DNA of 64,000 nucleotides from Pseudochrobactrum saccharolyticum (GTDB lineage Bacteria > Pseudomonadota > Alphaproteobacteria > Rhizobiales > Rhizobiaceae), in NCBI RefSeq assembly GCF_008801715.1, contig NZ_VZPG01000003.1, positions 1 through 64,000 of the forward strand, written 5' to 3'. The position numbers were made by a program, and so were the translations under genes. Shown one piece after another: positions 1-64,000 of the stretch. The stretch's first letter is position 1, and every line of letters begins with the position of its first letter. The notes under the pieces were generated by a model. That model saw only the letters and a program-made list of their open reading frames with translations. It was not told where the DNA came from and did no database searches.

Positions 1-127
1 AGCTCTCACCTGAATGATCCGGTGAATAAAACGGGTTCGGAACACGATGCACCCGAATATCGGACTTGAGGGTTCCCACCTCGCCACGTGAGATTGCTTT
101 GCGCTGTTCTTTAGATGGTGCCGCCAT
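1..127 (-). CDS. Unknown protein, N-terminal fragment cut by window edge
   Basis: An open frame reads leftward from an ATG at 127 off the window edge; the 42 visible residues start MAAPSKEQRKAISRG. An AGGGA ribosome binding site lies about 7 bases upstream of the ATG. The fragment is basic and soluble. It is divergent from the small gene at 218, with a promoter-sized gap of 90 bases between them. I do not recognise the family. Its position beside the prophage replication operon suggests a phage gene, but this is inference. Confidence 0.5.
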   Translation of the reverse strand, partial: MAAPSKEQRKAISRGEVGTLKSDIRVHRVPNPFYSPDHSGES

Positions 128-217
128 ATGTATTTCCCTGCGCTGAATATCTATTGTAACTCTATAAACTACTGCTAATATTGAAACTTGTTGCCACATC
201 ATCTGAGGGGTAAACGA

Positions 218-436
218 GTGCGTATGCAGCGTTTTATGAAGTGGCATTTGTCAGGTGACGACTGGATCGTTATGGATTGCCTGACTGGTGAGGAGGCTTT
301 TGTTGGTGGCGTCAAGTATGGTGCATTGATTGAGGTCGAGGCTGAAAGATATGCTGAAACTCTCAATTGGTTACATAGTTATGCACCTCTAAACTCAGCG
401 CCGTGGATTTACGAAGAGCCATACGAAAGAGAATGA
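218..436 (+). CDS. Small hypothetical prophage protein
   Basis: A 72-aa soluble protein rich in Trp, Tyr and acidic residues. I chose the GTG at 218 because a TGAGGGG ribosome binding site ends 7 bases before it; a TTG at 188 is in frame but has no such site. The gene converges on gapR at 455-718. No recognised domain. Its size, lack of signal peptide and place at the end of the prophage early region fit an accessory phage gene, but no function can be assigned. Confidence 0.45.
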   Translation: MRMQRFMKWHLSGDDWIVMDCLTGEEAFVGGVKYGALIEVEAERYAETLNWLHSYAPLNSAPWIYEEPYERE

Positions 437-454
437 CTACACACGTCTGCAGCG

Positions 455-718
455 TTAACTCATTCCCAATGCATCCATATAAAGCTGTATCATCGCTTCT
501 TCTTCCTGACGCTCATGCGCTTCCTTCTTGCGAAGGCGGATGATGGTGCGTACGGCCGGCCCATCGAAGCCGGAGCCTTTCAGCTCAGCGAAAACCTCTT
601 TGATATCATCGCTGATAGTTTTCTTTTCTTCCTCAAGCCGTTCAATGCGCTCGATGAAAGCGCGAAGCTGTCCAACTGCGATTGTCTGTGCGCTTTCACC
701 GGTAATGTCGTCACTCAT
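455..718 (-). CDS. GapR family (DUF2312) DNA-binding protein
   Basis: This 87-aa protein has the DUF2312 layout: a short N-terminus, a charged coiled-coil helix near residues 18-45 ([20 protein letters not shown]) and a basic C-terminal part ([17 protein letters not shown]). GapR of alphaproteobacteria is a nucleoid protein that binds overtwisted AT-rich DNA ahead of polymerases and helps gyrase and topoisomerase IV. It is the last gene of the leftward prophage operon, 10 bases after the DnaA-domain gene, with AAGGA upstream of its ATG. A phage copy may aid supercoil handling during phage replication. Family assignment is strong; the phage-specific role is inferred. Confidence 0.85.
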
Positions 719-728
719 GGCTTAATCC

Positions 729-1184
729 TTATGCTGCTGATTTCGTTTGTGATTGGCTGGTATAAATTCCGTATTTCCGCAGCGCGTGGAGCGCACTTGT
801 GTGATCTACGAAAAACTCTCGCCCAAGGGCAGATAGCGAAATGTCTGGCCAATGGAGCTTTGCTGCGCAAATGGCAGCATGTTTAGCTCGAACAACACGA
901 ACAGTTCTGTTTTTCTCATCCAAAGTTTCCTTTGGGACATTGAACAGATCAGCGGCCATCATCCGCAATTCCTCAAATGTCTTGAACTGCATGGAAACAA
1001 GCAACTCAGCTGACATTAAAACGTCAGGGATGGCGCCGTTATGCGTCTGCGTTTTATGTTCACGCTGCTTAGATCGACGCTTTTTCCATACTCGTTGAAC
1101 GAATTTAGGGTTCATCCCGCGATAGATACTCACGTCTTCAACGCTGGAGCCGCGGCATCCAAAATCCACTTCTACTTTTTTCAT
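729..1184 (-). CDS. Phage protein with DnaA C-terminal (domain IV-like) DNA-binding domain
   Basis: A 151-aa protein. Residues about 85-140 resemble the DnaA domain IV helix-turn-helix: basic helices, then SALGREFFVDHTSALHALRK, which parallels the DnaA-box recognition signature (D-H-T-T-V-x-H-A-x-x-K). The ATPase domain of DnaA is absent. The N-terminal 60 residues are basic and may include another HTH. The start overlaps the upstream gene by 4 bases. In phages such proteins are thought to bind origin sequences or compete for DnaA boxes; here it sits in the replication operon. Domain call is good; role is inferred. Confidence 0.7.
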   Translation of the reverse strand: MKKVEVDFGCRGSSVEDVSIYRGMNPKFVQRVWKKRRSKQREHKTQTHNGAIPDVLMSAELLVSMQFKTFEELRMMAADLFNVPKETLDEKNRTVRVVRAKHAAICAAKLHWPDISLSALGREFFVDHTSALHALRKYGIYTSQSQTKSAA

Positions 1185-1756
1185 CTTGCATGCCCTACCT
1201 GCTTGAATGTGTCTCTGACCGGAAGGTCTGGGATGTTGTTGAAGGCTGTTTCACCGATCTGTCCTTTGAGGCGGTCACGAACTTGATCTGCAGTCTCTGA
1301 CAAACCATCACTTCGCGCTGCCGCCTGTCTGGCCTCGTGATCTTGGTTGAAACGAGAAAGCATTGTGGCAACACGCGCGCGCGCCTCTGGTGTTTTTGTC
1401 TTCTCATGCTGTAAACGCCGCTGCTCACTTTCACGGCGCTGGCGTTCGCCCTCGGCTTTTCGCGCCCTATCCTCTGAGATTTGACGTTGAATTTTATCGC
1501 ACAGCATTCGGAGTTCTGGCGGGGACGGATGAAACGCATGCCCCAGTACCGCCTGATTGACCTGACGAACGGCTTCGAGCAAAACGGTGGCCGAAACGCC
1601 TTCGAGCGCATCCTCGAAAGACAGGAGATCAATCTCAGCCGTGTCGCTCGTACGGGAGGGTAAGGATTTCAGCCGAGACAGAACCATGCTGATTTCGTCC
1701 GCGGTTACGGCCGAAGAGGGCTTCTGCAAATTCTGGCCGTACGTTGCCAAGTCCAT
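1181..1756 (-). CDS. Hypothetical prophage replication-operon protein
   Basis: A 191-aa protein with a helical N-terminal half and a long, highly charged helix around residues 90-130 (rich in R, E, K, Q), likely a coiled coil. The start at 1756 has AAGGA about 5 bases upstream and lies 122 bases inside the 3' end of the DUF1376 gene, an unusually long overlap. In related phage operons the gene after a DUF1376 protein is often a helicase loader or replication accessory factor, but I see no P-loop, so I leave the function open. Confidence 0.6.
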   Translation of the reverse strand: MDLATYGQNLQKPSSAVTADEISMVLSRLKSLPSRTSDTAEIDLLSFEDALEGVSATVLLEAVRQVNQAVLGHAFHPSPPELRMLCDKIQRQISEDRARKAEGERQRRESEQRRLQHEKTKTPEARARVATMLSRFNQDHEARQAAARSDGLSETADQVRDRLKGQIGETAFNNIPDLPVRDTFKQVGHAR

Positions 1757-2471
1757 TTTCCTTGATCCTTTCTACGGCTGCTTCGCCTACTGTCCGTGGT
1801 TTGTTTTGCTTTTGAGGGTATGCTGTGTTTCGCGATGGCATTCGCTTGATCGAGTTTCTAACCCACGTTCGCCATGTGGCAGGCCAATCCAGCTTCACGC
1901 CCTTCTGTCCGGCTTGCTGGATCCAGTAATCTCTGAACTGCGCAGCCTCTCGCTCTGCCTGAAAAGCTGTAAGGCCTTCGGACATGGCAAATTCCAGATC
2001 GGGATTGAAATCATCTGGCAGTCTTGAACCGCGTTTTTGTGAAACACTGTTAAGTGTTTCTTTTACCTTTATGGTATCTGGTTTCTGACTATGCTTTAGC
2101 GTTTGCTTAGCATTTGCTAGAGCCCGATCATTGCTTTTCAATGACTTAGCCAAACCGCCGAGCTTTCCTGAGGTCTTCCGTTTTTGCGATATCGAAACCG
2201 CTTTTTGGAGTTCTTCATTCAAGCGTTTTTGCGTGATCTGACCATTTTCAACATCGAAGAAAGCAAGCACATCATCCTTAATAAGATGCCATCGCTTTGC
2301 ATTCACACGGGCAATTCTTGCCAGCTTTGCATCGTCGGCCGGAAGGCTACCGTTATGGCGCCACATAGTCATCAGGATCAGTAAATATGCTCCATGCTGC
2401 TCTGTCGTGAGGTGCATGGTGTCTCCGAGATAGTCAGAGACGTAAAGCTGCATGAATGGCGTTCTGCTCAT
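1635..2471 (-). CDS. DUF1376 (YdaU-like) phage replication protein
   Basis: A 278-aa protein. Its N-terminus (FMQLYVSDYLGDTMHLTTEQ, then GAYLLILMTMW) is the characteristic DUF1376/YdaU motif, found in phage proteins that occupy the place of lambda O. The C-terminal half has a basic segment and a W-rich region near residues 180-210, which may bind DNA. It overlaps the resolvase gene upstream by 4 bases and the next gene downstream by 122. The likely role is origin binding or initiation of phage replication; the domain is recognised, the role is inferred from context. Confidence 0.8.
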   Translation of the reverse strand: MSRTPFMQLYVSDYLGDTMHLTTEQHGAYLLILMTMWRHNGSLPADDAKLARIARVNAKRWHLIKDDVLAFFDVENGQITQKRLNEELQKAVSISQKRKTSGKLGGLAKSLKSNDRALANAKQTLKHSQKPDTIKVKETLNSVSQKRGSRLPDDFNPDLEFAMSEGLTAFQAEREAAQFRDYWIQQAGQKGVKLDWPATWRTWVRNSIKRMPSRNTAYPQKQNKPRTVGEAAVERIKENGLGNVRPEFAEALFGRNRGRNQHGSVSAEILTLPYERHG

Positions 2472-2821
2472 GCTGCCAGCGCCTCCTCAGCGCGTTGAAC
2501 TATGACGACGCAATCGCTCTTGATGTCCGCATCCCACGTCATGGTGATACGTTCACAGAGATTGTCGTTCTTGATCACTTGGTAATGTTGGAGAACATCG
2601 AGAATGGGCTTGAGACGATTGTCTAAGTCCATCCGGCTATGCGGGCGCTTGAGAGCAACACAGAGCGAAAACGGCGTATCAATCCGGTCATTACGGCCAC
2701 GGATAAACCAGCCGCAATCTTGCACCCATTTGGCATATTCAGGCGACTTGCGGCGGGTCTTGCCCCAACCGACATAAATGTCCCAAACGGTGGGAGGGAA
2801 TGGTAATTCAAATCTCATCAT
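2468..2821 (-). CDS. rusA: RusA-family Holliday junction resolvase
   Basis: A 117-aa protein with RusA features: an N-terminal FELPFPPTVW strand and the catalytic acidic segment DLDNRLKPILDVLQ followed by KNDNLCERI, matching the conserved aspartates of RusA endodeoxyribonucleases. RusA resolves four-way junctions made during phage recombination and replication. I start at the ATG at 2821, which has GGAG upstream; an in-frame ATG at 2845 would add 8 residues. It belongs to the leftward replication operon and overlaps the DUF1376 gene by 4 bases. Confidence 0.85.
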   Translation of the reverse strand: MMRFELPFPPTVWDIYVGWGKTRRKSPEYAKWVQDCGWFIRGRNDRIDTPFSLCVALKRPHSRMDLDNRLKPILDVLQHYQVIKNDNLCERITMTWDADIKSDCVVIVQRAEEALAA

Positions 2822-2869
2822 TCTCTCAACTCCGGACAAATCCATTCAGCTGCACCTGCAGCCCAAGTT

Positions 2870-3178
2870 CTAAAGCTGACCGCAATCTTGTGCCGCCGAC
2901 TGAATGACAGCCAACGAAGCAAGACGGGCGGTTTCGGCGCGATATGCGGCTTGTTTTCTTCTCCCATCGAGGATTGCCTTCATTTCTTCGATTTCTCTGT
3001 TTTCAATCCTGCTAGCTTCTTTGTTGAAGACAGCCCTCACTCTGCGGCGCGTCCACGCACCGTTGCGCTTACTCAAATCTGAATACGCCCGCTCCAACAT
3101 GGACTTGATCGTTTCGCGTACTCCGCGCTGACCAATGATTTCGTCCAGCAGAGAAGCGGCCATATCGACATCAGTCAT
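2870..3178 (-). CDS. Hypothetical prophage protein
   Basis: A 102-aa, largely helical, charged protein beginning MTDVDMAASLLDEIIGQRG. The ATG at 3178 is preceded by a strong AAGGAGCC site 6 bases away, so I prefer it to the longer frame from 3232. It overlaps the 3' end of the upstream gene by 8 bases and is followed by rusA after a 48-base gap. The pattern of basic residues around positions 35-60 would allow DNA binding. Proteins of this kind are common in Rhizobiales prophages next to cro, but no function is known to me. Confidence 0.6.
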   Translation of the reverse strand: MTDVDMAASLLDEIIGQRGVRETIKSMLERAYSDLSKRNGAWTRRRVRAVFNKEASRIENREIEEMKAILDGRRKQAAYRAETARLASLAVIQSAAQDCGQL

Positions 3179-3479
3179 CGTCGGCTCCTTGGCTGAAAAA
3201 TCCACGTTCTTGGATGAAATTCCCACGTTCATGGGTGGCTCCTTTGTTACGTTTCAAATCAGCGACGATTTGAGACCGAACAGGAGCAACCAGTGCATGG
3301 AGCCAGTGGGAAAGATTGCTCTGCGCATACTGAATAAAAACAGACATGCGCAGATACACCGCCAAAGGACGGGAATTGATGGCCGAGACGATCAAGCGGG
3401 GGCAAAGTGCCGTCTCGGCCTCACCGGCGTGGAAAGTGACCGGTGATATGAAACTGATTGATGGGGTCGCGTGGCTCAT
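3171..3479 (-). CDS. Hypothetical prophage protein
   Basis: A 102-aa protein with no recognised domain. Its ATG overlaps the stop of the Cro-like gene by 4 bases, and its end overlaps the next gene by 8, so it fits the tightly packed operon. Composition is unremarkable (one Cys, several Ser and Ala, acidic C-terminus). The overlaps support translation, but the sequence gives no functional clue, and a spurious frame cannot be fully excluded. Confidence 0.45.
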   Translation of the reverse strand: MSHATPSISFISPVTFHAGEAETALCPRLIVSAINSRPLAVYLRMSVFIQYAQSNLSHWLHALVAPVRSQIVADLKRNKGATHERGNFIQERGFFSQGADDD

Positions 3480-3694
3480 GCTGCGCGATCCTTTTTCTTA
3501 GGATGAGGCAGCCTATCTCGCTCCAGTCGCATATATGCGCGGACTTCGATTTCTGTTTCTGGCCACACTCTGCCGCCTGCACGGAGCCTTTCAATTAGAC
3601 GTCCGTTTTTGGCCGCTTTGATCCCAAAGCGAAACGCGCCAGTTCCGGTCTCAGATAGAAAAGCTTCAATTTCTTCGAGAAGTTTATTGCTCAT
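3476..3694 (-). CDS. Cro-like small DNA-binding protein, first gene of leftward operon
   Basis: A 72-aa protein with the pattern FRFGIKAAKNGRLIERLRAG then GRVWPETEIEVRAYM, a short HTH family common in alphaproteobacterial prophages and islands. It is divergent from the CI-like repressor and begins 13 bases from the first operator, the position of lambda cro. No ribosome binding site precedes the ATG at 3694. A TATATC box ends about 6 bases upstream, so the mRNA may be leaderless. The longer frame to 3748 runs through the operators and is unlikely. Role as lytic-switch regulator is inferred from position. Confidence 0.65.
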   Translation of the reverse strand: MSNKLLEEIEAFLSETGTGAFRFGIKAAKNGRLIERLRAGGRVWPETEIEVRAYMRLERDRLPHPKKKDRAA

Positions 3695-3706
3695 AAATAC
3701 GATATA

Positions 3707-3761
3707 CACGCAATCGCGTGCATATGCAATACACGCAACTACGTGCACACGCTTTTCCGTG
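3707..3761. promoter_or_regulatory. Lysis-lysogeny operator cluster (three sites)
   Basis: Three inverted repeats with core CACGC-N4-GCGTG occupy the space between the divergent cro-like and cI-like genes: 3707-3720 (CACGCAATCGCGTG, perfect), 3732-3745 (CACGCAACTACGTG) and 3748-3761 (CACGCTTTTCCGTG). Centres are 25 and 16 bases apart. The layout mimics the lambda OR region. Candidate -10 boxes flank the cluster: TATGAT at 3764-3769 toward cI and TATATC at 3701-3706 (complement) toward cro. Two more copies lie at 7336-7378. Confidence 0.75.
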
Positions 3762-3780
3762 CATATGATAAAAACAAGAC

Positions 3781-4182
3781 ATGGTAGAAAACTGGAAAAC
3801 CCGCCTATTAAAGGCTGTTGATGAAGACCCTAGATCCGACCGAGCCATCAGCTTGGCGGTTGGCCTTGGCGTGAACACAGTTAACGAGCTGCGCAATACC
3901 GATAAATCCCCCAGCATTGATAAAGTTCTCAAGCTGGCCGCGGAGCTTGGCCTGAATCTTGGATATGTACTGTGGGGTGGCGATCAAGATAAATCGCCTA
4001 TCCGCGGGGATAAAGAAATCCTCGAAACCCTACACAGGATTGAAGGTCTGGATCAGCGCGGCGTGGAAGTTGTGTTCTCGGTGATTGATACCGTCATCAA
4101 TCGTCAGCCTTCCAAACAAGAACAGTCATCCTCTGATGATCAACGCGAGCTTGCCACTCCCCTCCGTGAGCCAAAGCCATAG
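3781..4182 (+). CDS. CI-like phage repressor (Xre-type HTH)
   Basis: A 133-aa protein. Residues about 19-65 form an HTH (AISLAVGLGVNTVNELRNTD, then SPSIDKVLKLAAELG), like the lambda-repressor/Xre fold. The C-terminal part is short and helical and lacks the LexA/CI Ser-Lys protease domain, so RecA-stimulated self-cleavage is not expected. It is transcribed away from the operator cluster. No ribosome binding site is visible, and TATGAT ends 11 bases before the ATG, so translation may be leaderless as for lambda cI from PRM. Its 3' end overlaps the convergent gene at 4097-4315. Confidence 0.75.
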   Translation: MVENWKTRLLKAVDEDPRSDRAISLAVGLGVNTVNELRNTDKSPSIDKVLKLAAELGLNLGYVLWGGDQDKSPIRGDKEILETLHRIEGLDQRGVEVVFSVIDTVINRQPSKQEQSSSDDQRELATPLREPKP

Positions 4183-4315
4183 ATTCAGCTAATTCCTTAG
4201 CTTGAAAATCAACCTTCCTCATAGCCGCCAGCAGGCCGCCATTAAGCGTAGCCACACGTAGCAATTCCAGCTTATCAGCTTCTTTTCCTTTTTGGATGCG
4301 AGCAAACTTAATCAT
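4097..4315 (-). CDS. Hypothetical small prophage protein, convergent with repressor
   Basis: A 72-aa basic protein starting MIKFARIQKGKEADKLELLR. GGAG lies 8 bases upstream of the ATG at 4315. The last 86 bases overlap the repressor gene on the opposite strand, so transcription through it would be antisense to the repressor 3' end. No recognised domain. The good ribosome binding site favours a real gene, but it is short and unconfirmed. Confidence 0.45.
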   Translation of the reverse strand: MIKFARIQKGKEADKLELLRVATLNGGLLAAMRKVDFQAKELAESMALAHGGEWQARVDHQRMTVLVWKADD

Positions 4316-4478
4316 TCACCAACTCCGTGGATAACCTCTCACAATACGCTAACTGCACTTGCAAGAATCTCGCTTCCCGCAAGCGCTTATCATTTCATAA
4401 AATGAGAACATAGCAAGAACGAATTTCAGTTTTACGTACTAAATAATTGCCACCAATACTTTAGATAGACATAAAAAA

Positions 4479-4499
4479 AGCCACCCGATGTGGGTGGCT
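4479..4499 (-). terminator. Rho-independent terminator of the prophage omp gene
   Basis: An 8-bp perfect stem AGCCACCC/GGGTGGCT with a 5-base loop. On the minus strand it is followed by a run of seven T. It lies 22 bases past the stop of the Omp25-like gene. Confidence 0.85.
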
Positions 4500-4520
4500 T
4501 TCTTCATAAGTGGGTACAAA

Positions 4521-5264
4521 TTAGAACTTATAATTCACACCAATACGAACAGTATGGAATGGCGATTTTGTTGTAACGTTTAAGCGTTCGTCCGCATCAC
4601 CAAGGCTGAATTTCATTTTGCCTAGATCAGTGTAGAGGTATTCGCTTTTTACTGTCCAGTTATCGTTGATAGCGTATTCAGCGCCAGCACCAACGGTGTA
4701 TCCTACACGCGATTTGGAATTGGAGAAACCAACCACGTCACCATCAAAATTAACGGATCCGTAGGTTTCAACTTTTCCGTAAGCCACACCACCAGTTGCA
4801 TAAATCATGAAACGTTCTGTTGGCAGATAACCAAGGCGAACACGAGTTGTACCGAACCATTTAACTTTGGTGCCCAGTTCAGCTCCAATAACGTCAGAGC
4901 CATCGGTAAGGCTGCCAGAAACTTCACCCTTCAGGCCAGAAGCCTGAAAGTCTGTTTCGAGACCAACAACTGTCTGGTCAAACTGCCAGTTATAACCGGC
5001 TTGTACACCACCAATAAAACCGCTCGATGTGATTTTTGCTGAGCCCGTTGCGATATCAAACCAATCACCTGCGTCGTAATATTGCGCAGCGAATGGGTGC
5101 TTAAATTTTCCTCCAGCATAACCGGCGTTCAGACCAATGTATCCGCCAGTCCATGAAAAGGTGTCAGCGACAACTGGCGCCGGCTCCGAGTACACAACTG
5201 CATCAGCAGCATAGGCTGAGCTTGCAGCAAAAAGAACGGTAGAAGCTAATAATATACGTTTCAT
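4521..5264 (-). CDS. Omp25/Omp31-family outer membrane beta-barrel protein (prophage moron)
   Basis: A 247-aa protein with a Sec signal peptide (MKRILLASTVLFAASSAYA, cleavage before AD), then DTFSWTGGYIGLNAGYAGGK, the hallmark of Brucella Omp25/Omp31 proteins, and a C-terminal beta signal ending GVNYKF with terminal Phe. Predicted as an 8-strand outer membrane barrel. It has its own promoter region and terminator and stands alone between the repressor and the recombination operon, the usual place for a lysogenic conversion gene. A close paralogue lies outside the prophage at 32695-33393. It may alter phage adsorption or the host surface; this is inference. Confidence 0.9.
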   Translation of the reverse strand: MKRILLASTVLFAASSAYAADAVVYSEPAPVVADTFSWTGGYIGLNAGYAGGKFKHPFAAQYYDAGDWFDIATGSAKITSSGFIGGVQAGYNWQFDQTVVGLETDFQASGLKGEVSGSLTDGSDVIGAELGTKVKWFGTTRVRLGYLPTERFMIYATGGVAYGKVETYGSVNFDGDVVGFSNSKSRVGYTVGAGAEYAINDNWTVKSEYLYTDLGKMKFSLGDADERLNVTTKSPFHTVRIGVNYKF

Positions 5265-5836
5265 AATTCACCCCGTTTGTTGAAGTGAATTCAGAATACG
5301 TCAAAATACATCTATTCAATATAGCAAAAATACAACACAAGACACCAAGAAACACCTTATGCATTTCGGATTATAATATAAATTGATAATCAACAGCTTA
5401 GATGAAAGTCCTAATAACTATACTAAAATTTTTAGATGCAATAATGGTAATTTATTAGTTAAAAATCGATTTAAATTGCATCACTCAAGTGCACTATCAG
5501 GAACATAAAGCGAGTAACAGCCTTTAGCCTGATTAAAACTCTGCACCACAAACAGTTCAGCCATAACGCAAACTCCCCGCGACTGATTCAGCTTTATCTT
5601 GACCAGATGCAGTGAACATATCAAGAACGATTTAACGCAAGCGAACAGATTTTTAACGGATGGTTATGGATGCACTAGATGTGGTGGGCGATGCGGGAAG
5701 GCGCACAAATGCGGGGTTTTGGTCTGTGGATAAGAGTGTCTTTGGGTCGACAGAATTACCTGCATTATAACGTAAAGCAATAATATTACGGCCTATAGTT
5801 TATTGATCATGTTACTTCTAAACCATATAAGACAAT
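5265..5836. other. AT-rich intergenic region between omp and the two-gene cassette
   Basis: These 572 bases hold no convincing gene on either strand. The first part is AT-rich and should carry the omp promoter (leftward). The last 100 bases precede the cassette at 5837 but show no clear ribosome binding site. I saw no long repeats, no further copies of the phage operator and no tRNA-like structure. Confidence 0.5.
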
Positions 5837-6385
5837 ATGATCCAGCAATCACTATGGGGCAGTGACTTGGCATTTATTCTAGATATTAATGATAATGAAG
5901 ATTTCTCAATCGATATATTAGAAGGCAACGGAGAGCATATAAGGCGTTGCGGCATAGGACATTGCGATGAGACAAATGGTGTCTACAGCGCAATCACATG
6001 TTTAGCCCCTATACCAGGCTATGGCGATCTACATGGCTTTGAATTGGCTTTTAACATTGTAAAAGTGGAGCCAGACAATACATTCATTGATTACACTGAT
6101 GGTCTGGAAACCCGTTTTCTCGATAAACATGCGAGAAATACGGTACTAGCAATTATCTGCACGTGTACTCACGATTTAATTGACCGAGCACGCCCTTCTA
6201 TAGTACAGATGCATACACGAGAGGCCTATCTGCCGGAAAAAGCAATTCTTAAATATCATCGAATTGCCCAAATTTTCGGGCAGCATGGTTATCGCACGGG
6301 TCGTGGGGATCCGTGGAATGGACACCAAACCTGGTTCATGAAGATACGTGAAATGGATTTGGATACCACAGGGAGTGCATTATGA
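5837..6385 (+). CDS. Unknown protein, first gene of a two-gene moron cassette
   Basis: A 182-aa acidic soluble protein with no recognised domain. It has several His and Cys residues (CGIGHC near 38-43, CTCTH near 109-113) that could bind metal, and a basic, aromatic C-terminal stretch (GYRTGRGDPWNGHQTWFMKI). No signal peptide or membrane segment. The stop overlaps the start of the next gene by 4 bases, so the two are probably co-translated, and a terminator follows the pair. The isolated placement among morons would suit a toxin-antitoxin, exclusion or defence pair, but nothing in the sequence proves this. Confidence 0.6.
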   Translation: MIQQSLWGSDLAFILDINDNEDFSIDILEGNGEHIRRCGIGHCDETNGVYSAITCLAPIPGYGDLHGFELAFNIVKVEPDNTFIDYTDGLETRFLDKHARNTVLAIICTCTHDLIDRARPSIVQMHTREAYLPEKAILKYHRIAQIFGQHGYRTGRGDPWNGHQTWFMKIREMDLDTTGSAL

Positions 6386-6579
6386 GTACCGCACCAGTAG
6401 ATCGCGACACACAGATTGAATTGATCAAAAATGCAGCTGAACGCCATGGCGAGCGCATGAAAAACTGGATGGCGAACCCTGTTGTTCGCGGCGTTATATC
6501 TCGCCCTACCGAGCAGCAGCTTAAGCAATCGTCTACCTTATATTCAGAGCACACAACCATGCTAGCTCGTTGCGGGTAA
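6382..6579 (+). CDS. Unknown small protein, second gene of the moron cassette
   Basis: A 65-aa charged, helical protein (MSTAPVDRDTQIELIKNAAE) whose ATG overlaps the stop of the 182-aa gene by 4 bases. No transmembrane segment. A Rho-independent terminator follows 24 bases after the stop. Size and coupling would fit an antitoxin, immunity or partner protein of the upstream gene, but the order and function are unproven. Confidence 0.55.
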   Translation: MSTAPVDRDTQIELIKNAAERHGERMKNWMANPVVRGVISRPTEQQLKQSSTLYSEHTTMLARCG

Positions 6580-6602
6580 CAAATTTTCAATTAAGTCTTA
6601 AT

Positions 6603-6632
6603 AAAGCGTCGGTCACTCCGGCGCTTTTCTTT
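6603..6632 (+). terminator. Rho-independent terminator after the two-gene cassette
   Basis: A stem of AAAGCGtCGG with CCGGCGCTTT around a short loop (one mismatch), followed by a T-rich tract (TTTTCTTTT) on the plus strand. Confidence 0.8.
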
Positions 6633-6720
6633 TGCGCCGAGAATGGAACATTAGCTAGACTAGCACAATCTGATATACTACCATTTCACTGCCTTACTCT
6701 ATCCAAGAGTATCACCCTCT

Positions 6721-6748
6721 AGCCTCAGCTTTTGCTGGGGCTTTTTTT
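6721..6748 (+). terminator. Second Rho-independent terminator, possible end of a small RNA
   Basis: AGCCTCAGC pairs with GCTGGGGCT around a short T-rich loop, followed by seven T. No gene lies between this and the terminator at 6603-6632, so it may end a small untranslated transcript starting within about 6640-6700, or act as a back-up terminator. Confidence 0.7.
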
Positions 6749-6882
6749 GAGACGATATTCTGGAGCGCTGCGTTCACTCTACGGATACCTTCAAAAGCAG
6801 ATCCGATAGCCGCCATATGGCCGCATCACGAGCTTGTGATTATTTCTCGACTCTCAGGTATCATCATACTAAACTTTAATTA

Positions 6883-6951
6883 GGTTACGCACTCTCATCT
6901 CTTTGCACTCAGAGGGGGACACTGTGAGGTGGTTAGATTGAGTGCGTAACC
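6883..6951 (+). other. Large hairpin, candidate structured RNA leader
   Basis: A perfect 12-bp inverted repeat (GGTTACGCACTC at 6883-6894, GAGTGCGTAACC at 6940-6951) encloses 45 bases that can form a smaller inner stem (CACTCA with TGAGGTG). No T-run follows, so it is not a simple terminator. It precedes the small HhH gene at 7034 by about 80 bases and could be a leader structure, an antitermination RNA or a protein site. Structure is seen; function is unknown. Confidence 0.55.
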
Positions 6952-7033
6952 GCAAGGATTACATCAACCACAAAAGCAAAATCTCGGCAGAGCTCAGGGA
7001 TAATTCTTTTGAATTGTGAAGTTACCCCATTAC

Positions 7034-7252
7034 ATGGAACATCATCCCTCTCTTAAAAGCTTATGCCCTAATCAGTCAATGTATACGCGGCTTCGTAACG
7101 CGCTGTGGTCAGCAAACGGATACACTTCAGTAATTCCCAAAAGATGGGAGCCGCAGCCAAAGCACTTCCTATCCCTTCCAGATAAAGAGATTACGGGAGT
7201 TGGAAAGGTATCTCTGGAAATCCTAAGAGAATGGGTTGCCGCCAGCAGCTGA
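7034..7252 (+). CDS. RNAP-alpha-CTD-like helix-hairpin-helix small protein
   Basis: A 72-aa protein. Residues about 15-70 (SMYTRLRNALWSANGYTSVI, then LSLPDKEITGVGKVSLEILR) resemble the C-terminal domain of RNA polymerase alpha: a helix, a loop and the HhH turn with GVGKVSLEIL. The true alpha CTD binds UP elements and activators; small phage copies may modify host transcription. The start is uncertain: GTG at 7016 or ATG at 7034, neither with a good ribosome binding site. It sits alone, after the large hairpin at 6883 and before a terminator. Confidence 0.6.
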   Translation: MEHHPSLKSLCPNQSMYTRLRNALWSANGYTSVIPKRWEPQPKHFLSLPDKEITGVGKVSLEILREWVAASS

Positions 7253-7267
7253 TTTACCGCCTCACCC

Positions 7268-7290
7268 AGCCCGCCTCGTGCGGGCTTTTT
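7268..7290 (+). terminator. Rho-independent terminator after the HhH gene
   Basis: A 7-bp perfect stem AGCCCGC/GCGGGCT with a 5-base loop and a run of five T on the plus strand, 16 bases past the stop of the gene ending at 7252. Confidence 0.85.
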
Positions 7291-7335
7291 GCTGCCCTGA
7301 TTCTAGCATGACTGGGGTTTAGCCCAATTAAAATA

Positions 7336-7378
7336 CACGCTATTGCGTTTACAGTATTGCAATGCACGCAGAAGCGTG
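7336..7378. promoter_or_regulatory. Second repressor operator cluster (two sites)
   Basis: Two inverted repeats share the core of the sites at 3707-3761: CACGCTATTGCGTT at 7336-7349 and CACGCAGAAGCGTG at 7365-7378 (perfect), with flanking TACACGC and GTGTATA bases also shared. They sit 64 bases before the start of the rightward recombination operon and probably let the CI-like or Cro-like protein control that operon, as lambda OL controls the recombination genes. Confidence 0.75.
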
Positions 7379-7441
7379 TATATTTAAACCATCAACAGCG
7401 CGAAGAAGCACCCGCCGATCCGCTAAACGATGGAGAGAAAC

Positions 7442-7717
7442 ATGCGATACCCGTTTTGCACTGATCTGAGCGATAAAGCTCTCGGCATTACACTGTTTCA
7501 GGATTTTGAATGTGAAGTCGATGTATCCCTGATCTGGGATAACGGCGAGCCGGTTCTTGAAGTGAACGCGGTCTATGTTGACGGTGCAAACCTGTCCAAA
7601 GGCGAAAGCGCATCGCAGTTTCTCGTTCACATGATCGCGGACAAAGCAGAGTGCGACGACGACCTGCTCACGCGTCTCATTGAAGATCAAGAAGTCCGTT
7701 TTCCGAGGGCTGCATGA
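7442..7717 (+). CDS. Hypothetical prophage protein, first gene of rightward operon
   Basis: A 91-aa acidic soluble protein with no recognised domain. I start at the ATG at 7442, which has GGAGAG 6 bases upstream; the ATG at 7430 contains that site. It follows the operator pair and opens a run of more than fifteen co-directional genes with short overlaps. The last codons and stop are part of the repeated GAGGGCTGC-ATGATG junction shared with the next two genes. First genes of such operons are often anti-host or antitermination factors, but this is only an inference from position. Confidence 0.65.
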   Translation: MRYPFCTDLSDKALGITLFQDFECEVDVSLIWDNGEPVLEVNAVYVDGANLSKGESASQFLVHMIADKAECDDDLLTRLIEDQEVRFPRAA

Positions 7718-7917
7718 TGATCAATCACTACCGTATTTCTTTACTCGCCGCTGCACTCACTCAGGAAGCCGCCATGGCTCACGCCTATGAGCATTCAGGC
7801 AATGCGACCATGGCGCAAGTATCCGGCGAAAACGCAATGGAGGAACTGCGAAAGATCGCGCTCGAGCTTGGTTACAGCTTAGAGAAACTCCCCGTACCGA
7901 CATTGAGGGCTGCGTGA
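7714..7917 (+). CDS. Hypothetical small prophage protein
   Basis: A 67-aa helical protein, with GAGGG upstream and ATG overlapping the previous stop by 4 bases. No signal peptide; the Ala-rich N-terminal helix (LLAAALTQEAAMAHAYEHSG) looks amphipathic. Its end is again the GAGGGCTGC-RTGATG junction, giving a C-terminal RAA. Unknown function. Confidence 0.65.
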   Translation: MMINHYRISLLAAALTQEAAMAHAYEHSGNATMAQVSGENAMEELRKIALELGYSLEKLPVPTLRAA

Positions 7918-8174
7918 TGGCTTACATTTCAGTCGATGTGGATATTGATATCGAGGATCATCTTGATGATGTTTCGACGGAAGCCCTGATTGAAGAGTTA
8001 GAAAGCCGCAAAGCCGGACATGCAGATTTTGGTGGGCGGGATTGGTATATCCTAGCCGAACTCATTGCAGGCTGCAGTTGTCGCGAGGCGCTTCAACTCC
8101 TGAAGGAAATTGCTCCGGTAGAAATAAATCCAAACCTCATATTTCTACTCTCCGATGCTCGGAGGGCTGCATGA
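7914..8174 (+). CDS. Hypothetical prophage protein, acidic
   Basis: An 86-aa, strongly acidic protein (VDVDIDIEDHLDDVSTEALI near the N-terminus) with a predicted helical C-terminal half. The acidic N-terminus could mimic DNA, as some phage anti-restriction proteins do, but the protein is short and this is speculation. Coupled to both neighbours by 4-base overlaps, using the same GAGGGCTGC-ATGATG junction. Confidence 0.6.
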   Translation: MMAYISVDVDIDIEDHLDDVSTEALIEELESRKAGHADFGGRDWYILAELIAGCSCREALQLLKEIAPVEINPNLIFLLSDARRAA

Positions 8175-8551
8175 TGCGTAACCTTTTCTTGCTTACAGCT
8201 AATCGCAATCACTCAGATGAAAAACGTATCTATGGATGCTCTGGCGACGAAGGAAACGGCATTTTCAATGTGAAATCTCCTATTGACGGCGCCACCATGA
8301 TCGTAATCGCCAGTAATGGTGAAGGATGGGATCACGTTTCAGTATCTCGGCGAAACCGATGCCCAAATTGGGCTGAGATGGAACATGTAAAGCGCCTATT
8401 TTTTAAAGACGATGAAACCGCTTGCCAATTCCATGTCCCACCATCCGATCATGTAAATTTTCACGAAAACTGCCTGCATCTGTGGAGACCGCAAACAACA
8501 GAATTACCAAGGCCACCAGCATACATGGTTGCGCCGAAGGAGGCCGTATGA
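8171..8551 (+). CDS. DUF7694-like hypothetical phage protein
   Basis: A 126-aa protein. The segment MIVIASNGEGWDHVSVSRRN, followed by CPNWAEMEHVKRLFF and LHLWRPQ, resembles a domain common in phages of Gram-negative bacteria (DUF7694-type). Function unknown. I start at the ATG at 8171, which overlaps the previous stop; the longer frame from 8042 overlaps a real gene. Its end couples to a tiny membrane protein at 8548. Confidence 0.65.
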   Translation: MMRNLFLLTANRNHSDEKRIYGCSGDEGNGIFNVKSPIDGATMIVIASNGEGWDHVSVSRRNRCPNWAEMEHVKRLFFKDDETACQFHVPPSDHVNFHENCLHLWRPQTTELPRPPAYMVAPKEAV

Positions 8552-8637
8552 CCGGCTTTATCCAAGACCTCTGCGCCTTCGCCTCAATGTCAATCTTTGT
8601 AGCTGTTTTCCTCACTTATATCGGAGCATTTTCATGA
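8548..8637 (+). CDS. 29-aa membrane miniprotein
   Basis: MTGFIQDLCAFASMSIFVAV then a further 9 residues: one hydrophobic helix from about residue 8 to 27. AGGAGG lies 6 bases before the ATG, and both ends overlap neighbours by 4 bases (previous stop, next ATG), which argues for real translation. Such miniproteins may modulate membrane functions; nothing more can be said. Confidence 0.55.
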   Translation: MTGFIQDLCAFASMSIFVAVFLTYIGAFS

Positions 8638-9407
8638 GCGCCGCACTTGAAATTCATACGCCTACAGAAACTCAATCTTATCGCGCCGATGCGCCGATGA
8701 TCTCCATGATTGAGCGTATCGCAATGGATCCCAATATCCCCCTGGATCGCCTTGAAAAGATGCTCGACATGAAGGAGCGCATGGAAGACCGCGCCCGTGA
8801 AGATGAAGAGCGTCAGGCAAAGAAGGCATATTTTGCCGCTATGTCAAAATGCCAGTCCGAATTACCGGTCGTTATCAAGAATCGTGGCAACGACCATACT
8901 AAGTCGCGCTATGCTGATCTGGCGGCAATCGAAGAACAGGCAATGCCAACCATTCATAAGCATGGTTTTGCCGTTTCATTTCAGCCGGACGGTTACAATA
9001 ATAAAGGCGAACTGCGTATTGTCTGGGAGATTTCCCATGCAGAAGGCCACTCACGCAATGGCGTAGGTGAAATCCCTGTCGATGGCGCAGGCGCACAAGG
9101 CAAGGTCAATAAAACCGGCACTCAGGCTTTTGGCAGCACAGCCACCTATGGCCGCCGGTACCTGCTTTGCATGCTGTTCAACATCAGTACTGGTGACGAC
9201 ACAGACGGCAATAACCAGCCTGCCAAACAATACAGCACTATCTCACAAGATCAGGTGAAAATCCTCCTGCAGCTCATCGAAGAAACAGGCTCTGACATTG
9301 AAGCGTTTTGCCGCCTCGGCAAAATCAACTCTCTGCCAGAAATGATTTCTGAAAACTATGACAGAGCGGTCAGCCTTCTTGAAGAACGTAAGAAGAGGAT
9401 GGCGTAA
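8634..9407 (+). CDS. erf: ERF-family single-strand annealing protein
   Basis: A 257-aa protein. The ERF domain covers about residues 40-190, with SRYADLAAIEE, then GFAVSF and the signature GSTATYGRRYLLCMLFNI. ERF proteins anneal complementary single strands in phage recombination and DNA circularisation, like P22 Erf. The start at 8634 overlaps the miniprotein stop by 4 bases; the longer frame from 8529 is not coding there. The C-terminal 50 residues form a helical tail. It is followed directly by the exonuclease, SSB-like and NinB genes, making a complete recombination module. Confidence 0.92.
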   Translation: MSAALEIHTPTETQSYRADAPMISMIERIAMDPNIPLDRLEKMLDMKERMEDRAREDEERQAKKAYFAAMSKCQSELPVVIKNRGNDHTKSRYADLAAIEEQAMPTIHKHGFAVSFQPDGYNNKGELRIVWEISHAEGHSRNGVGEIPVDGAGAQGKVNKTGTQAFGSTATYGRRYLLCMLFNISTGDDTDGNNQPAKQYSTISQDQVKILLQLIEETGSDIEAFCRLGKINSLPEMISENYDRAVSLLEERKKRMA

Positions 9408-10030
9408 TGATGCAGGTTTTTAACGATATCGAGCAAGGCACGCCAGAATGGTTTGCCGCCCGTGCTGGCATCCCAACGGCATCGCGCTTCTCAACTGTCA
9501 TGGCAAAAGGCGAAGGCAAAACTCGCGCTGAATACATGCGCAAGCTTGCCGGTGAGATTATAACCGGTGAACTCGCAGAAGGCTTCACTACCCCGCACAT
9601 GGAGCGCGGCAAGCTGATGGAAGATGAAGCGCGCGAGACTTATGCCTTCATCAACAGTGTTGAGCCTTATCAGGTCGGTTTCATCCGCAACGGAGATAAA
9701 GGTGCAAGCCCGGACAGTCTGATTGGTATTGACGGCGGGTTAGAAATTAAAACTGCTCTGCCTCACATCCAGATTGACCGGCTTGAGCGTGATCGGCTGC
9801 CACCGGAACATAAAGCACAAGTGCAAGGCAATCTTTGGATATCAGAACGTGAATGGTGGGATTTCGTGTCTTACTGGCCTCGCCTGCCAATGCTGACCAC
9901 GCGCGTTTACCGCGATGATCCGTACATCAAAATTATGTCCGATGAGATTGACCGCTTCAACGATGAAAAAGCGGCACTGGTCGAGCGCATCCGCGCCTAC
10001 GGACAAGAACCATCGAAGGAAGCAGCGTAA
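9407..10030 (+). CDS. YqaJ/lambda-exonuclease-family recombinase nuclease
   Basis: A 207-aa protein of the PD-(D/E)XK YqaJ family. Residues near the start (IEQGTPEWFAARAGIPTASR) are the typical N-terminal motif; the active site is seen in SPDSLIGIDGGLEIKTALP (D, then E-x-K) and the later AQVQGNLWIS helix. It degrades one strand of double-stranded ends to load the ERF annealase. It overlaps erf by one base (TAATG junction) and the SSB-like gene by one base. Confidence 0.9.
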   Translation: MMQVFNDIEQGTPEWFAARAGIPTASRFSTVMAKGEGKTRAEYMRKLAGEIITGELAEGFTTPHMERGKLMEDEARETYAFINSVEPYQVGFIRNGDKGASPDSLIGIDGGLEIKTALPHIQIDRLERDRLPPEHKAQVQGNLWISEREWWDFVSYWPRLPMLTTRVYRDDPYIKIMSDEIDRFNDEKAALVERIRAYGQEPSKEAA

Positions 10031-10350
10031 TGGCAAGTAAGAAAATTCGCGATCTACTGGTTAAAGTCGGCTCATACACTGACCGCAATACTGGCCAAGA
10101 AAAATCACGCTGGAAGAATGTCGGAGTCCTCATGAAGAATGAGGAAAACGGCGAAGTCAGCTATTTCATTATGCTCGACAAGACCTTCAATCCTGCCGGC
10201 GTACCGGACAAAGATAATCGCGAAAACATCCTGATAAGCGCATTTGTGCCGCAGGATCGCAATGCATCGCAGCAAAGCGGCGGTACCCAGCGATCAAGCT
10301 ATGACGATCAGTCAGGTGGCTTCCACCCTGATGACGCCATTCCGTACTGA
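10030..10350 (+). CDS. Phage SSB-like single-strand DNA-binding protein
   Basis: A 106-aa protein with a compact beta-rich N-terminal part (residues 1-75) and a disordered Gln/Ser-rich tail ending DDAIPY. This ending mimics the acidic DDxIPF tip by which bacterial SSB recruits recombination proteins. The location between exonuclease and NinB supports single-strand binding. It lacks obvious similarity to EcoSSB in the core, so it may be a distinct OB-fold family. Role inferred from tail and context. Confidence 0.6.
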   Translation: MASKKIRDLLVKVGSYTDRNTGQEKSRWKNVGVLMKNEENGEVSYFIMLDKTFNPAGVPDKDNRENILISAFVPQDRNASQQSGGTQRSSYDDQSGGFHPDDAIPY

Positions 10351-10358
10351 GGTGCTTC

Positions 10359-10784
10359 ATGGAAAAACAGCGTTACACCATCGTAAATCCGCAGGTTCGC
10401 CAGAATGCAATCAGAGCGCTCATGGCTCTGCCTGACGGTCACACAGCGACATTCGCACCACCTACCAGAAGCGGAGGGCAGAATGATTTCTTTCATTCAA
10501 TTTGTTCTGACATTGCGAAGTCTGGTTTTGAATGGGCTGGCAAACCGCGAAAGCCGGAAGAATGGAAAGTTCTGCTCGTTTCCGGTCACACAAAAGCAAC
10601 GCAAGGTGAAGTCGAATTTGTGCCGGGGCTTGAAGGTGAATTCGTAAACATCCGCGAAAGCACCGCCCGCATGTCAGTTAAACGCGCCGCCTCTTTGCTC
10701 GAATATGCGCTGGCATGGTGCGCCGATCACCATATCCCCCTCACCGACACACGCCGCCAAGGCTACCTTATGGAGGCAGCATGA
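10359..10784 (+). CDS. ninB: NinB/Orf-family recombination mediator
   Basis: A 141-aa protein matching NinB (lambda Orf): N-terminal VRQNAIRALMALPDGHTATF, central RKPEEWKVLLVSGH, and C-terminal ARMSVKRAASLLEYALAWCA. NinB binds single-stranded DNA and helps RecA-type or annealase recombination, replacing RecFOR. A GGTGC-rich gap of 8 bases separates it from the SSB-like gene; its stop overlaps the next ATG. Confidence 0.9.
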   Translation: MEKQRYTIVNPQVRQNAIRALMALPDGHTATFAPPTRSGGQNDFFHSICSDIAKSGFEWAGKPRKPEEWKVLLVSGHTKATQGEVEFVPGLEGEFVNIRESTARMSVKRAASLLEYALAWCADHHIPLTDTRRQGYLMEAA

Positions 10785-11014
10785 TTATTCAGTTCCTCAT
10801 TTCAAAACTGCGCAAGCTTCTTGGCTTTCAGGACGATCCATTGCCAGAGCTTCGCGCCACAGCTGAAACTCTCAAGGCCACTATCGCCAAGGCCAAGAAA
10901 GACAAGAAACGATACAGCCACCTTGAGCGGGAGCTGCTCAGAACCACAGCTGTAATCGTCGCCATTGAACGCGGCATTCCATATCGCAATGGCTCTCTGG
11001 ATTGGGGGCGCTGA
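10781..11014 (+). CDS. Hypothetical small prophage protein
   Basis: A 77-aa basic protein with an amphipathic N-terminal helix (MIIQFLISKLRKLLGF) and a Lys-rich helix (TIAKAKKDKKRYSHLE). The ATG at 10781 has GGAGG upstream and overlaps the ninB stop by 4 bases. No recognised domain. Confidence 0.55.
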   Translation: MIIQFLISKLRKLLGFQDDPLPELRATAETLKATIAKAKKDKKRYSHLERELLRTTAVIVAIERGIPYRNGSLDWGR

Positions 11015-11421
11015 TGGCTCGTACAGTCAAAGAATGGATCGGCAAGACTGACGACACGAAAATCCCGCCACGTGTGCGCGAAAGGGTTTTTGACCGAGCA
11101 GAGGGCATCTGCCACTGCTGCAATATGCCGATCAAAGTCCCTTTTGAAACGTGGGATGCAGATCACCGAATTGCACTGATTAACGGTGGTGAAAACCGTG
11201 AAAGCAACTTAGCCCCTGCCCACTCTCACTGCCACATTAAAAAGACAAGGCAGGACGTAGCAGAGAAAGCAAAAGTTGCAAGCGTTCGCGGGAAGCATAT
11301 CGGCGCAAAGCGCCCGTCATCAAAGCTTTCCGGCAAGAAGCATCCAAAGCCTCCACTCACCAAGATAGTTCAGCACCGCCGCTCACTTTATGAGCCAATC
11401 CAGCCACAGGAGCGCATGTAA
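11014..11421 (+). CDS. HNH endonuclease
   Basis: A 135-aa protein with a CHCC zinc knuckle, then WDADHRIALINGGENRESNL and HSHCHIKKT, the beta-beta-alpha-metal HNH nuclease core (H in DADHR, N in ESNLAPAH, H in HCHIKKT). The C-terminal 50 residues are Lys-rich and probably contact DNA. The ATG at 11014 overlaps the previous stop. In prophages such nucleases can act in terminase packaging or as homing/defence nucleases; inside a recombination operon the exact role is open. Confidence 0.85.
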   Translation: MARTVKEWIGKTDDTKIPPRVRERVFDRAEGICHCCNMPIKVPFETWDADHRIALINGGENRESNLAPAHSHCHIKKTRQDVAEKAKVASVRGKHIGAKRPSSKLSGKKHPKPPLTKIVQHRRSLYEPIQPQERM

Positions 11422-11669
11422 TGACAGATCAGATCAACACCGGTGGTGCAGCGTTTCCAATTATTGGCACAGAAAACACGAACTATGTCCATGAGGGTAT
11501 GACCCTGCGCGATTACTTCGCTGCGAAGGCGCTCCCTGTATTGCTCAGTGAACTATACGCCCAAAGTGTCCGGAGAAACGTCCGTTACGAAGATGCTTAC
11601 GCCGCTGCATCAAAAGCTGCATATGAACTTGCCGATGCCATGCTTGCAGCCCGTGGAGGTGCGCTATGA
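11421..11669 (+). CDS. Hypothetical phage protein with GMTLRDYFAAKAL motif
   Basis: An 82-aa protein carrying AAFPIIG and GMTLRDYFAAKALP, a motif seen in many small phage proteins of unknown function. The C-terminal half is helical (AAASKAAYELADAMLAAR). Start and stop overlap neighbours by 1 and 4 bases. Confidence 0.65.
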   Translation: MTDQINTGGAAFPIIGTENTNYVHEGMTLRDYFAAKALPVLLSELYAQSVRRNVRYEDAYAAASKAAYELADAMLAARGGAL

Positions 11670-12370
11670 CAGGCACACACACCACAGCGCATATACCGGC
11701 TGAGGCTGTTCGCGCTGCAATTAAATCATTCGAAAGCACTGATAATAATTGTGAGACTTATCAGGACATGCGGAAAGCTTTAGCCGCCGCCCTTCCTCAC
11801 CTCTCTGCGCCTTGTGCTGTTTCGGCACCTACGAAAGAGGAGAGACACGAAAACACATCGCGCAACCACATTATTAATCAAACAAGCACTGATCTTGAGC
11901 AGATTATCAATGGCCACGATCCAGATCAGAGCATCCTGAATAATGATGTTTGGGACAGACTTGATAAAATGGCATGTGAAATCGAAGCCTTAGCCAAGCC
12001 CGTTGACGTGGCGGCGGTGCGGGAAAAAGTTGCACGGGAAATTTGCCTTTCATATGGGCAAGACCCAGATGATTATGCATCCCTGTGCGATATCTGCGGT
12101 TCCAACAATGAACCGCTTCCACAATGGCATATGTATATCGAGCAAGCCGAAGCAGCCATCCGCGCCCTTTCCCCTGCAGAGCCAGCACAGGGCGAGCAAT
12201 TACCACAAGAACGTGTTTGTATTCCTGATCCACACGACAGTTCAGCGCGTATTGTCGGCTTTCGTATCCGCGAAGGCGACGCAGCATGGGGAGAATATGG
12301 CCTAAGTGAACCTTTGTTCTGGTTGGGTAAGCTAATCCCCGCCGCCCCGAACTCGGAGGCAGGCAAATGA
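11666..12370 (+). CDS. Hypothetical prophage protein
   Basis: A 234-aa protein of apparently modular make-up: a helical N-terminal part, a low-complexity Asn/His-rich middle, and a C-terminal segment ending WLGKLIPAAPNSEAGK. This mosaic of short segments resembles the Ea22/Eaa-like variable accessory proteins of phages, as does the gene at 13105. CDIC near residue 148 might bind metal. No function can be given. Confidence 0.55.
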   Translation: MTGTHTTAHIPAEAVRAAIKSFESTDNNCETYQDMRKALAAALPHLSAPCAVSAPTKEERHENTSRNHIINQTSTDLEQIINGHDPDQSILNNDVWDRLDKMACEIEALAKPVDVAAVREKVAREICLSYGQDPDDYASLCDICGSNNEPLPQWHMYIEQAEAAIRALSPAEPAQGEQLPQERVCIPDPHDSSARIVGFRIREGDAAWGEYGLSEPLFWLGKLIPAAPNSEAGK

Positions 12371-12969
12371 AGCTGACAGCGCAAGATATATTGAACGCTC
12401 TGATTGCCTACTCTGACGATAAAATATGGGCTTCTGAGCTGGCTTTTAATGGTGGAGAGCGCCGCATTGATTTCTGGACGCTTGAACCACATCGGTCAAA
12501 ACACTTTCGTTCAAGCGCCTATGAAATCAAGGTCAGTCGTGCAGATTTCAAGCGTGACAGCGAGGAAAAGCAACAGCACGCTTTGTCATTTACTGACCGT
12601 TTTTGGTACGTGACACCGAACGGGCTTGTCGACAAATCAGAGATACCAGAATGGGCTGGCCTTCAAGAATGGGATGGACGTTTTTTTCACGTACGTAAGA
12701 AAGCCCCGATGCGGGATAAAGTCGAGCCGACGTGGGACTTCATTGTTTCATTGATCCGCAACTCCGGCGAGACGCGCCGCGACATTGGACTGATGAAGCA
12801 AGAAATTATGTTCCTAAAAATGCGGAATGATCGCCTTGAACAGCAGGCAACCATTCGCAATGACCGGCGTATGAACCGCTATCTCCAAAGCGCAACGAAA
12901 CGGCAATTTGTCAGACCGGCAGTTGATGAAGCAGGCCGCACAGCCTTGGCGCAAGGAGGTGGGGAGTGA
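12367..12969 (+). CDS. MmcB-like putative nuclease (PD-(D/E)XK type)
   Basis: A 200-aa protein. Residues about 30-100 show RRIDFWTLEP, SAYEIKVSRADFKRD and RFWYVTPNGLVDKSEIPEWA, a pattern shared with MmcB-type DNA-repair proteins and RecB-like nucleases (D in RIDFW and E-x-K in YEIKVS as candidate catalytic residues). The C-terminal third is a basic coiled-coil region. It may process DNA ends for the recombination module. Fold assignment is by motif; activity unproven. Confidence 0.6.
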   Translation: MKLTAQDILNALIAYSDDKIWASELAFNGGERRIDFWTLEPHRSKHFRSSAYEIKVSRADFKRDSEEKQQHALSFTDRFWYVTPNGLVDKSEIPEWAGLQEWDGRFFHVRKKAPMRDKVEPTWDFIVSLIRNSGETRRDIGLMKQEIMFLKMRNDRLEQQATIRNDRRMNRYLQSATKRQFVRPAVDEAGRTALAQGGGE

Positions 12970-12971
12970 GC

Positions 12972-13115
12972 ATGACCGTTGAAGCCAGTAAATTAATCCG
13001 TGAGCAAATACGGCAGCGCAGCAATCCTATCGATTGCCCTGACACAAAGTTGATGGAGCAACTCGTTGAGGAAGCCAATCAACGCGCCCTGAAAGGACAG
13101 CAGCATGACAAGTGA
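12972..13115 (+). CDS. 47-aa hypothetical prophage protein
   Basis: A 47-aa frame starting MTVEASKLIREQIRQRSNPI. It begins 2 bases after the previous stop, with GGGGAGTGAG as ribosome binding site, and its end overlaps the next ATG by 11 bases. The tight fit argues for translation. Helical and charged; unknown function. Confidence 0.5.
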   Translation: MTVEASKLIREQIRQRSNPIDCPDTKLMEQLVEEANQRALKGQQHDK

Positions 13116-13641
13116 ATTGATCTCCCAAATTGATAGCCTTTTAGCACTCGACGCTAATGGATGTCTTGTTCCGCATGGTATCGGCGGGTTAGCTCGCGAG
13201 TTGCTTGAACGCTGTCAGGTCGAACTAAACACCCGCGCCACGCCTTCCGCCGATCCGCTGGCGGGGTTACAGCGATATGATCTGGATTTCCACGGGTTGC
13301 ATGGAGAAGACGCTTATATGAGAAAGGATGAGACCGGCGAATACGTCCTTCACTCCGAAGCCGCCAAGATCATTGCGGAACAGGCGGCGGAGATTGAGCG
13401 AATGAAGTCCGATCGCCTTTATGTAGTCGGATGCAATGACGGATACAAAACCGCAGAAGCCGAGCTCGCGCAGATCAAGGCGCAGGAGCCGGTGATGTGG
13501 TTATGCGTACATGATGATAGAAGGTCGGATAGAGCGATTACCACACCCTCTCCTTCGAGAAGAGATATTTTAAATGCAGACGGCTACGAAATAACCCCGC
13601 TCTACGCCTCGCCACTCGCACCGGAAGGAGGGAAGAATTGA
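13105..13641 (+). CDS. Ea22-like/variable accessory phage protein
   Basis: A 178-aa protein with a helical middle (EAAKIIAEQAAEIERMKSDR), then AQEPVMWLCVHDD and a C-terminal EITPLYASPLAPEGGKN. The EPVxW ... PLYxxP pattern is typical of Ea22/DUF551-like accessory phage proteins, whose function is unknown. Stop overlaps the excisionase TTG start by 4 bases. Confidence 0.6.
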   Translation: MTSELISQIDSLLALDANGCLVPHGIGGLARELLERCQVELNTRATPSADPLAGLQRYDLDFHGLHGEDAYMRKDETGEYVLHSEAAKIIAEQAAEIERMKSDRLYVVGCNDGYKTAEAELAQIKAQEPVMWLCVHDDRRSDRAITTPSPSRRDILNADGYEITPLYASPLAPEGGKN

Positions 13642-13997
13642 CAGAGCTACCAAGCTGGACTGCAAACCTCACGCCTGTGGATATGGCCGGAGCGGCGACA
13701 TTGCTTGGCGTGTCACGCAGATATCTTGTCGATGCGATTAAAAAACATAGCCACTATGAGAGACGCGGGGCAAAGAAGGTGTTTTACCCCGAACATATTG
13801 CACTATTACGGGATGCTTTAACGTGTCAGGACTCAAACTCGAACATAAAAACGGAATTTGGCACGTTACCGGCACCGTCGCAGGAAAGCGCATTCGAAAA
13901 AGCCTTGGCACTCGCGACAAAGCAACCGCAGAGGAGCTTAAAGCCCAATATGAAGCGAAGCTCTGGAAACGCCACACTTACGGCGAAGAAGCAGTAA
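13638..13997 (+). CDS. xis: Putative excisionase (HTH, Xis-like)
   Basis: A 119-aa protein. Residues 15-60 form a winged-helix/MerR-type HTH (DMAGAATLLGVSRRYLVDAI) and a basic wing. Start is TTG at 13638 with GGAGGGAAG upstream. Its 3' third overlaps the integrase start by 175 bases in another frame, so the Ser/Thr/Lys-rich tail may be a by-product of the overlap. Placement directly before the integrase is the usual xis-int order; it would bind arm DNA and direct excision. Confidence 0.65.
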   Translation: MTELPSWTANLTPVDMAGAATLLGVSRRYLVDAIKKHSHYERRGAKKVFYPEHIALLRDALTCQDSNSNIKTEFGTLPAPSQESAFEKALALATKQPQRSLKPNMKRSSGNATLTAKKQ

Positions 13998-14866
13998 GGA
14001 CGTTCGAGGAAGCAGCACTAAGCTACCTTGAACAGGGTGGCGAAGGCCGTTTTCTCCCGAAGGTGCTCAAGTTCTTTAAAGGCCGCGCTGTTGGCTCAAT
14101 TAAGCCAGCGGAAATTCGTCAGATGGCAATATCGATTTATCCGACTGGCGCACCCCGTACGCGCAACCGGCAAGCTGTTGCCCCTGCCCGGGCTGTCATC
14201 AACCACGCTCACGATCTTGGCTGGTGTGGCCACATCAAGGTCAAGCAATTTGAAGTGCAAAAATCACTCAAGCACAAACCGGTTGATCGCATGTGGCTCG
14301 ATGCATTCCTGACAGAAGCAGACAAAAGTAACCTGCATCATCTGTCTGCCCTTGTTCTTTTCATGAACCACACCGGCACCCGCGTTTCCGAGGCAATACG
14401 GCTTAAAGGCAAATACGTAGACCTTGAAAACCGCATGGTCATTTTGGAGAAAACCAAAACAGATGAATGGGAAACACGACACCTCACCGAAGAACTGGCG
14501 GTACGTATTTCAAGCCTTGGTGCGGGGGCGAATGATCGTGTATTCTCATATACAGACCCGAAGGCAGTTAACCGGCGAATGAGAGCAGTTTGCGAACGTG
14601 CCGGTATTGAACCACGCAGCACACATTCCGCAGGTAGGCACTCTTTCGGAACGAATGTTATGGCGGCCGGAGCACGCGTAAAGGATGCTATGGAAGCAGG
14701 CGGCTGGAAGTCAGCCAAGCTATTCATGGAAACCTATGTGCACAGTCATGAAGGCGGCAAACGTGTTGCAGCTTTGTTAAATGATGAAAATTCACCAACT
14801 GGCACGATTTTGACAAGCACACCCAAACCGTCACGGCGAAGGTTCGGAAAACAAAAGGAAAAATGA
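13823..14866 (+). CDS. int: Tyrosine recombinase integrase of prophage 1
   Basis: A 347-aa phage integrase. The N-terminal domain covers about residues 1-150; the catalytic domain shows TGTRVSEAI (Arg near 187), THSAGRHSFGT (R272-H273; the His sits one residue off the usual H-x-x-R spacing) and the nucleophile in ETYVH (Tyr near 305). Start is GTG at 13823 inside xis. The stop lies only 19 bases before the tRNA-Thr 3' fragment that forms the attachment site, so it integrates at the tRNA gene. Expected to catalyse insertion and, with Xis, excision. Confidence 0.92.
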   Translation: MSGLKLEHKNGIWHVTGTVAGKRIRKSLGTRDKATAEELKAQYEAKLWKRHTYGEEAVRTFEEAALSYLEQGGEGRFLPKVLKFFKGRAVGSIKPAEIRQMAISIYPTGAPRTRNRQAVAPARAVINHAHDLGWCGHIKVKQFEVQKSLKHKPVDRMWLDAFLTEADKSNLHHLSALVLFMNHTGTRVSEAIRLKGKYVDLENRMVILEKTKTDEWETRHLTEELAVRISSLGAGANDRVFSYTDPKAVNRRMRAVCERAGIEPRSTHSAGRHSFGTNVMAAGARVKDAMEAGGWKSAKLFMETYVHSHEGGKRVAALLNDENSPTGTILTSTPKPSRRRFGKQKEK

Positions 14867-14884
14867 CTGTCGGCTGCGTCTCTT

Positions 14885-14927
14885 GGTAATGGAGAGGTCG
14901 AGAGTTCAATCCTCTCTCGCAGCACCA
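14885..14927 (+). repeat. Attachment site: 3' part of tRNA-Thr(GGU) between the two elements
   Basis: From about 14885 the sequence matches the anticodon loop (TTGGTAA), variable region, T-arm (GAGAG-TTCAATC-CTCTC), acceptor 3' strand and encoded CCA of an alphaproteobacterial tRNA-Thr(GGU). The D-arm and a proper 5' acceptor are missing, so it is a fragment, not a gene. The last 23 bases (14905-14927) recur exactly at 27656-27678. It is the junction of prophage 1 and element 2. Confidence 0.8.
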
Positions 14928-14986
14928 TTCTATCTCGTTGAATGTGCTTATCTTCTTGAAAGACAACACCTTTTGGACGGCCTCTT

Positions 14987-15007
14987 GGTACACAGAGGTG
15001 GTACACA
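14987..15007 (+). repeat. Candidate integrase arm-binding repeats, left end of element 2
   Basis: GGTACACAGAG at 14987-14997 and GGTACACA at 15000-15007, the second touching the integrase start codon. The 11-base word recurs at 27586-27596. Both full copies are separated from their 23-bp att core by exactly 59 bases, on opposite sides. Confidence 0.5.
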
Positions 15008-16779
15008 TGGGTTTGCCTATGCCTTCTCCTTACAAGCATCCTAAGACCGGCGTCTATTATCTCAGACAACGGGTCCCCGCTGATTTGAAGGATAAGGCGA
15101 GGGGCAGGATTGTCGCCCTTCCAATAAGCGGAACACTCAAAAGCTTCACAGTGGGCGATGGCGTTAAGGCTTCTCTTGAGACGAAAGACCCGACAGAAGC
15201 CAAAGCGCGTCACCGTGACGCCGACGCGGCGCTGTCGAAGTTCTGGGAGGCAATGCGGAACGGGCCGCTCAGCCTGACCCAGAAGGAAGTCGCGGAACGC
15301 GCAGGGCTAGTCTACAAATTCTTTGCTGACACATTCGAAGACGATGCGGAGGTCCCTGAACTCTGGGAGCGGTCGCAGCGTATAAACGCGACTGTACTTA
15401 AGAAAGCGAAGCTAGGGAAACGCCCGACTTACCCCCTGACTGTGACCCAGCGTGACATTCTGGAACCGCGTTTCGGCGGCTTTGTGGATAAGCTGCTGAT
15501 TGATACCGGAGAGCAAGTTTACCAAGAAAGCCGTGATAAGCTTCTGGTAGCCGTTGCTGAAGCCTTACAACAATCGACAGGCACCATACTGAAACGTGCG
15601 GACGGCGATTATTCGCCTGATGCGATACGCCAGCGTTACCCGGAATATGTGCCTATAGAAAAGCCACAGACTGCGCCGAGAAAGACTGAGGAACGGAGCG
15701 GTGCGAAGCTAGACCTATACAACCTCCTCGACCACAAATTTAAAAACAAGGGCAAGGCCAAGACCCACCGCGATTACCGCAGCGAGATTGACAAATTCGT
15801 GAAGTTCATCGGCCATAGTGACGCTGAGCGGATAACCAAAGCCAATGTTCGGGAGTGGAGAGACGCGTTAATTGCTCAGGGGCTTTCCCTCAAGACCATT
15901 AACGACAAGCGGCTCACTGCCATTAAAGCAGTGCTCGCCCACGGCGTTGCAGAGTTCAGTCTAACCCAGAATGTTGCTGATGGCATTCGGGATAAGCGAC
16001 AGCAAGCCGCGCCGAATGGGTCCAAGGGGTATTCACTCGAACAGGCTAAGACGATCCTACAGGCCACATTTGGGGGGGCCAGTAAGGAACTTGACCCGCA
16101 TTACCAAAGGGCTGTCTTTTGGGTGCCGTGGATTTGCGCCTACACCGGCCTACGCGTGAGTGAGATTACACAGCTTCAGGGCAAGAATGTCCGGGACGAG
16201 GACGGCCACCCGATCTTTGTTATCACTCCGGAGGATGGCAGCACAAAGAGCGGAAAGGCATGGACGACAGGCATTCACCCGCATCTGATCGAAATGGGCA
16301 TTCTGGACATGTTCAAGGCTGTGGGGGACGGCCCTGCCTTCTATCGAGCCTACCCGTCTGGAACGGACCTGCAGAAGATATCGGGAAAGCACCGGGCCAA
16401 GGAGAGCGCTTCCCGCGTGGGCGATTGGGTGACAGCCACGCTAGGCGAGACGGCCCCGGGAGGGAGGCCTAATCACGCTTGGCGACACACCTTTACGACT
16501 GTCACGCGGCCTGCCGATTTAAATAAAGAAGCGCGTGACTACATGCTCGGTAGCCGATCAACGACTGATGCGCGAGAAGCTTATGGCGATTGGCCCCCGA
16601 GTGTAGTTTGTCGGGAGATCGAGAAGGTTCCTCGCTTCAACGTGAAGGAAACAGAGTATCGGCCCACGCTGAAGGTTATGAAGCCGAAGCCGATAAGTGA
16701 GAGCCAAGCGCAGCTAAAGAAGACCAAATCAGGCAAACTGGTACTTTCACCGCGTCCCCCTATTAGAGAACATTCTTAG
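15007..16779 (+). CDS. Large tyrosine integrase of element 2
   Basis: A 590-aa recombinase. The N-terminus (PYKHPKTGVYYLRQRVPADL) is a DUF6538-type motif of large Rhizobiales island integrases; the SAM-like core-binding domain lies near residues 240-340; the catalytic domain shows TGLRVSEITQL (Arg), HAWRHTFTT (H-x-x-R) and AYGDW (Tyr). I start at ATG 15007 with AGAGGTGG upstream; a frame from 14938 would add 23 residues. It starts 80 bases from the att core and points into element 2. Clearly distinct from the 347-aa phage integrase next door. Confidence 0.9.
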   Translation: MGLPMPSPYKHPKTGVYYLRQRVPADLKDKARGRIVALPISGTLKSFTVGDGVKASLETKDPTEAKARHRDADAALSKFWEAMRNGPLSLTQKEVAERAGLVYKFFADTFEDDAEVPELWERSQRINATVLKKAKLGKRPTYPLTVTQRDILEPRFGGFVDKLLIDTGEQVYQESRDKLLVAVAEALQQSTGTILKRADGDYSPDAIRQRYPEYVPIEKPQTAPRKTEERSGAKLDLYNLLDHKFKNKGKAKTHRDYRSEIDKFVKFIGHSDAERITKANVREWRDALIAQGLSLKTINDKRLTAIKAVLAHGVAEFSLTQNVADGIRDKRQQAAPNGSKGYSLEQAKTILQATFGGASKELDPHYQRAVFWVPWICAYTGLRVSEITQLQGKNVRDEDGHPIFVITPEDGSTKSGKAWTTGIHPHLIEMGILDMFKAVGDGPAFYRAYPSGTDLQKISGKHRAKESASRVGDWVTATLGETAPGGRPNHAWRHTFTTVTRPADLNKEARDYMLGSRSTTDAREAYGDWPPSVVCREIEKVPRFNVKETEYRPTLKVMKPKPISESQAQLKKTKSGKLVLSPRPPIREHS

Positions 16780-16907
16780 GACACGCTCACTGTCCCCGTA
16801 TCGGCTATAAGAAGGAAGCAATCCAAAGATACAAGTGAAGCATTTGCGACGGTTTAAAAGATAAAATAGGGAGATGAGCAATCTCCCTAGGTTTTGCAAA
16901 GATGCGC

Positions 16908-18023
16908 TCAGTTGTTTCCGATAAGAACTGGAAGGAAATCACCTGACGATAGTTGATTTAACTCTTCCCAACTTATACGTGCTTCTTGAAAGCCGAAAGC
17001 GTAGGGTAAAATATCATAAGGACTAAAATTTATCGTAATGCCTGCTTCGTTAAAACTAAACTGAGCTAACAAAGCCCATACGCTTTCGATGTCATTTTTA
17101 ATGTGCTCGGGAAAGCTGAGCAAGAAAGCATCAGTGTCAATCTCTTCATTTTCTTCTGTAATTTTTTTCTCACAGAGACTGAAAAGTTTTCTGGCGGTTT
17201 CATCATTTCCACGGAGGACGTCTTGTATGGTGATCTCACCCAAGTTTTCTGAAAAGTTGAAGGTCTTCACGTAATGGTTAGGGTGAGCCGCACCTTGGAA
17301 ATGAAAACTAGCTACAACAATCAACGAAACAAATTCATCTTTCCGAAAGAACTCGTTCGCGCTGTACTCCCAAAAAGATCGTAACTCAGGGTTCTCGTTT
17401 ATGTCATCTTCTTCCATAAACTTTCTATTCGAAAAGTAGGCTCCCAGAGCATCACTCTCAATAGTGGAGTTTATTAGCTTCCATATTGCAGAGGAGCCGC
17501 TATATTGTATATATTTACCCTCATAGGAGGCTCTATCAGTTTTTTCAATTATTTCCGCGCTGAAAGATACTATCTCATTATTCATAATTATTACACCTTT
17601 TCCAATATCTTTTATATGACCCCTCTGAAGAGATGCCTTATCAATAGATTTTCTTAATTCGTCCCGCCAGTTCCCCTTTTCATATTCAATATAGTGAAAT
17701 TTTAGCAGTTCCGCAGGGAGTGAAGATGCATCAAGTTTCAAGAATATTGCAAACAAACGACCGAATGGTTGGTCCTCGTTCAACAAAAGAGTATATTTGA
17801 TTTCACGCAGAACGACACCTTTACGCTCTAATATCTCCCGCGAACATAAATGTATTATTAGGTCGGCGCTTGCTTGAGCCGACTTTCGTTCCCCATCCCA
17901 GTCGTCTCCGCCTACCAGAGCTTCTTTATCAAACCAGACCTCGTGCCCTAATGTTGCTAGGTAAACGGCTACCTCTTTAGCCGTATTATAATGTTCGTTT
18001 GGATAACCTAGAAAAATCTTCAT
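16908..18023 (-). CDS. TIR domain fused to RsiV-like DUF3298 domain (candidate defence protein)
   Basis: A 371-aa soluble protein without signal peptide or membrane helix. Residues 1-128 are a TIR_2-type domain: strand MKIFLGYP, box VWFDKEALVGGDDW, strand DLIIHLCSREIL and GVVLREIKYTLL, with E74 as candidate NADase glutamate. Residues about 150-355 match the RsiV/PdaC C-terminal family (DUF4163-DUF3298): ASFHFQGAAHPNHYVKTFNF, ITIQDVLRG, and FSPYDILPYAFGFQEARISW. DUF3298 of Bacillus RsiV binds lysozyme. The gene is AT-rich relative to its neighbours and sits on the opposite strand beside the integrase, a normal cargo position. Inference: a sensor-effector that triggers NAD loss when the DUF3298 part binds a phage product. 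Confidence 0.8.
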   Translation of the reverse strand: MKIFLGYPNEHYNTAKEVAVYLATLGHEVWFDKEALVGGDDWDGERKSAQASADLIIHLCSREILERKGVVLREIKYTLLLNEDQPFGRLFAIFLKLDASSLPAELLKFHYIEYEKGNWRDELRKSIDKASLQRGHIKDIGKGVIIMNNEIVSFSAEIIEKTDRASYEGKYIQYSGSSAIWKLINSTIESDALGAYFSNRKFMEEDDINENPELRSFWEYSANEFFRKDEFVSLIVVASFHFQGAAHPNHYVKTFNFSENLGEITIQDVLRGNDETARKLFSLCEKKITEENEEIDTDAFLLSFPEHIKNDIESVWALLAQFSFNEAGITINFSPYDILPYAFGFQEARISWEELNQLSSGDFLPVLIGNN

Positions 18024-18283
18024 ACAACACCCCTGTCACACAAGGTATCTTTGACGTGTCGTATTTCTTAATCAAGGGGGTGACCAAAGAAACACGTGAA
18101 TAGCCTGCATGTTAGGCAATCGGTTAGGTCTATTGGAGCAAGCGCAATGGAGTAAACGATAGAAGAAGGTATCCTGCGGTATTTCCTCCTAGCTTAAATC
18201 GGCCACTTGGCTCAGGTGCCAATTAAGGCGTCTGTTAAGTCGGCTGCTACGACGAAGCCTCTTGCTCCCAAAATACTTATTAT

Positions 18284-18353
18284 AAAATCTGAACGGCCAA
18301 TCTGAGATAGATGATTAGGGCAGTCCCCCTGTGGACACCTTCGATCATCCTAA
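18284..18353 (+). repeat. Imperfect direct repeat, copy 1
   Basis: About 70 bases beginning AAAATCTGAACGGCCAATCT recur with about 10 differences at 19449-19520. Copies lie upstream and downstream of the SH3-domain gene. The interval 18024-18473 holds no other gene; a partial match to the 25-bp repeat family (GAATAGCCTGC) lies near 18098. Confidence 0.7.
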
Positions 18354-18473
18354 ATGTGCTGGACGCGTTCAAATGTTGTTCAGGCGTACCGTCATCACCA
18401 AAGCGACTTTCTTCTTTATGGACACAGCCTCAAATTTCCGCTTAGCTTTATTAGGGCAATTGCGGGGGATGAT

Positions 18474-19331
18474 ATGATTTGGCGGGTTAGACGTTCGATA
18501 AAGATCGCGCCGGGGATACGGATTAATCTCAATAAGAAGAGTACGAGTGTTCGAATTGGCCCCCGAGGTCTCGGGCATACAATTAGCTCTACGGGAAAGC
18601 GAACAACGACTGTCGGCATCCCCGGCTCAGGTCTTTCGTATTCTGAAACGACAACGCCGAAGAAAAGACGTGCAGCGAGTGATATGAAAAAACTCGCGAT
18701 CATTCCAGATGGCACACCGCCTCCACCGAAGCCAAAGCCGTCTATTTTTCAGGGTATTCTTACTATCGCTTTTCTACTATTCGGCGTTTCCTTCTGCGCC
18801 TCTCAGTTTAATACTTCTACCGATAATTCCGCCGATAGCAACGCAACTGTTGCACATAGCGCTGCCAAACCCGAGAAACCGCTCGGACTAATTCAGGCAC
18901 CCGCTAATGCATCAACGCCAGACGCCATAAGTGCTCGTGGTGATCAGTCACCAAAAGTCACAGAGGTTATGTTTGCAAAATCACGCGCAAATATCCGTAC
19001 CATGCCGGGAACAGCATCCAAGATTGTCAAGACTATAGATATTGGTACGTCAGTAACAGTTCTTGAACGGCAAGATGGATGGGTAAATGTATCCCATTCG
19101 ACCGAGGTTGGCTGGATAGTCGAGCGTTTACTATCAGATCAGCGACCTGCTTCTATAGCAAGAAACGCCCAGCCAAGCAGGACCACTACAAAGGCACCAG
19201 CAAGCAGCTTAGTAAGACCGAGTGCACCGAAACGATCGAATAATGGATACCAGCGTGGACCTCGCGGCGGTTGTTACTACTACACGGCTAGCGGCAATAA
19301 GCGGTACGTTGACCGTAATCTCTGCAATTGA
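18474..19331 (+). CDS. DUF4236-SH3b protein with C-terminal PBCV-type adaptor motif
   Basis: A 285-aa protein. N-terminal 55 residues are DUF4236 (IWRVRRSIKIAPGIRINLNK, then SVRIGPRGLGHTISSTGKRT). A single membrane helix lies near residues 88-105 (IFQGILTIAFLLFGVSF). A bacterial SH3 domain follows near 165-220 (SRANIRTMPGTASKIVKTID ... GWVNVS ... GWIVERLL), then a Ser/Thr/Pro linker, ending with RGPRGGCYYYTASGNKRYVD, a basic adaptor motif. Start chosen at ATG 18474 after GCGGGGGA. The SH3b part probably faces the periplasm and binds cell wall. Flanked by 70-bp repeats, so it may be a separate cassette. Confidence 0.75.
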   Translation: MIWRVRRSIKIAPGIRINLNKKSTSVRIGPRGLGHTISSTGKRTTTVGIPGSGLSYSETTTPKKRRAASDMKKLAIIPDGTPPPPKPKPSIFQGILTIAFLLFGVSFCASQFNTSTDNSADSNATVAHSAAKPEKPLGLIQAPANASTPDAISARGDQSPKVTEVMFAKSRANIRTMPGTASKIVKTIDIGTSVTVLERQDGWVNVSHSTEVGWIVERLLSDQRPASIARNAQPSRTTTKAPASSLVRPSAPKRSNNGYQRGPRGGCYYYTASGNKRYVDRNLCN

Positions 19332-19448
19332 AGCGGTTGACACATTGATTAAGGAACCAAGTTCAAACTCCTGAGGTCACGGTGTCGTGAACCACTATCG
19401 GCTGTTTCTATCCCGATTAGGAATGCCACCGCGCAAATGTTCATTACA

Positions 19449-19520
19449 AAAATCTGAGCGGCCAATCTGAGATAGATGATTAGCGCGGTCCCCCCGTGTA
19501 CCCCCTCGATCACCCTAATC
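19449..19520 (+). repeat. Imperfect direct repeat, copy 2
   Basis: Matches 18284-18353 in the same orientation, sharing AAAATCTGA-CGGCCAATCT, AGATAGATGATTAG and GTCCCCC blocks and the TCGATCA-CCTAA end. With copy 1 it brackets the DUF4236-SH3b gene. Confidence 0.7.
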
Positions 19521-19634
19521 GTAGGCCATTGAGCGGTCTGATGTGCGCACATGCGCGTTTCCTATGGTGTACGATAGGTCAGAGCCAGACAAGACAGAAC
19601 GGCTAACCTGAGGTGTCCACGGCAGGGGCGGGGT

Positions 19635-19692
19635 GGATAGGTTGCCCAGTGGCAGTACCATACCAATCAATAGGGCCTACAGTGGCAGTGTC
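19635..19692 (+). repeat. 25-bp iterated repeats, copies A and B
   Basis: Copy A at 19635-19659 and copy B at 19668-19692 fit the consensus NAATAG-SYTRC-NYAGTGG-CAGYACC. Both are on the plus strand upstream of the resolvase gene. Three further copies lie at 20594-20882. Confidence 0.6.
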
Positions 19693-19747
19693 ACGACCGA
19701 CAGCGGATACAGTGCGAGAAGTGAGGCAGCGCGTCTGTCGCCTTAAT

Positions 19748-19865
19748 AGTCCAACAGGGCTTGATCGTGCTGGACTGCTCCAAATGTCGTCCCGAAAGTC
19801 CAATTAGAATAGGTATTGACTTTATGGATTGCCTGTCCGATAAGTCTATAACGCTATTTGGACTT
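19748..19865. promoter_or_regulatory. Candidate res site of the serine recombinase
   Basis: Two inverted repeats share the half-site AGTCCA: AGTCCAACA/TGCTGGACT (19748-19756, 19768-19776) and AAGTCCAA/TTGGACTT (19796-19803, 19858-19865). They lie directly upstream of the serine recombinase, where Tn3-type resolvases bind two or three dimer sites and also repress their own gene. A possible -35/-10 lies in the same stretch (TTGACT near 19816). Confidence 0.5.
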
Positions 19866-19879
19866 AAGGGAACTCTCGG

Positions 19880-20494
19880 ATGAACTCGACACACACCACT
19901 ACGGCTTCCTACAGGGGCCAGCTTGTAGGATACGCACGTACCTCGACCACAGACCAGAAGGCAGGGCTGGCGGCTCAGGAACGCGACCTACACGCGGCAG
20001 GATGCGACCGCATATTCAGTGAACAGACCTCAGCCAAGGATGCTAAGCGGCCTGAACTTCAACGCGCCCTTGATCATTTGCGAGAAGGTGACACGTTCAT
20101 TGTCACTAAGCTGGACCGTCTGGCGCGTTCTGTTGCCGACTTGGTGGATATTACGTCTAAGCTGAACAGCAAGGGCGTGGCGCTCCGAATTCTTGCCATG
20201 AACCTCGATACAGCGACACCCACGGGTAAGCTTATGCTGAACCTATTGGGTTCCATAGCGGAGTTCGAGCGTGAACTTATGCTGGAACGCCAGCGTGAAG
20301 GCATTGCAGCCGCTAAAGCAGAAGGCAAATACAAGGGACGCGTACCTACAGCACAGCGTCAAGCTGACGAAATTATCCGGCTGAAGGATGAAGGTAAGAC
20401 CGTAGCTGAGATCATGGCACAAACCGGGGCAGGCCGCTCAAGCGTATTTAACATCCTTAAGGAAGCCGGAAAGACACGCGAAAGGGGCGGTTGA
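19880..20494 (+). CDS. Serine recombinase (resolvase/invertase family)
   Basis: A 204-aa Tn3-type resolvase. The catalytic domain shows LVGYARTSTTDQKAGLAAQ with the nucleophilic Ser, KLDRLARSVADL with conserved Arg residues, and GSIAEFERELMLERQREGI at the E-helix; the C-terminal HTH is near residues 160-195 (EIIRLKDEGKTVAEIMAQTG). Full-length. The preceding 130 bases hold inverted repeats that may be its res site. In a mobile element it may resolve dimers or invert DNA; no transposase is nearby. Confidence 0.92.
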   Translation: MNSTHTTTASYRGQLVGYARTSTTDQKAGLAAQERDLHAAGCDRIFSEQTSAKDAKRPELQRALDHLREGDTFIVTKLDRLARSVADLVDITSKLNSKGVALRILAMNLDTATPTGKLMLNLLGSIAEFERELMLERQREGIAAAKAEGKYKGRVPTAQRQADEIIRLKDEGKTVAEIMAQTGAGRSSVFNILKEAGKTRERGG

Positions 20495-20593
20495 GGGGCT
20501 TTTCGAGGATGTCTGGAGATTGAGGCGAAGCTCTGATCAAGAAAGACTACTGACGTTTGCCAGCTAATGGGCCGCAGAAGGAGTAACCCGCTC

Positions 20594-20882
20594 GAATAGC
20601 CTGCCTAGTAACAGCACCGTCCAGCTGTCCCACTCGGAATGTTCTCCTGTCCATTCTCAGCCGTTTGACCAGTTCAGACAGCACAACGGCGAATAGGGTG
20701 ATCAGGAGCAGGATATGCCCAAAAGTCCTCAGTTACCAAAAGTAACCATAATAGGTTACGCAGTGGCAGCACCTCGTCCGAATACCCACCCTAATAGCAG
20801 TATACTCGTGTTCGTTTCCATTCGAAGGCGACGGGCCCCTCAGTCGGAGCTTCAGTCGAATAGCCTGCACAGTGGCAGTACA
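20594..20882 (+). repeat. 25-bp iterated repeats, copies C, D and E
   Basis: Copies at 20594-20618, 20749-20773 and 20858-20882, all on the plus strand, e.g. GAATAGCCTGCACAGTGG at copy E. Degenerate partial copies occur near 20691 and 20790. The 599-base gap 20495-21093 between the resolvase and the ParB-domain gene holds these repeats and no gene I believe in. Confidence 0.6.
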
Positions 20883-21093
20883 GACATAGCTCACCACGTA
20901 GTGGCAACATTTCGACAATCGGGGCAACAGCAGCAGCAGTCACCGAACCAAGCTGCGACCATTAACGCCGTTTTGCCCCCGCAATGTTGGGACGTATGGC
21001 CCTTAATCGGTGTCCGTAGGACAAAACGCGATACGCCAGTCAGACACCTCAACACCAACTTAAACAACATCCTCAGACAACAAAGGAATAACC

Positions 21094-21855
21094 ATGAGAG
21101 AACCTCAGGGAACGCGGCTGCTTGCCATACGGCTAGACAGCGTGGTCCTCAATCCATCGACCCAGATCAGAGAGAAGAGCATTAATCCCGAGGTCGTTAA
21201 GAATTATCGGGAGGCCATGCGTCAGGAAACTCAGTTCCCTCCCATCACGGTCGTTCCTGTTGACCCTACAGACGACAGCAGGGGCTTCATCTTGATCGAC
21301 GGCTGGCACAGGTTCAGGGCCATGCAGGAACTCGGGATCGATTACACAGACGCCAATGTCATTATTGAAGCGGACCCTAACAGATACCAATGGCTTGCCG
21401 CTCAGGGCAACCGTACCCACGGCCTGAGCCTGACACGCAAGGACAAGCGAAGGGTGTTCAGAGCGTATGTGAAGGCGGGTGAACACCGAACAGGGAAGAT
21501 AGGCAAGGCAAAAGTTAAGTCGGCAAGACAAATGGCGAAGGAACTCCAAGGGATCGTCAGTCACCGTCGATTGCCTGATTGGATGCAGCAGGACTTCCCC
21601 AGCGTGTACAAACTCATGAGTGAACCCGATGCCACAAATGACGAACCAGAGCAGCCATTTGGGAAAGCCCAGCGAGAAAAAGCACGGGCTAGGGAAATTA
21701 TGATCCACGCAGGAGAGGTGAAATCGGCATTTTATTCGCTCACGGATATGGAACTCAGAAGCCAGATTAGGCAGCGCTACAGCTTCCTTCAGTTGGAAAG
21801 GCTAGAGCGCCCCGAGAGTGCTGTCCAAAAGGACTACGACAACGACGATTTCTAA
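21094..21855 (+). CDS. ParB/Srx N-terminal domain protein
   Basis: A 253-aa protein. Residues 10-100 form a ParB N-terminal fold: SVVLNPSTQIREKSINPEVV, PPITVVPV and GFILIDGWHRFRAMQELGID (the CTPase/nuclease-like box). A following helical part near 110-165 could be the HTH. In phages and mobile elements such proteins may partition DNA, regulate genes or nick DNA. The iterated repeats just upstream are candidate binding sites. No ParA partner is seen in the element, so plasmid-type partition is less likely. Confidence 0.8.
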   Translation: MREPQGTRLLAIRLDSVVLNPSTQIREKSINPEVVKNYREAMRQETQFPPITVVPVDPTDDSRGFILIDGWHRFRAMQELGIDYTDANVIIEADPNRYQWLAAQGNRTHGLSLTRKDKRRVFRAYVKAGEHRTGKIGKAKVKSARQMAKELQGIVSHRRLPDWMQQDFPSVYKLMSEPDATNDEPEQPFGKAQREKARAREIMIHAGEVKSAFYSLTDMELRSQIRQRYSFLQLERLERPESAVQKDYDNDDF

Positions 21856-21902
21856 CAAATTCAATAGGTTAGATAGAATGGTGTGAAATTTCACATCTCC
21901 GG

Positions 21903-21941
21903 GGGGCCAGTGGGGCCCCGAAACCCCTGTCCCGCAAGGGG
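21903..21941 (+). other. Two tandem GC-rich hairpins after the ParB-domain gene
   Basis: GGGGCC/GGCCCC (21903-21919, 5-base loop) and CCCCT/AGGGG (21924-21941, 8-base loop) follow the stop by 48 bases, preceded by the palindrome GTGAAATTTCAC. No T-run follows. They may be a terminator of the kind used by phage RNA polymerases or an mRNA processing or stability element. Confidence 0.4.
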
Positions 21942-21995
21942 GCAGCGCCAAATTACCTCAAAACAAACAATATGAAACAGGAAGAGAATTGAAGC

Positions 21996-22274
21996 ATGTA
22001 TATGAGAAACCGAACACTTCTTCCAGCTACGCCCGAACGAAATTTCCAGATGACGGCTAAGGAGCGCAGGGAGGAAATATGGCGGCTTATTCGCTCAGGC
22101 CTCGGTAGCCAGGACGATCAAGCACGGGCGACTGGCTTCACCGTGTCCCGCGTATGTGATTATCGCAGACTGTGGAAGTTCATCTTAAGAGAACACCCAG
22201 CGATTGCCGACGGTGTGACATGCGAGGAAGCCCTGAGCCTAGCCAAAGAGCAAGGCGTTAAGACCAAGCGATAA
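21996..22274 (+). CDS. Hypothetical small protein with possible HTH
   Basis: A 92-aa basic protein. QARATGFTVSRVCDYRRLWK could form a recognition helix. AGGAAGAG lies about 10 bases upstream of the first ATG; ATGs at 22002 and 22050 are alternatives. Followed after 30 bases by RNase HI, with which it may be co-transcribed. Not recognised. Confidence 0.5.
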   Translation: MYMRNRTLLPATPERNFQMTAKERREEIWRLIRSGLGSQDDQARATGFTVSRVCDYRRLWKFILREHPAIADGVTCEEALSLAKEQGVKTKR

Positions 22275-22304
22275 AATAGAAGAACAGATAACTAATTGGA
22301 AAGA

Positions 22305-22790
22305 ATGACAAACACCGAAACCGCTCTGAATGTTACGACACATGCCGCCACAATCTACACTGACGGTTCTTGCCTATCGAACCCGGGTCCCGGTGGCTGG
22401 TCTGCTATAATCCTCCACGACAATAGCGAACCTCAGGAAATCTCAGGCGGCACCGTCTCAACGACGAACAACCGAATGGAACTTATTGCCGTAGTTGAGG
22501 CAATCAAGGCCATTTCACCGGTCACCGCACCTGTGACAATCATCAGCGATAGCCAGTATGTCATCAACGGCATGACAACTTGGTTGAGAGGGTGGAAGGC
22601 AAAAGGTTGGAGGAACGCAGCAAAAGCGCCAGTGAAAAATCAGGACCTTTGGGAAATCTTAGACAGCCTCAATACGCCCCTCATTACGTGGACGTGGGTT
22701 AAAGGCCATGCAGGGAATGAATGGAACGAACGGGCAGACGTACTGGCGAACACAGCAGCGCAACAGGCGGCGAACCTGAATGCAGCATGA
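22305..22790 (+). CDS. rnhA: Ribonuclease HI
   Basis: A 161-aa RNase H type 1. Active-site residues are present in order: IYTDGSCLSNPGPGGW (Asp), NRMELIAVVEAI (Glu), ISDSQYVINGM (Asp) and KGHAGNEWNERADVLA (His and Asp). It removes RNA from RNA-DNA hybrids. The GGAAAG site precedes ATG 22305; a TTG frame at 22296 is unlikely. A copy on a mobile element is consistent with T7-like podovirus ancestry, where RNase H removes replication primers. Confidence 0.92.
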   Translation: MTNTETALNVTTHAATIYTDGSCLSNPGPGGWSAIILHDNSEPQEISGGTVSTTNNRMELIAVVEAIKAISPVTAPVTIISDSQYVINGMTTWLRGWKAKGWRNAAKAPVKNQDLWEILDSLNTPLITWTWVKGHAGNEWNERADVLANTAAQQAANLNAA

Positions 22791-22931
22791 AAATAACCGG
22801 ACCTATAGCGCGGAAGATCAAGTGGCCACGAATACGTGCCATACGCCTCAGAGATTGTCATGCGACGGCATTCTTGCTTTCCGTGATGTTTTCCCATCCT
22901 TGCAGATAGAGCGCCTTCCGAAATCCGTTTG

Positions 22932-24095
22932 CTAGTGCTTATTCACGATTGCGGGAGCAGAGACATCAATATCCTTCATAGTCTGAAAGCGGCTATCATA
23001 CGACTGATGTAAACATGCCACGTCCGGGCCGCAAGCATCTCTGGTTTTCAGCCACAAACGCTGATTTTCCAAGAGAGCTTTGCGGCGTTTCGTGTTAGAA
23101 AAGCCACGAATGAAAAGGTAGATGGAATTCATTGCTCGATCCTTTGCCCACAGGCGCGGGTTGCTGCACAGCGCGTTCTCTGTGGACGTATGTGCCTTTT
23201 GGCAATCAAAACTCGGCCCATTCACTCCCGTGGGCAGTCCCACACTACGGAGGTGCTCCTCAGTCTCTAGACACACCGTCAGCGGACCTTTGTTCAACAA
23301 CCCAGCCTTTGCTTCTTCTAGCATAGGTGCCCAAACACCGATCCAGACTGTGTTCCCGGCGAGTTGCTGTCCAACTTGGATGGTTTTCAAATGCTCACGT
23401 TCAACTTCGTGTTGATCCATCTGCAAAAAACCTTCACAGCGGGACCGTAAAACGCCGTATGCAACAAACCTGTCGGCGTAGGTATCGACGGTTGGCGCTT
23501 GCGTTGGCGTAGTGACATGTCTCCCCTCCTGCTCGAATATTTCGATGCCAAGCGCCCGGGCTAGTTGAGGTGTTAACAGAAGGAAATCCTTCGGACCAGC
23601 TAAAGTGAAATACCGTATTGCTTCGATACGAAGGCCGAGGTGGGTCAGGTAGGAGCCAATCTCAGCGTTAGCTACTCCCGAAGTGATATATTCGCCATTC
23701 TCTTTGCTGTATGCGGCGTGGAAACCTATTTTGGATGAAGCCGACATATAACGTCTGCTTCCTGCAACCCAGACCAAGCCACAAGCAGAGAAACAGTTGC
23801 CTTCCGGTGAGACCACTGTGGCATAGTTGTTAAGGCGAATTTGCGCACCGATCCCCAGAGCTTCCCGAACAAGCCCTCCCGGACTGTTGAGAAGAACGGA
23901 TATCCGCGTGTGTCCTCGAACTAAGTCTTGAAAACGGTCAGCATCGCCATCCACGATTTCGCCTTTGATGGAAACCAATGCGATTTCGCCGGGTATGTTG
24001 AAAAGTTCGATTTCTGCCGCCGATCCCGGGCCTGCAATGCAAAGTACCACCAAAATGAAGCAGAGTTTCCGCCACACGATCAATCCCCCAATCAA
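22932..24095 (-). CDS. Secreted ClpP-fold (COG3904-like) protein fused to LprI domain
   Basis: A 387-aa protein with a signal peptide (residues 1-26, ends GPGSAA). Residues 30-195 are a ClpP/crotonase-fold domain: LLNSPGGLVREALGIGAQI, then CFSACGLVWVAGSRRY with a candidate catalytic Ser, and KIGFHAAY with a His. Residues about 295-380 match the LprI/DUF1311 family: FDCQKAHTSTENALCSNPRL, and ENQRLWLKTRDACG, with paired cysteines. LprI of Mycobacterium tuberculosis inhibits lysozyme. A periplasmic protease plus lysozyme-inhibitor fusion is an unusual combination. Leftward, followed in the same direction after a 4-base gap from the Xre gene, so likely one operon. Confidence 0.75.
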   Translation of the reverse strand: MIGGLIVWRKLCFILVVLCIAGPGSAAEIELFNIPGEIALVSIKGEIVDGDADRFQDLVRGHTRISVLLNSPGGLVREALGIGAQIRLNNYATVVSPEGNCFSACGLVWVAGSRRYMSASSKIGFHAAYSKENGEYITSGVANAEIGSYLTHLGLRIEAIRYFTLAGPKDFLLLTPQLARALGIEIFEQEGRHVTTPTQAPTVDTYADRFVAYGVLRSRCEGFLQMDQHEVEREHLKTIQVGQQLAGNTVWIGVWAPMLEEAKAGLLNKGPLTVCLETEEHLRSVGLPTGVNGPSFDCQKAHTSTENALCSNPRLWAKDRAMNSIYLFIRGFSNTKRRKALLENQRLWLKTRDACGPDVACLHQSYDSRFQTMKDIDVSAPAIVNKH

Positions 24096-24099
24096 ACTA

Positions 24100-24342
24100 T
24101 TACAGCGCCCTTAGCCTAACCCCTTGTCCGCCTTCGATTAAATCTCCATCAGAAAGAAAGACCGCTCCAGCCTCTTCGAGAGCATTGCGCAGATCAACCA
24201 GCGTCCTGTCATAAGGTGTCCGCTTTCCTTGCTCAAACGCCGCAATTGTGGCTTTAGCTACCTTTGAAGCCTCAGCAAGTCGGTCCTGTGACCAGCCCAA
24301 AAGAGCACGAGCTGCCCGGCATTGTGCAGCAGATACGATCAT
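24100..24342 (-). CDS. Xre-family HTH regulator
   Basis: An 80-aa protein, nearly all HTH_3: QCRAARALLGWSQDRLAEAS, KVAKATIAAFEQGKRTPYDR. Small stand-alone Xre proteins of this form are common on alphaproteobacterial islands. It is upstream of and probably co-transcribed with the ClpP-LprI gene (4-base gap) and diverges from the gene at 24435. Two inverted repeats between them are likely its operators. Confidence 0.85.
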   Translation of the reverse strand: MIVSAAQCRAARALLGWSQDRLAEASKVAKATIAAFEQGKRTPYDRTLVDLRNALEEAGAVFLSDGDLIEGGQGVRLRAL

Positions 24343-24373
24343 TTTAAACTAACCTTATCAATAAATGTTTGAC

Positions 24374-24412
24374 TTACACTCGATGTAACATTAACAATTT
24401 AAACCAATGTTA
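24374..24412. promoter_or_regulatory. Inverted repeats between xre and the divergent gene
   Basis: TTACA-CTCGA-TGTAA at 24374-24388 and TAACATT-N13-AATGTTA at 24386-24412 in a 92-base divergent promoter. They overlap, suiting autoregulation by the Xre protein. Confidence 0.45.
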
Positions 24413-24434
24413 ACGCAAGTGGAAGCCGTAACTT

Positions 24435-24848
24435 ATGAACACCCATATCTCACCCTCGACATTCATCTCAGCCACCACAGGCGAAACCGTAAGCTTCAAT
24501 GCTTGGCATCACTCACAGATGACCATGAGAGAAGCTATCGACCTTATGGACGCAGGAGGTCACCCTTACGTCAGCCCGAATGTACCTCAAGGCTTCGACA
24601 CGGTGTTGGGTTATTTCTTCTCCTGTTACGGCTGGTTTCCTGCCATGTACGATGACGAAGAGGGCAACGCCATGCAGCGCGGCAGTGGCATGAAAGAATA
24701 TGACGACTGGTGTGCCAAGTATGCCCGGATGCTGGGACTGGAAGTCAAGAAGGTCGAAGCCCCGACAGCACTTAAGGTCCACGGCATAATGACGCTGAAT
24801 GCGTACCCCGAGGCGTTGCTTGAGATACGCCTGACTGAGATGGGCTAA
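24435..24848 (+). CDS. Hypothetical protein of element 2
   Basis: A 137-aa soluble, acidic protein (start MNTHISPSTFISATTGETVS) rich in Met, Tyr and Trp, with no signal peptide or recognised domain. Divergent from the Xre gene. The ATG at 24435 is preceded by GTGGAAG. Position just ahead of the internal virion protein gene would suit a phage-derived regulator or morphogenesis protein, but this is only context. Confidence 0.55.
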   Translation: MNTHISPSTFISATTGETVSFNAWHHSQMTMREAIDLMDAGGHPYVSPNVPQGFDTVLGYFFSCYGWFPAMYDDEEGNAMQRGSGMKEYDDWCAKYARMLGLEVKKVEAPTALKVHGIMTLNAYPEALLEIRLTEMG

Positions 24849-24997
24849 CAACACTACGAAATGAAAGACCCGGGCGACAAGCGCGGCGTCACCTAACTGA
24901 TCCTCACATTCCCCCTGAAATTCACCCCTCAGATGCGCTTGGTCGTGTCTGGGAACGGCATTCCATTGCCAAATTCAACACCGAAAGGAACAATTCC

Positions 24998-27478
24998 ATG
25001 CAGCAAGGCAGAGTTCAGACGCCTGACTTTAAGAATAATCTCGCCCTGAAACCAGCGGCGCGACCTGTCGATACCTTTGAAGCCCCGGCTCAGATACCTC
25101 AGGATAACAACACGGCACGATTGGTGGACGCTTTATCAGCCTTCTCAAGCACCATAGGCCAGCTTGCGCCGACACTTGGACAAGCCGAAGCGGCTTCCAA
25201 GAATAAGAAGGATGATGCTGCATTAGCTGAAAGGCAGAACTTTTTCATGAAGGCGTCACCTGAGGAACAACGGCGCTATATCGTTGAGAAGCACGGGCTT
25301 GACCGGGATGAGGTTAAACAGGCTGCTGCAATCGGCAAGATGGATGGTGCTCGATATGCTGAAATGGTCCAAGGTGAACTTCAGACGCACATGCAGACCG
25401 AGTTCGACTGGAACAACGGTGACCCTGAGGAATACGCCAGACGCTTCCTGCAAAATAAGCTGCAAGAAATAGGCCGTACGGACGAACCAACTTTCGTATC
25501 GGCATATTCTCAGGCAGGGCAGTCCTTCATTCAGAACGTGTCTGCAATGCGTATTAAGCGACAGGCCGACCATATGGACGTGAAGATCAAGGGAGCGGCG
25601 TCAGACTATTTCCGGCTCACGGTTGACGACAGTGTGAAGGCCGGGGATGATCCTCAGGTCACCGCGAAGAAGCTTTTGACGGCTGCTTCTGATGCAGGGA
25701 AGCGCGGCACCTTGTTGCTCGAAGACGGAGACGTGGACAAGTACCAGCTTGATGAACTTGAGCGGCGCATTGACAGTAACCCTCAGGTTGTCATTGCGGC
25801 GATCCATCAGGGACGCACAGGGGCCGGTGGCAATCGCCCTTCATATATTGACGATCCCGCAACGCGAGACCGCGCTATTCTTCTCGACAGGAAAGCCGGG
25901 ATTGCGCTCCAGCTTCAACGTAACAGGCAGGAGCGGGATACGCTCATTGCAGCCAATACGCAGGCTATCGAAAGTGGTAACGGTTTCCTTGGTCTCAGAG
26001 ACCTTGTGCAATTCAATCCGCATTCAGGAGAAGAAACGGTCTATAGCGTCGAAAGCCAGAAGGACGAAGCAGTCCGCAACTGGATCAAGCAGGACGATGC
26101 AACAGCAAAGCGGCTTGGAGAAGCGCCTCCTCAGACAATCTTGAGACGCGCTCAGCAGTTCGCCATAGCGGGGCTACAGGACCCTGACCTTAAAGCCGCA
26201 ACCGACAGCATTGCACAGGCGGGTTCACCTGAGGTCCTCCAGCAACCGGAAGCCAAGGAGAAGCTTGTTCAGCGCCTTGAACTCATCAACACTGTCACCA
26301 AGACGAACAAGAACCTTTCGGCTTCCTATCTCAAGGGGCAGGACAAGGAGTTTGTTGACGGCTTCTTTGCAGCACGGGAAGCGTTAGGCCGCGACGATAC
26401 AGCCGCCTTATCATTCGCCTATGCAGTCACCAATCCGTCACCTCAGGCAAGAAGTAGGGTATTTGCCGCACGTCACGACATAACCAACGCTGTGAAAGCG
26501 CTCAGGGATAGCAAATGGTTCAGCCTGAATAATCCGAGTATGGAGAACTCGGGCATGGTTGAAGACCATCTCTGGGATTTGTCGGAGAAGTATGCCGCTG
26601 CTGGTCTTAGCGGTCAGGATGCGGTTGCTGCTGCAAAGTCGGCAATCGAGAAGTCTGCAATCCATTATAACGGCACCCTTATAGATGTCGGCTCAATCAA
26701 CACCCGCGCTGAAATGCCGAGTGACTTCAAGGGGGCTGTAGAGGCTCAGGTTGCGGCGTTCCTTGAGGACAGCAAGGGGAAGGCTTACGATGCATCTCAG
26801 GTTACGATCTATCAGACTGGTGACAAGGACGGTCGTTTCTATCTGGTCGATAAAGACACCATGTCCCCCGTGACTGACGACAACGGGGCAATGCATTTCT
26901 TCACGCTCAGCAATCTCAGGGCGTGGGATAACGCAAACCGTCAAATGCTCGATAATGCGAACGCATCATACAACGCATTTAACCAGAGCGTGAACGCCAA
27001 GGGCCTGTTTCAGGCGCTCGATAAAGACGGTTCGACTGTCTGGATCAACACGAATAGGGAAATCTGGCACAACACCGCTGAGGAAGGCCAGACGCCAAAC
27101 TGGAAGAAGACCGGGAAACGTTACAGCAGGACCACTGCGATTAGCCCTAGGGGCTTACCTGTCTTCAAACGCCCTGAGCGCATGAACCAGAAACTCAAGG
27201 CCGCTTCGACATGGTATCAGCGTGTTGTTGTGGGTGCCAAGATCACGGCATCTGCTGTTGCCGACAAGTATGCCGACGAGATGCAGAACGATGCAAGCTA
27301 TAGCGATATTGCTAAGGAAACTGGAACTCGGATTGCGAAACCAGTGAAGGCAGCAACAGACGCCACAATCGGCAGCGCTGGGCGTTCAGCGGCGGAAATG
27401 ATCAACGGCGCTCAGGACTTTATCTCAGTTGGGAAGAAAGCCGAGGACGCGATTAATGAAAGGAACAGGGGCCGTTAA
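24998..27478 (+). CDS. Podovirus internal virion (ejection) protein, T7 gp15-like
   Basis: An 826-aa protein, hydrophilic and mostly helical. The start (MQQGRVQTPDFKNNLALKPA, then DTFEAPAQI and a helical SAFSSTIGQLAPTLGQAEAA) is typical of the internal core proteins of T7-like phages of alphaproteobacteria. In T7, gp15 with gp14 and gp16 builds the channel that ejects DNA across the envelope. AAAGGAACA precedes the ATG. No capsid, portal, tail, gp14 or gp16 gene lies in this element, so the gene is orphaned. It is intact with no frameshift, suggesting either recent decay of a prophage or retention for a purpose. Confidence 0.7.
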   Translation: MQQGRVQTPDFKNNLALKPAARPVDTFEAPAQIPQDNNTARLVDALSAFSSTIGQLAPTLGQAEAASKNKKDDAALAERQNFFMKASPEEQRRYIVEKHGLDRDEVKQAAAIGKMDGARYAEMVQGELQTHMQTEFDWNNGDPEEYARRFLQNKLQEIGRTDEPTFVSAYSQAGQSFIQNVSAMRIKRQADHMDVKIKGAASDYFRLTVDDSVKAGDDPQVTAKKLLTAASDAGKRGTLLLEDGDVDKYQLDELERRIDSNPQVVIAAIHQGRTGAGGNRPSYIDDPATRDRAILLDRKAGIALQLQRNRQERDTLIAANTQAIESGNGFLGLRDLVQFNPHSGEETVYSVESQKDEAVRNWIKQDDATAKRLGEAPPQTILRRAQQFAIAGLQDPDLKAATDSIAQAGSPEVLQQPEAKEKLVQRLELINTVTKTNKNLSASYLKGQDKEFVDGFFAAREALGRDDTAALSFAYAVTNPSPQARSRVFAARHDITNAVKALRDSKWFSLNNPSMENSGMVEDHLWDLSEKYAAAGLSGQDAVAAAKSAIEKSAIHYNGTLIDVGSINTRAEMPSDFKGAVEAQVAAFLEDSKGKAYDASQVTIYQTGDKDGRFYLVDKDTMSPVTDDNGAMHFFTLSNLRAWDNANRQMLDNANASYNAFNQSVNAKGLFQALDKDGSTVWINTNREIWHNTAEEGQTPNWKKTGKRYSRTTAISPRGLPVFKRPERMNQKLKAASTWYQRVVVGAKITASAVADKYADEMQNDASYSDIAKETGTRIAKPVKAATDATIGSAGRSAAEMINGAQDFISVGKKAEDAINERNRGR

Positions 27479-27585
27479 GGGCGGATAAGAGAATGAAGAA
27501 AGTGCGCCTCAGGGGAAACTCTGGGGCCGCTTATCGGCTTTGCTTAATAACAGGACTTTGGGCCTTGAGCATGAGACATGAAGGT

Positions 27586-27596
27586 GGTACACAGAG
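27586..27596 (+). repeat. Candidate integrase arm repeat, right end of element 2
   Basis: GGTACACAGAG, identical to 14987-14997 and in the same orientation, exactly 59 bases before the att core at 27656. In the circular form the two copies would flank the core symmetrically by distance. Confidence 0.5.
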
Positions 27597-27655
27597 CAGA
27601 AATTGCCTGAAAAAAGATCGTTGCTTTTCAATTGGTTGGCGTTTGAGATTTAGTT

Positions 27656-27678
27656 TTCAATCCTCTCTCGCAGCACCA
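27656..27678 (+). repeat. Right attachment site of element 2 (tRNA 3' end)
   Basis: These 23 bases, from TTCAATCC through the encoded CCA, are identical to 14905-14927. Upstream sequence does not match a tRNA. Downstream comes a Rho-independent terminator, as expected for the native tRNA-Thr transcription unit, so this marks the original 3' end of the tRNA gene and the return to replicon backbone. Confidence 0.85.
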
Positions 27679-27705
27679 GTTTTCCTTAACAAATCAAATA
27701 TATGT

Positions 27706-27731
27706 AAAGCGCCTTATTCCGGCGCTTTTTT
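27706..27731 (+). terminator. Terminator, probably of the native tRNA-Thr gene
   Basis: AAAGCGCC pairs with GGCGCTTT around a 7-base loop, with six T in total at the 3' end. It lies 28 bases after the tRNA 3' end. No protein gene precedes it on this strand. The rest of 27732-27947 holds the promoter of the lysE-family gene and nothing else I can identify. Confidence 0.85.
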
Positions 27732-27947
27732 CATTTCTGCATGAACGCACGGAACAAAGATTCGTGCAAGCAAGCTCATACATCATTCCCTGCACATTGG
27801 TTTCCGTTCAGTTCACAAGCAACCTCAGGCTCTCGAATCTGTATTGACTCTTATACGCAATGAAACATTTTAAGATCATTCATTGAAGTTCCTGAAATTC
27901 TGTCATTCCCTGCTGCGGAAATAAGGAAGAAGCAGAGGAGTGTCCCG

Positions 27948-28580
27948 GTGCCCGAAATAAGTAGTCTGCTTGCTTTTGCGCTCATCGCACTCGGCATGGT
28001 GCTCACGCCCGGACCAAATATGGTTTACCTCATCTCGCGGTCGATCTGCCAAGGCCGCACGGCAGGGCTGATCTCACTCGGCGGTGTTGCCCTCGGCTTT
28101 GTGTTCTACATGCTCTGCGCTGCGCTCGGCATTACAGCGATTGTTATGGCTGTGCCCTACGCCTATGACGCGCTGCGTTTCGGAGGCGCGCTCTATCTGT
28201 TCTATTTAGCGTGGCAGGCGGTAAAACCGGGAGGCAGATCGCCGTTTCAAGTGAAGGATTTGCCAAAGGATAGCCCCCGTAAGCTTTTTATGATGGGATT
28301 TCTGACGAACCTGCTCAATCCCAAAATCGCAGTCATGTATCTGTCGCTCCTGCCACAATTCATAAGCCCCGATCATGGCAGTGTGCTTGTTCAATCCTTA
28401 GCCCTCGGCTTTACGCAGATCATCATCAGCGTGACTGTCAATGCGATGATCGCTATCGCTGCCGGTTCAATCGCAGCCTTCCTTGCCAGCCGTCCGACAT
28501 GGCTGGTTATACAAAGATGGCTGATGGGTACGGTACTCGCAGGCCTTGCCATACGTATGGCAACGGAAGCGCGCCGTTAG
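27948..28580 (+). CDS. LysE/RhtB-family amino acid exporter
   Basis: A 210-aa inner membrane protein with about six hydrophobic segments. The family signature is seen in the first helix and loop: LGMVLTPGPNMVYLISRSIC, and later GFLTNLLNPKIAVMYLSLLP. Such proteins export amino acids or homoserine lactones. Start is GTG at 27948 with AGAGGAG 7 bases upstream. It is the first protein gene after element 2. Substrate unknown. Confidence 0.9.
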   Translation: MPEISSLLAFALIALGMVLTPGPNMVYLISRSICQGRTAGLISLGGVALGFVFYMLCAALGITAIVMAVPYAYDALRFGGALYLFYLAWQAVKPGGRSPFQVKDLPKDSPRKLFMMGFLTNLLNPKIAVMYLSLLPQFISPDHGSVLVQSLALGFTQIIISVTVNAMIAIAAGSIAAFLASRPTWLVIQRWLMGTVLAGLAIRMATEARR

Positions 28581-28697
28581 AGGCTCAATAAAAAATCACC
28601 AAAGAACAGAAAAGGCCGCTGTCGTCGGGAAAAGTGATAATGCTTCAGCGAGCAGCCTGCTTCTCCTCTTCATCAACGATATGAATTGGTTAGTGTT

Positions 28698-29273
28698 CTA
28701 TGGCTTTTGCCCCAACACCAATTTCGATAACAGATCAATCTGTTGCTGTTGCTTTTCGATCAACGCACTCAGTTCAGTTGAGATAACCTTGTCCAGCTTA
28801 TCGTGCAAAGCCAGTATCTCGATTTCAGCTTTCAAATTGATTTCATAATCATGACCTGCATCCATACGATCTTTTGCGGCCTGTCTGTTTTGGCTCATCA
28901 TAATCACAGGTGCCTGAACCGCAGCCAGCATAGATAGTATGAGATTCAAAAATATATACGGATAAGGATCAAATGCCCGGATCACAGCAAGCGAATTAAA
29001 GCCTACCCATGAAGCAAGCAGAACAGCAAAGATAAAAATGAACGTCCACGAACCACCGAACTTGGCTACTTTATCGGCGAGCCGCTGCCCGATTGTTAAT
29101 TTATCATCGAATGCGACATTCACGTTACGCGCAATAGTCTGACGATCAACCAAACGCTTAAAAATTCGCATTTCTTTTTCGGTAAGGGACTCTAACGGTT
29201 TCCCGAGATAATGGATCGCCTGCTCGGAAAAATGATATTTTTGATCTGCCTCTGACTTTAAGTTTTTAGGCAT
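28698..29273 (-). CDS. DUF1003 membrane protein
   Basis: A 191-aa protein: N-terminal soluble part, then two membrane helices near residues 75-95 (GGSWTFIFIFAVLLASW) and 105-125 (YPYIFLNLILSMLAAVQAPV), and IMMSQNRQAAKDRMDAGHDY, the DUF1003 hallmark, followed by a coiled-coil tail with QQQQ. Function unknown in this family. I use ATG 29273 with GGAG upstream; a frame from 29324 adds 17 residues. Confidence 0.85.
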   Translation of the reverse strand: MPKNLKSEADQKYHFSEQAIHYLGKPLESLTEKEMRIFKRLVDRQTIARNVNVAFDDKLTIGQRLADKVAKFGGSWTFIFIFAVLLASWVGFNSLAVIRAFDPYPYIFLNLILSMLAAVQAPVIMMSQNRQAAKDRMDAGHDYEINLKAEIEILALHDKLDKVISTELSALIEKQQQQIDLLSKLVLGQKP

Positions 29274-29433
29274 ATGAATCTCCGCACTAAATTCCAGACC
29301 AATGTTTCGATAGACAAATATCATTCCGCAATATTACGATTTAGCAACCGATTTTCATCATCAAGAAAATCGTGAAGATCAATGAAATGAGCAGCCTCGC
29401 AACAATAATATTTGCTCTTATAAAGGGAACACC

Positions 29434-29649
29434 ATGACCACAGATAAGAATGTAAAAGGCCCTGCTTCATACTTTCCGTCCATTGAGAAAACATACGGAA
29501 AACCAGTCAGTCATTGGCTAGAGATTTTAAGCGGGGTAAAAGGTAAAAAACATATGGAAATGGTAGCTATACTCAAATCCGAACACGGACTTGGCCATGG
29601 CCACGCAAATGCTTTGGTTGCCTATCATATGGCCTCAGCTGCAGAATAA
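29434..29649 (+). CDS. DUF4287 domain protein
   Basis: A 71-aa protein: YFPSIEKTYGKPVSHWLEIL, then KHMEMVAILKSEHGLGHGHA and NALVAYH, the DUF4287 pattern. Often found alone or with a DUF5655 partner; function unknown. AAAGGGA lies upstream of the ATG. Confidence 0.85.
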   Translation: MTTDKNVKGPASYFPSIEKTYGKPVSHWLEILSGVKGKKHMEMVAILKSEHGLGHGHANALVAYHMASAAE

Positions 29650-29678
29650 TTCTTCAATCAAGGCCATCACAGATCAGT

Positions 29679-30029
29679 ATGCAAACCTCCCTGAACATCC
29701 CTCTCAAAGCATCATTTGGAGGCTGGAAAGCCCTTCCGTGGTTTGCATGGGGAAGCAACAATATGAAACCCGTACTGACGCTCCATCCTGACAAGATAGA
29801 GTATCGGTTATTCCGCCTTCGCCAGAAACCATATTCGGCTATTTCACGCGTTGATTACCGATCAGCATGGCGTACTGAAAACATCGTCATAGAGTTCAAC
29901 GATACCTTCAATACATTCATCGGGAATACAGGTGATCGTGACATGACCTGCAAAGCCCTCATATATTTGCGGGGCAGAGGCTGCTATCTTTCTGAGAGAG
30001 CCGCAGTTTTGATTGCTTCAGCCAAATAA
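29679..30029 (+). CDS. Hypothetical protein (possible PH-like fold)
   Basis: A 116-aa protein of alternating beta strands (VLTLHPDKIEYRLFRLRQKP, then ISRVDYR and IVIEFNDTFNTFIGN), which resembles small pleckstrin-like bacterial proteins. The ATG at 29679 has no ribosome binding site; the ATG at 29763 has GGGGAAG upstream and gives an 88-aa protein, so the start is unsure. Confidence 0.55.
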   Translation: MQTSLNIPLKASFGGWKALPWFAWGSNNMKPVLTLHPDKIEYRLFRLRQKPYSAISRVDYRSAWRTENIVIEFNDTFNTFIGNTGDRDMTCKALIYLRGRGCYLSERAAVLIASAK

Positions 30030-30102
30030 GTGTTTCAGGGAGTGGCAGCCCATTACATAGTCACTGCGGAAATAGCATGAAACAACCTATCAAGAGGATT
30101 AT

Positions 30103-30474
30103 ATGCGGGGAATTATTGTTACAGGTATATTGCTGGCATCTGCTATTTCAGCCCATGGAGCAGAAAAACCACTTGAATCTTATTATGCGCGGTTAAGTGC
30201 AGAAGATCATTTCAATTCAGCGGGAAAGCGCCTTACATCCGCTGCGGCGATTATTCGGCAGGATCGCGCAAACTATCATGTCTATGGCAAGCGCGATCAG
30301 GAAGATGAACCTGATTACACATTCTCATCCAAAGAAAACCGCGCCCGTTTCGAACGCATGGCCGCCAAAGGTAAATTTTATGATGGCACAGAAAAAGCAA
30401 TTCTCAATGGAACGCCTTTGATCTACGTTGAGATATATGAGGATTATGTCATCGTATCCGTGCGGGAAAATTGA
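30103..30474 (+). CDS. Secreted hypothetical protein
   Basis: A 123-aa protein with a Sec signal peptide (MRGIIVTGILLASAISAHGA, cleaved before EKP). The mature part is 100 residues, charged, without cysteines, and ends in a beta-rich stretch (LIYVEIYEDYVIVSVREN). AAGAGGA lies upstream. Similar small periplasmic proteins are frequent in Brucellaceae; function unknown. Confidence 0.7.
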   Translation: MRGIIVTGILLASAISAHGAEKPLESYYARLSAEDHFNSAGKRLTSAAAIIRQDRANYHVYGKRDQEDEPDYTFSSKENRARFERMAAKGKFYDGTEKAILNGTPLIYVEIYEDYVIVSVREN

Positions 30475-30566
30475 TTAGCTACAGGCATAGCTGAGTGCAG
30501 GAGTGTGGCGGTTTTCTTTAACGTTCATTTTGCAAATATTTGCAATAAAATACATAATTATATCAA

Positions 30567-30938
30567 ATGGATAGCGTTATGGAAAACACCATCATTCTTT
30601 CTACAGAACAGCACTTCAATCTTAGACAGGAAGACCAATATTGTGATCTTTGGATCGTTGATTCACCAGAGAATTTATCGGTTGCAGATAGGTTGAGAGC
30701 GGACATATCTGTCAGATCAGTGACAACATTCAGAGATCGAGGCGATGCTGCTACGAATATAATTATGGTGCTCCCAACTGTGCTGGAGCACCACCCTGAT
30801 TGCATAAAAATTATTGTGAGGGGGCTAGCATCTGAAGTTCATGATAAAGTTATTAAGGGCAAACCAGAGCTATCACAAATTGCTTCTCAACAGGATATGC
30901 TTGTCTTGAAGTTAACGAACAATACCCCTGACATATAG
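30567..30938 (+). CDS. Hypothetical cytoplasmic protein
   Basis: A 123-aa acidic protein without signal peptide or membrane helix and with no recognised domain. Two in-frame starts exist, ATG 30567 and ATG 30579; the second has GGA about 8 bases upstream. Stands alone with AT-rich upstream DNA. Confidence 0.5.
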   Translation: MDSVMENTIILSTEQHFNLRQEDQYCDLWIVDSPENLSVADRLRADISVRSVTTFRDRGDAATNIIMVLPTVLEHHPDCIKIIVRGLASEVHDKVIKGKPELSQIASQQDMLVLKLTNNTPDI

Positions 30939-31010
30939 CACTCATCCCGCCCGCTTCGTACACGCTTTTTACTCGCATGATCTAGCATATGGTATGCAAT
31001 AGGCGGGCTC

Positions 31011-31166
31011 TTACAGCCCGCTTGCTTCGCCGCTCATCTGCGCTTCTTCTCTTTTTCTCTGCGCTTCTTCCTTATCTTTATCATAATGCCACTTGATAGC
31101 GAAGAACATGCAAACGCCTAATACACCAAGCTTGAAGATACCGAAGACGATAGGAACCCAATCCAT
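31011..31166 (-). CDS. 51-aa single-span membrane protein
   Basis: MDWVPIVFGIFKLGVLGVCM then FFAIKWHYDKDK and a charged tail rich in Glu, Arg and Lys. One hydrophobic helix near residues 4-24 followed by a cytoplasmic amphipathic helix. The frame is protein-like and too short for most gene finders. A weak GC hairpin lies at its 3' end. Ribosome binding site is weak. Unknown function. Confidence 0.5.
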   Translation of the reverse strand: MDWVPIVFGIFKLGVLGVCMFFAIKWHYDKDKEEAQRKREEAQMSGEASGL

Positions 31167-31238
31167 TTTTTGAAGCTTTCTATGCTGCAATCTATGGTGC
31201 AGAGCACTAGCAGAATAATTCTGATTAAACAGCTCATT

Positions 31239-31270
31239 TTTATCTGATCACGCTTTGGTGAACAGATAAA
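31239..31270. other. Hairpin in intergenic region
   Basis: TTTATCTG/CAGATAAA then an A-A mismatch, TCAC/GTGA and a 6-base loop GCTTTG: 12 paired bases in 32. No T-run. It lies in the 373-base gap 31167-31539, which otherwise shows only AT-rich promoter-like DNA before the LprI-type gene. Could be a terminator, operator or RNA structure. Confidence 0.4.
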
Positions 31271-31539
31271 TCCCCCCTTACTTCACACGCCTGGGACGGA
31301 TTTTATTGCCATGATTTTGAATGTCTGGGATGTGGGCAAGTACATGAAATACGGCGGATAGTGATGCTCTTCTAGAAGGCTTAAGAAACAACACAGATTT
31401 AACTACCACCTGAAGTTCACATATATGAGACCAGCATTTCTTTACTGATTATTCTTCATTCCTAAACCTCTTCTGTAAATGTCTCTTGCTTTGACATGAA
31501 AGTCACGCTTCAATCATCAGATAATATAGGGAGGTGGAA

Positions 31540-31947
31540 ATGAAGTTAGTTACTTTGGCTGCTTTGGGATCAATCTTTATATCGCTGCCAGCTTATGCAT
31601 CTACTGACTGCGACAAAGCCGAAGACCAGTCAACAATGACCAAATGCGCCAGTGATGCATTGACCAAGGTAGATAAGCAACTTAACGAAAACTACAAAAA
31701 AATAGAAAAACGTTTGGCTGATGATGAGGAAACCAAGAAATTATTGGTAAGCTCACAGCGCCTTTGGATGAAGTTCAGAGACGCAGAATGTAACTTTGCA
31801 ACATCGACAACATCCGGCGGAAGTATTCATTCAATGATGGTTGCAACATGCAGAACCCAATTAACAACTGCACGTAACAAACAATTATCAGATTATCTCA
31901 ACTGCGAAGAAGGCGATCTCACCTGCCCTGTACCGTCAGCAGATTAA
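31540..31947 (+). CDS. LprI/DUF1311-family secreted protein
   Basis: A 135-aa protein with signal peptide (cleaved after AYA near residue 20). The mature part has the DUF1311 pattern: DCDKAEDQSTMTKCASDALT, LNENYKKIEKRL, SSQRLWMKFRDAECNF and CRTQLTTARNKQL, with conserved cysteines for disulfides. Members include the lysozyme inhibitor LprI. Start ATG 31540 after GGGAGGT; GTG 31534 is in frame. The frame stays open for 97 codons after the TAA, see next entry. Confidence 0.85.
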   Translation: MKLVTLAALGSIFISLPAYASTDCDKAEDQSTMTKCASDALTKVDKQLNENYKKIEKRLADDEETKKLLVSSQRLWMKFRDAECNFATSTTSGGSIHSMMVATCRTQLTTARNKQLSDYLNCEEGDLTCPVPSAD

Positions 31948-32241
31948 CCCTCCCCCTCCGAAAGAGAAAGAGATCCGCAATCCCGTCAAGCAGAAAAGGG
32001 CGCTCAATTTTCTACACCGCACATCCAGCTCAGTGACGGAACCTTTTTCACGCAAAGAGCAACGCCGGGCTCTGCATGCCGCGTAAAATACACTGAAATA
32101 AAACGTGTCCAAAAAATTGTCATGCAAGATGGTTTTGTTACCCGCGGGAAAGGTGAAGTACTTGTGTTCGGGTATCAGGTTAACCTAATGGAAGATTTCA
32201 CAAGAACCTGCAAACAGTTCATTATGAGAAACGGCCGTTAA
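31948..32241 (+). pseudogene. 97-codon open extension in frame after the LprI stop
   Basis: Directly after the TAA at 31945-31947 the same frame runs open to a TAA at 32239-32241. The encoded sequence is protein-like (e.g. FSTPHIQLSDGTFFTQRATP, CRVKYTEIKRVQK, FGYQVNLMEDFTRTCKQF). No good start with ribosome binding site lies inside. Either the original gene had a C-terminal domain now cut off by a nonsense change, or this is a remnant of a separate gene. The downstream gap to 32353 otherwise holds only promoter-like DNA. Confidence 0.4.
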
Positions 32242-32353
32242 TCACCATTGGTACAAATGCCGTTTTGATTGTGTCATCACTCATCAAGTGAATTTTTCTT
32301 GATTTACTATGCAAGTCGCTGTTCAATTCCTGCACATAACTGAGGGGCGAAAC

Positions 32354-32707
32354 ATGGATCAACCGACTGAGAGCGCACGAACCAGAATTTCACTTATCCG
32401 CAGCCTGACATTTGCACTCCCCCTTCTCGGACTGACTGGCTGCGTGTCGCAACAGGTAAGGGATTTGGAATGGTGCCGAAACATCGAAACCGCCAAGCCC
32501 CTCATTGATGAAACAGGTCAGGCGAAGCTCAATGCAGCAATGACTAAAAACAAATGTGCAGACAAATTTCTGGAAGCAAAAAAAGCCGCTGAAGAAACGG
32601 AAAAGTTAAAAGCCGCAAAGGCTCAGCCTGCCAAAGCCAAGCAGACAATAAAAAACCCCGCCAAAGCGGGGTTAGTAAAAACCAAGCCAAAAGCTCAGAA
32701 TTTATAG
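32354..32707 (+). CDS. Putative lipoprotein
   Basis: A 117-aa protein with a lipobox: hydrophobic SLTFALPLLGLTGC, Cys near residue 31. The mature part is helical and Lys/Ala-rich. ATG 32354 follows GAGGGGCG. Its last 13 bases overlap the 3' end of the convergent omp gene, and its C-terminal codons also form that gene's terminator hairpin. Unknown function, outer or inner membrane anchored. Confidence 0.65.
   Translation: MDQPTESARTRISLIRSLTFALPLLGLTGCVSQQVRDLEWCRNIETAKPLIDETGQAKLNAAMTKNKCADKFLEAKKAAEETEKLKAAKAQPAKAKQTIKNPAKAGLVKTKPKAQNL
32654..32673 (-). terminator. Terminator of the omp gene, inside the lipoprotein CDS
   Basis: AACCCCGC/GCGGGGTT, 8-bp perfect stem with CAAA loop; on the minus strand a run of T follows. 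It ends the omp transcript (gene 32695-33393) but lies within the coding part of the convergent lipoprotein gene. Confidence 0.8.
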
Positions 32708-33393
32708 TTCAAGCCAACCCGAACTGTATGAAACTGCGATTTGGCTTCACCAATACGCCAGCTTCTGTCGAGATCAACATAATCCAGTTTGAGCTTACCA
32801 AGATCGGTATAGAGATATTCGGTCTTCAGCGTTACGTTATTTGTAATAGCGTATTCTGCACCGGCACCAACCGTATAGCCGACTTTGGTGTCAGACTGGG
32901 ATGAGCCATCTAAATAGTTGTTCGCATAGGTTTTAACTTTACCATAGGCAACACCACCGGTTGCATAGACCAGAAAACGATCGACCGGGGTGTAACCAAG
33001 ACGGACACGTGTTGTACCAAACCAGCTAACCTTGGTTCCGAGATTCACCAATGTGCCGCCCGGAACACTGACATCAAAATCGGATTTCACGCCTGAACCT
33101 TGAATATCAGTTTCAATACCAACAACTGCCTGATCAAACTGCCAGTTATAACCGGCCTGAACACCACCGATAAAACCACTGGCATTACCTCTGAGTGAAA
33201 CGTCGCCAAGCAATTCGTTGAAATCAGTTTTGAACTTTCCACCTGCATAACCGGCATTCACACCGATATAACCACCTGTCCAGGAGAAGGTGTCGACAAC
33301 TGCAGGTGCCGGATCATTATATACAACGGCATCAGCAGCGAAAGCTGAGCCTGCTGTTAATGCCAGCACGGAGGCCAGAATAATACTCTTCAT
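32695..33393 (-). CDS. Omp25/Omp31-family outer membrane protein
   Basis: A 232-aa protein with signal peptide (MKSIILASVLALTAGSAFA), then DTFSWTGGYIGVNAGYAGGK, conserved FIGGVQAGYNWQFDQAVVGI, RVRLGYTPVDRFLVYATGGV and the terminal GLNYKF. An 8-strand outer membrane barrel, related to Brucella Omp25/Omp31 surface antigens. Very similar in layout to the prophage copy at 4521-5264, differing mainly in the predicted surface loops. Probably the resident host gene. Confidence 0.92.
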   Translation of the reverse strand: MKSIILASVLALTAGSAFAADAVVYNDPAPAVVDTFSWTGGYIGVNAGYAGGKFKTDFNELLGDVSLRGNASGFIGGVQAGYNWQFDQAVVGIETDIQGSGVKSDFDVSVPGGTLVNLGTKVSWFGTTRVRLGYTPVDRFLVYATGGVAYGKVKTYANNYLDGSSQSDTKVGYTVGAGAEYAITNNVTLKTEYLYTDLGKLKLDYVDLDRSWRIGEAKSQFHTVRVGLNYKF

Positions 33394-33859
33394 GATTGTC
33401 CCCTTTATTTATTGATAATTATTTTTACATTATAGAAGACAATTATTCATATAGTAAAATAGCAACAGGTAATAATAATTAATTAAAATATAGGCAATAT
33501 TTTTTACAAAACATAATAACTGACATTAAATTATCATTTATATTCAATATCATAATTATATATACTCTATCATCAAAAATATAAAAGAAACAACATCCCG
33601 ATCTGATGATATAGTTTCTCGTGCATTTCACAATGCAGAGTTGTAAAATTTCAAATGCAGACAATAAAAAAGGCCGGGGCAAAAATGCACCGACCTTCCT
33701 ACTCATCAATTAATTGCCAGTGCCAGTACATCCGTGGTCAAAAGCTTAAATTGATGAAGACATTTGCGAGCGCTGTGAGAAACGCGCTGCTTAGCAATGT
33801 CTATGCCGTGTATATAGACAGTGATTGTGTCTTAAAAAAGATCAGGACAGCTTATATTT
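33394..33859. other. AT-rich intergenic region
   Basis: 466 bases, very AT-rich next to the omp gene, where its promoter must lie. A 75-codon frame at 33655-33882 has no good start and unusual composition; I do not accept it. An imperfect hairpin (AAGGcCGG/CCGaCCTT, 33669-33696) may be a weak terminator. Nothing else is visible. Confidence 0.45.
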
Positions 33860-34396
33860 TTAAAATTGTTTTACCCAATTAATATTATCAGGATCAACAC
33901 CAACCCCAGATGCAACCTTAATCGCTCTGTCTTTTAACTCCTCTGGTATTTCAGCCGTGCGGGAAAGAACCCAAAAATACTTCGGGCTTGATCCGGCAAT
34001 AATTGCCCAGCGATAATCCTCATCCAAAGCAACTATATTATAGCCGCCATAAAACGGGCCGAAAAACGATACCTTCAATGCGCCCTCAGATTGGCCGCGT
34101 ACAAAAACAGCCGTCCCCGATGCACGCTTATGCCGGCCGGAGATTTCATCGACACCGCTGTTCAGCACATTTACAGTGCCATCACCATTGAGTGTATATT
34201 CAGCCGTGGTTTTAATCAGGCCTTTTTCAAACCGGTTTTCTACACGGGCGACTTCATACCACTTCCCCAGATAGCGATTGAGTTCGAAACCGGTAACCGG
34301 CACCACATTATCAGGAATTTTAGGATTAGCGGCTTTATATAATTTATATCCGGCAAACAGGCCGATAGCGGCCATCAATAGCTTTTTCACGCTCAT
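33860..34396 (-). CDS. blc: Bacterial lipocalin (Blc-like)
   Basis: A 178-aa protein. After a hydrophobic N-terminal helix (residues 1-20) comes the lipocalin core: LNRYLGKWYEVARVENRFEK (G-x-W motif), NGDGTVNVLNSG, GALKVSFFGPFYGGYNIVAL, YRWAIIAGSSPKYFWVLSRT. Full-length for the family. Blc binds lipids or lysophospholipids at the outer membrane under stress. No lipobox Cys, so it is membrane-anchored by the helix or secreted, not lipidated. Confidence 0.9.
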   Translation of the reverse strand: MSVKKLLMAAIGLFAGYKLYKAANPKIPDNVVPVTGFELNRYLGKWYEVARVENRFEKGLIKTTAEYTLNGDGTVNVLNSGVDEISGRHKRASGTAVFVRGQSEGALKVSFFGPFYGGYNIVALDEDYRWAIIAGSSPKYFWVLSRTAEIPEELKDRAIKVASGVGVDPDNINWVKQF

Positions 34397-34599
34397 AACA
34401 AACTCCCGTCAGTTATAGTGTGAACGCATATAGATATTGAGAGTTCCCGAAACTATGATGCAGAACAAAAAATCAACTATTATCGACATTTTTTGCCTTA
34501 GAATATGACTTACTAAAAAGTGTTATTCCCACTCTCAGAATTTAAGTGTATTGATTTTAAAACAATATTTTAATCACGCGAATATTTATTGGATACAAT

Positions 34600-34941
34600 A
34601 TGCTAGGACGAATTTTAAACGGTCTAGAAAAGACTTATTTAATAAAATCGTGGTTGATAGGCATTTTCTTATATGCAAGTCTTCTTATATTTAAAGATGA
34701 GTTTACGGAATTAAGCATTACGATTTATATTTATTTCGGATTATGCACTGTCTTATTTCCATTCTCAAAAATGATATTAGATGAAATAAGAGATAATATA
34801 GACGAAGATTATATAATAATGATAAAATTAATTCTTCATAATCACACAACAATAATTATTTTAAAACTATTATTAATTATATTATTCTGGTCATTCACTC
34901 CATTTATTTTAATTCTTGGAATTATATATACGGCTTTATAA
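34600..34941 (+). CDS. AT-rich small membrane protein
   Basis: A 113-aa protein with three predicted membrane helices near residues 17-31 (SWLIGIFLYASLLIF), 40-58 and 85-110 (IIILKLLLIILFWSFTPFIL). Codon use is extremely AT-rich compared with neighbours, suggesting recent acquisition. GGA lies 8 bases before the ATG. No known family. Confidence 0.5.
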   Translation: MLGRILNGLEKTYLIKSWLIGIFLYASLLIFKDEFTELSITIYIYFGLCTVLFPFSKMILDEIRDNIDEDYIIMIKLILHNHTTIIILKLLLIILFWSFTPFILILGIIYTAL

Positions 34942-34999
34942 GAGCATACCCTAATTTAAACACCCTGATTATCTCATATAATGTGCAAAATCTTGCGGC

Positions 35000-35458
35000 C
35001 TATGGCCGGAAGCGGAAAATCAGATCCTCTTCAGTTTCAAGCTTTTCTACATCTTCAGCTTGAGCTGATTTGATCACAGCCTGCCAGAAATGGAGCGCAG
35101 TTGTGTTTTTTGGCGCGACACGCAGTTCCCAAACCCCGCTATGCATTTGCAAAATCTCAACAGCTGTATAGCGTGCCAGTCCCTGCTTGCGATAAGCTTT
35201 CAGAATGAAAAATTCCGCAAATGAATAGTCCGTGCCTTTACCGGAAGGTGACCAGTTATTGATAAAGGCAAAACCAATATCTTTTCCCTCAAAAGATATC
35301 AGATATGGCCATCTGTTTGCTTCTGACCAGTATAAATCAAAATACGGATAATCATCGTCTGTCTCTTCGTAAGCGCGCATTTCAGCGAAATATTCCGTCA
35401 TGAAAGCGCTTATGATTGATTTCTCAGCTTTCGCTGCCAGACGTATCTCTAATTTCAC
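35000..35458 (-). CDS. GNAT-family N-acetyltransferase
   Basis: A 152-aa protein with GNAT motifs: DIGFAFINNW, AEFFILKAYRKQGLARYTAV (acetyl-CoA loop, R/K-x-x-G-x-A) and WELRVAPKNTTALHFWQAVI. Full length. The gene stands alone. Substrate unknown. Confidence 0.88.
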   Translation of the reverse strand: MKLEIRLAAKAEKSIISAFMTEYFAEMRAYEETDDDYPYFDLYWSEANRWPYLISFEGKDIGFAFINNWSPSGKGTDYSFAEFFILKAYRKQGLARYTAVEILQMHSGVWELRVAPKNTTALHFWQAVIKSAQAEDVEKLETEEDLIFRFRP

Positions 35459-35581
35459 ACTAAATTCCGATCATACCCGACAAAGAAAGCCACACACTTC
35501 CGATTTAACTCCAGCTAGTATAGCGCTGCAAAGAACCTGTCAGGTTTGTTCAAAGCTTTAACGAACCATCTGCTACCTCAA

Positions 35582-36814
35582 TCACAACGGCAAAAGCGGC
35601 ATCATCATTCCTGCAAAGGCCATCAAAACGACAACAATCCAGGGCTGCACTTTCCAGACTGTGAGCAGTAAAAACCCTGTCAGTGCCAGCGCAAAATCCT
35701 GATTGGTAAAAACCGCCCCTGTCCATACCGGATTATACAGTGCCGCGCCGAGAATGCCGACAACCGCTGCATTGGCACCACGCATTGCCGCCTGTGCTGT
35801 CGGGCGCAAACGCAGCCTGTCCCAGAACGGAAGCATGCCATAAACAAGCAGCAAGCCCGGCAAGAATATCGCGATCAGAGCAATAGAAGCACCGGCAATT
35901 CCGTTTGGCTCCGGTTGCATCACTGCACCGAGATAGGCTGCGAATGTGAATAACGGCCCCGGTACAGCCTGCGCCAGCCCATAACCTGCCAGAAAAGCCT
36001 CTTTGCTCACCCATTGCGGTGTCACAACTTCTGCCTGCAACAGCGGCAAAACCACATGCCCGCCACCAAAAACTAGCGAACCGGCACGATAAAAAGCATC
36101 GAACACAGCAACAGGCTGATATCCTGTAACAGCGGTCAGCACCGGCAAAAATGCGAATAAAACCGCAAACAGGCTTAAAGCTATAAAGCCGCCTCTGCGC
36201 GATACAGGAAATTTCAGATTGCCGGTCACAGCCGTACCATTGCCACGGCAAAGCCACAGGCCAAGCATGGCACCGCCGGTAATAGCCGCGATCTGCCCGA
36301 TTGCTCCCGCTGCAAAAACCACAAGCACGATTGCTGAAAGCGCAATGAAAACGCGGGGCTTATCCGGTGTCAGACTGCGCGCCATACCCCAGACCGCCTG
36401 CGCAACAATTGCCACGGCAACCAGTTTCAAACCATGCAGCAGACCTTCCGCATACACACCTGTGAATGATGCTGCGCCCAGTGCAAAAGCCGCAAGAAGG
36501 AGTGCTGATGGCAGTGTGAAGGCCAGTGAAGCCGCCAGACCACCGGCAAGACCATTACCGCGTAAAAGACCAAGCGCAAAAGCGACCTGACTGGACGCAG
36601 GGCCGGGCAAAAACTGGCATAAGGCAACCAGATCGGCATAACCGGCTTCATCCATCCATTTGCGGCGCACGACAAGCTCGTCTCGATAATAGCCCAGATG
36701 TGCAACCGGCCCGCCAAACGATGTCAGCCCGAGTTTAAGAAACACGCGGAAAACTTCAGCACAGGAACCCTGTGCTGGTTTTGTCAGTGATCCGCTTTCA
36801 TTTCCTGAGCGCAT
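35582..36814 (-). CDS. chrA: ChrA-type chromate transporter (long form)
   Basis: A 410-aa protein of the CHR family with two homologous halves. First half: FLKLGLTSFGGPVAHLGYYR, ALCQFLPGPASSQVAFALG; second half: FYRAGSLVFGGGHVVLPLLQ, AQAVPGPLFTFAAYLGA. About 10-12 membrane helices. CHR proteins expel chromate or transport sulfate. I start at ATG 36814 with GAGGGG upstream; a frame from 36832 adds 6 residues. No chrB regulator is adjacent. Confidence 0.92.
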   Translation of the reverse strand: MRSGNESGSLTKPAQGSCAEVFRVFLKLGLTSFGGPVAHLGYYRDELVVRRKWMDEAGYADLVALCQFLPGPASSQVAFALGLLRGNGLAGGLAASLAFTLPSALLLAAFALGAASFTGVYAEGLLHGLKLVAVAIVAQAVWGMARSLTPDKPRVFIALSAIVLVVFAAGAIGQIAAITGGAMLGLWLCRGNGTAVTGNLKFPVSRRGGFIALSLFAVLFAFLPVLTAVTGYQPVAVFDAFYRAGSLVFGGGHVVLPLLQAEVVTPQWVSKEAFLAGYGLAQAVPGPLFTFAAYLGAVMQPEPNGIAGASIALIAIFLPGLLLVYGMLPFWDRLRLRPTAQAAMRGANAAVVGILGAALYNPVWTGAVFTNQDFALALTGFLLLTVWKVQPWIVVVLMAFAGMMMPLLPL

Positions 36815-36940
36815 TATGCCCCTCATCCGCAACGCTTTGTTTCTGGCAGAGATTTGATCCGATACAAATCAACCGGCTCATAAAGTGCCTGAATGTCAGA
36901 CAAATGACACAAAATATTTTGCGCAGCCATTCAGACAAGT

Positions 36941-36972
36941 AAATCTTGTCGATTAACGTGTTTTCTTGATTT
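36941..36972 (+). promoter_or_regulatory. 32-bp element upstream of the catabolic operon, copy 1
   Basis: AAATCTTGTCG, 9 variable bases, then TTTTCTTGATTT. The same 32-bp layout recurs at 46807-46838 with 27 of 32 bases identical. It lies about 90 bases before the first gene of the operon, a normal place for a LysR-type activator. Candidate binding site of the LysR protein at 45738. Confidence 0.7.
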
Positions 36973-37062
36973 TTGATCGTGACATGACATGCATTTATAA
37001 TCTCCGCCGGTCATGCGTATTTCCGGCTTTTGCGAGTTTATATGTCGGGAGGTAAAGGCATA

Positions 37063-38727
37063 ATGCGCAACGGGGGACAACTCCTTGTAGAAAGCCTGAT
37101 CGCGCTTGGTGCGCGTAAGAGTTTCGGTGTTCCGGGAGAAAGTTATCTGGCAGTGCTGGACGCACTTCACGACACCAAAGGCAAGCTGGATTATATCCTG
37201 TGCCGCAATGAAGGCGGCGCTGCATTTATGGCTGCCGCTTACGGCAAACTAACCAACACCCCCGGCATTTGCTTTGTCACCCGTGGCCCCGGTGCCACCA
37301 ACGCCTCCATTGGCGTGCACACGGCCATGCAGGACAGCGCACCGATGCTGCTGTTTATTGGTCAAGTCGGCACCGATATGACCGGCCGTGAAGCTTTTCA
37401 GGAAATCGACTACCGCGCCATGTTCGGCACAGTTGCCAAATGGGCGGTACAGATCGATCAGGTCGAGCGTATTCCGGAAATTCTGGCACGCGCATGGACA
37501 ATGGCCACAACCGGTCGTCCGGGTCCCGTGGTGATTGCACTGCCGGAAGATATGCTGACCAGTCTGACAGACAAAGCGCCTCTGACCGCACCGGCTAAAA
37601 TCGCCTCCCCTGCCCCGCAGGCAGAAACAATGGCAACAGCACAACAAATGCTGAAAGTCGCGAAGAAACCGGTCATTTTAATGGGTGGCACCAACTGGTC
37701 AGAAACAGGTCGTGCGGCACTGCAAAGCTTCGCAGAACAGTCCGATATTCCTGTGGTTGCTGCCTTCCGCTATCAGGATCAGTTCGACAATTTCTCTCCA
37801 GCCTTCGCGGGTGAAGCCGGTGTCGGCATGCTGCCCCATGTCAAAGCGCTGATCCGTGATGCCGATCTTATTCTGGCGATCAATGTCCGTTTTGGTGAGA
37901 TGACCACTGATGGTTATACATTGCTCAATGTACCGGTGCCGCAGCAGAAGCTGATCCATGTGCATCCGTCCGATGCGGAAATCGGCAAAATCTATGTGCC
38001 GGATTTGGGCATTCACGCCTGTCCGAACAGTTTTGCCCAAAGCCTGCAACCGGTCAGCGGTGCATGGGCAGACTGGCGCAAAGCCGCCCGTGATGCCTAT
38101 CTTGCCAGTTTTGATGCCCCTGCCCAGCCGTCGCCGGTGGATATGGTTGCAGTGATGGCCTATTTGCGCGACCGTATGCCGGAAAATGTGATCCTGACCA
38201 ATGGCGCAGGCAATTTCACTGTTTGGCCGAATAAGTTTGCAAAATTCGGCACCAAAGCACGGCTGCTCGCCCCGCAATCCGGTGCTATGGGCTATGGTGT
38301 TCCGGCAGCTATTGCCGCCAAAGTTGCCGAGCCTGAACGTATGGTGGTCTGCTTTGCCGGTGACGGCGATTTCCAGATGAATTGTCAGGAGCTCGGCTCC
38401 GCCATGCAAGCAGGTGCGCAGCCGATCATCCTCATACTCAATAACGGGATTTACGGCACGATCCGCGCCCATCAGGAAAAGCATTATCCGGCACGGGTCT
38501 CCGGCACCACAATGGAAAATCCGGACTTTGTGACACTGGCAAAATCCTATCGTTTTCATGCGGAGCGAGTGGAAACCACGGCAGATTTCGCCGCCGCTTT
38601 TGAACGTGCTGCAGCATCAAAAACCGGCGCGGTGCTGGAACTTAATATTTCACCGGAAGCCCTTACACCCCGCCAGACATTAAGCCAGATGCGCGCCGCC
38701 GCATTGGCAGCGAAGGAAATGGCATGA
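37063..38727 (+). CDS. Thiamine pyrophosphate-dependent enzyme (acetolactate synthase-like)
   Basis: A 554-aa ThDP enzyme with three domains. N-terminal: GARKSFGVPGESYLAVLDAL, catalytic Glu in RNEGGAAFMAAAYG, FVTRGPGATNASIGVH. Middle: NAD/FAD-like fold (KKPVILMGGTNW). C-terminal: QSGAMGYGVPAAIAAKV and the ThDP motif CFAGDGDFQMNCQELG ... ILNNGIYG. It decarboxylates a 2-oxo acid or acts as carboligase; being next to an aminotransferase it may process the resulting oxo acid. Start ATG 37063 with GGGAGGT upstream. First gene of a six-gene operon; stop overlaps hyuA by 4 bases. A paralogue lies at 58976. Confidence 0.88.
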   Translation: MRNGGQLLVESLIALGARKSFGVPGESYLAVLDALHDTKGKLDYILCRNEGGAAFMAAAYGKLTNTPGICFVTRGPGATNASIGVHTAMQDSAPMLLFIGQVGTDMTGREAFQEIDYRAMFGTVAKWAVQIDQVERIPEILARAWTMATTGRPGPVVIALPEDMLTSLTDKAPLTAPAKIASPAPQAETMATAQQMLKVAKKPVILMGGTNWSETGRAALQSFAEQSDIPVVAAFRYQDQFDNFSPAFAGEAGVGMLPHVKALIRDADLILAINVRFGEMTTDGYTLLNVPVPQQKLIHVHPSDAEIGKIYVPDLGIHACPNSFAQSLQPVSGAWADWRKAARDAYLASFDAPAQPSPVDMVAVMAYLRDRMPENVILTNGAGNFTVWPNKFAKFGTKARLLAPQSGAMGYGVPAAIAAKVAEPERMVVCFAGDGDFQMNCQELGSAMQAGAQPIILILNNGIYGTIRAHQEKHYPARVSGTTMENPDFVTLAKSYRFHAERVETTADFAAAFERAAASKTGAVLELNISPEALTPRQTLSQMRAAALAAKEMA

Positions 38728-40808
38728 CATCCCGAAACGACATCCGGCTCGGTGCCGATATCGGCGGCACATTCACCGATATCGCACTGGATATGCGCGG
38801 AACACTCTATTCCACCAAGGTTCTGACCAATTATACCGCACCGGAACAGGCAATTCTCGACGGTATCCGCATTGTCACGGAACAGGCAGGCATCAGCCCT
38901 GCCGAGCTCGATATTGTTATTCACGGCACCACACTGGCCACCAATGCGCTGATTGAACGGCGAGGTGCCAAGACAGCTTTTGTGACCACCGAAGGCTATC
39001 GTGATGTTATCGAAATGCGCAGTGAAAACCGTTTCGAGCAATATGATCTCAATCTGAAACTGCCTTCCCCTCTGGTCGCGCGTGAACATCGCTTTACCGT
39101 CAAAGGCCGCATGAATGCACAGGGTCAGGAATTGCAGCCGCTGGATGAGGCAAAGCTGGAAGAAATCGCCGATGCGATTTCAGAAGGTGGTTTCGGCGCA
39201 GTCGCCATCGGCTTTATCCACTCCTATATGAATCCGGAGCACGAACGCCGTGCCCGTGCGATTTTGCAGCGCAAGCTTTCTGTGCCAATTTCCATCTCGG
39301 CGGAAGTCTCGCCGCAAATGCGCGAATTTGAACGCTTCAACACAGTTTGCGCCAATGCCTATGTGCGCCCGCAAATGGCCGATTATCTGGCGCGTTTGCA
39401 GGTACGGCTCAAAGAAATGGGCGCAACCTGCCCTGTTTTCATGATCCATTCCGGCGGTAGTCTGATTTCCGTTGATACAGCGTCTGAATTTCCGGTGCGT
39501 CTGGTGGAATCCGGCCCTGCGGGTGGCGCGATCTTTGCCGCGGATATTGCCCGCCGTTTCGGCATTGAGAATGTCGTTTCCTACGATATGGGCGGCACTA
39601 CAGCCAAAATCTGCCTGATCGAAAATTTTGTCCCGAAAACCGCGCGTACTTTTGAAGTCGCCCGCACCTATCGCTTTTGCAAGGGTTCCGGCATGCCGAT
39701 CTCCATTCCGGTGATCGAGATGATCGAAATCGGTGCAGGTGGCGGTTCCATTGCATGGGTGGACTCGATGGGACGCATCCAGACCGGCCCGGAAAGCGCT
39801 GCCTCTGAACCAGGCCCTGCCTGTTATCAGCGCGGCGGTACCCGTCCTGCGATTACCGATGCCGATCTGATGCTGGGTAAACTTGATGCCGATAATTTCG
39901 CCGGCGGTGCGATTAAGCTCTCGGTACAGAATGCTGAAACTGCCATCGACAAAGATGTCGGCTCCAAGCTCAATCTGAAACCGCTTTCCGCTGCTTTCGG
40001 CATTTGTGAAGTGGTCGATGAGAATATGGCCAATGCTGCCCGTGTTCATGCGGTGGAAAACGGCAAAAACATCTCCGATAATATTATGATTGCCTTTGGC
40101 GGCGCCGCACCTTTGCATGCCGCCCGTCTGTGCGAAAAACTCGGCGTTGAGCAATGCCTGATCCCGCAGGGTGCCGGTGTTGGCTCCGCTATCGGCTTCC
40201 TCAAAGCACCATTCGGCTATGAAGCTCTGGTGTCGCATCTGGCCAAGCTGTCCGGCATCAATCTCGATGCGGTTAATGCCACGCTGGCAGACCTCAGTAC
40301 CGCAGCGGAAAGCTTTGTGCGCAGCGGCACTGATGCACCGCTGGAGCGTGAAGTCACCGCCTTCATGCGCTATGCCGGTCAGGGCTGGGAAATTCCGGTC
40401 ACCGCGCCGCAGCCGCCGTTTAATGAGCAGGCACTGGCGACAATTCGCGAGCGTTTCCTTGAGAATTATGCCCGTTTCTTTGGCCGCCCGATTGAAGGCG
40501 CAGAGATTGAAATCGTCACATGGTCGGTGAAAGTGGAAGTCAAACAAAGCGTCACGCAAAGCGGCACTGTCAGCTATGGCGATCGTGTCATCACGCCTAC
40601 TCAACAACGCGATGTGTTTGATCCGAGTAACGGCACAATGCTGCCGACCGGCATTTTTGATCGTGGTTCTTTAGCGAGCGGCGACCGTGTAGCGGGCCCT
40701 GCGATCATTACCGAACGCGAAACCTCCACCATTGTGACCGCGCCTTTTGATGCGGTTATCCAGCATGACGGCACAATTCTGCTGGTGAAAAAAGGAAAAT
40801 CCGCATGA
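38724..40808 (+). CDS. hyuA: Hydantoinase/oxoprolinase subunit A
   Basis: A 694-aa protein of the HyuA/oxoprolinase A family. N-terminal actin-like ATPase fold: RLGADIGGTFTDIALDMRG, HGTTLATNALIERRGAKTAF; central EVSPQMREFERFNTVCANAY, SGPAGGAIFAADIA and VSYDMGGTTAKICLIENF; C-terminal IAFGGAAPLHAARLCEKLGV. With HyuB it opens a lactam or hydantoin ring using ATP. Substrate cannot be read from sequence. Overlaps both neighbours by 4 bases. Confidence 0.93.
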   Translation: MTSRNDIRLGADIGGTFTDIALDMRGTLYSTKVLTNYTAPEQAILDGIRIVTEQAGISPAELDIVIHGTTLATNALIERRGAKTAFVTTEGYRDVIEMRSENRFEQYDLNLKLPSPLVAREHRFTVKGRMNAQGQELQPLDEAKLEEIADAISEGGFGAVAIGFIHSYMNPEHERRARAILQRKLSVPISISAEVSPQMREFERFNTVCANAYVRPQMADYLARLQVRLKEMGATCPVFMIHSGGSLISVDTASEFPVRLVESGPAGGAIFAADIARRFGIENVVSYDMGGTTAKICLIENFVPKTARTFEVARTYRFCKGSGMPISIPVIEMIEIGAGGGSIAWVDSMGRIQTGPESAASEPGPACYQRGGTRPAITDADLMLGKLDADNFAGGAIKLSVQNAETAIDKDVGSKLNLKPLSAAFGICEVVDENMANAARVHAVENGKNISDNIMIAFGGAAPLHAARLCEKLGVEQCLIPQGAGVGSAIGFLKAPFGYEALVSHLAKLSGINLDAVNATLADLSTAAESFVRSGTDAPLEREVTAFMRYAGQGWEIPVTAPQPPFNEQALATIRERFLENYARFFGRPIEGAEIEIVTWSVKVEVKQSVTQSGTVSYGDRVITPTQQRDVFDPSNGTMLPTGIFDRGSLASGDRVAGPAIITERETSTIVTAPFDAVIQHDGTILLVKKGKSA

Positions 40809-42424
40809 GTGAATTGGATGAAATCCGCATGCAGGTCATGTGGAACCGCCTGATTTCCGTGGTGGAAGAACAGGCGCTGACTTTGCTGCGCACGGCTTTT
40901 TCCACTTCGGTGCGCGAGGCAGGCGATCTCTCCGCCGGTGTGTTTGATCCGCAAGGGCAAATGCTGGCGCAGGCAGTCACCGGCACACCGGGTCATGTGA
41001 ATACTATGGCCGAAGCCGTGCTGGAATTTATCAATGAAATTCCGCGTGATGAGATGTTCGAGGGTGATACCTATGTCACCAATGATCCGTGGAAAGGTAC
41101 CGGCCATCTCCATGATATCACAATGGTTTCACCGTCTTTCCTCAATGGCGAACTGGTCGCGTTCTTCGCCTGTACCGCCCATGTGGTCGATGTCGGCGGT
41201 CGTGGTTTCGGCGCAGACGGTAAATCTGTCTATGAAGAAGGCATTCAGATTCCGATTATGAAATTTGCCGAACGCGGCGCGGTCAATAAAGATCTGATCC
41301 GTATTCTGCGTGCCAATGTGCGTGAGCCTAATCAGGTGATCGGCGATTTCTACTCCCTCTCCGCCTGTAACGAAGTCGGTCATCGCCGTCTTGTCGATAT
41401 GATGCGTGAGATCGGCCTGACATCACTTGATAATCTGTCGGAATTTATCTTCTCGCGCACCACCAACGCTATGCGTGAGCGTCTTGCACAGTTTCCTGAA
41501 GGCTCGTGGTCAAATGAGCTGATGACAGACGGTTATGATGAACCGATCCGTCTTGCAGCCGTGGTTGATATGAAAGACGGTCTGGTGAATGTGGATTTCA
41601 CCGGCAGCGATCCGATGAGCCGCTGGGGCATCAATGTTCCGATCATTTATACCAAAGCCTATGCATCCTATGCGCTGAAATGCGTACTGGCACCGGAAAT
41701 CCCGAATAATGCGGCCTCGCTGGCTTTCTTCACCGTGTCTTCCGAGACCAATATTCTCAATGCGCAACGCCCTGCGCCGGTATCCCTGCGCCATGTGATC
41801 GGTCATATGGTGCCGGATCTGGTGTTTGGTGCTCTGGCCAAGGCTTTGCCGGGTCAGATTATGGCTGAAGGTGCCGGTGCGCTGTGGAATATTCATATTT
41901 CCGTACGCCCTGTGGCAGGACAAAGCGGACAGAATGCCGAAGTGCTGATGTTCAATTCCGGCGGTATGGGCGCGCGCCCTGCCCTTGACGGCTTGTCGGC
42001 CACCGCCTTCCCGTCCGGTGTACACACTATGCCGATTGAAGCCACGGAGCATACCGGCCCTGTGATTATCTGGCGCAAGGAATTGCGACCGGATTCCGGC
42101 GGTGACGGTGAGTTCCGTGGTGGTCTCGGACAAATCATTGAAATCGGTGCGGCGGATAATCATGAATTTGATTTTTCCGCGATGTTTGACCGTGTTACAC
42201 AAGCGCCGCGTGGCCGCAATGGCGGGAAAAACGGAACTGCGGGCTCCGTAAAACTCGATGACGGCACCGCAATGCGCTCTAAAGGCTGGCAGCATGTGCC
42301 TGCAGGTAAAAGACTGGTGCTTAACCTGCCGGGCGGCGGCGGCTATGGCGACCCCGCACAGCGCTGCGCAAAGGCACGCGAGCAGGATAAAATTCAGGGT
42401 TATGTCACGGAGGAGAGACAATGA
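40805..42424 (+). CDS. hyuB: Hydantoinase/oxoprolinase subunit B
   Basis: A 539-aa HyuB-family protein: WNRLISVVEEQALTLLRTAF, FSTSVREAGDLSAGVFDPQG, PGHVNTMAEAVL, YVTNDPWKGTGHLHDITMVS, and the C-terminal LPGGGGYGDP. Forms the ring-opening complex with HyuA (also related to acetone carboxylase and caprolactamase). Full length. Stop overlaps the aminotransferase start by 4 bases. Confidence 0.93.
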   Translation: MSELDEIRMQVMWNRLISVVEEQALTLLRTAFSTSVREAGDLSAGVFDPQGQMLAQAVTGTPGHVNTMAEAVLEFINEIPRDEMFEGDTYVTNDPWKGTGHLHDITMVSPSFLNGELVAFFACTAHVVDVGGRGFGADGKSVYEEGIQIPIMKFAERGAVNKDLIRILRANVREPNQVIGDFYSLSACNEVGHRRLVDMMREIGLTSLDNLSEFIFSRTTNAMRERLAQFPEGSWSNELMTDGYDEPIRLAAVVDMKDGLVNVDFTGSDPMSRWGINVPIIYTKAYASYALKCVLAPEIPNNAASLAFFTVSSETNILNAQRPAPVSLRHVIGHMVPDLVFGALAKALPGQIMAEGAGALWNIHISVRPVAGQSGQNAEVLMFNSGGMGARPALDGLSATAFPSGVHTMPIEATEHTGPVIIWRKELRPDSGGDGEFRGGLGQIIEIGAADNHEFDFSAMFDRVTQAPRGRNGGKNGTAGSVKLDDGTAMRSKGWQHVPAGKRLVLNLPGGGGYGDPAQRCAKAREQDKIQGYVTEERQ

Positions 42425-43638
42425 CCTATATTTCTTCACGGCTGGCAGCGGTTAAACCGTCTGCCTCCATGGCCGTTTCACAAGCTGCCAAAGCACTGAG
42501 TACCAAAGGCATTGATGTGATTGATCTGGGGCTTGGTGAACCGGATTTCCCGACACCGGCGCATATTACCGAAGCTGCCTATCAGGCAGCCAAAGCCGGT
42601 GACACGCTCTATACCGCTGCGCTCGGCACATTGGCACTGCGCAAGGCGATCGTCGCCAAATTTTCCCGCGAGAACGGGCTAGATTTTACCACTGATGAGA
42701 TCATCGTTTCCAACGGTGCCAAGCAGATCATTTTTAACGCACTGATGGCAACATTGGAGGATGGTGACGAGGTTATTCTGCCGACACCATATTTCGTATC
42801 CTATCCGGAAATGGCGAAATTGCTTGGCGGCAAACCGGTGATTGCCCATTGCCGTGAAGAAGACGGGTTTCGTTTAACGCCTGAAATTCTGGAACAGGCA
42901 ATCACGCCGAAAACCAAATGGCTATTCCTCAATTCACCCGGCAATCCGTCCGGTGCAGTCTACGATGAAGCCAGCCTCAAAGCGCTCGGCGCGGTGCTGG
43001 AACGGCACCCGCATGTGCTGGTTCTGTCCGACGAGATTTATGAACACATCATCTTTGACGGGCTGGAATTTATCTCTTTTGCCAAAGCCTGCCCGCAGCT
43101 GAAAACCCGCAGCCTGATCGTCAACGGCATGTCCAAAGCCTATGCGATGACCGGCTGGCGTGTCGGTTATGCTGCTGGCCCATTGCCGCTGATCAAGGCC
43201 ATGGCCACGGTGCAGAGCCAGTCGATTACATCCGTCTGCTCCATTGCACAGGCCGCCGGTACAGCGGCACTTGAAGGGTCGCAGGATCATATCCGCACCT
43301 TCCGCGATGCTTTCCAGCGCCGCCGCGATCTGGTGGTCAAAGGCATTCATGCGATTGAAGGCCTGAGCCTGCGCGTGCCGGAAGGCGCGTTCTATGCCTT
43401 TATCAATTGTGCCGGTCTGATCGGCAAGCAATGTCCGGACGGTTCCGTGCTGAATGATGATACGGCGGTGGCAAATTACCTGCTCAATGAAGGCCATGTC
43501 GCAGCTGTACCGGGCGCCGCTTACGGTATGTCACCTTATTTCCGCATCTCGACAGCAACCTCCGATGAGGTTCTGGGTGAAGCTATCAGACGCATTGCCG
43601 GTGCTGTTGCACGTCTGAAACCGGCATCAAAGGCATAA
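42421..43638 (+). CDS. Class I aminotransferase (aspartate aminotransferase-like)
   Basis: A 405-aa PLP enzyme, fold type I: IDLGLGEPDFPTPAHITEAA, ETLYTA-like loop DTLYTAALGTLALRKAI, FLNSPGNPSGAVYDE, VLSDEIYEHIIFDG, and the PLP-lysine in VNGMSKAYAMTGWRVGYAAG. Expected to transaminate an amino acid to a 2-oxo acid, which the ThDP enzyme could then use. Substrate unproven. Confidence 0.92.
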   Translation: MTYISSRLAAVKPSASMAVSQAAKALSTKGIDVIDLGLGEPDFPTPAHITEAAYQAAKAGDTLYTAALGTLALRKAIVAKFSRENGLDFTTDEIIVSNGAKQIIFNALMATLEDGDEVILPTPYFVSYPEMAKLLGGKPVIAHCREEDGFRLTPEILEQAITPKTKWLFLNSPGNPSGAVYDEASLKALGAVLERHPHVLVLSDEIYEHIIFDGLEFISFAKACPQLKTRSLIVNGMSKAYAMTGWRVGYAAGPLPLIKAMATVQSQSITSVCSIAQAAGTAALEGSQDHIRTFRDAFQRRRDLVVKGIHAIEGLSLRVPEGAFYAFINCAGLIGKQCPDGSVLNDDTAVANYLLNEGHVAAVPGAAYGMSPYFRISTATSDEVLGEAIRRIAGAVARLKPASKA

Positions 43639-43641
43639 ATC

Positions 43642-44454
43642 ATGGATTTTGATACAATTCTTATCACCGGGGCGGCCGGAAGGCTCGGCACCGAACTACG
43701 CCGCGGCTTGGCACCACTGGCGCGCAAATTGCGCCTCACAGACCGCGTTGCAATCAATGATCTGCAGCCGAATGAAGAAGCAGTGATCTGCGATCTTGAT
43801 GATGCCGATACGATCATGAAACTGGCAGAAGGCGTGGATGCGATCCTGCATTTCGGTGGTGAGCCGCTGGAAGTGTCATGGGAGCGTATTCTGCGCTCCA
43901 ATATTCAGGGCAGCTATAATATTTATGAAGCCGCCCGCAAAAATGGCGTGAAACGCGTGATCTACGCCTCTTCCGTTCATGCCATCGGCTATCACGAGCT
44001 GGAAACCCATATTGATGCGGATGCCCCGCACCGGCCTGACAGTTTCTATGGTCTGTCCAAATGTTTTGTCGAAGACTTAGGGCGGCTCTATTGGGATAAA
44101 TTCGGCATTGAGACAGTCGCCTTGCGCATTTTCTCATCCTTCCCTGAACCGGCAGACCGCCGCATGCTGTGGTCGTGGTTGTCCTTTGATGATTGTGTGC
44201 GTCTCGTTTCCGCCGCCCTCACTGCGCCGCGTGTTGGTTTTACCGTCAGCTTCGGCATGTCGGATAACCGTGTCTCGCCGGTTAATAACAGCAAGGCGGG
44301 TCATCTCGGCTATCAGCCGCAGGATAATACGGAAAGCTATCGTGCAGCTGTCGAAAGCCGCACCAAACGCTCCGATCCTTATGCCCCTGCCACCCGTTAT
44401 CTCGGTGGCTGGTTCGTCGATATCGGTCATCCTGATGATGAGGCAAAATCATGA
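43642..44454 (+). CDS. NAD-dependent SDR, uronate dehydrogenase-like
   Basis: A 270-aa extended SDR. NAD loop: LITGAAGRLGTELRRGLAP; DLDDAD contact; FGGEPLEVSWERILRSNIQG; RVIYASSVHAIGYHE; catalytic Y-x-x-x-K in FYGLSKCFVEDLGRLYWDKF. The whole length and motif order match bacterial uronate dehydrogenase (Udh). In this amino-acid-type operon the substrate may be different. 3 bases after the aminotransferase stop. Confidence 0.85.
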   Translation: MDFDTILITGAAGRLGTELRRGLAPLARKLRLTDRVAINDLQPNEEAVICDLDDADTIMKLAEGVDAILHFGGEPLEVSWERILRSNIQGSYNIYEAARKNGVKRVIYASSVHAIGYHELETHIDADAPHRPDSFYGLSKCFVEDLGRLYWDKFGIETVALRIFSSFPEPADRRMLWSWLSFDDCVRLVSAALTAPRVGFTVSFGMSDNRVSPVNNSKAGHLGYQPQDNTESYRAAVESRTKRSDPYAPATRYLGGWFVDIGHPDDEAKS

Positions 44455-45656
44455 AACAGCATTATGATGTTGTGATTATCGGCGGCGCGGTCATCGGTTC
44501 TTCGGTTGCCTATTTCCTGTCGCAGAACCCTGATTTTAACGGTTCAATCCTCGTTGTGGAACGCGACCCAACCTATGTGCGCGCAGCTACATCGCTGTCA
44601 TCTTCTTCGATCCGCAACCAGTTTTCCAACCCGATTAATGTGGAAATCAGCCGTTTCGGCACAGAATTTATCCGCAATTTTGCGGAGGTGATGCAGGTTG
44701 CCGGTGACAAGCCGGATCAGCAGTTCCATGAAGGCGGTTATCTGTTCCTCGCCAATACGCCGGATCAGGTGCAGACTTTGCGCGAAAATCACGAAGTGCA
44801 GATCGCCTGCGGTGCCGATGTGGTGCTGTGGGATCGTGAGGAACTGAGCCGTGCCTTCCCGCATCTCAATACGGACGATATTCTGCTGGCCTCCTATGGT
44901 CGCTCCGGTGAAGGCTGGTTCAACAATACCGGCCTGATGTATGGCTTTAAAAACAAAGCCCGTGAACTCGGTGCCGATTATATCACTGATGAAGTGGTGG
45001 CCATTCATCGCGATGGCAATCGTGTCACCGGTGTCGAGCTGAAATCCGGTCAGAGCATCTCGGCGGGTACAATCGTCAATGCGTCCGGTGTCAGTGCGGC
45101 ATTGACCGCACGTATGGCAGGGCTGGACGTGCCGATTGAACCGCGCAAACGCACATTGTTTGTCTATGACTGTGCTCAGACACCGGAAGGCAGCGCCACG
45201 GTCAACGGCGGTCGTCTGCCGCTGATGATTGATCCGAGCGGTGTTTTCTGCCGTCCTGAAGGCCGTTTCTTCCTAACCGGTTGTCCGCCGGTAGAAGACC
45301 CTGCGGTCGATTGGGATGATTTCACCCCGCGTTATGAAGAGTTTGAAGAGATCATCTGGCCTGCTCTTGCAGAGCGCTCACCAGCCTTTGAGGCGATCAA
45401 AGTCGTCAACCAATGGGCGGGGCATTATGACTTCAACGTGCTGGATCATAATCTGATTGTCGGCCGTCACCCTGAGGTGGAAAACTTCATCTATGCTAAT
45501 GGCTTCTCCGGTCATGGCCTGCAACAAGGCCCTGCAACGGGACGCGCTGTATCCGAGCTGATCACCTATAATGGGTTCCGTACTCTCGACCTCTCCGAAG
45601 TCGGCTATGAACGCGTGATTGCCAATAAGCCTTTCCTTGAAAAGGCTGTGATATGA
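44451..45656 (+). CDS. FAD-dependent oxidoreductase (DAO/FOXRED1-like)
   Basis: A 401-aa flavoprotein. N-terminal Rossmann: DVVIIGGAVIGSSVAYFLSQ, ILVVERDPTYVRAATSLSSS, SIRNQFS; C-terminal VNQWAGHYDFNVLDHNLIVG and GFSGHGLQQGPATGRAVSEL. Members oxidise amino acids or N-methyl amines such as sarcosine. Last structural gene of the operon. Overlaps the SDR gene by 4 bases. Confidence 0.9.
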   Translation: MKQHYDVVIIGGAVIGSSVAYFLSQNPDFNGSILVVERDPTYVRAATSLSSSSIRNQFSNPINVEISRFGTEFIRNFAEVMQVAGDKPDQQFHEGGYLFLANTPDQVQTLRENHEVQIACGADVVLWDREELSRAFPHLNTDDILLASYGRSGEGWFNNTGLMYGFKNKARELGADYITDEVVAIHRDGNRVTGVELKSGQSISAGTIVNASGVSAALTARMAGLDVPIEPRKRTLFVYDCAQTPEGSATVNGGRLPLMIDPSGVFCRPEGRFFLTGCPPVEDPAVDWDDFTPRYEEFEEIIWPALAERSPAFEAIKVVNQWAGHYDFNVLDHNLIVGRHPEVENFIYANGFSGHGLQQGPATGRAVSELITYNGFRTLDLSEVGYERVIANKPFLEKAVI

Positions 45657-45697
45657 TATAGACCCTAAGCAAGCATAAGGGCGAGCGGAGGCAGGTA

Positions 45698-45745
45698 ATG
45701 CACATTAATCAGGTCGTTATAAACATGGTCACAGACCATGAATGA
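45698..45745 (+). CDS. 15-codon leader peptide before the LysR gene
   Basis: MHINQVVINMVTDHE, with GGAGG about 7 bases upstream of its ATG and a stop that overlaps the LysR start by 8 bases. The LysR ATG itself has no visible ribosome binding site, so its translation may depend on this peptide. Confidence 0.45.
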   Translation: MHINQVVINMVTDHE

Positions 45746-46691
45746 CAGGGTGCCGCGCCTCCCCCCGCTCAATGCTTTACGCGTCTTTCATGCGGTGATG
45801 CGCTATCGCAGCTTCCGCAAAGCAGCTGACGAATTATTTGTCAGTCCGCAAGCCGTCAGCCAGCAGATTAAACTGCTGGAAGACACATTAGGGATCATGC
45901 TGTTTGACCGTAAAGGTCGCATGGTTGACCCGACTGAACAGGCCATTCTGCTCGCGCATTTTGTGCAGGCCGGTTTTGACGAATTTGCCGAAGGTGTGCG
46001 TCGCGTCACCAAGACCGGTCACCGCAACCGCATCAATGTCAATGCCAGTCCCTATTTTGCCACCCGCTATCTGATGGACCGCCTTGAGCAATTCCGCACC
46101 ACAATGCCCGGCGTGGTATTACAGCTGACCACTATGGTGGAAATCCCTGATTTTTCCCGCGATGATATCGACGTTTCCGTGCAATGGGGCTTCGGCGAGT
46201 GGACAGAATTCGACCAGACATTGCTGGTGCGTGACCCGAAAATTATCTGCTGTGCACCGGCGCTCGCACATCGGGTGCGGAAACCGGAAGATCTGCTGAG
46301 CATGACGTTGCTGCATCCGGTGCTGGCCACCAATCTATGGCAAAAAGTACTGCGTCATCTGGATTTGCAGGATATTGAAGCCAAAGGCGATGTGCAGTTT
46401 CAGGATGCCGCCACCATGCGCCGCGCTACTCTGGCAGGGATGGGGATGGGGCTGGTTTCGGCCATTGATGCTATGGATGATTTGCGTCAGGGGCGGCTGA
46501 TTGCACCGCTCGGCATTGATGCCCTGAGCACCATGAAAGAAGAAGATATTCCGGGTTTTTATCTGGTTGTGCCGCGCGGTTACCGGCGTGTGAAAACCAT
46601 TGCGGCTTTTTGCGACTGGATCAAAGGCGAAGACTGGTCAGCCATGCTGCGCCGTGAAATGACCATCGGCGACATGCCTTACGATATATAA
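45738..46691 (+). CDS. LysR-family regulator (GcvA-like)
   Basis: A 317-aa LTTR. HTH in residues 10-70: PPLNALRVFHAVMRYRSFRK, AADELFVSPQAVSQQIKLLE, with the GcvA-type PxLNALRxF opening. Effector domain near 95-300. It lies between the catabolic genes and the ABC transporter, all co-directional, and probably senses the substrate of the pathway. The shared 32-bp elements at 36941 and 46807 are its likely targets. Translation may be coupled to the leader peptide at 45698. Confidence 0.92.
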   Translation: MNDRVPRLPPLNALRVFHAVMRYRSFRKAADELFVSPQAVSQQIKLLEDTLGIMLFDRKGRMVDPTEQAILLAHFVQAGFDEFAEGVRRVTKTGHRNRINVNASPYFATRYLMDRLEQFRTTMPGVVLQLTTMVEIPDFSRDDIDVSVQWGFGEWTEFDQTLLVRDPKIICCAPALAHRVRKPEDLLSMTLLHPVLATNLWQKVLRHLDLQDIEAKGDVQFQDAATMRRATLAGMGMGLVSAIDAMDDLRQGRLIAPLGIDALSTMKEEDIPGFYLVVPRGYRRVKTIAAFCDWIKGEDWSAMLRREMTIGDMPYDI

Positions 46692-46806
46692 GTAAGCCCT
46701 CAGATTATCTTGCGTCTGCACCTGTCAGCCTGCTCTTTTCGCAAGCGGCTGCGTGCTGAAACACGCCCGTTTTCTGCAAAATTTCCACCTGAATATATCA
46801 TCAAGA

Positions 46807-46838
46807 AAATCTTGTCGTTTAGCCACTTTTCTTGATTT
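46807..46838 (+). promoter_or_regulatory. 32-bp element upstream of the ABC transporter, copy 2
   Basis: Matches 36941-36972 at 27 of 32 bases with no gaps. Here it also extends to the left as an inverted repeat (TCAAGAAAA ... TTTTCTTGA). It lies in the 300-base gap 46692-46991 between the LysR gene and the transporter; nothing else in the gap is recognisable. Confidence 0.7.
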
Positions 46839-46991
46839 GGTACGCGCGTCCGACGCGGCAAACTGCTCTCAGCACGGGACGGTGTAAACAATTGCAAAAT
46901 AAAAACAGCTTTGCCAGCACGCCGCCGTCCTGCGGGGAAACATATTTCAGTGCCGCTCAGATTTTATCCGGCGGCGGTGACGGAAAAGGCA

Positions 46992-47762
46992 ATGCAGCAG
47001 ACACAAAATAACATTAAGCCACTGGTGCGCGTGGAAGCGCTTGAAAAGAGCTTCGGAGCTCTCACAGTACTCAATCGTGTGAGTTTAAGCGTTAATCCGG
47101 GCGGTGTATTGGCTATTATCGGGCCCAGCGGCTCCGGTAAAAGCACATTGCTGCGCTGTCTGAATTATCTGGAAGTGCCGGATAAAGGTCGCATCACACT
47201 CGGTGATATGGAACTTGTTGCCGAGAAACATCCGTCCCAAAAGCAAATTCTCGATCTGCGCCGTTCGGCAGGCATGGTGTTTCAGTCTTTCAACTTGTTT
47301 CCGCATATGAATGTGCTGGAAAATGTGTCGCTCGCACAGAAACGCGTTCTCGGCCGTTCGCAGCAGGAAGCCGATGAGCGTTCTATTGAACTCCTCAAAC
47401 GCGTGGGACTGGACTCCAAGGCTGCCGAATATCCGCATCGCTGCTCCGGTGGCCAGCAGCAGCGTATCGCAATTGCCCGCGCACTGGCACTGAACCCGAA
47501 AATCATGCTGTTCGATGAGCCGACCTCGGCACTTGATCCGGAACTCGGATTAGAGGTTCTCGCGGTCATGCGTGAACTGGCGCAAGACGGTATGACGATG
47601 ATTGTCGTGACCCATGAAATGCATTTTGCCGAGAGCGTTTCCGACCATGTGATGATCATGGCAGACGGCAACATCATTGAATCCGGTATCAGCAAAGACG
47701 TGATGCGTGATCCGCAGACAGAACGCGCACGCCGGTTTCTGCATGCCGTGAGAGATCGCTGA
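46992..47762 (+). CDS. Amino acid ABC transporter ATP-binding protein
   Basis: A 256-aa ABC ATPase of the HisP/GlnQ type: Walker A GPSGSGKSTLLRCLNYLE, Q-loop MVFQSFNLFPHMNVLEN, signature RCSGGQQQRIAIARAL, Walker B IMLFDEPTSALDPEL, H-loop VVTHEM. I start at ATG 46992 after GGAAAAGGC; a frame from 46911 would add 27 residues. Overlaps the first permease by one base. Confidence 0.93.
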   Translation: MQQTQNNIKPLVRVEALEKSFGALTVLNRVSLSVNPGGVLAIIGPSGSGKSTLLRCLNYLEVPDKGRITLGDMELVAEKHPSQKQILDLRRSAGMVFQSFNLFPHMNVLENVSLAQKRVLGRSQQEADERSIELLKRVGLDSKAAEYPHRCSGGQQQRIAIARALALNPKIMLFDEPTSALDPELGLEVLAVMRELAQDGMTMIVVTHEMHFAESVSDHVMIMADGNIIESGISKDVMRDPQTERARRFLHAVRDR

Positions 47763-48403
47763 TGCAGGATATTATCTTTAATATTATCAGAGGCTTGCCT
47801 GCGACGATCGCTTTAACGGCTGCAGCGCTGATGATCGGGCTTATTCTCGGTGTGCCGCTGATGCTGGCACGTATTTCTCGTCATAACTGGCTGCGCTACT
47901 CAGCCATGGCGCTGATTACCTTTGTGCGCAGTATTCCGCCGATTGTCTGGCTGTTTGTGATCTTTTTTGGGCTTGGCAGCGGTTATTTCCGTGTTGCCCC
48001 CTTCCCCGCTGCTGCGGCGGGTCTCGGTCTGATTGCTTCGGCCTACATGGCGGAGATTTATCGCGGCGCGCTTCTCTCCATTCATCGTGGTCAATGGGAA
48101 GGCGCTGCCGCTCTGGGTATGCATCCGGTGCGGATGTGGATTGATGTGATCATGCCGCAGCTTATCCGCGTCGCCCTGCCGGCAATGGCAACCTATGCCA
48201 TCGGTCTTTTGAAAGATTCTGCGATTGCCTCGACAATCGGCGTTTCTGAAATGACCTTCTATGCCAATCAGTCCTCTATGGCGACCTATCGCGGGCTTGA
48301 AGTCTTCAGCTTTGTCGCCCTGCTCTATATCGCCCTCAGCCTGCCGGTTGCATGGATGTCACGCGAGATTGATGCGCGTATGCGAAAGAAGGTGTCCCGA
48401 TGA
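47762..48403 (+). CDS. Amino acid ABC transporter permease 1
   Basis: A 213-aa inner membrane permease of the HisMQ type, about five helices. EAA-type loop: GAAALGMHPVRMWIDVIMPQ; N-terminal LPATIALTAAALMIGLILGV; conserved FVRSIPPIVWLFVIFFGLG. Overlaps the second permease by 4 bases. Confidence 0.92.
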   Translation: MQDIIFNIIRGLPATIALTAAALMIGLILGVPLMLARISRHNWLRYSAMALITFVRSIPPIVWLFVIFFGLGSGYFRVAPFPAAAAGLGLIASAYMAEIYRGALLSIHRGQWEGAAALGMHPVRMWIDVIMPQLIRVALPAMATYAIGLLKDSAIASTIGVSEMTFYANQSSMATYRGLEVFSFVALLYIALSLPVAWMSREIDARMRKKVSR

Positions 48404-49053
48404 TCCCGGTTTTGGCGGAACAATTCCATAACTGGCTACCGCAAATGCTCAGCGGCCTGCGGATCAGCCTGATTGTCACCGGAATGAGCCTGCTGATCGG
48501 CATCCCGCTGGGCTTTTTTCTGTCGCTCGGCGTAATGTCCAAGACAAAACCAACCCGCTGGGCTGCGCTGACGCTAGTTGAAGTGGGGCGTGGTGCGCCG
48601 TCTCTGGTTCTGCTGCAATTTGCCTATTTCGGCCTGCCTTCTGTCGGTCTGACACTAACCTCCTGGTCGGCCAGTATTGTGGCTCTGAGCTGGACAACCG
48701 GTGCTTATACCAGTGAGATCATCCGTGCCGGTTTGCAATCTGTCCCCGCTGGGCAGCGTGAGGCAGCTCAAGCAATCGGTCTGACACCGCTGGATATGAT
48801 GCGCTTTATCGTTGTGCCGCAAGGTCTGCGTATCGCCATTCCGGCTCTGCTCGGCTTTGCGATCCTGATTTTTCAGACCACATCCTTGTGTTTTGCCATT
48901 GCGCTGCCGGAGCTGACAGCCCGCGCCTATGAAATTGGAACCAATACATTCCAATATCTGCCAGCCCTGATCCTGGCTGGTCTTCTCTACCTGCTCATTT
49001 GCATTCCGGCGACGCTGATTGTCGGCGTCATCGAAGCCCGTGCGCAGCATTAA
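48400..49053 (+). CDS. Amino acid ABC transporter permease 2
   Basis: A 217-aa HisMQ-type permease: LPQMLSGLRISLIVTGMSLL, LVEVGRGAPSLVLLQFAYFG, and EAA loop QREAAQAIGLTPLDMMRFIV. Pairs with permease 1 to form the channel. Followed after 23 bases by the binding protein gene with AAAGGGGAAA. Confidence 0.92.
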   Translation: MIPVLAEQFHNWLPQMLSGLRISLIVTGMSLLIGIPLGFFLSLGVMSKTKPTRWAALTLVEVGRGAPSLVLLQFAYFGLPSVGLTLTSWSASIVALSWTTGAYTSEIIRAGLQSVPAGQREAAQAIGLTPLDMMRFIVVPQGLRIAIPALLGFAILIFQTTSLCFAIALPELTARAYEIGTNTFQYLPALILAGLLYLLICIPATLIVGVIEARAQH

Positions 49054-49076
49054 ATAAGCAACAAAAAGGGGAAATC

Positions 49077-49907
49077 ATGAATAAGTTTTTTACACTCACA
49101 CTGGCTGCCGGTCTTAGCAGCACTTTTCTGGCAGGCGCTGCTTTTGCACAAGATTGCACGCCGCAGCATAAAATCACCACTGTTGAAGCCGGTTATCTGA
49201 CGATTGCAGCACCGACTTTCCCGCCTTTCTCCATTCCTAAAGGCGAAAGCGATCTCAGCGGTGTGGATGGTGAAATCGTCAAGGAAATCGCTGCCAAAGA
49301 ATGCCTGAAAATCAAAATCGCACCGGTTGAATATGCAACAGCCATTCCGTTTGTTGTTTCAGGTCGTGCAGATATTGCCATCGGCAATTATTACCGCACC
49401 GATGAGCGGCAGAAAGTGGTCAATCTTTCCGCTCCGCTCTATCTCGATCAGATGGGGCTCTATTCCAAAGAAGGTGTGACCGCTGTTGCCCAGCTTGAAG
49501 GCCGTAATGTCGGTACCGTACAGGGCTATCTCTGGGTCAATGAGCTGAAAGCCATTCTCGGCGATAAACTCAGCCTCTATAACAACTATGTCGCGCTTTA
49601 TCAGGATCTGGAAGCCGGACGTATCGAGATCGCAATTGACGGCGTTGCTGTCGGTACTGCCGCGCAGCAAGGCGGCGCGCTGAAAGATGTTCAGATTAAA
49701 GTTTCAGAAAAAGACGAGCGCGTACAAAGCTCTGTCTATCCGGCACAGGCCGGTCTGCCGCTTTCCAAAAACAATCCGGATCTGCTCGCTGCCGCCGATG
49801 ATGTGGTCAAAGAGCTGCATAAATCCGGTCGTATGGTCGAAATTCTCAAAGAATACGGCCTGTCTGAGAGCGCTGCAGATGTCGGTGAAGCCCGCCTGAT
49901 CAAGTAA
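49077..49907 (+). CDS. Amino acid ABC transporter substrate-binding protein
   Basis: A 276-aa periplasmic protein with a signal peptide (MNKFFTLTLAAGLSSTFLAG then AAFA) and SBP family 3 fold: GYLTIAAPTFPPFSIPKGES, GVDGEIVKEIAAKECLKIKI, RADIAIGNYYRTDERQKVVN. Family 3 proteins bind polar amino acids, opines or related compounds. Last gene of the transporter operon, followed by a hairpin. Confidence 0.92.
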   Translation: MNKFFTLTLAAGLSSTFLAGAAFAQDCTPQHKITTVEAGYLTIAAPTFPPFSIPKGESDLSGVDGEIVKEIAAKECLKIKIAPVEYATAIPFVVSGRADIAIGNYYRTDERQKVVNLSAPLYLDQMGLYSKEGVTAVAQLEGRNVGTVQGYLWVNELKAILGDKLSLYNNYVALYQDLEAGRIEIAIDGVAVGTAAQQGGALKDVQIKVSEKDERVQSSVYPAQAGLPLSKNNPDLLAAADDVVKELHKSGRMVEILKEYGLSESAADVGEARLIK

Positions 49908-49923
49908 CAGGTTTTATTGATGG

Positions 49924-49951
49924 CTCCCCTGCTTTATTGAAGGCGGGGGAG
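49924..49951 (+). terminator. Hairpin terminator after the ABC operon
   Basis: CTCCCC/GGGGAG stem around a 16-base loop, followed by TTATATTTAA. Lies 16 bases past the stop. Moderately T-rich tail. Confidence 0.6.
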
Positions 49952-49983
49952 TTATATTTAACTAATTGATATTATTATATAAT

Positions 49984-50742
49984 TTAATCATCGTCTTCCG
50001 ATTTGGGTTTGCCTTCATACCGGATCAGGAAGACGGCCATGCCTAAAACCATCAAGGCCAATGAAAACCATGTCAGTGCATAGACCAGATGATTATCTGC
50101 AAATTTTACTACGGTCAGCCCGCCTTCCGGCCGGTCAGCACGGTTTTGGGCGCCATTCGCATCAATGAAATAGTCCGGCACATTCTTCACATCGGCATGT
50201 TTGGCAAAAGCCTCAATATCACGGGCATACCAGATATTTTTTTCCGGCTCATTCTGACGCAAGAAGAAGCCTTTCGGCTCTGTCAGGCGTAGCAGGCCTG
50301 TGACTGTTGTTTCGCCTTCAATCTGACCGCTTGTACGGTTGAGAGGATCGCGCCTGGCACTTGCAACATAACCGCGATTGATAAAGACGGTCTCGCCATT
50401 ATCGCGCAGAAAAGGTGTGACAATCCAATAGCCTGAACCCCGCTCGGTCAGTGCACCGACGGCGATCTCCTTATTATTAAGATAATGACCGGAGAGCGTC
50501 ACAGCACGATATTCATAAGCTTTCTTGTCAGCATTCTGCCAGGCATTGATATCAGGCGCGGAAACAGGGTTTGCATTGATATTTTGCTCGACGCGGGCGA
50601 TCAGATCATGTTTCCAGCTTAAACGCTTGACCTGCCAGAGACCAAGCGCGCTCAGACCGGTGATTAGCAGACCGGCAATCAGAGAAATCAGCACAATTTT
50701 CGTGCGTTTTGATCCGGATGAATGGGTCTGATTTTCTGCCAT
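49984..50742 (-). CDS. SURF1-family cytochrome oxidase assembly protein
   Basis: A 252-aa protein with two terminal membrane helices (residues 15-36: IVLISLIAGLLITGLSALGL; 220-240: LVYALTWFSLALMVLGMAVF) and the SURF1 core between: LGLWQVKRLSWKHDLIARVE, VTLSGHYL, GYWIVTPF, VFINRGYV. SURF1 helps insert heme a into terminal oxidases. No oxidase genes are near, so this is a stand-alone copy on the secondary replicon. Confidence 0.9.
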   Translation of the reverse strand: MAENQTHSSGSKRTKIVLISLIAGLLITGLSALGLWQVKRLSWKHDLIARVEQNINANPVSAPDINAWQNADKKAYEYRAVTLSGHYLNNKEIAVGALTERGSGYWIVTPFLRDNGETVFINRGYVASARRDPLNRTSGQIEGETTVTGLLRLTEPKGFFLRQNEPEKNIWYARDIEAFAKHADVKNVPDYFIDANGAQNRADRPEGGLTVVKFADNHLVYALTWFSLALMVLGMAVFLIRYEGKPKSEDDD

Positions 50743-50970
50743 GAACTTAATCTCTTTATGTCTTTGATGCTGGTCTTTGTCTCTATGCCTTATCCCTAGT
50801 CAGGCAAATCAGAATTTACATTACGCACAATTGTTTGAACGCGTTGTTGTCATAAAAAGCGACTATGTCGGTACAATGACCTTCACTCAGAGCATTTCCC
50901 AAGCATGTTAAATCAACTTGGACAGGTTGCGATAATACGACAAACAAAGGATTCAGTTTGAAATAGACGC

Positions 50971-52209
50971 TTAGTGCCTTATATTGGATAGGGCGCGCAG
51001 TGCGGGTTTTACGCAATATTGGCCGTGTTCTGCCTGCTGGGTTAATTTTCGCAAATATCCGCCGGCAGAGCGTATTTTATCTGAGCGTTCAAGGATTGCC
51101 GCAAGGGTAACCGCTGCATTGATCTCTCCCATAATTTCACAAGCCTTTTGCCATGCAGAAACGGTAATCCCGAGCATCGGACGAATATGCCCTGCTGTAA
51201 GGATTAAATCACGCCATTGATGAATACCATGCTGTGCGTAATGGCTGATTTGCGGACAATGTTGTAAAATTTCCTGAAGATCAGGTGTTGATGTATGAGT
51301 TTGCACTTTAGAGTCATGCCGCAAATTTTTTGATATTGGCTCTGGTTTAATGTTTTCGCGATTTTGTACCTGTTTGTTATCAAAAGATTCTATGTTTGAA
51401 TTCTGAATGTGGTGCTCATTTTCGCATACATTGCCGCTCGTTTTTTGTTCTGAAACCTTTGAAAGATAAAGATTTTCCACGTTTTTGCGTAAAATGCTCA
51501 AAGCCTGTTCGCGTTTACCCAGATTTTCCAGCGTGCCATTGCGTTCAACGCGGCCGGAAAGTGCCTGTAACTGATCATAAAGAGTATTCCAGTCCCCTTC
51601 CCTCCCCTCATTGAGGGCGGCCAGAATGGTTTTGGAAATATCGCGGAGATGAATTGTAATGTTGAAACGCAATTGCTGACGGATACGTGCCTGTTCACGC
51701 AATTCAGTTGCATGGGTTTCAATTTCTGAGGCTTTAAATGTCAGTGGTGACAGATCAAAACCAAAGGCCATGGCAATTTCACCATTGCTGTCGCGGCGCA
51801 CAAAACGCTTACCATTGGGGCTGTCACGGCGCAAAATGAAACCAAGTTCAACGAGAATGGCAATATGACGACGGATTGTCGGGGCTGACATTCCGCGCAG
51901 GCGCATGGAAAGCTCGTGATTGGACGGAAAGACGATCAGAGCAACGCGGCTGTCGAGAATTTTATCGGGATAAAAACTCAGCAGAGCTTCAAGCACAGCA
52001 ATAGTGCGCGAAGACAGCTGATAGGCTTCACGGGCTTCTGTTAAAGCACGCAACAACTTCCAGCGATCAAAGCTGTGATGATCCTGTTCAATTTCACTCT
52101 GTTTCTGACGCACTTCTTTCTGTTGTTGACGAAGTTTCTCGTAACTCAGAAAATGCGCAGCATTCATCATTCGTCCGCCAAACGGGGACGTCGCAAAATG
52201 CTCAGTCAT
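50971..52209 (-). CDS. repC: Replication initiator RepC
   Basis: A 412-aa RepC. N-terminal winged-helix part: FDRWKLLRALTEAREAYQLS, LEALLSFYPDK, SNHELSMRLRGMSAPTIRRH; C-terminal domain near 320-410 with the conserved WRDLILTAGHIRPMLGI. It initiates replication of repABC replicons from an origin inside its own coding sequence. Separated from repB by a 330-base gap that holds the counter-transcribed RNA. Confidence 0.95.
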   Translation of the reverse strand: MTEHFATSPFGGRMMNAAHFLSYEKLRQQQKEVRQKQSEIEQDHHSFDRWKLLRALTEAREAYQLSSRTIAVLEALLSFYPDKILDSRVALIVFPSNHELSMRLRGMSAPTIRRHIAILVELGFILRRDSPNGKRFVRRDSNGEIAMAFGFDLSPLTFKASEIETHATELREQARIRQQLRFNITIHLRDISKTILAALNEGREGDWNTLYDQLQALSGRVERNGTLENLGKREQALSILRKNVENLYLSKVSEQKTSGNVCENEHHIQNSNIESFDNKQVQNRENIKPEPISKNLRHDSKVQTHTSTPDLQEILQHCPQISHYAQHGIHQWRDLILTAGHIRPMLGITVSAWQKACEIMGEINAAVTLAAILERSDKIRSAGGYLRKLTQQAEHGQYCVKPALRALSNIRH

Positions 52210-52294
52210 TTGTTACCTCATTTGAGGCAAGCAAAAACACTGCCGGAACATTGCCGACTCTTGACTTTTGATCGCGAAAGTGATTCTCTCTAAT

Positions 52295-52346
52295 TGCTAC
52301 ATCGAAAGAGGGCTTCCGGTTCGGTAACGTTCAGGGGGCCTTTTTT
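52295..52346 (+). ncRNA. Counter-transcribed RNA (incA-type) between repB and repC
   Basis: On the strand opposite to repABC, TTGACT at 52261 and a T-rich -10 area precede a segment ending in a hairpin (GGCTTCC with GGGGGCC, with G-T pairs) and TTTTTT at 52341-52346. Position, size of about 50 nt and orientation match the antisense RNA that limits RepC in repABC plasmids. The exact 5' end is a guess. Confidence 0.55.
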
Positions 52347-52539
52347 CTTGCCGTTTTTTCCTATCTGTTAAAACTGGCTCTGTCGTTTTCGGGGCTTTTG
52401 ATCTGGTAGCGCCCTTCTCACTCCATAAACCGTGTGGTTCCTTCATTTATGCTGTTGATAATTTCAGTCTGTTATTTCTGAAATTATTTGTAACGCCTGA
52501 TACGCATTACTAACGCGCAGAGAGAAGACGGGGATAGAT

Positions 52540-53625
52540 TTATCCGTTTTTCTTCTGCTGAAATTGTTCATAAAGCTCAGCCATCTCACCGGCGAGATAT
52601 TCCGCAAAACCTTCCGCATCATGACGCTGCAGATCAAACTGCGCCCTGCCCTGCTGTAACCGTAACAAGCCAAGGCTCTCGCCATTGCGTGTTTGCAGCT
52701 TCTGCTCTGCAGGTTTGTTTATTTCCGGCTTCTCTGTTGCGGTGAGCTTCTGGAGCAGATGCTGAAAACGTAGATCCGTTTCCGCATCTTTGAAGTCACT
52801 GTCAGTGATAATACGCTGAGCCTGTTTGAGCTGCAGCTTATCACGCAGAACATCTGCTAATTGCATCCAGCGCGGTCTTCCGACTTTTGGTGCTGGCCCA
52901 ATCGCACGGATAATCTGTTCCGGAATGGCTGCTGCCACTTGCAGGAAACGTGTCATTTCTGCCTTATGCAGCGACAGAGCATCCTGAACAGTGGAGCGTT
53001 CAAAACCACGCTCAATCAAAGCCTGAGCGAATAAAGCACGCTCAATGAAAGAAAGATCACGGCGCTCGCTGTTTTCTTTACCTTGCGCAAGAACGAGCTC
53101 TGCATCGGTCAGCGGCTTGATAAGCGCTTTTACCGGTAATCCAAGCCGTGCAGCAGCACGCATACGACGGTGACCATAGGCGGCCTGAAAACGCCCAGCC
53201 TGATAGGGATGCGGGCGTACCAGAATAGGCACCTGCTGGCCATGCTGATGCAGGCTTTGCACCAGAGCCAGAAATTCCGGATCATCGGTTTCCTGACGGG
53301 TCAGACGATCTTCAACGAAGGAACCGTCAATCAGCGAAGCATCAAGTTCAACCACCTGATCGCCTTTGGCGAGGCTTTCAGAGAGTTGTTTGGCACTTTC
53401 CAACTCACGGGACATATCGGCCAAGGACAGCCCCATAGCCTTGACGGCGCCGGAACGGCTGGCTGAAGGACGGATCAGCTGATCGGGTGTTTTCTCCGGT
53501 ACTGATACCGAAGCCTCAGCTTGTGATGATGAGACTGAAACCTCTGGAGCTTGTGGCTCTGATGCTGCCGGTAAGGGCGCACCGAACAATGCCTTTAACT
53601 GATTTTTGCGGCTTGGGCTGTTCAT
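52540..53625 (-). CDS. repB: Partition protein RepB (ParB-like)
   Basis: A 361-aa ParB homologue. RepB/ParB box near 120-200: LVQSLHQHGQQVPILVRPHP, QAAYGHRRMRAAARLGLPVK, LVLAQGKENSERRDLSFIER; HTH near 200-240 (FERSTVQDALSLHKAEMTRF). It binds the parS palindromes at 53685 and 55301. Its ATG overlaps the repA stop by 4 bases. Confidence 0.95.
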   Translation of the reverse strand: MNSPSRKNQLKALFGAPLPAASEPQAPEVSVSSSQAEASVSVPEKTPDQLIRPSASRSGAVKAMGLSLADMSRELESAKQLSESLAKGDQVVELDASLIDGSFVEDRLTRQETDDPEFLALVQSLHQHGQQVPILVRPHPYQAGRFQAAYGHRRMRAAARLGLPVKALIKPLTDAELVLAQGKENSERRDLSFIERALFAQALIERGFERSTVQDALSLHKAEMTRFLQVAAAIPEQIIRAIGPAPKVGRPRWMQLADVLRDKLQLKQAQRIITDSDFKDAETDLRFQHLLQKLTATEKPEINKPAEQKLQTRNGESLGLLRLQQGRAQFDLQRHDAEGFAEYLAGEMAELYEQFQQKKNG

Positions 53626-54914
53626 GCCTTACCTCCCCTCGCCGGACGGTTCCAGGCGGAATGGATCAGTGCTTCAATCTCGCCGTTGACAGCTGTCAAC
53701 GACTCCATCGCCCTGTCATAAGTGACACGACTGAAATTCTCGCGACCAACTTCATAAAGTGTCTGTTTGGTCAGACCGGCATCGGAAACAGCAGTTGATT
53801 TAACCATGGGTGCTGTGAGCACACGGTCACCAAATTGGGCGCGCAAGAAACCTGCAATTTGTGCTTGCGGGCCGTCATTTGGTTCATAACGCGTAATCAG
53901 ATAGCGCAGGAAGTCGAAATTCAGCGATCCGCCGGCTTCACGTACGACTGAAAGCAGGTCGGATGTCATGAACAGAAACTGGCTCATGGATGCGACATCA
54001 AGCATTTGTGGATGCACGGTAACAATCACTGATGTTGCTGCGCACAAAGCTGACAAGGTCAGAAAGCCGAGTTGCGGCGGGCAGTCCAGAACAACCACGT
54101 CATAATCATCTGCGACTGATTGCAAAGCAGCCTGAACACGGGTGAAGAACATATCAGCGGCAGGACCGCGGCGCTCGGCGAGAACACGCGGCGTGGTATG
54201 TTCAAATTCCTGCAGTTCCAGATTGCCGGGGACAAGATCGAGCCCGTCAAAATAGGTTTTACGGATAATATCTCGCAAAGGGCGCTGTGCTTCATCGTAA
54301 CGGATAGCACCATAGAGCGTATCATTGCCGCTCAGATCCAGTTCCGGCTGATAACCGAACAAGGCCGACATAGATGCCTGCGGATCGAGATCAACTGCCA
54401 AAACGCGCAGGCCGGACAAAGCCAGATGCTGCGCCAGATGGGTAGTGGTTGTGGTTTTGCCAGAGCCGCCTTTGAAATTGGTGACGGCAATAACCTGCAG
54501 ATGCTCGCCGCGTTCTTCATCGCGCCATGGCAGATAGTTGCGGTTTTTATTCGCATTTTGCTCGGTCAGCAAATGACGCAGCGCATTAATATCTTCCAGC
54601 GTATAGAGACGGCGACCGCCGGAGCCGGTTTCTGGTTGCGGGCCTTCACCGGCAATGGACAGTTGACGCAGATAGCTGTCGGAAACGCCAATAAGCTTGG
54701 CTGCTTCACTGCTGCTGAATTTGCGCAGGATCTTGTTCGACGCCGGTGCAAACAGACGTTCGCGCATGGCTTGTAATTGCGCAGATAAAAGCTCGGCATC
54801 CGCAGCGATTGCACGGTCTGCCGCCAAAGGTGCATTTGCAGCCTTGTTTGTGGTTGCTAAATGCTGCTGTGCATCAGCAACAATATCTGCCCAATTCGTC
54901 GTCAATTTATCCAA
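53622..54914 (-). CDS. repA: Partition ATPase RepA (ParA-like)
   Basis: A 430-aa ParA homologue. N-terminal HTH near 60-110: AAKLIGVSDSYLRQLSIAGE, RRLYTLEDINALRHLL. Deviant Walker A: TNFKGGSGKTTTTTHLAQHL; VDLDPQASMSALFGYQPELD; Walker B VVLDCPPQLGFLTL. It moves replicon copies apart and represses the operon with RepB. A parS site lies inside its 3' coding end, and another upstream. Confidence 0.95.
   Translation of the reverse strand: MDKLTTNWADIVADAQQHLATTNKAANAPLAADRAIAADAELLSAQLQAMRERLFAPASNKILRKFSSSEAAKLIGVSDSYLRQLSIAGEGPQPETGSGGRRLYTLEDINALRHLLTEQNANKNRNYLPWRDEERGEHLQVIAVTNFKGGSGKTTTTTHLAQHLALSGLRVLAVDLDPQASMSALFGYQPELDLSGNDTLYGAIRYDEAQRPLRDIIRKTYFDGLDLVPGNLELQEFEHTTPRVLAERRGPAADMFFTRVQAALQSVADDYDVVVLDCPPQLGFLTLSALCAATSVIVTVHPQMLDVASMSQFLFMTSDLLSVVREAGGSLNFDFLRYLITRYEPNDGPQAQIAGFLRAQFGDRVLTAPMVKSTAVSDAGLTKQTLYEVGRENFSRVTYDRAMESLTAVNGEIEALIHSAWNRPARGGKA
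53685..53700. promoter_or_regulatory. parS palindrome inside repA
   Basis: GTTGACAGCTGTCAAC, a perfect 16-bp palindrome that fits the repABC parS consensus GTTNNCNNNNGNNAAC. Located in the coding 3' end of repA. Confidence 0.9.
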
Positions 54915-55300
54915 CCTTTATGCGCAATGGCCGCGTATAGTCGTAAACCACTGCTTTTCTTTGTCCATCATGCTACGATTCGGACAAAATTACTAATCTG
55001 TTAACGCAAGTGCTTAAATCAACACTGGAAAACGCAAATAACAGATGCAGTGGCGAGTAACGGTAAACCGGCAAAATTTTGTAATTATTCGTTAGAAGAG
55101 TGTAAAATCCTGCAGAGAAAGTCAAATTATTTATAGTTAACGGATATTAACTGCTCTGCAACGCATTCTTGCAGTCAAAAACCGAAGCCGGTGATAGTGC
55201 GTAGGCGGTGCGCTCTCTGTACGGAGATGCTCTGTGTGGGACTGGCGTGATGATGGTGTGAGTTTGCAAGGCTCATCAATCTGTGTCTGATCGTGATCCG

Positions 55301-55316
55301 GTTGACAGCTGTCAAC
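55301..55316. promoter_or_regulatory. parS palindrome upstream of repA
   Basis: A second exact copy of GTTGACAGCTGTCAAC, 387 bases upstream of the repA start and 15 bases past the end of the YigZ-family gene. The gap 54915-55330 holds this site and the repA promoter region; no gene is seen. Confidence 0.9.
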
Positions 55317-55330
55317 ACTGCTTGCCGTTT

Positions 55331-55933
55331 TCAGAAACTCAGATCTTCTGCCTTGTCCGCAATCTGAATTCTGCCTGCCGTTATATCTGTGAGCATACGT
55401 AGTACAGCGTCTTTTTGATGTGACGGAATTTCCAGCCGCAAATCCGCTCCGGTATTATGAAAATCTTCCGATGCGATTGTCAGATGTTCGACCCCAGCAA
55501 GGCGCGCTTTTATCAAAGCGAGTTCAGAAAAATGTGCACGGATAAAACTTGTCTGGGTCGGGATAAGCTCAACCAGTTCCGAAGCGCGCAGGCATAAGGC
55601 TGCAGTGCCGCCATAGGCACGGATCAGGCCGCCGCTGCCTAGCAATATTCCGCCAAACCATCGGGTGACAAGCACCACAACATTGTCGAGTTCCAATCCG
55701 TCAATGGCTTGCAGGATCGGTTTGCCCGCTGTGCCGCTTGGCTCACCATCATCATTGAAGCGATAATTTTGCCCCATACGCCACGCCCAACAATTATGAT
55801 TGGCATCACTATAGGATTCACGGGCGATAAAATCTTTGGCAGCTTCTTCATCAGCGACGGGAAGTGCAATGGCAAGAAAACGGCTTCGTTTGATTTCCTG
55901 CTCAAAAACTTCTCGTTTTGCTAGCGTAAACAT
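55331..55933 (-). CDS. YigZ/IMPACT-family protein
   Basis: A 200-aa protein. IMPACT N-domain in residues 10-120: SRFLAIALPVADEEAAKDFI, HNCWAWRMGQ, FNDDGEPSGTAGKPILQAID, VVLVTRWFGGILLGSGGLIR. C-terminal ferredoxin-like domain near 130-195. Family members associate with ribosome or stress functions; the role is not settled. Full length. Confidence 0.92.
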   Translation of the reverse strand: MFTLAKREVFEQEIKRSRFLAIALPVADEEAAKDFIARESYSDANHNCWAWRMGQNYRFNDDGEPSGTAGKPILQAIDGLELDNVVVLVTRWFGGILLGSGGLIRAYGGTAALCLRASELVELIPTQTSFIRAHFSELALIKARLAGVEHLTIASEDFHNTGADLRLEIPSHQKDAVLRMLTDITAGRIQIADKAEDLSF

Positions 55934-56042
55934 GGCGTCTCAATTTCTGCGGATGAATGCTGTCTGACAATATTCATTGTTTTAAAGCGCATGAATATTG
56001 TGAGTGTTCTGATAGCAGATAATGTCCGCAGCACCAAATGTA

Positions 56043-56681
56043 TCACGAATGATGCCGGTAGGAATGACGCTGATGAAATTGCTCAAGCTCGCGGGCAGAG
56101 GGCAGGGTGCCGGAAAATATTGCCACATAAGACGGCACACGCTGCATTCGTGTTGTCACATCCTCATTTGTATTGAGGCTGATATAGCCGATCTGGGTGA
56201 GATAGAGGGCTCTTGAACGGACATCTGCCAGCAGAGGCTCACAACCGTGGCGGATAAACATAGATCGTATAGCTTCAAGACGGGTAGCGTCAGCCTCATT
56301 TAAAGCCTGCGCAACCGCAGGAGACTGTACACCCCAACTGCGTACGGCATGTTCGAAGCTGCTGTCGAAGACCGTGCGGTCAAGCCAGCAGTCAAACAAA
56401 TTGAGGGTGGCTTCGCTCAGGCTTTGTGCATCTGTACCGGCCTGCCGGAGGAGGGCTGTGGTATTTTTTTCCTGCCAAAGCTGTAACAGCGCATCAAGCA
56501 ATGCATCACGATCTTTAAAGAACCAGTAGAAACTGGTGCGTGATAATTTCAGCATTTTGGCCAGTGTCAGAATCCGGACATTGTCGATACCGCTTTCCAA
56601 TAATACCTGATAGGCGGCATCCAGCCAGAGTTCCTTTGAGCCACGCCAGCCGCTCTCACCGTCATTATCAATTGCGGACAT
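56043..56681 (-). CDS. TetR-family regulator
   Basis: A 212-aa TetR. HTH: AAYQVLLESGIDNVRILTLA, KMLKLSRTSFYWFFKDRDAL. The ligand domain is near 70-205. It diverges from the flavoprotein gene at 56834; a long inverted repeat in the gap is its likely operator, so it probably represses that gene and itself. Confidence 0.9.
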   Translation of the reverse strand: MSAIDNDGESGWRGSKELWLDAAYQVLLESGIDNVRILTLAKMLKLSRTSFYWFFKDRDALLDALLQLWQEKNTTALLRQAGTDAQSLSEATLNLFDCWLDRTVFDSSFEHAVRSWGVQSPAVAQALNEADATRLEAIRSMFIRHGCEPLLADVRSRALYLTQIGYISLNTNEDVTTRMQRVPSYVAIFSGTLPSARELEQFHQRHSYRHHS

Positions 56682-56759
56682 ATATAATCCTTTTAAAATT
56701 ATTATTATAATTCAGATGTTTAAGTTCACTGACGGGGTACATCTTAACCTGACTGCGAT

Positions 56760-56804
56760 AAAATGTACACTGCTGTATATAAAATTGACAGTATTGTACA
56801 TTTT
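56760..56804. promoter_or_regulatory. Inverted-repeat operator between TetR gene and flavoprotein gene
   Basis: Two 17-base arms (56760-56776 starting AAAATGTACA; 56788-56804 ending TGTACATTTT) match at 15 of 17 positions around an 11-base spacer. TTGACA at 56785-56790 lies within it, so binding would block the rightward promoter. Confidence 0.7.
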
Positions 56805-56833
56805 AATTAGGCTCCCTCAAAAAGGGGAATGCA

Positions 56834-58870
56834 ATGAATAATGATCCGCTCTTACAGCCTTATCAGCTTAAACATCTGCGGCTTCGCAACCGTATTATTA
56901 CAACATCCCACGAGCCTGCTTATCCGGAAGACGGCATGCCGAAAGATGCCTATCGCGCTTATCATGTGGAGCGTGCAAAGGCTGGTGTGGCGCTGACCAT
57001 GACTGCCGGTTCGGCAACGGTCTCGCGCGATAGTCCGCCGGTTTTCAATAATGTGCTCGCCTATAAGGACGAGGTGGTGCCGTGGATGAAAGCGCTGGCA
57101 GACGAATGTCATGAATATGGTGCAGCGGTAATGATCCAGCTCACCCATCTCGGCCGCCGTACCCGCTGGGACAAAGGCGACTGGTTGCCAGCTGTCACCT
57201 CGTCTCACGAGCGGGAAGGGGCGCACCGCGCTTTTCCGAAACGTCTCGAAGACTGGGACATTGAGCGGATTATCAAGGATTTTGGCGATGCGGCAGAGCG
57301 TATGCAGGCGGCCGGTCTCGACGGGATAGAGTTGCAGGCCTATGGCCATCTGATCCAGCAATTCTGGTCACCGGTAACCAATGATCTCGACAATGCCTAT
57401 GGCGGTTCGCTGGATAATCGTCTGCGTTTTACCTTTGATGTGCTGGCAGAAATCCGCAAACGGGTGGGGCCGGAATTTATTGTTGGTATCCGCTATACCG
57501 GCGATGAGATGATGGAAGGCGGCCATGATAAGGAGGAGGGGATCGAAATTTCCCGCCGTCTTAAAGATAGTGGCATGATTGACTTCCTGAATGTGGTGCG
57601 CGGCCATATTGATACTGATCCGGCAATGACTGACCTTATTCCTATTCAGGGCATGGCTAATTCACCACATCTGGATTTTGCCGGTGAAATACGCGCGGCT
57701 ACGAATTTTCCGACTTTCCATGCGGCGAAGATACCGGATGTGGCAACAGCCCGCCATGCCATTGCCTCCGGCAAGCTCGATATGGTGGGAATGACCCGCG
57801 CGCATATGACCGATCCGCATATTGTGCGTAAAATTATTGAGGGAAGAGAAGAAGATATCCGCCCTTGTGTTGGTGCGAATTATTGCCTCGACCGGATTTA
57901 TCAGGGCGGTGCCGCCTATTGCATTCATAATCCGGCGACAGGGCGTGAACTGACCATGCCGCACACGATCAGCAAAGCACCGGTAAAAAAGAAGGTTGTG
58001 ATTGTCGGTGCAGGGCCAGCCGGTATGGAAGCCGCCCGCGTTGCCGGTGAACGCGGCCATGAAGTCGTGGTTTTTGAAGCCGCGGACAGGGCAGGCGGGC
58101 AGATCCGTCTCACCGCACAATCACCGCGCCGTCGTGAGATGATCAGCATTATCGACTGGCGTATGGCACAATGCGAACGCTTTGGCGTGCAATTCCGTTT
58201 CAATACATGGGCAGAGCAGGCGGAAATTGAGGCTGAAAGCCCTGATGTCGTGATTATTGCCACCGGTGGTATGCCGCATGTTGAAATGCTTCCCGAGGGC
58301 AACGATCTCGTTGTTTCCGCATGGGACATTCTCTCCGGTGATGTCAAAGCGGGCAGCAATGTGCTGATTTTTGATGATGCGGGTGACCATGCAGCTCTGC
58401 AGGCGGCAGAAGTGCTGGCAAAAGCAGGAGCAAAAGTTGAAGTCATGACCCCGGATCGGAGTTTCGCACCGGAAATCATGGCGATGAACCTTGTGCCCTA
58501 TATGCGCAGCCTGCAGAAAGACGGGGTAACTTTCACCGTGACCTATCGTCTTGATAAAGTCACCCGAAACGGCAACAGCCTCACTGCGCATATCGGCAGT
58601 GATTATGGCGGTGTAGACAAACAACAGGACCACGACCAGATCGTGATTAATCACGGCACAAGACCGCTGGATGATCTGTATTTTGAACTTAAACCGCAGT
58701 CCAGAAATCTCGGTGCGGTCAATTATGATGATCTGATCGCCGGACAGGCGCAGCAGGTTAATAAAAACGAGAGCGGCCGCTATCAGCTTTATCGTATCGG
58801 CGATGCTGTCGCTGCACGAAATACCCATGCAGCGATTTATGATGCGCTGCGTCTGATGAAAGATATCTAG
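56834..58870 (+). CDS. Old-yellow-enzyme-type FMN/Fe-S/FAD oxidoreductase
   Basis: A 678-aa protein of the 2,4-dienoyl-CoA reductase / trimethylamine dehydrogenase / N-methylproline demethylase group. Residues 1-340: TIM barrel with FMN (LRLRNRIITTSHEPAYPEDG, IQLTHLGRR, YGGSLDNRLRFTFDVLAEIR, GMTRAHMTDPHI). Cysteines for a 4Fe-4S cluster in CVGANYCLDRIYQGGAAYC. Residues 375-670: FAD/NAD part with VVIVGAGPAGMEAARVAGER. Reduces or demethylates a small substrate. AAAGGGGAA precedes the ATG. Substrate not evident. Confidence 0.9.
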   Translation: MNNDPLLQPYQLKHLRLRNRIITTSHEPAYPEDGMPKDAYRAYHVERAKAGVALTMTAGSATVSRDSPPVFNNVLAYKDEVVPWMKALADECHEYGAAVMIQLTHLGRRTRWDKGDWLPAVTSSHEREGAHRAFPKRLEDWDIERIIKDFGDAAERMQAAGLDGIELQAYGHLIQQFWSPVTNDLDNAYGGSLDNRLRFTFDVLAEIRKRVGPEFIVGIRYTGDEMMEGGHDKEEGIEISRRLKDSGMIDFLNVVRGHIDTDPAMTDLIPIQGMANSPHLDFAGEIRAATNFPTFHAAKIPDVATARHAIASGKLDMVGMTRAHMTDPHIVRKIIEGREEDIRPCVGANYCLDRIYQGGAAYCIHNPATGRELTMPHTISKAPVKKKVVIVGAGPAGMEAARVAGERGHEVVVFEAADRAGGQIRLTAQSPRRREMISIIDWRMAQCERFGVQFRFNTWAEQAEIEAESPDVVIIATGGMPHVEMLPEGNDLVVSAWDILSGDVKAGSNVLIFDDAGDHAALQAAEVLAKAGAKVEVMTPDRSFAPEIMAMNLVPYMRSLQKDGVTFTVTYRLDKVTRNGNSLTAHIGSDYGGVDKQQDHDQIVINHGTRPLDDLYFELKPQSRNLGAVNYDDLIAGQAQQVNKNESGRYQLYRIGDAVAARNTHAAIYDALRLMKDI

Positions 58871-58912
58871 CCCTTAAACAGGGGAGGGCTTTGATAAAAG
58901 ATGCCCTTAAAA

Positions 58913-58954
58913 AATTACCCCCTCCCCTTCCGGTCAGAAGGGGAGGGGGTAATT
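58913..58954. terminator. Bidirectional terminator, 18-bp perfect stem
   Basis: An 18-bp perfect inverted repeat (58913-58930 and 58937-58954; core ACCCCCTCCCC) with a 6-base loop lies between two convergent genes. A/T flanks provide T-runs in both directions. Confidence 0.8.
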
Positions 58955-58975
58955 ATTAAGCCGGATAAAGACAGA

Positions 58976-60664
58976 TCAGCCTTTTTGAGCAGCCAGAGCC
59001 TGCTCACGCATCGCGCTCAGGCTCATTTTCGGTGTAATCGCTTCCTGATCGATACGAATTTCAATCAGTGCAGGTTTGCCTGAAGCTACGCAACGTTCAA
59101 AAGCCGGTGCAAATTCATCCGTTGCCGCAACTGTTTCACCATGCAGGCCATAAGCTTGTGCCAGCGCTGCAAAATCCGGATTAGCGAGACCGGTGCCGGA
59201 AACACGACCCGGATAGGTGCGTTCCTGATGCATACGGATGGTGCCATACATGCCGTTATTAACAACGATGAACACGACGCGGGCATCATATTGCATCGCT
59301 GTTGCCAGTTCCTGACCATTCATCAGGAAGCAGCCGTCACCGGCAAAAGCAATGACAGTGCGGTCACGGTCGGTCAGTTTGGCAGCAATCGCTGCCGGTA
59401 CACCATAGCCCATGGAACCGTTGGTTGCGCCGAGCTGGGTGCGGAAGGTCTTGTACTGATAAAAACGATGCGGCCATGCAGTGTAGTTACCGGCACCGGT
59501 GGTCATAATCGTATCTTCAGGCAGATTTGCACGCATCCACTGCATGATTTCGCCCATCTGCACATCACCCGGAATTGGCGCATGTTGCAGATTGTCGTTG
59601 TAATTCTTGTTCAGTTCGGCTGTCCAGGATGCCCATTTATCAGAACCGATCTTGCCAAGACCGCGCAACTGCTTGGCAAAAGCAGCCATTGTCGCATTGA
59701 TCGGCAGGGTAGGGTAATAGACGCGTCCCAGTTCTTCCGAGCCGCTATGCACATGGATCAGCTTCTGGTTTGGCACCGGAATATTGACCATTGTATAGCC
59801 GGCACTGGTCATTTCCCCGATCCGCGCGCCGATGACCAGCAGCAAATCACTGTCTTTAATGCTTTGCAGCAGTTTCGGGCTTGCGGATGTGCCAAGCTCG
59901 CCGGCATAGTTAGCCAGCGCATTATTATAGAGATCCTGACAGCGGAATGATGTGGCAACAGGCAGATTATTCGCAACGCAGAAGGCTTCCGCATCAGCCA
60001 CAGCCTGTTTATTCCAGCCGCTGCCGCCGAGCATAACCACAGGACGCTCTGCTTGTTTCAGCAGATCAGCCAGTTCTTGCAATTGCTCTGCACCGGCAGA
60101 GATTTCGACCTTTTTATGTGCCGGCACGTCAGCAACACTGGCATGGGCGGTCAGCATATCTTCCGGCAGTGCCACAACAACAGGGCCCGGACGACCATTC
60201 ACTGCGCGATGAAATGCCTGAGATACCAGTTCCGGAATACGGGCAACATCATCAATCTGCACCACCCATTTGGCCATCTGGCCGAACATGCGGCGATAAT
60301 CCACTTCCTGAAAGGCTTCGCGCTCAACCTGATCGCTGGCAACCTGTCCGATAAACAGGATCATCGGGGTGGAATCCTGAAATGCCGTATGCACGCCCAC
60401 AGATGCGTTGGTTGCACCCGGTCCGCGGGTGACAAAAGCAATCCCCGGCTTGCCGGTGAGCTTGCCATAGGCTTCCGCCATATAAGTCGCACCGCCCTCC
60501 TGACGGCAGACAATCAGCTCAATATCCTCTTTTGCATCATGCAATGCATCCAGAGCCGCCAGATAGCTTTCACCCGGTACGCAGAAAGCTCTGTCCACGC
60601 CATTGATGCGCAAAGCATCAATCAGGATCTCTCCGCCTGTCCGGTGATTATTTTTATGATTCAT
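58976..60664 (-). CDS. Thiamine pyrophosphate-dependent enzyme, second copy
   Basis: A 562-aa acetolactate-synthase-like ThDP enzyme, clearly paralogous to 37063-38727: FCVPGESYLAALDALHDAKE, catalytic Glu in RQEGGATYMAEAYG, FVTRGPGATNASVGVHTAFQ, GSMGYGVPAAIAAKLTD, FAGDGCFLMNGQELATAMQY, VVNNGMYG. I use the ATG at 60664 with GAGGA about 10 bases upstream; ATGs at 60673 and 60712 are in frame. Convergent with the flavoprotein gene. Substrate unknown; may act on a 2-oxo acid. The upstream gap 60713-60999 belongs to its promoter and the ligase end. Confidence 0.88.
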   Translation of the reverse strand: MNHKNNHRTGGEILIDALRINGVDRAFCVPGESYLAALDALHDAKEDIELIVCRQEGGATYMAEAYGKLTGKPGIAFVTRGPGATNASVGVHTAFQDSTPMILFIGQVASDQVEREAFQEVDYRRMFGQMAKWVVQIDDVARIPELVSQAFHRAVNGRPGPVVVALPEDMLTAHASVADVPAHKKVEISAGAEQLQELADLLKQAERPVVMLGGSGWNKQAVADAEAFCVANNLPVATSFRCQDLYNNALANYAGELGTSASPKLLQSIKDSDLLLVIGARIGEMTSAGYTMVNIPVPNQKLIHVHSGSEELGRVYYPTLPINATMAAFAKQLRGLGKIGSDKWASWTAELNKNYNDNLQHAPIPGDVQMGEIMQWMRANLPEDTIMTTGAGNYTAWPHRFYQYKTFRTQLGATNGSMGYGVPAAIAAKLTDRDRTVIAFAGDGCFLMNGQELATAMQYDARVVFIVVNNGMYGTIRMHQERTYPGRVSGTGLANPDFAALAQAYGLHGETVAATDEFAPAFERCVASGKPALIEIRIDQEAITPKMSLSAMREQALAAQKG

Positions 60665-60999
60665 AGCCGACATTTCCTCAATAATGTTCGCCTGCAGTGA
60701 CTGTAACCGCACCGGTATCCCCCCGGATAACCTTGTTTGCGGTTAACTGCCGTCCGGAGCATAGCGTGCTCCGGTTTTGTTTTGCATGCCGGTGCCGAAT
60801 AACCATGTTCCGGTTTTTCGCAGCATGCTCCTAATCCGTCTCCCACGGATATAAGATCACAGAAATACAGTTTGAAAATTGAGCTTAGTCAACAACAAGC
60901 ACAATCATTTGTGATGAATAGTAATCACATTGTGCTGCTTATTCATCATTTGGCCGGAGAGCGGTTGCAAAATGACGGATGAAGCGGAAATTTAGCGAT

Positions 61000-62247
61000 T
61001 TAACGGGCTTTGACGCGTGCATGAAGGCGCAGGGCAAAAACCGCGGCCAGCAGTGAAAACCAGACCTGTCCGCGCGGGGCAAAGAACGGCGATTCCAGAG
61101 AGGCATAGAGCATCATAAAGACCCAAATGCGCAGATACATGACTGCGAGTGCCGGATCATTGCCGGATTTCTGGGAGCGATGATAATCCAGAAGCGGACA
61201 GAACAGCATCCAGACAATGAAAAGCGTGATGCCGATCAGCCCTGTTGTCATCATCAGGTTAATATAACCGTTATGCGCATGACCGGCTCTTGATGCCCAG
61301 GTCTCTATCTCATAGCCGCCATTGATCAAATGGGACATATTCCAGAATGTATCAAAGCCGAAACCGACCCACGGATGCGCACGCAATTGCTCCAGCGCGA
61401 ATTTCCAAATTTCGGTGCGCCCTGTAAATGTCGGATCCGAGATCAGGCCTGTAACAAAATCCTGCACAGGCAGGCTCACAACCGTGCCGACCGTGAGCAG
61501 CAGCATCAGCCCGACAGGTATGATCGCAGCGAGATATTGCAGCGGCAGCAATCGCACAAAACGAATGATCTCAGCCACGAGAAGAGCGATAACAATCAGA
61601 CCGATGGAGGTTTTATTGTTTGAAAAAATCAGGAAAATCGTGGCCAGAACAATATTCAGAGCCGGTATCAGATAATCATCTCTGCGCAGCAGATACAGAT
61701 TATAGATGATCAGTACGATCATCGCAGGTCCTGCAATATTCTTATGAGAAAAATGCCCGCGCCAAGAGCCGGCATTAATCAGTTCCAGCACCTCAGCTTC
61801 ATTATGAATGGAGACTTCCGGCATGAATATCACGCCGAAATAAGACAATCCCAGAATGAACAGGCTTAGATATTTCAACATGCGCTGAAAATGCTGCTGG
61901 TTTTCAGGCAGAATGACCCAAGCCATTGCGGTCACAATCACCGTTATACTGTAGACATAACGGCGGAAGGATATACCGGAATAATCAGACGTGAAGACTG
62001 TAATGAACTGCCAGAACAGCAGGATAATCAGCAATGGCGACAGCATTTTGAGGGCAATTTGCCAATTTGCCAGCAAATAAAGCGCAGAGATAAAGAACAG
62101 TGACAAAGACACAAGCTGCTGGAGCGCATTGCCCTGTTCCTGTGCGAGCAGCACCGACGGATCACGTAAATCCATAAAAGGTGTCAGCGTGACCCAGAAC
62201 AAAAGAAAAATCAGTACAAACAGGAGCGTCTTACCTGTCCGGTTCAC
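61000..62247 (-). CDS. O-antigen ligase-family membrane protein
   Basis: A 415-aa membrane protein with about 11 helices and the Wzy_C/WaaL-type periplasmic loop near residues 270-330: TGRTEIWKFALEQLRAHPWV, GFGFDTFW, and RAGHAHNGYINLMMTTGLIG (R and H of the family signature). Such proteins join or polymerise surface polysaccharide. No other polysaccharide gene is near. Confidence 0.88.
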   Translation of the reverse strand: MNRTGKTLLFVLIFLLFWVTLTPFMDLRDPSVLLAQEQGNALQQLVSLSLFFISALYLLANWQIALKMLSPLLIILLFWQFITVFTSDYSGISFRRYVYSITVIVTAMAWVILPENQQHFQRMLKYLSLFILGLSYFGVIFMPEVSIHNEAEVLELINAGSWRGHFSHKNIAGPAMIVLIIYNLYLLRRDDYLIPALNIVLATIFLIFSNNKTSIGLIVIALLVAEIIRFVRLLPLQYLAAIIPVGLMLLLTVGTVVSLPVQDFVTGLISDPTFTGRTEIWKFALEQLRAHPWVGFGFDTFWNMSHLINGGYEIETWASRAGHAHNGYINLMMTTGLIGITLFIVWMLFCPLLDYHRSQKSGNDPALAVMYLRIWVFMMLYASLESPFFAPRGQVWFSLLAAVFALRLHARVKAR

Positions 62248-62377
62248 TAATTTTTCCTTTCAAAATCATTATCTATTTAAATAGCACTAATATATTTCAT
62301 TCTGAACTTATTTCATTCTAGCACTTATGTATTTAAACTTCTATAATCTTGAAATTATGTCTGATTTTTGACTGAAA

Positions 62378-63703
62378 CTATATCCAGCGCAGCTCGGCTT
62401 CCATACCCATACGATCTGTCCGGTTTCGCAAGTTGAAAAGCACACCGACACGTTTGGCGGCCGTTTCCACAATGGTCAGCCCCAGTCCGGTGCCGGTCTG
62501 GCTCTTATTGCTGCCGCGATAAAAACGTGTGGTCAGCAACGGGATTTCTTCCTCCGCCACACCGGGCCCGCAATCTTTGACGACAATGCCGCTGCCGGTT
62601 GGCAGGCTTTCCCAGCTGATAGTTTCGTTCTGCGGTGAATAATGCGTCGCATTTTCATAAATATTGCGCAGCATCAGTGTGAGATTATGCCGGTCTGTCT
62701 GTATCACCTGTTCATAAAGAGCCGGATCAATGCGGTTTTCGACTTTTCGTCCGCTGACCGGATTTTGAGCAATGATTTCCTCAGCCAGCTGACCGAGATT
62801 GACCTTCTCACTCATCACGGGAGAGGCATCGGCATCCAGCTTGGCCAAAGCCAGCAATTGGCGGACAAGACGGGTTGTCCGGTCTACGGACAACAAAATT
62901 TGCTGTAATGCGCCTTCTTTAATTGCCGGATCGGCTGCCGCAAGTGCAATTTGTGCCTGTGTTTTCAAGCCGGCGAGGGGAGTGCGCAATTCATGGGCGG
63001 CAAAAGCCGTTACTTCCCGCTCATGGCGCCGTGCGGCTTCCACTTTGATAAACAGCCCGTTCAGTGCATCGGCCAATGGCCGTACTTCGGAAGGAATATT
63101 CGCCGCTTGCAACGGCCGCATATCATCCGCATCTTTTTGCCGGACTTTATCCGCCAGTTCATGCAATGGCCGCAGGCCACGGCCGAGACTGACCCAGATC
63201 AGGAAACCAAGCAGCGGCAGGATCAGAATAACCGGAGCGAGAAGCCCTTTAACCAGATCGCTGACAAGGCGGTCACGCAAAGCCAACCGGTCTGCAACGA
63301 TAATTCTTACGCCTTTTGCAGGATCAACGATTGTATAGACACGCCATAATTCACCCTCAACCACCTCATCGGAAAAGCCGGTGCTGTTGCCTGCTATTTT
63401 AATGTCCGGTGCGCCGGTTGAACTGCCGACGAGTTCGCCGTCCAGTGACCAGATCTGACAGGAAAGATAGCGTTCATAGCTGCCATGCTCATGTGGCAGG
63501 CTGATGGCTTTGGTTGTGTTCATGCCGGTGGAAGCATTGCCCAGCAGCGAATGCACCATGCGTGCGGCTTCCTGCAGACGTGTGTCGAGTACTTTTTCCA
63601 ACTCATTGCGGCTGTTAAAATAGGTCCATGCAACAGCACAGGCCCAGATAATGCCTGTGGCTGTGACGAGGATAATAAACAGTCTTTTATGCAGAGAAGT
63701 CAT
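62378..63703 (-). CDS. Two-component sensor histidine kinase (QseC/TctE-like)
   Basis: A 441-aa kinase: membrane helix near residues 7-28, periplasmic domain to about 155, second helix near 155-175 (GLLAPVILILPLLGFLIWVS), HAMP to 225, HisKA with the phospho-His in FAAHELRTPLAGLKTQAQIA, ATPase with NIYENATHYS (N box), VKDCGPGV (G1) and GTGLGLTIVETAAKR (G2). Its start overlaps the regulator gene's end by one base. Signal unknown. Confidence 0.92.
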   Translation of the reverse strand: MTSLHKRLFIILVTATGIIWACAVAWTYFNSRNELEKVLDTRLQEAARMVHSLLGNASTGMNTTKAISLPHEHGSYERYLSCQIWSLDGELVGSSTGAPDIKIAGNSTGFSDEVVEGELWRVYTIVDPAKGVRIIVADRLALRDRLVSDLVKGLLAPVILILPLLGFLIWVSLGRGLRPLHELADKVRQKDADDMRPLQAANIPSEVRPLADALNGLFIKVEAARRHEREVTAFAAHELRTPLAGLKTQAQIALAAADPAIKEGALQQILLSVDRTTRLVRQLLALAKLDADASPVMSEKVNLGQLAEEIIAQNPVSGRKVENRIDPALYEQVIQTDRHNLTLMLRNIYENATHYSPQNETISWESLPTGSGIVVKDCGPGVAEEEIPLLTTRFYRGSNKSQTGTGLGLTIVETAAKRVGVLFNLRNRTDRMGMEAELRWI

Positions 63704-64000
63704 TATGTTACCCGCATCCGGTAGCCGAGGCCGCGCACGGTTTCAATGGCATCCCGCCCGACTTTATTGCGCAGATTATGGATATGCACTTCAACAGTAT
63801 TGCTTTCCACTTCTTCCTGCCAGCCATAGAGCCTTTCTTCAATATCACTCTTGGAGCGGATAATTCCGGGTCTTTCCATTAAAGCAGCCAATACGGCAAA
63901 CTCCCTGCGTGACAGCGGAACCCGTTCGCCTTTCACTTTTGCATTGAGGCTGGAAGGATCAAGCTCTACATGACCGGCAATCATGACTGCGCGGGCGCGT
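63703..64000 (-). CDS. OmpR-family response regulator, C-terminal part (cut by window edge)
   Basis: The frame is open to the window edge; the ATG at 63984 is internal. The visible 98 residues are the winged-helix output domain: VPLSRREFAVLAALMERPGI, SKSDIEERLYGW, NTVEVHIHNLRNKVGRDAIE, TVRGLGYRM. The receiver domain lies beyond the window. Forms an operon with the kinase downstream. Confidence 0.92.
   Translation of the reverse strand, partial: RARAVMIAGHVELDPSSLNAKVKGERVPLSRREFAVLAALMERPGIIRSKSDIEERLYGWQEEVESNTVEVHIHNLRNKVGRDAIETVRGLGYRMRVT

What the first reader, a model, noticed from the sequence alone, without database searches (positions are those of the whole stretch)
16908..18023. TIR domain fused to an RsiV-like DUF3298 domain: candidate endolysin-sensing defence protein
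Seen: one cytoplasmic 371-aa protein joins an N-terminal TIR_2-type domain (candidate catalytic E74) to a C-terminal domain with DUF4163/DUF3298 hallmarks (GAAHPN, FSPYDILPYAFG). Known: bacterial TIR domains often are NADases in anti-phage systems; the DUF3298 domain of the Bacillus anti-sigma factor RsiV binds lysozyme directly. Inference: the C-terminal part may recognise a phage lysozyme or endolysin accumulating in the cytoplasm and switch on TIR NAD cleavage. I know of no described system with this pairing. The gene is AT-rich, lies antisense beside an integrase and shares an island with a second lysozyme-linked domain (LprI).
Basis: partly seen in the sequence, partly recalled or inferred. 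Interest (0 to 1): 0.88.

Follow-up and report, generated by a model that had tools for sequence, protein, structure and literature searches.

The report
Mobile TIR–DUF3298 probable phage-defence gene
This gene joins a probable NAD-destroying alarm domain to a domain shaped like a bacterial lysozyme receptor, and it travels on mobile DNA, so it is probably a one-gene phage-defence system, though what it senses is unknown.

The parts
16908..18023 (-). TIR-DUF3298 gene, 371 aa
17652..18017 (-). TIR_2 domain (residues 3-124), no export leader
   Evidence: Pfam E 7.7e-12; closest solved relatives are SPARTA TIR-APAZ chains
17802..17804 (-). candidate catalytic E74, invariant in 11 of 11 members
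   Evidence: E77A catalytic mutant of a TIR-APAZ/Ago system in PMC10474274 (passages)
17277..17546 (-). DUF4163/PdaC-like half of the RsiV-fold domain (residues 160-249)
   Evidence: Pfam sub-threshold; model residues 149-368 align with RsiV 76-284
16965..17222 (-). DUF3298 half of the RsiV-fold domain (residues 268-353)
   Evidence: Pfam E 6.3e-9
17274..17291 (-). loop 1, AAHPNH (residues 245-250), aligned with the RsiV lysozyme loop carrying S169
16992..17027 (-). loop 2, FSPYDILPYAFG (residues 333-344), aligned with the RsiV loop carrying Y255/P259/Y261
14905..14927 (+). left att repeat (3' end of tRNA-Thr)
27656..27678 (+). right att repeat
   Evidence: empty site in L092 2173-2195
14928..27678 (.). 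12.75-kb integrated element that carries the gene
   Evidence: same-genus genome G006 matches up to 14927 and runs straight on into 27656-27759
14938..16779 (+). tyrosine integrase of the element (ORF from its first listed start)
   Evidence: Pfam DUF6538 and Phage_int_SAM_1 above cut-off; PHROG integrase E 7.7e-24
19880..20494 (+). serine resolvase/invertase of the element
22932..24095 (-). exported-looking ClpP-like plus LprI protein in the same element (no demonstrated link to the TIR gene)

Best explanation
A single-gene, mobile-element-borne anti-phage alarm. The C-terminal DUF4163-DUF3298 (RsiV-fold) domain is a cytoplasmic sensor or regulator, borrowed from an exported protein family. 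When it meets an infection-specific ligand it lets the TIR domains self-associate and cleave NAD+, so the infected cell dies or stalls before phage release. Shown here: architecture, predicted fold, invariance of the candidate catalytic Glu, absence of an export leader, family-wide conservation, mobility. Inferred: NADase activity, defence phenotype, that the C-terminal domain is the sensor, and clustering as the switch (by analogy with SpbK and SPARTA). The ligand is not identified.
Against: No activity is shown. PADLOC matches within 6 kb point to a specific defence system in 2 of 11 TIR loci (retron-type RT, IetAS; 3 with a lone GajB-like UvrD helicase) versus 1 of 11 control loci (type II R-M): no convincing enrichment. 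The '8 of 11' count was made after looking and has no matched control. Three of 11 copies (L009, L101, L102) stand among genes that look ordinary. The family is rare: 4 of 297 genomes in the window's family, 4 of 397 in its order (own counted in both), only its own in 385 class and 398 phylum samples. The AF2 model is modest (mean pLDDT 61.8, pTM 0.49, 4 sequences), and both key loops lie under pLDDT 50. TIR domains not known here as NADases, and nucleoside-processing enzymes, score nearly as high as NADase TIRs, so the fold alone does not prove NADase.
Confidence: 0.66

Rival explanations
1. Endolysin/lysozyme alarm: the RsiV-like domain binds a phage lysozyme accumulating in the cytoplasm, and binding releases the TIR NADase.
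For: Same predicted fold as the lysozyme receptor RsiV. Y255/Y336 and P259/P340 kept, E256/D337 similar. One copy lies beside a LydA holin and a Phage_lysozyme2 gene (L091). Exported LprI-DUF3298 fusions tie the domain to a family named for lysozyme inhibition. The RsiV tests used a bulky S169W change, and P259A or Y261A alone did not lower binding, so missing side chains do not exclude binding of another lysozyme.
Against: S169 and Y261, which the paper places at the lysozyme active site, are P248 and A342 (V in 6 of 11). Of 11 table contacts that all three alignments place in the same column, only A167 and Y255 are identical; 5 further contacts could not be placed consistently. MPT64 did not co-purify with lysozyme (PMC5014341). 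Lysozyme is taken to be monomeric (recalled), whereas SpbK and SPARTA TIRs are active as assemblies.
Confidence: 0.18
2. Structural-protein sensor: the C-terminal domain recognises an oligomeric phage part (portal, capsid, tail), which clusters the TIRs, as SpbK does with the YonE portal.
For: SpbK precedent, including clustering on a dodecameric portal (PMC12847820, passages). Faster divergence of the C-terminal part.
Against: The most conserved motifs (AH, Y..xP, G) are shared with exported DUF3298 proteins that would not be expected to meet capsids.
Confidence: 0.3
3. Cell-wall damage or small-ligand sensor: the conserved saddle binds a peptidoglycan fragment, precursor or other conserved ligand that appears in the cytoplasm during lysis or infection.
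For: Parts of the two loops are invariant across cytoplasmic and exported members, as expected for a conserved ligand rather than an arms-race protein. The upstream half matches the Pfam family named after the deacetylase PdaC.
Against: No such ligand was seen in anything read here; invariance may be purely structural.
Confidence: 0.17
4. Not defence: an NADase toxin, addiction or competition gene that stabilises mobile elements, with the C-terminal domain as its intramolecular brake.
For: Single gene on an element, plasmids and prophage-like regions.
Against: By eye, no one partner gene recurs beside the members; neighbours were not clustered systematically.
Confidence: 0.12

Closest known systems
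SpbK (ICEBs1, Bacillus subtilis)
   Same: One protein, TIR NADase plus own sensor domain, carried on an integrative element; in SpbK the sensor recognises a phage protein (PMC12847820, passages).
   Different: SpbK has an N-terminal four-helix sensor and a C-terminal TIR; here TIR is N-terminal and the presumed sensor is an RsiV-fold domain. Ligand unknown.
SPARTA (short pAgo/TIR-APAZ)
   Same: Closest TIR by sequence and among the closest by structure; catalytic Glu aligned.
   Different: PADLOC match confined to the TIR part, no APAZ match. No Ago family is among the displayed neighbour matches (25 of 61 families shown); Ago was not searched for by itself.
RsiV (lysozyme-receptor anti-sigma factor)
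   Same: C-terminal domain fold; broad-profile match E 5.3e-8.
   Different: No leader or membrane segment seen, TIR in place of the anti-sigma part, lysozyme-contact residues mostly absent.
Exported DUF3298 proteins (3CYG, PA4972/4E72, BF2082/3S5T, LprI-DUF3298)
   Same: Same fold and GGAH / PYAxG-type motifs.
   Different: The 28 examined from genomes mostly carry leaders (26 of 28), 14 of them tested have near-native GC, and none was found with a TIR.

Membership tests
TIR NADase | TIR fold | tested here: met
   Pfam TIR_2 above cut-off; structure matches of a modest model
TIR NADase | Catalytic Glu in the conserved helix position | tested here: met
   E74 in 11 of 11; aligned with SPARTA E77
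TIR NADase | NAD+ cleavage | not testable with these tools
   needs an assay
DUF4163-DUF3298 (RsiV-fold) family | DUF3298 above Pfam cut-off | tested here: met
   37.1 bits versus 24.1
DUF4163-DUF3298 (RsiV-fold) family | DUF4163/PdaC domain above Pfam cut-off | tested here: inconclusive
   21 bits versus 29.1, but the model aligns across RsiV 76-284
RsiV-type lysozyme receptor | Residues mutated to abolish lysozyme binding (S169, P259, Y261) | tested here: not met
   P248, P340, A342: 1 of 3 kept; placement by sequence alignment
RsiV-type lysozyme receptor | Transmembrane segment with extracellular sensor | tested here: not met
   no strong hydrophobic 12-mer in the first 60 residues of 11 of 11 (highest 1.78, L101; cut-off 1.9); TIR begins at the start of the protein
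RsiV-type lysozyme receptor | Binding of lysozyme | not testable with these tools
   needs binding assay
SPARTA | TIR fused to APAZ | tested here: not met
   only residues 19-128 match, profile positions 22-129 of 443
SpbK | N-terminal helical sensor before a C-terminal TIR | tested here: not met
   TIR at residues 3-124, then RsiV fold
Anti-phage defence system | Protection against phage | not testable with these tools
   no phenotype data
Anti-phage defence system | Mobile, patchy distribution outside housekeeping contexts | tested here: met
Anti-phage defence system | Enrichment of known defence genes nearby | tested here: inconclusive
   2-3 of 11 versus 1 of 11 control loci at 6 kb

The most novel reading that the evidence does not exclude
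A lysozyme-receptor fold was moved from the cell envelope into the cytoplasm and wired to a TIR NADase, giving a last-checkpoint alarm: it detects the phage lysis programme itself (an endolysin or the cell-wall products it releases) and drains NAD before the cell bursts.
Probability: 0.22. Interest if true: 0.86.

Novelty: new variant of a known kind. Interest (0 to 1): 0.6.

Why it matters
TIR defence proteins are known with nucleic-acid, nucleotide-signal and portal inputs. An RsiV-fold sensor would be a new input module and would link envelope-stress sensing to intracellular immunity. It makes a question testable: can phage lysis proteins or wall products be an immune trigger inside the cell? 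The family also gives a clean comparison set, since the same domain occurs in exported, native proteins of many Pseudomonadota.

Tried and rejected
Considered and rejected: (a) chance domain match or mis-joined ORF: rejected, 11 distinct full-length copies. (b) SPARTA member: no APAZ match. (c) exported effector: no leader. (d) core gene of the genus: no match in the 6 other same-genus genomes searched, one of which is only 61% complete.

Led nowhere: viral contigs (198 pattern stretches, none a relative) and phage records (no match), although L089 lies in a prophage-like region. NCBIfam gave no named family above its cut-off for P0001 and the five other TIR fusions scanned. The searches for endolysin with TIR (listings seen) gave nothing on this pairing by title or abstract; PMC13236601 (passages) concerns a different lysis-linked immune system. 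Searches returned unrelated papers. Neighbourhood PADLOC tallies did not show enrichment: control neighbours included a type II R-M match and the same generic mad families. In those tallies and the PHROG ones only the first 25 of 58-90 families were displayed, so the absence of integrases among controls is not proven. The control neighbourhoods used 11 of the 14 fetched loci (three on truncated contigs were dropped), and the 14 were picked from 28 DUF3298-only relatives. The leader test looked at the first 60 residues of the TIR fusions but at up to 110 residues of the DUF3298-only proteins, to allow for wrong starts. My heuristic gene caller can misname genes in GC-rich DNA; names such as guaA for L009 are recalled from the sequence and come from no call. 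The pdb_via table is a second look at Foldseek's hits, not an independent search.

Full report
Observation. The ORF at 16908-18023 (-) is real, with TIR_2 at residues 3-124, DUF3298 at 268-353 (both above Pfam cut-offs), and a sub-threshold PdaC/DUF4163 match at 160-249. By sequence alone the best solved relative is 3CYG, a DUF3298-type protein (E 3e-7); PADLOC sees only the TIR half, as SPARTA-type TIR.

A family, not a one-off. Class (385) and phylum (398) samples gave only the window's own. Distinct members: 11. None in phage records or viral contigs. Rhizobium and Agrobacterium are alphaproteobacteria by their records, Thalassovita and Methyloceanibacter by recall; the MAG bears no finer name. 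The genome-contig scan uses exact peptide patterns, so rarity is partly a matter of sensitivity.

Effector half. Across the 11, invariant TIR residues include F4, Y7, D32, G39, W42, G69, E74 and L79. A TIR profile finds 8 distinct PDB sequences at E <= 0.01; six are named as SPARTA or short-pAgo TIR-APAZ, two only as TIR-domain proteins. E74 falls over position 77 of 8FEX, counted by hand on the printed alignment. The E77A catalytic mutant is used as a control in a TIR-APAZ/Ago paper whose entries (8I87, 8I88) share the 8FEX sequence (PMC10474274, passages). NADase activity is therefore likely but inferred.

Does it bind lysozyme? I took the RsiV contacts from PMC5014341 (passages) and placed them with three MAFFT modes. 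The RsiV letters agree with the paper at all 17 positions printed, which checks the numbering. Eleven loop contacts fall in the same column in all three: E163, T165, Q166, A167, S168, S169, T171, Y255, E256, G260, Y261; five others (E88, S93, K137, H139, D225) do not. HMMER's own alignment agrees from A167 onward but places T165 and Q166 differently. Of the eleven only A167 (A246) and Y255 (Y336) are identical; E256 is D337. Of the three residues mutated in that paper, P259 is kept (P340; 9 of 11 members), S169 is P248 (11 of 11) and Y261 is A (5) or V (6). In that paper S169W lowered binding, P259A or Y261A alone did not, and the P259A Y261A double mutant bound less well, so absence of these side chains argues against, but does not exclude, binding of a lysozyme. 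The same paper reports that MPT64 (Rv1980c) did not bind lysozyme. Hence the fold alone does not imply lysozyme binding. Both loops are below pLDDT 50 in my model, so their shape is not established.

Where the domain comes from. Of 28 distinct DUF3298-only relatives in my loci, 26 have a strong hydrophobic leader; of the other two, one (L023) scores 1.89 against a cut-off of 1.9 and one (L051) has an over-extended ORF start. Twelve carry an LprI-like N-terminal part by a loose motif test, at least one of them doubtful. None of the 11 TIR fusions has a leader (highest score 1.78, L101). Fourteen of the exported genes were tested for GC: 6 of 14 below flanks, mean difference -0.003. The TIR fusions: 11 of 11 below, mean -0.089, two by under 0.02 (p 1.7e-4, relatedness not corrected for). 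So the TIR fusion looks like an exported-protein domain recruited into a mobile cytoplasmic protein. That direction is inference.

Mobility of the window copy. A direct repeat of the tRNA-Thr 3' end lies at 14905-14927 and 27656-27678. The same-genus genome G006 matches the window up to 14927 (94%) and continues with a 23-bp overlap at 27656-27759 (91%), the empty site; only 104 bases of the right flank match there. The 12.75-kb element carries an integrase, the TIR gene, a DUF4236/SH3 gene, a resolvase, ParB-like and RNase H genes, the ClpP/LprI gene, an HTH gene and an unrecognised 826-aa protein. An intact tRNA-Thr lies at C3:492910-492984.

Neighbours of the other copies. Recombinase, prophage or defence genes lie within about 8 kb in 8 of 11: window; L006 (recombinase, DarT, UvrD helicase); L007 (integrase, IetA and IetS, GIY-YIG); L008 (integrase, Schlafen AlbA_2, GmrSD-like); L010 (retron-type RT); L089 (portal, terminase); L090 (terminase, portal); L091 (LydA holin, Phage_lysozyme2). 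L009, L101 and L102 stand among apparently ordinary genes. This count was made after looking and has no matched control. A uniform 6-kb PADLOC tally (121 neighbours of 11 TIR loci, 128 of 11 control loci) gave specific systems in 2 TIR loci (3 with a lone GajB-like helicase) and 1 control locus, so defence-island evidence is only suggestive. Integrase, portal and major-head families appear among TIR-locus neighbours and not among the displayed control families, with the display limit of 25 noted.

Mechanism. The best analogue is SpbK, where an N-terminal domain docks on the phage portal and clusters TIRs (PMC12847820, passages). I propose the same logic with an RsiV-fold sensor. Clustering favours multivalent ligands (portal, capsid, wall polymer) over a monomeric endolysin, unless endolysin binding releases an intramolecular brake. 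Conservation gives mixed hints: the sensor half diverges faster overall, yet parts of its loop motifs are invariant.

Print status. Searches for TIR domain with DUF3298 (0 papers), DUF4163 with TIR and defense (0 papers), and DUF3298 alone (10 papers, listing seen) found no description of the pairing; most subscription-journal papers, and bioRxiv preprints not in PMC, are outside that library.

Host. Its GAPDH is closest to 3DOC in the PDB, roughly nine tenths identical by eye; the organism of that entry is recalled, not from a call. I therefore propose bench work only with the Rhizobium or Methyloceanibacter homologues.

Noticed in passing
window 18284-18353 and 19449-19518: A 70-nt direct repeat (89% identical) flanks the DUF4236/SH3_3 gene 18354-19331, as if that gene were a cassette.
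   Followed up: no
L002, L004, L023, L036, L104, L112-L115: Exported-looking proteins, mostly alphaproteobacterial by kinship to the window, with an LprI-like N-terminal part and a DUF3298 C-terminal domain: two lysozyme-linked domain names on one protein (LprI label from a motif look, not Pfam).
   Followed up: partly
window 1-14927; G000:C3:492910-492984: A neighbouring prophage-like region ends in a 45-nt copy of the tRNA-Thr 3' end, and the intact tRNA lies near the other end of the 518,294-base contig, which carries repABC-like genes at 50971-54914 (names recalled from the sequence); the contig is probably circular and the prophage spans its ends.
   Followed up: partly
window 24998-27478: An 826-aa protein at the right edge of the element gave no Pfam, PHROG or NCBIfam match at the limits used.
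   Followed up: no
L010 9737-11044: A retron-type reverse transcriptase (PADLOC RT_outgroup, E 2.2e-123) lies beside the TIR-DUF3298 gene.
   Followed up: no
L007:12001-13134: The Agrobacterium member weakly matches the Rv3036c esterase model over its C-terminal domain (E 9e-4, far below cut-off), hinting that some members of this fold may be enzymes.
   Followed up: no
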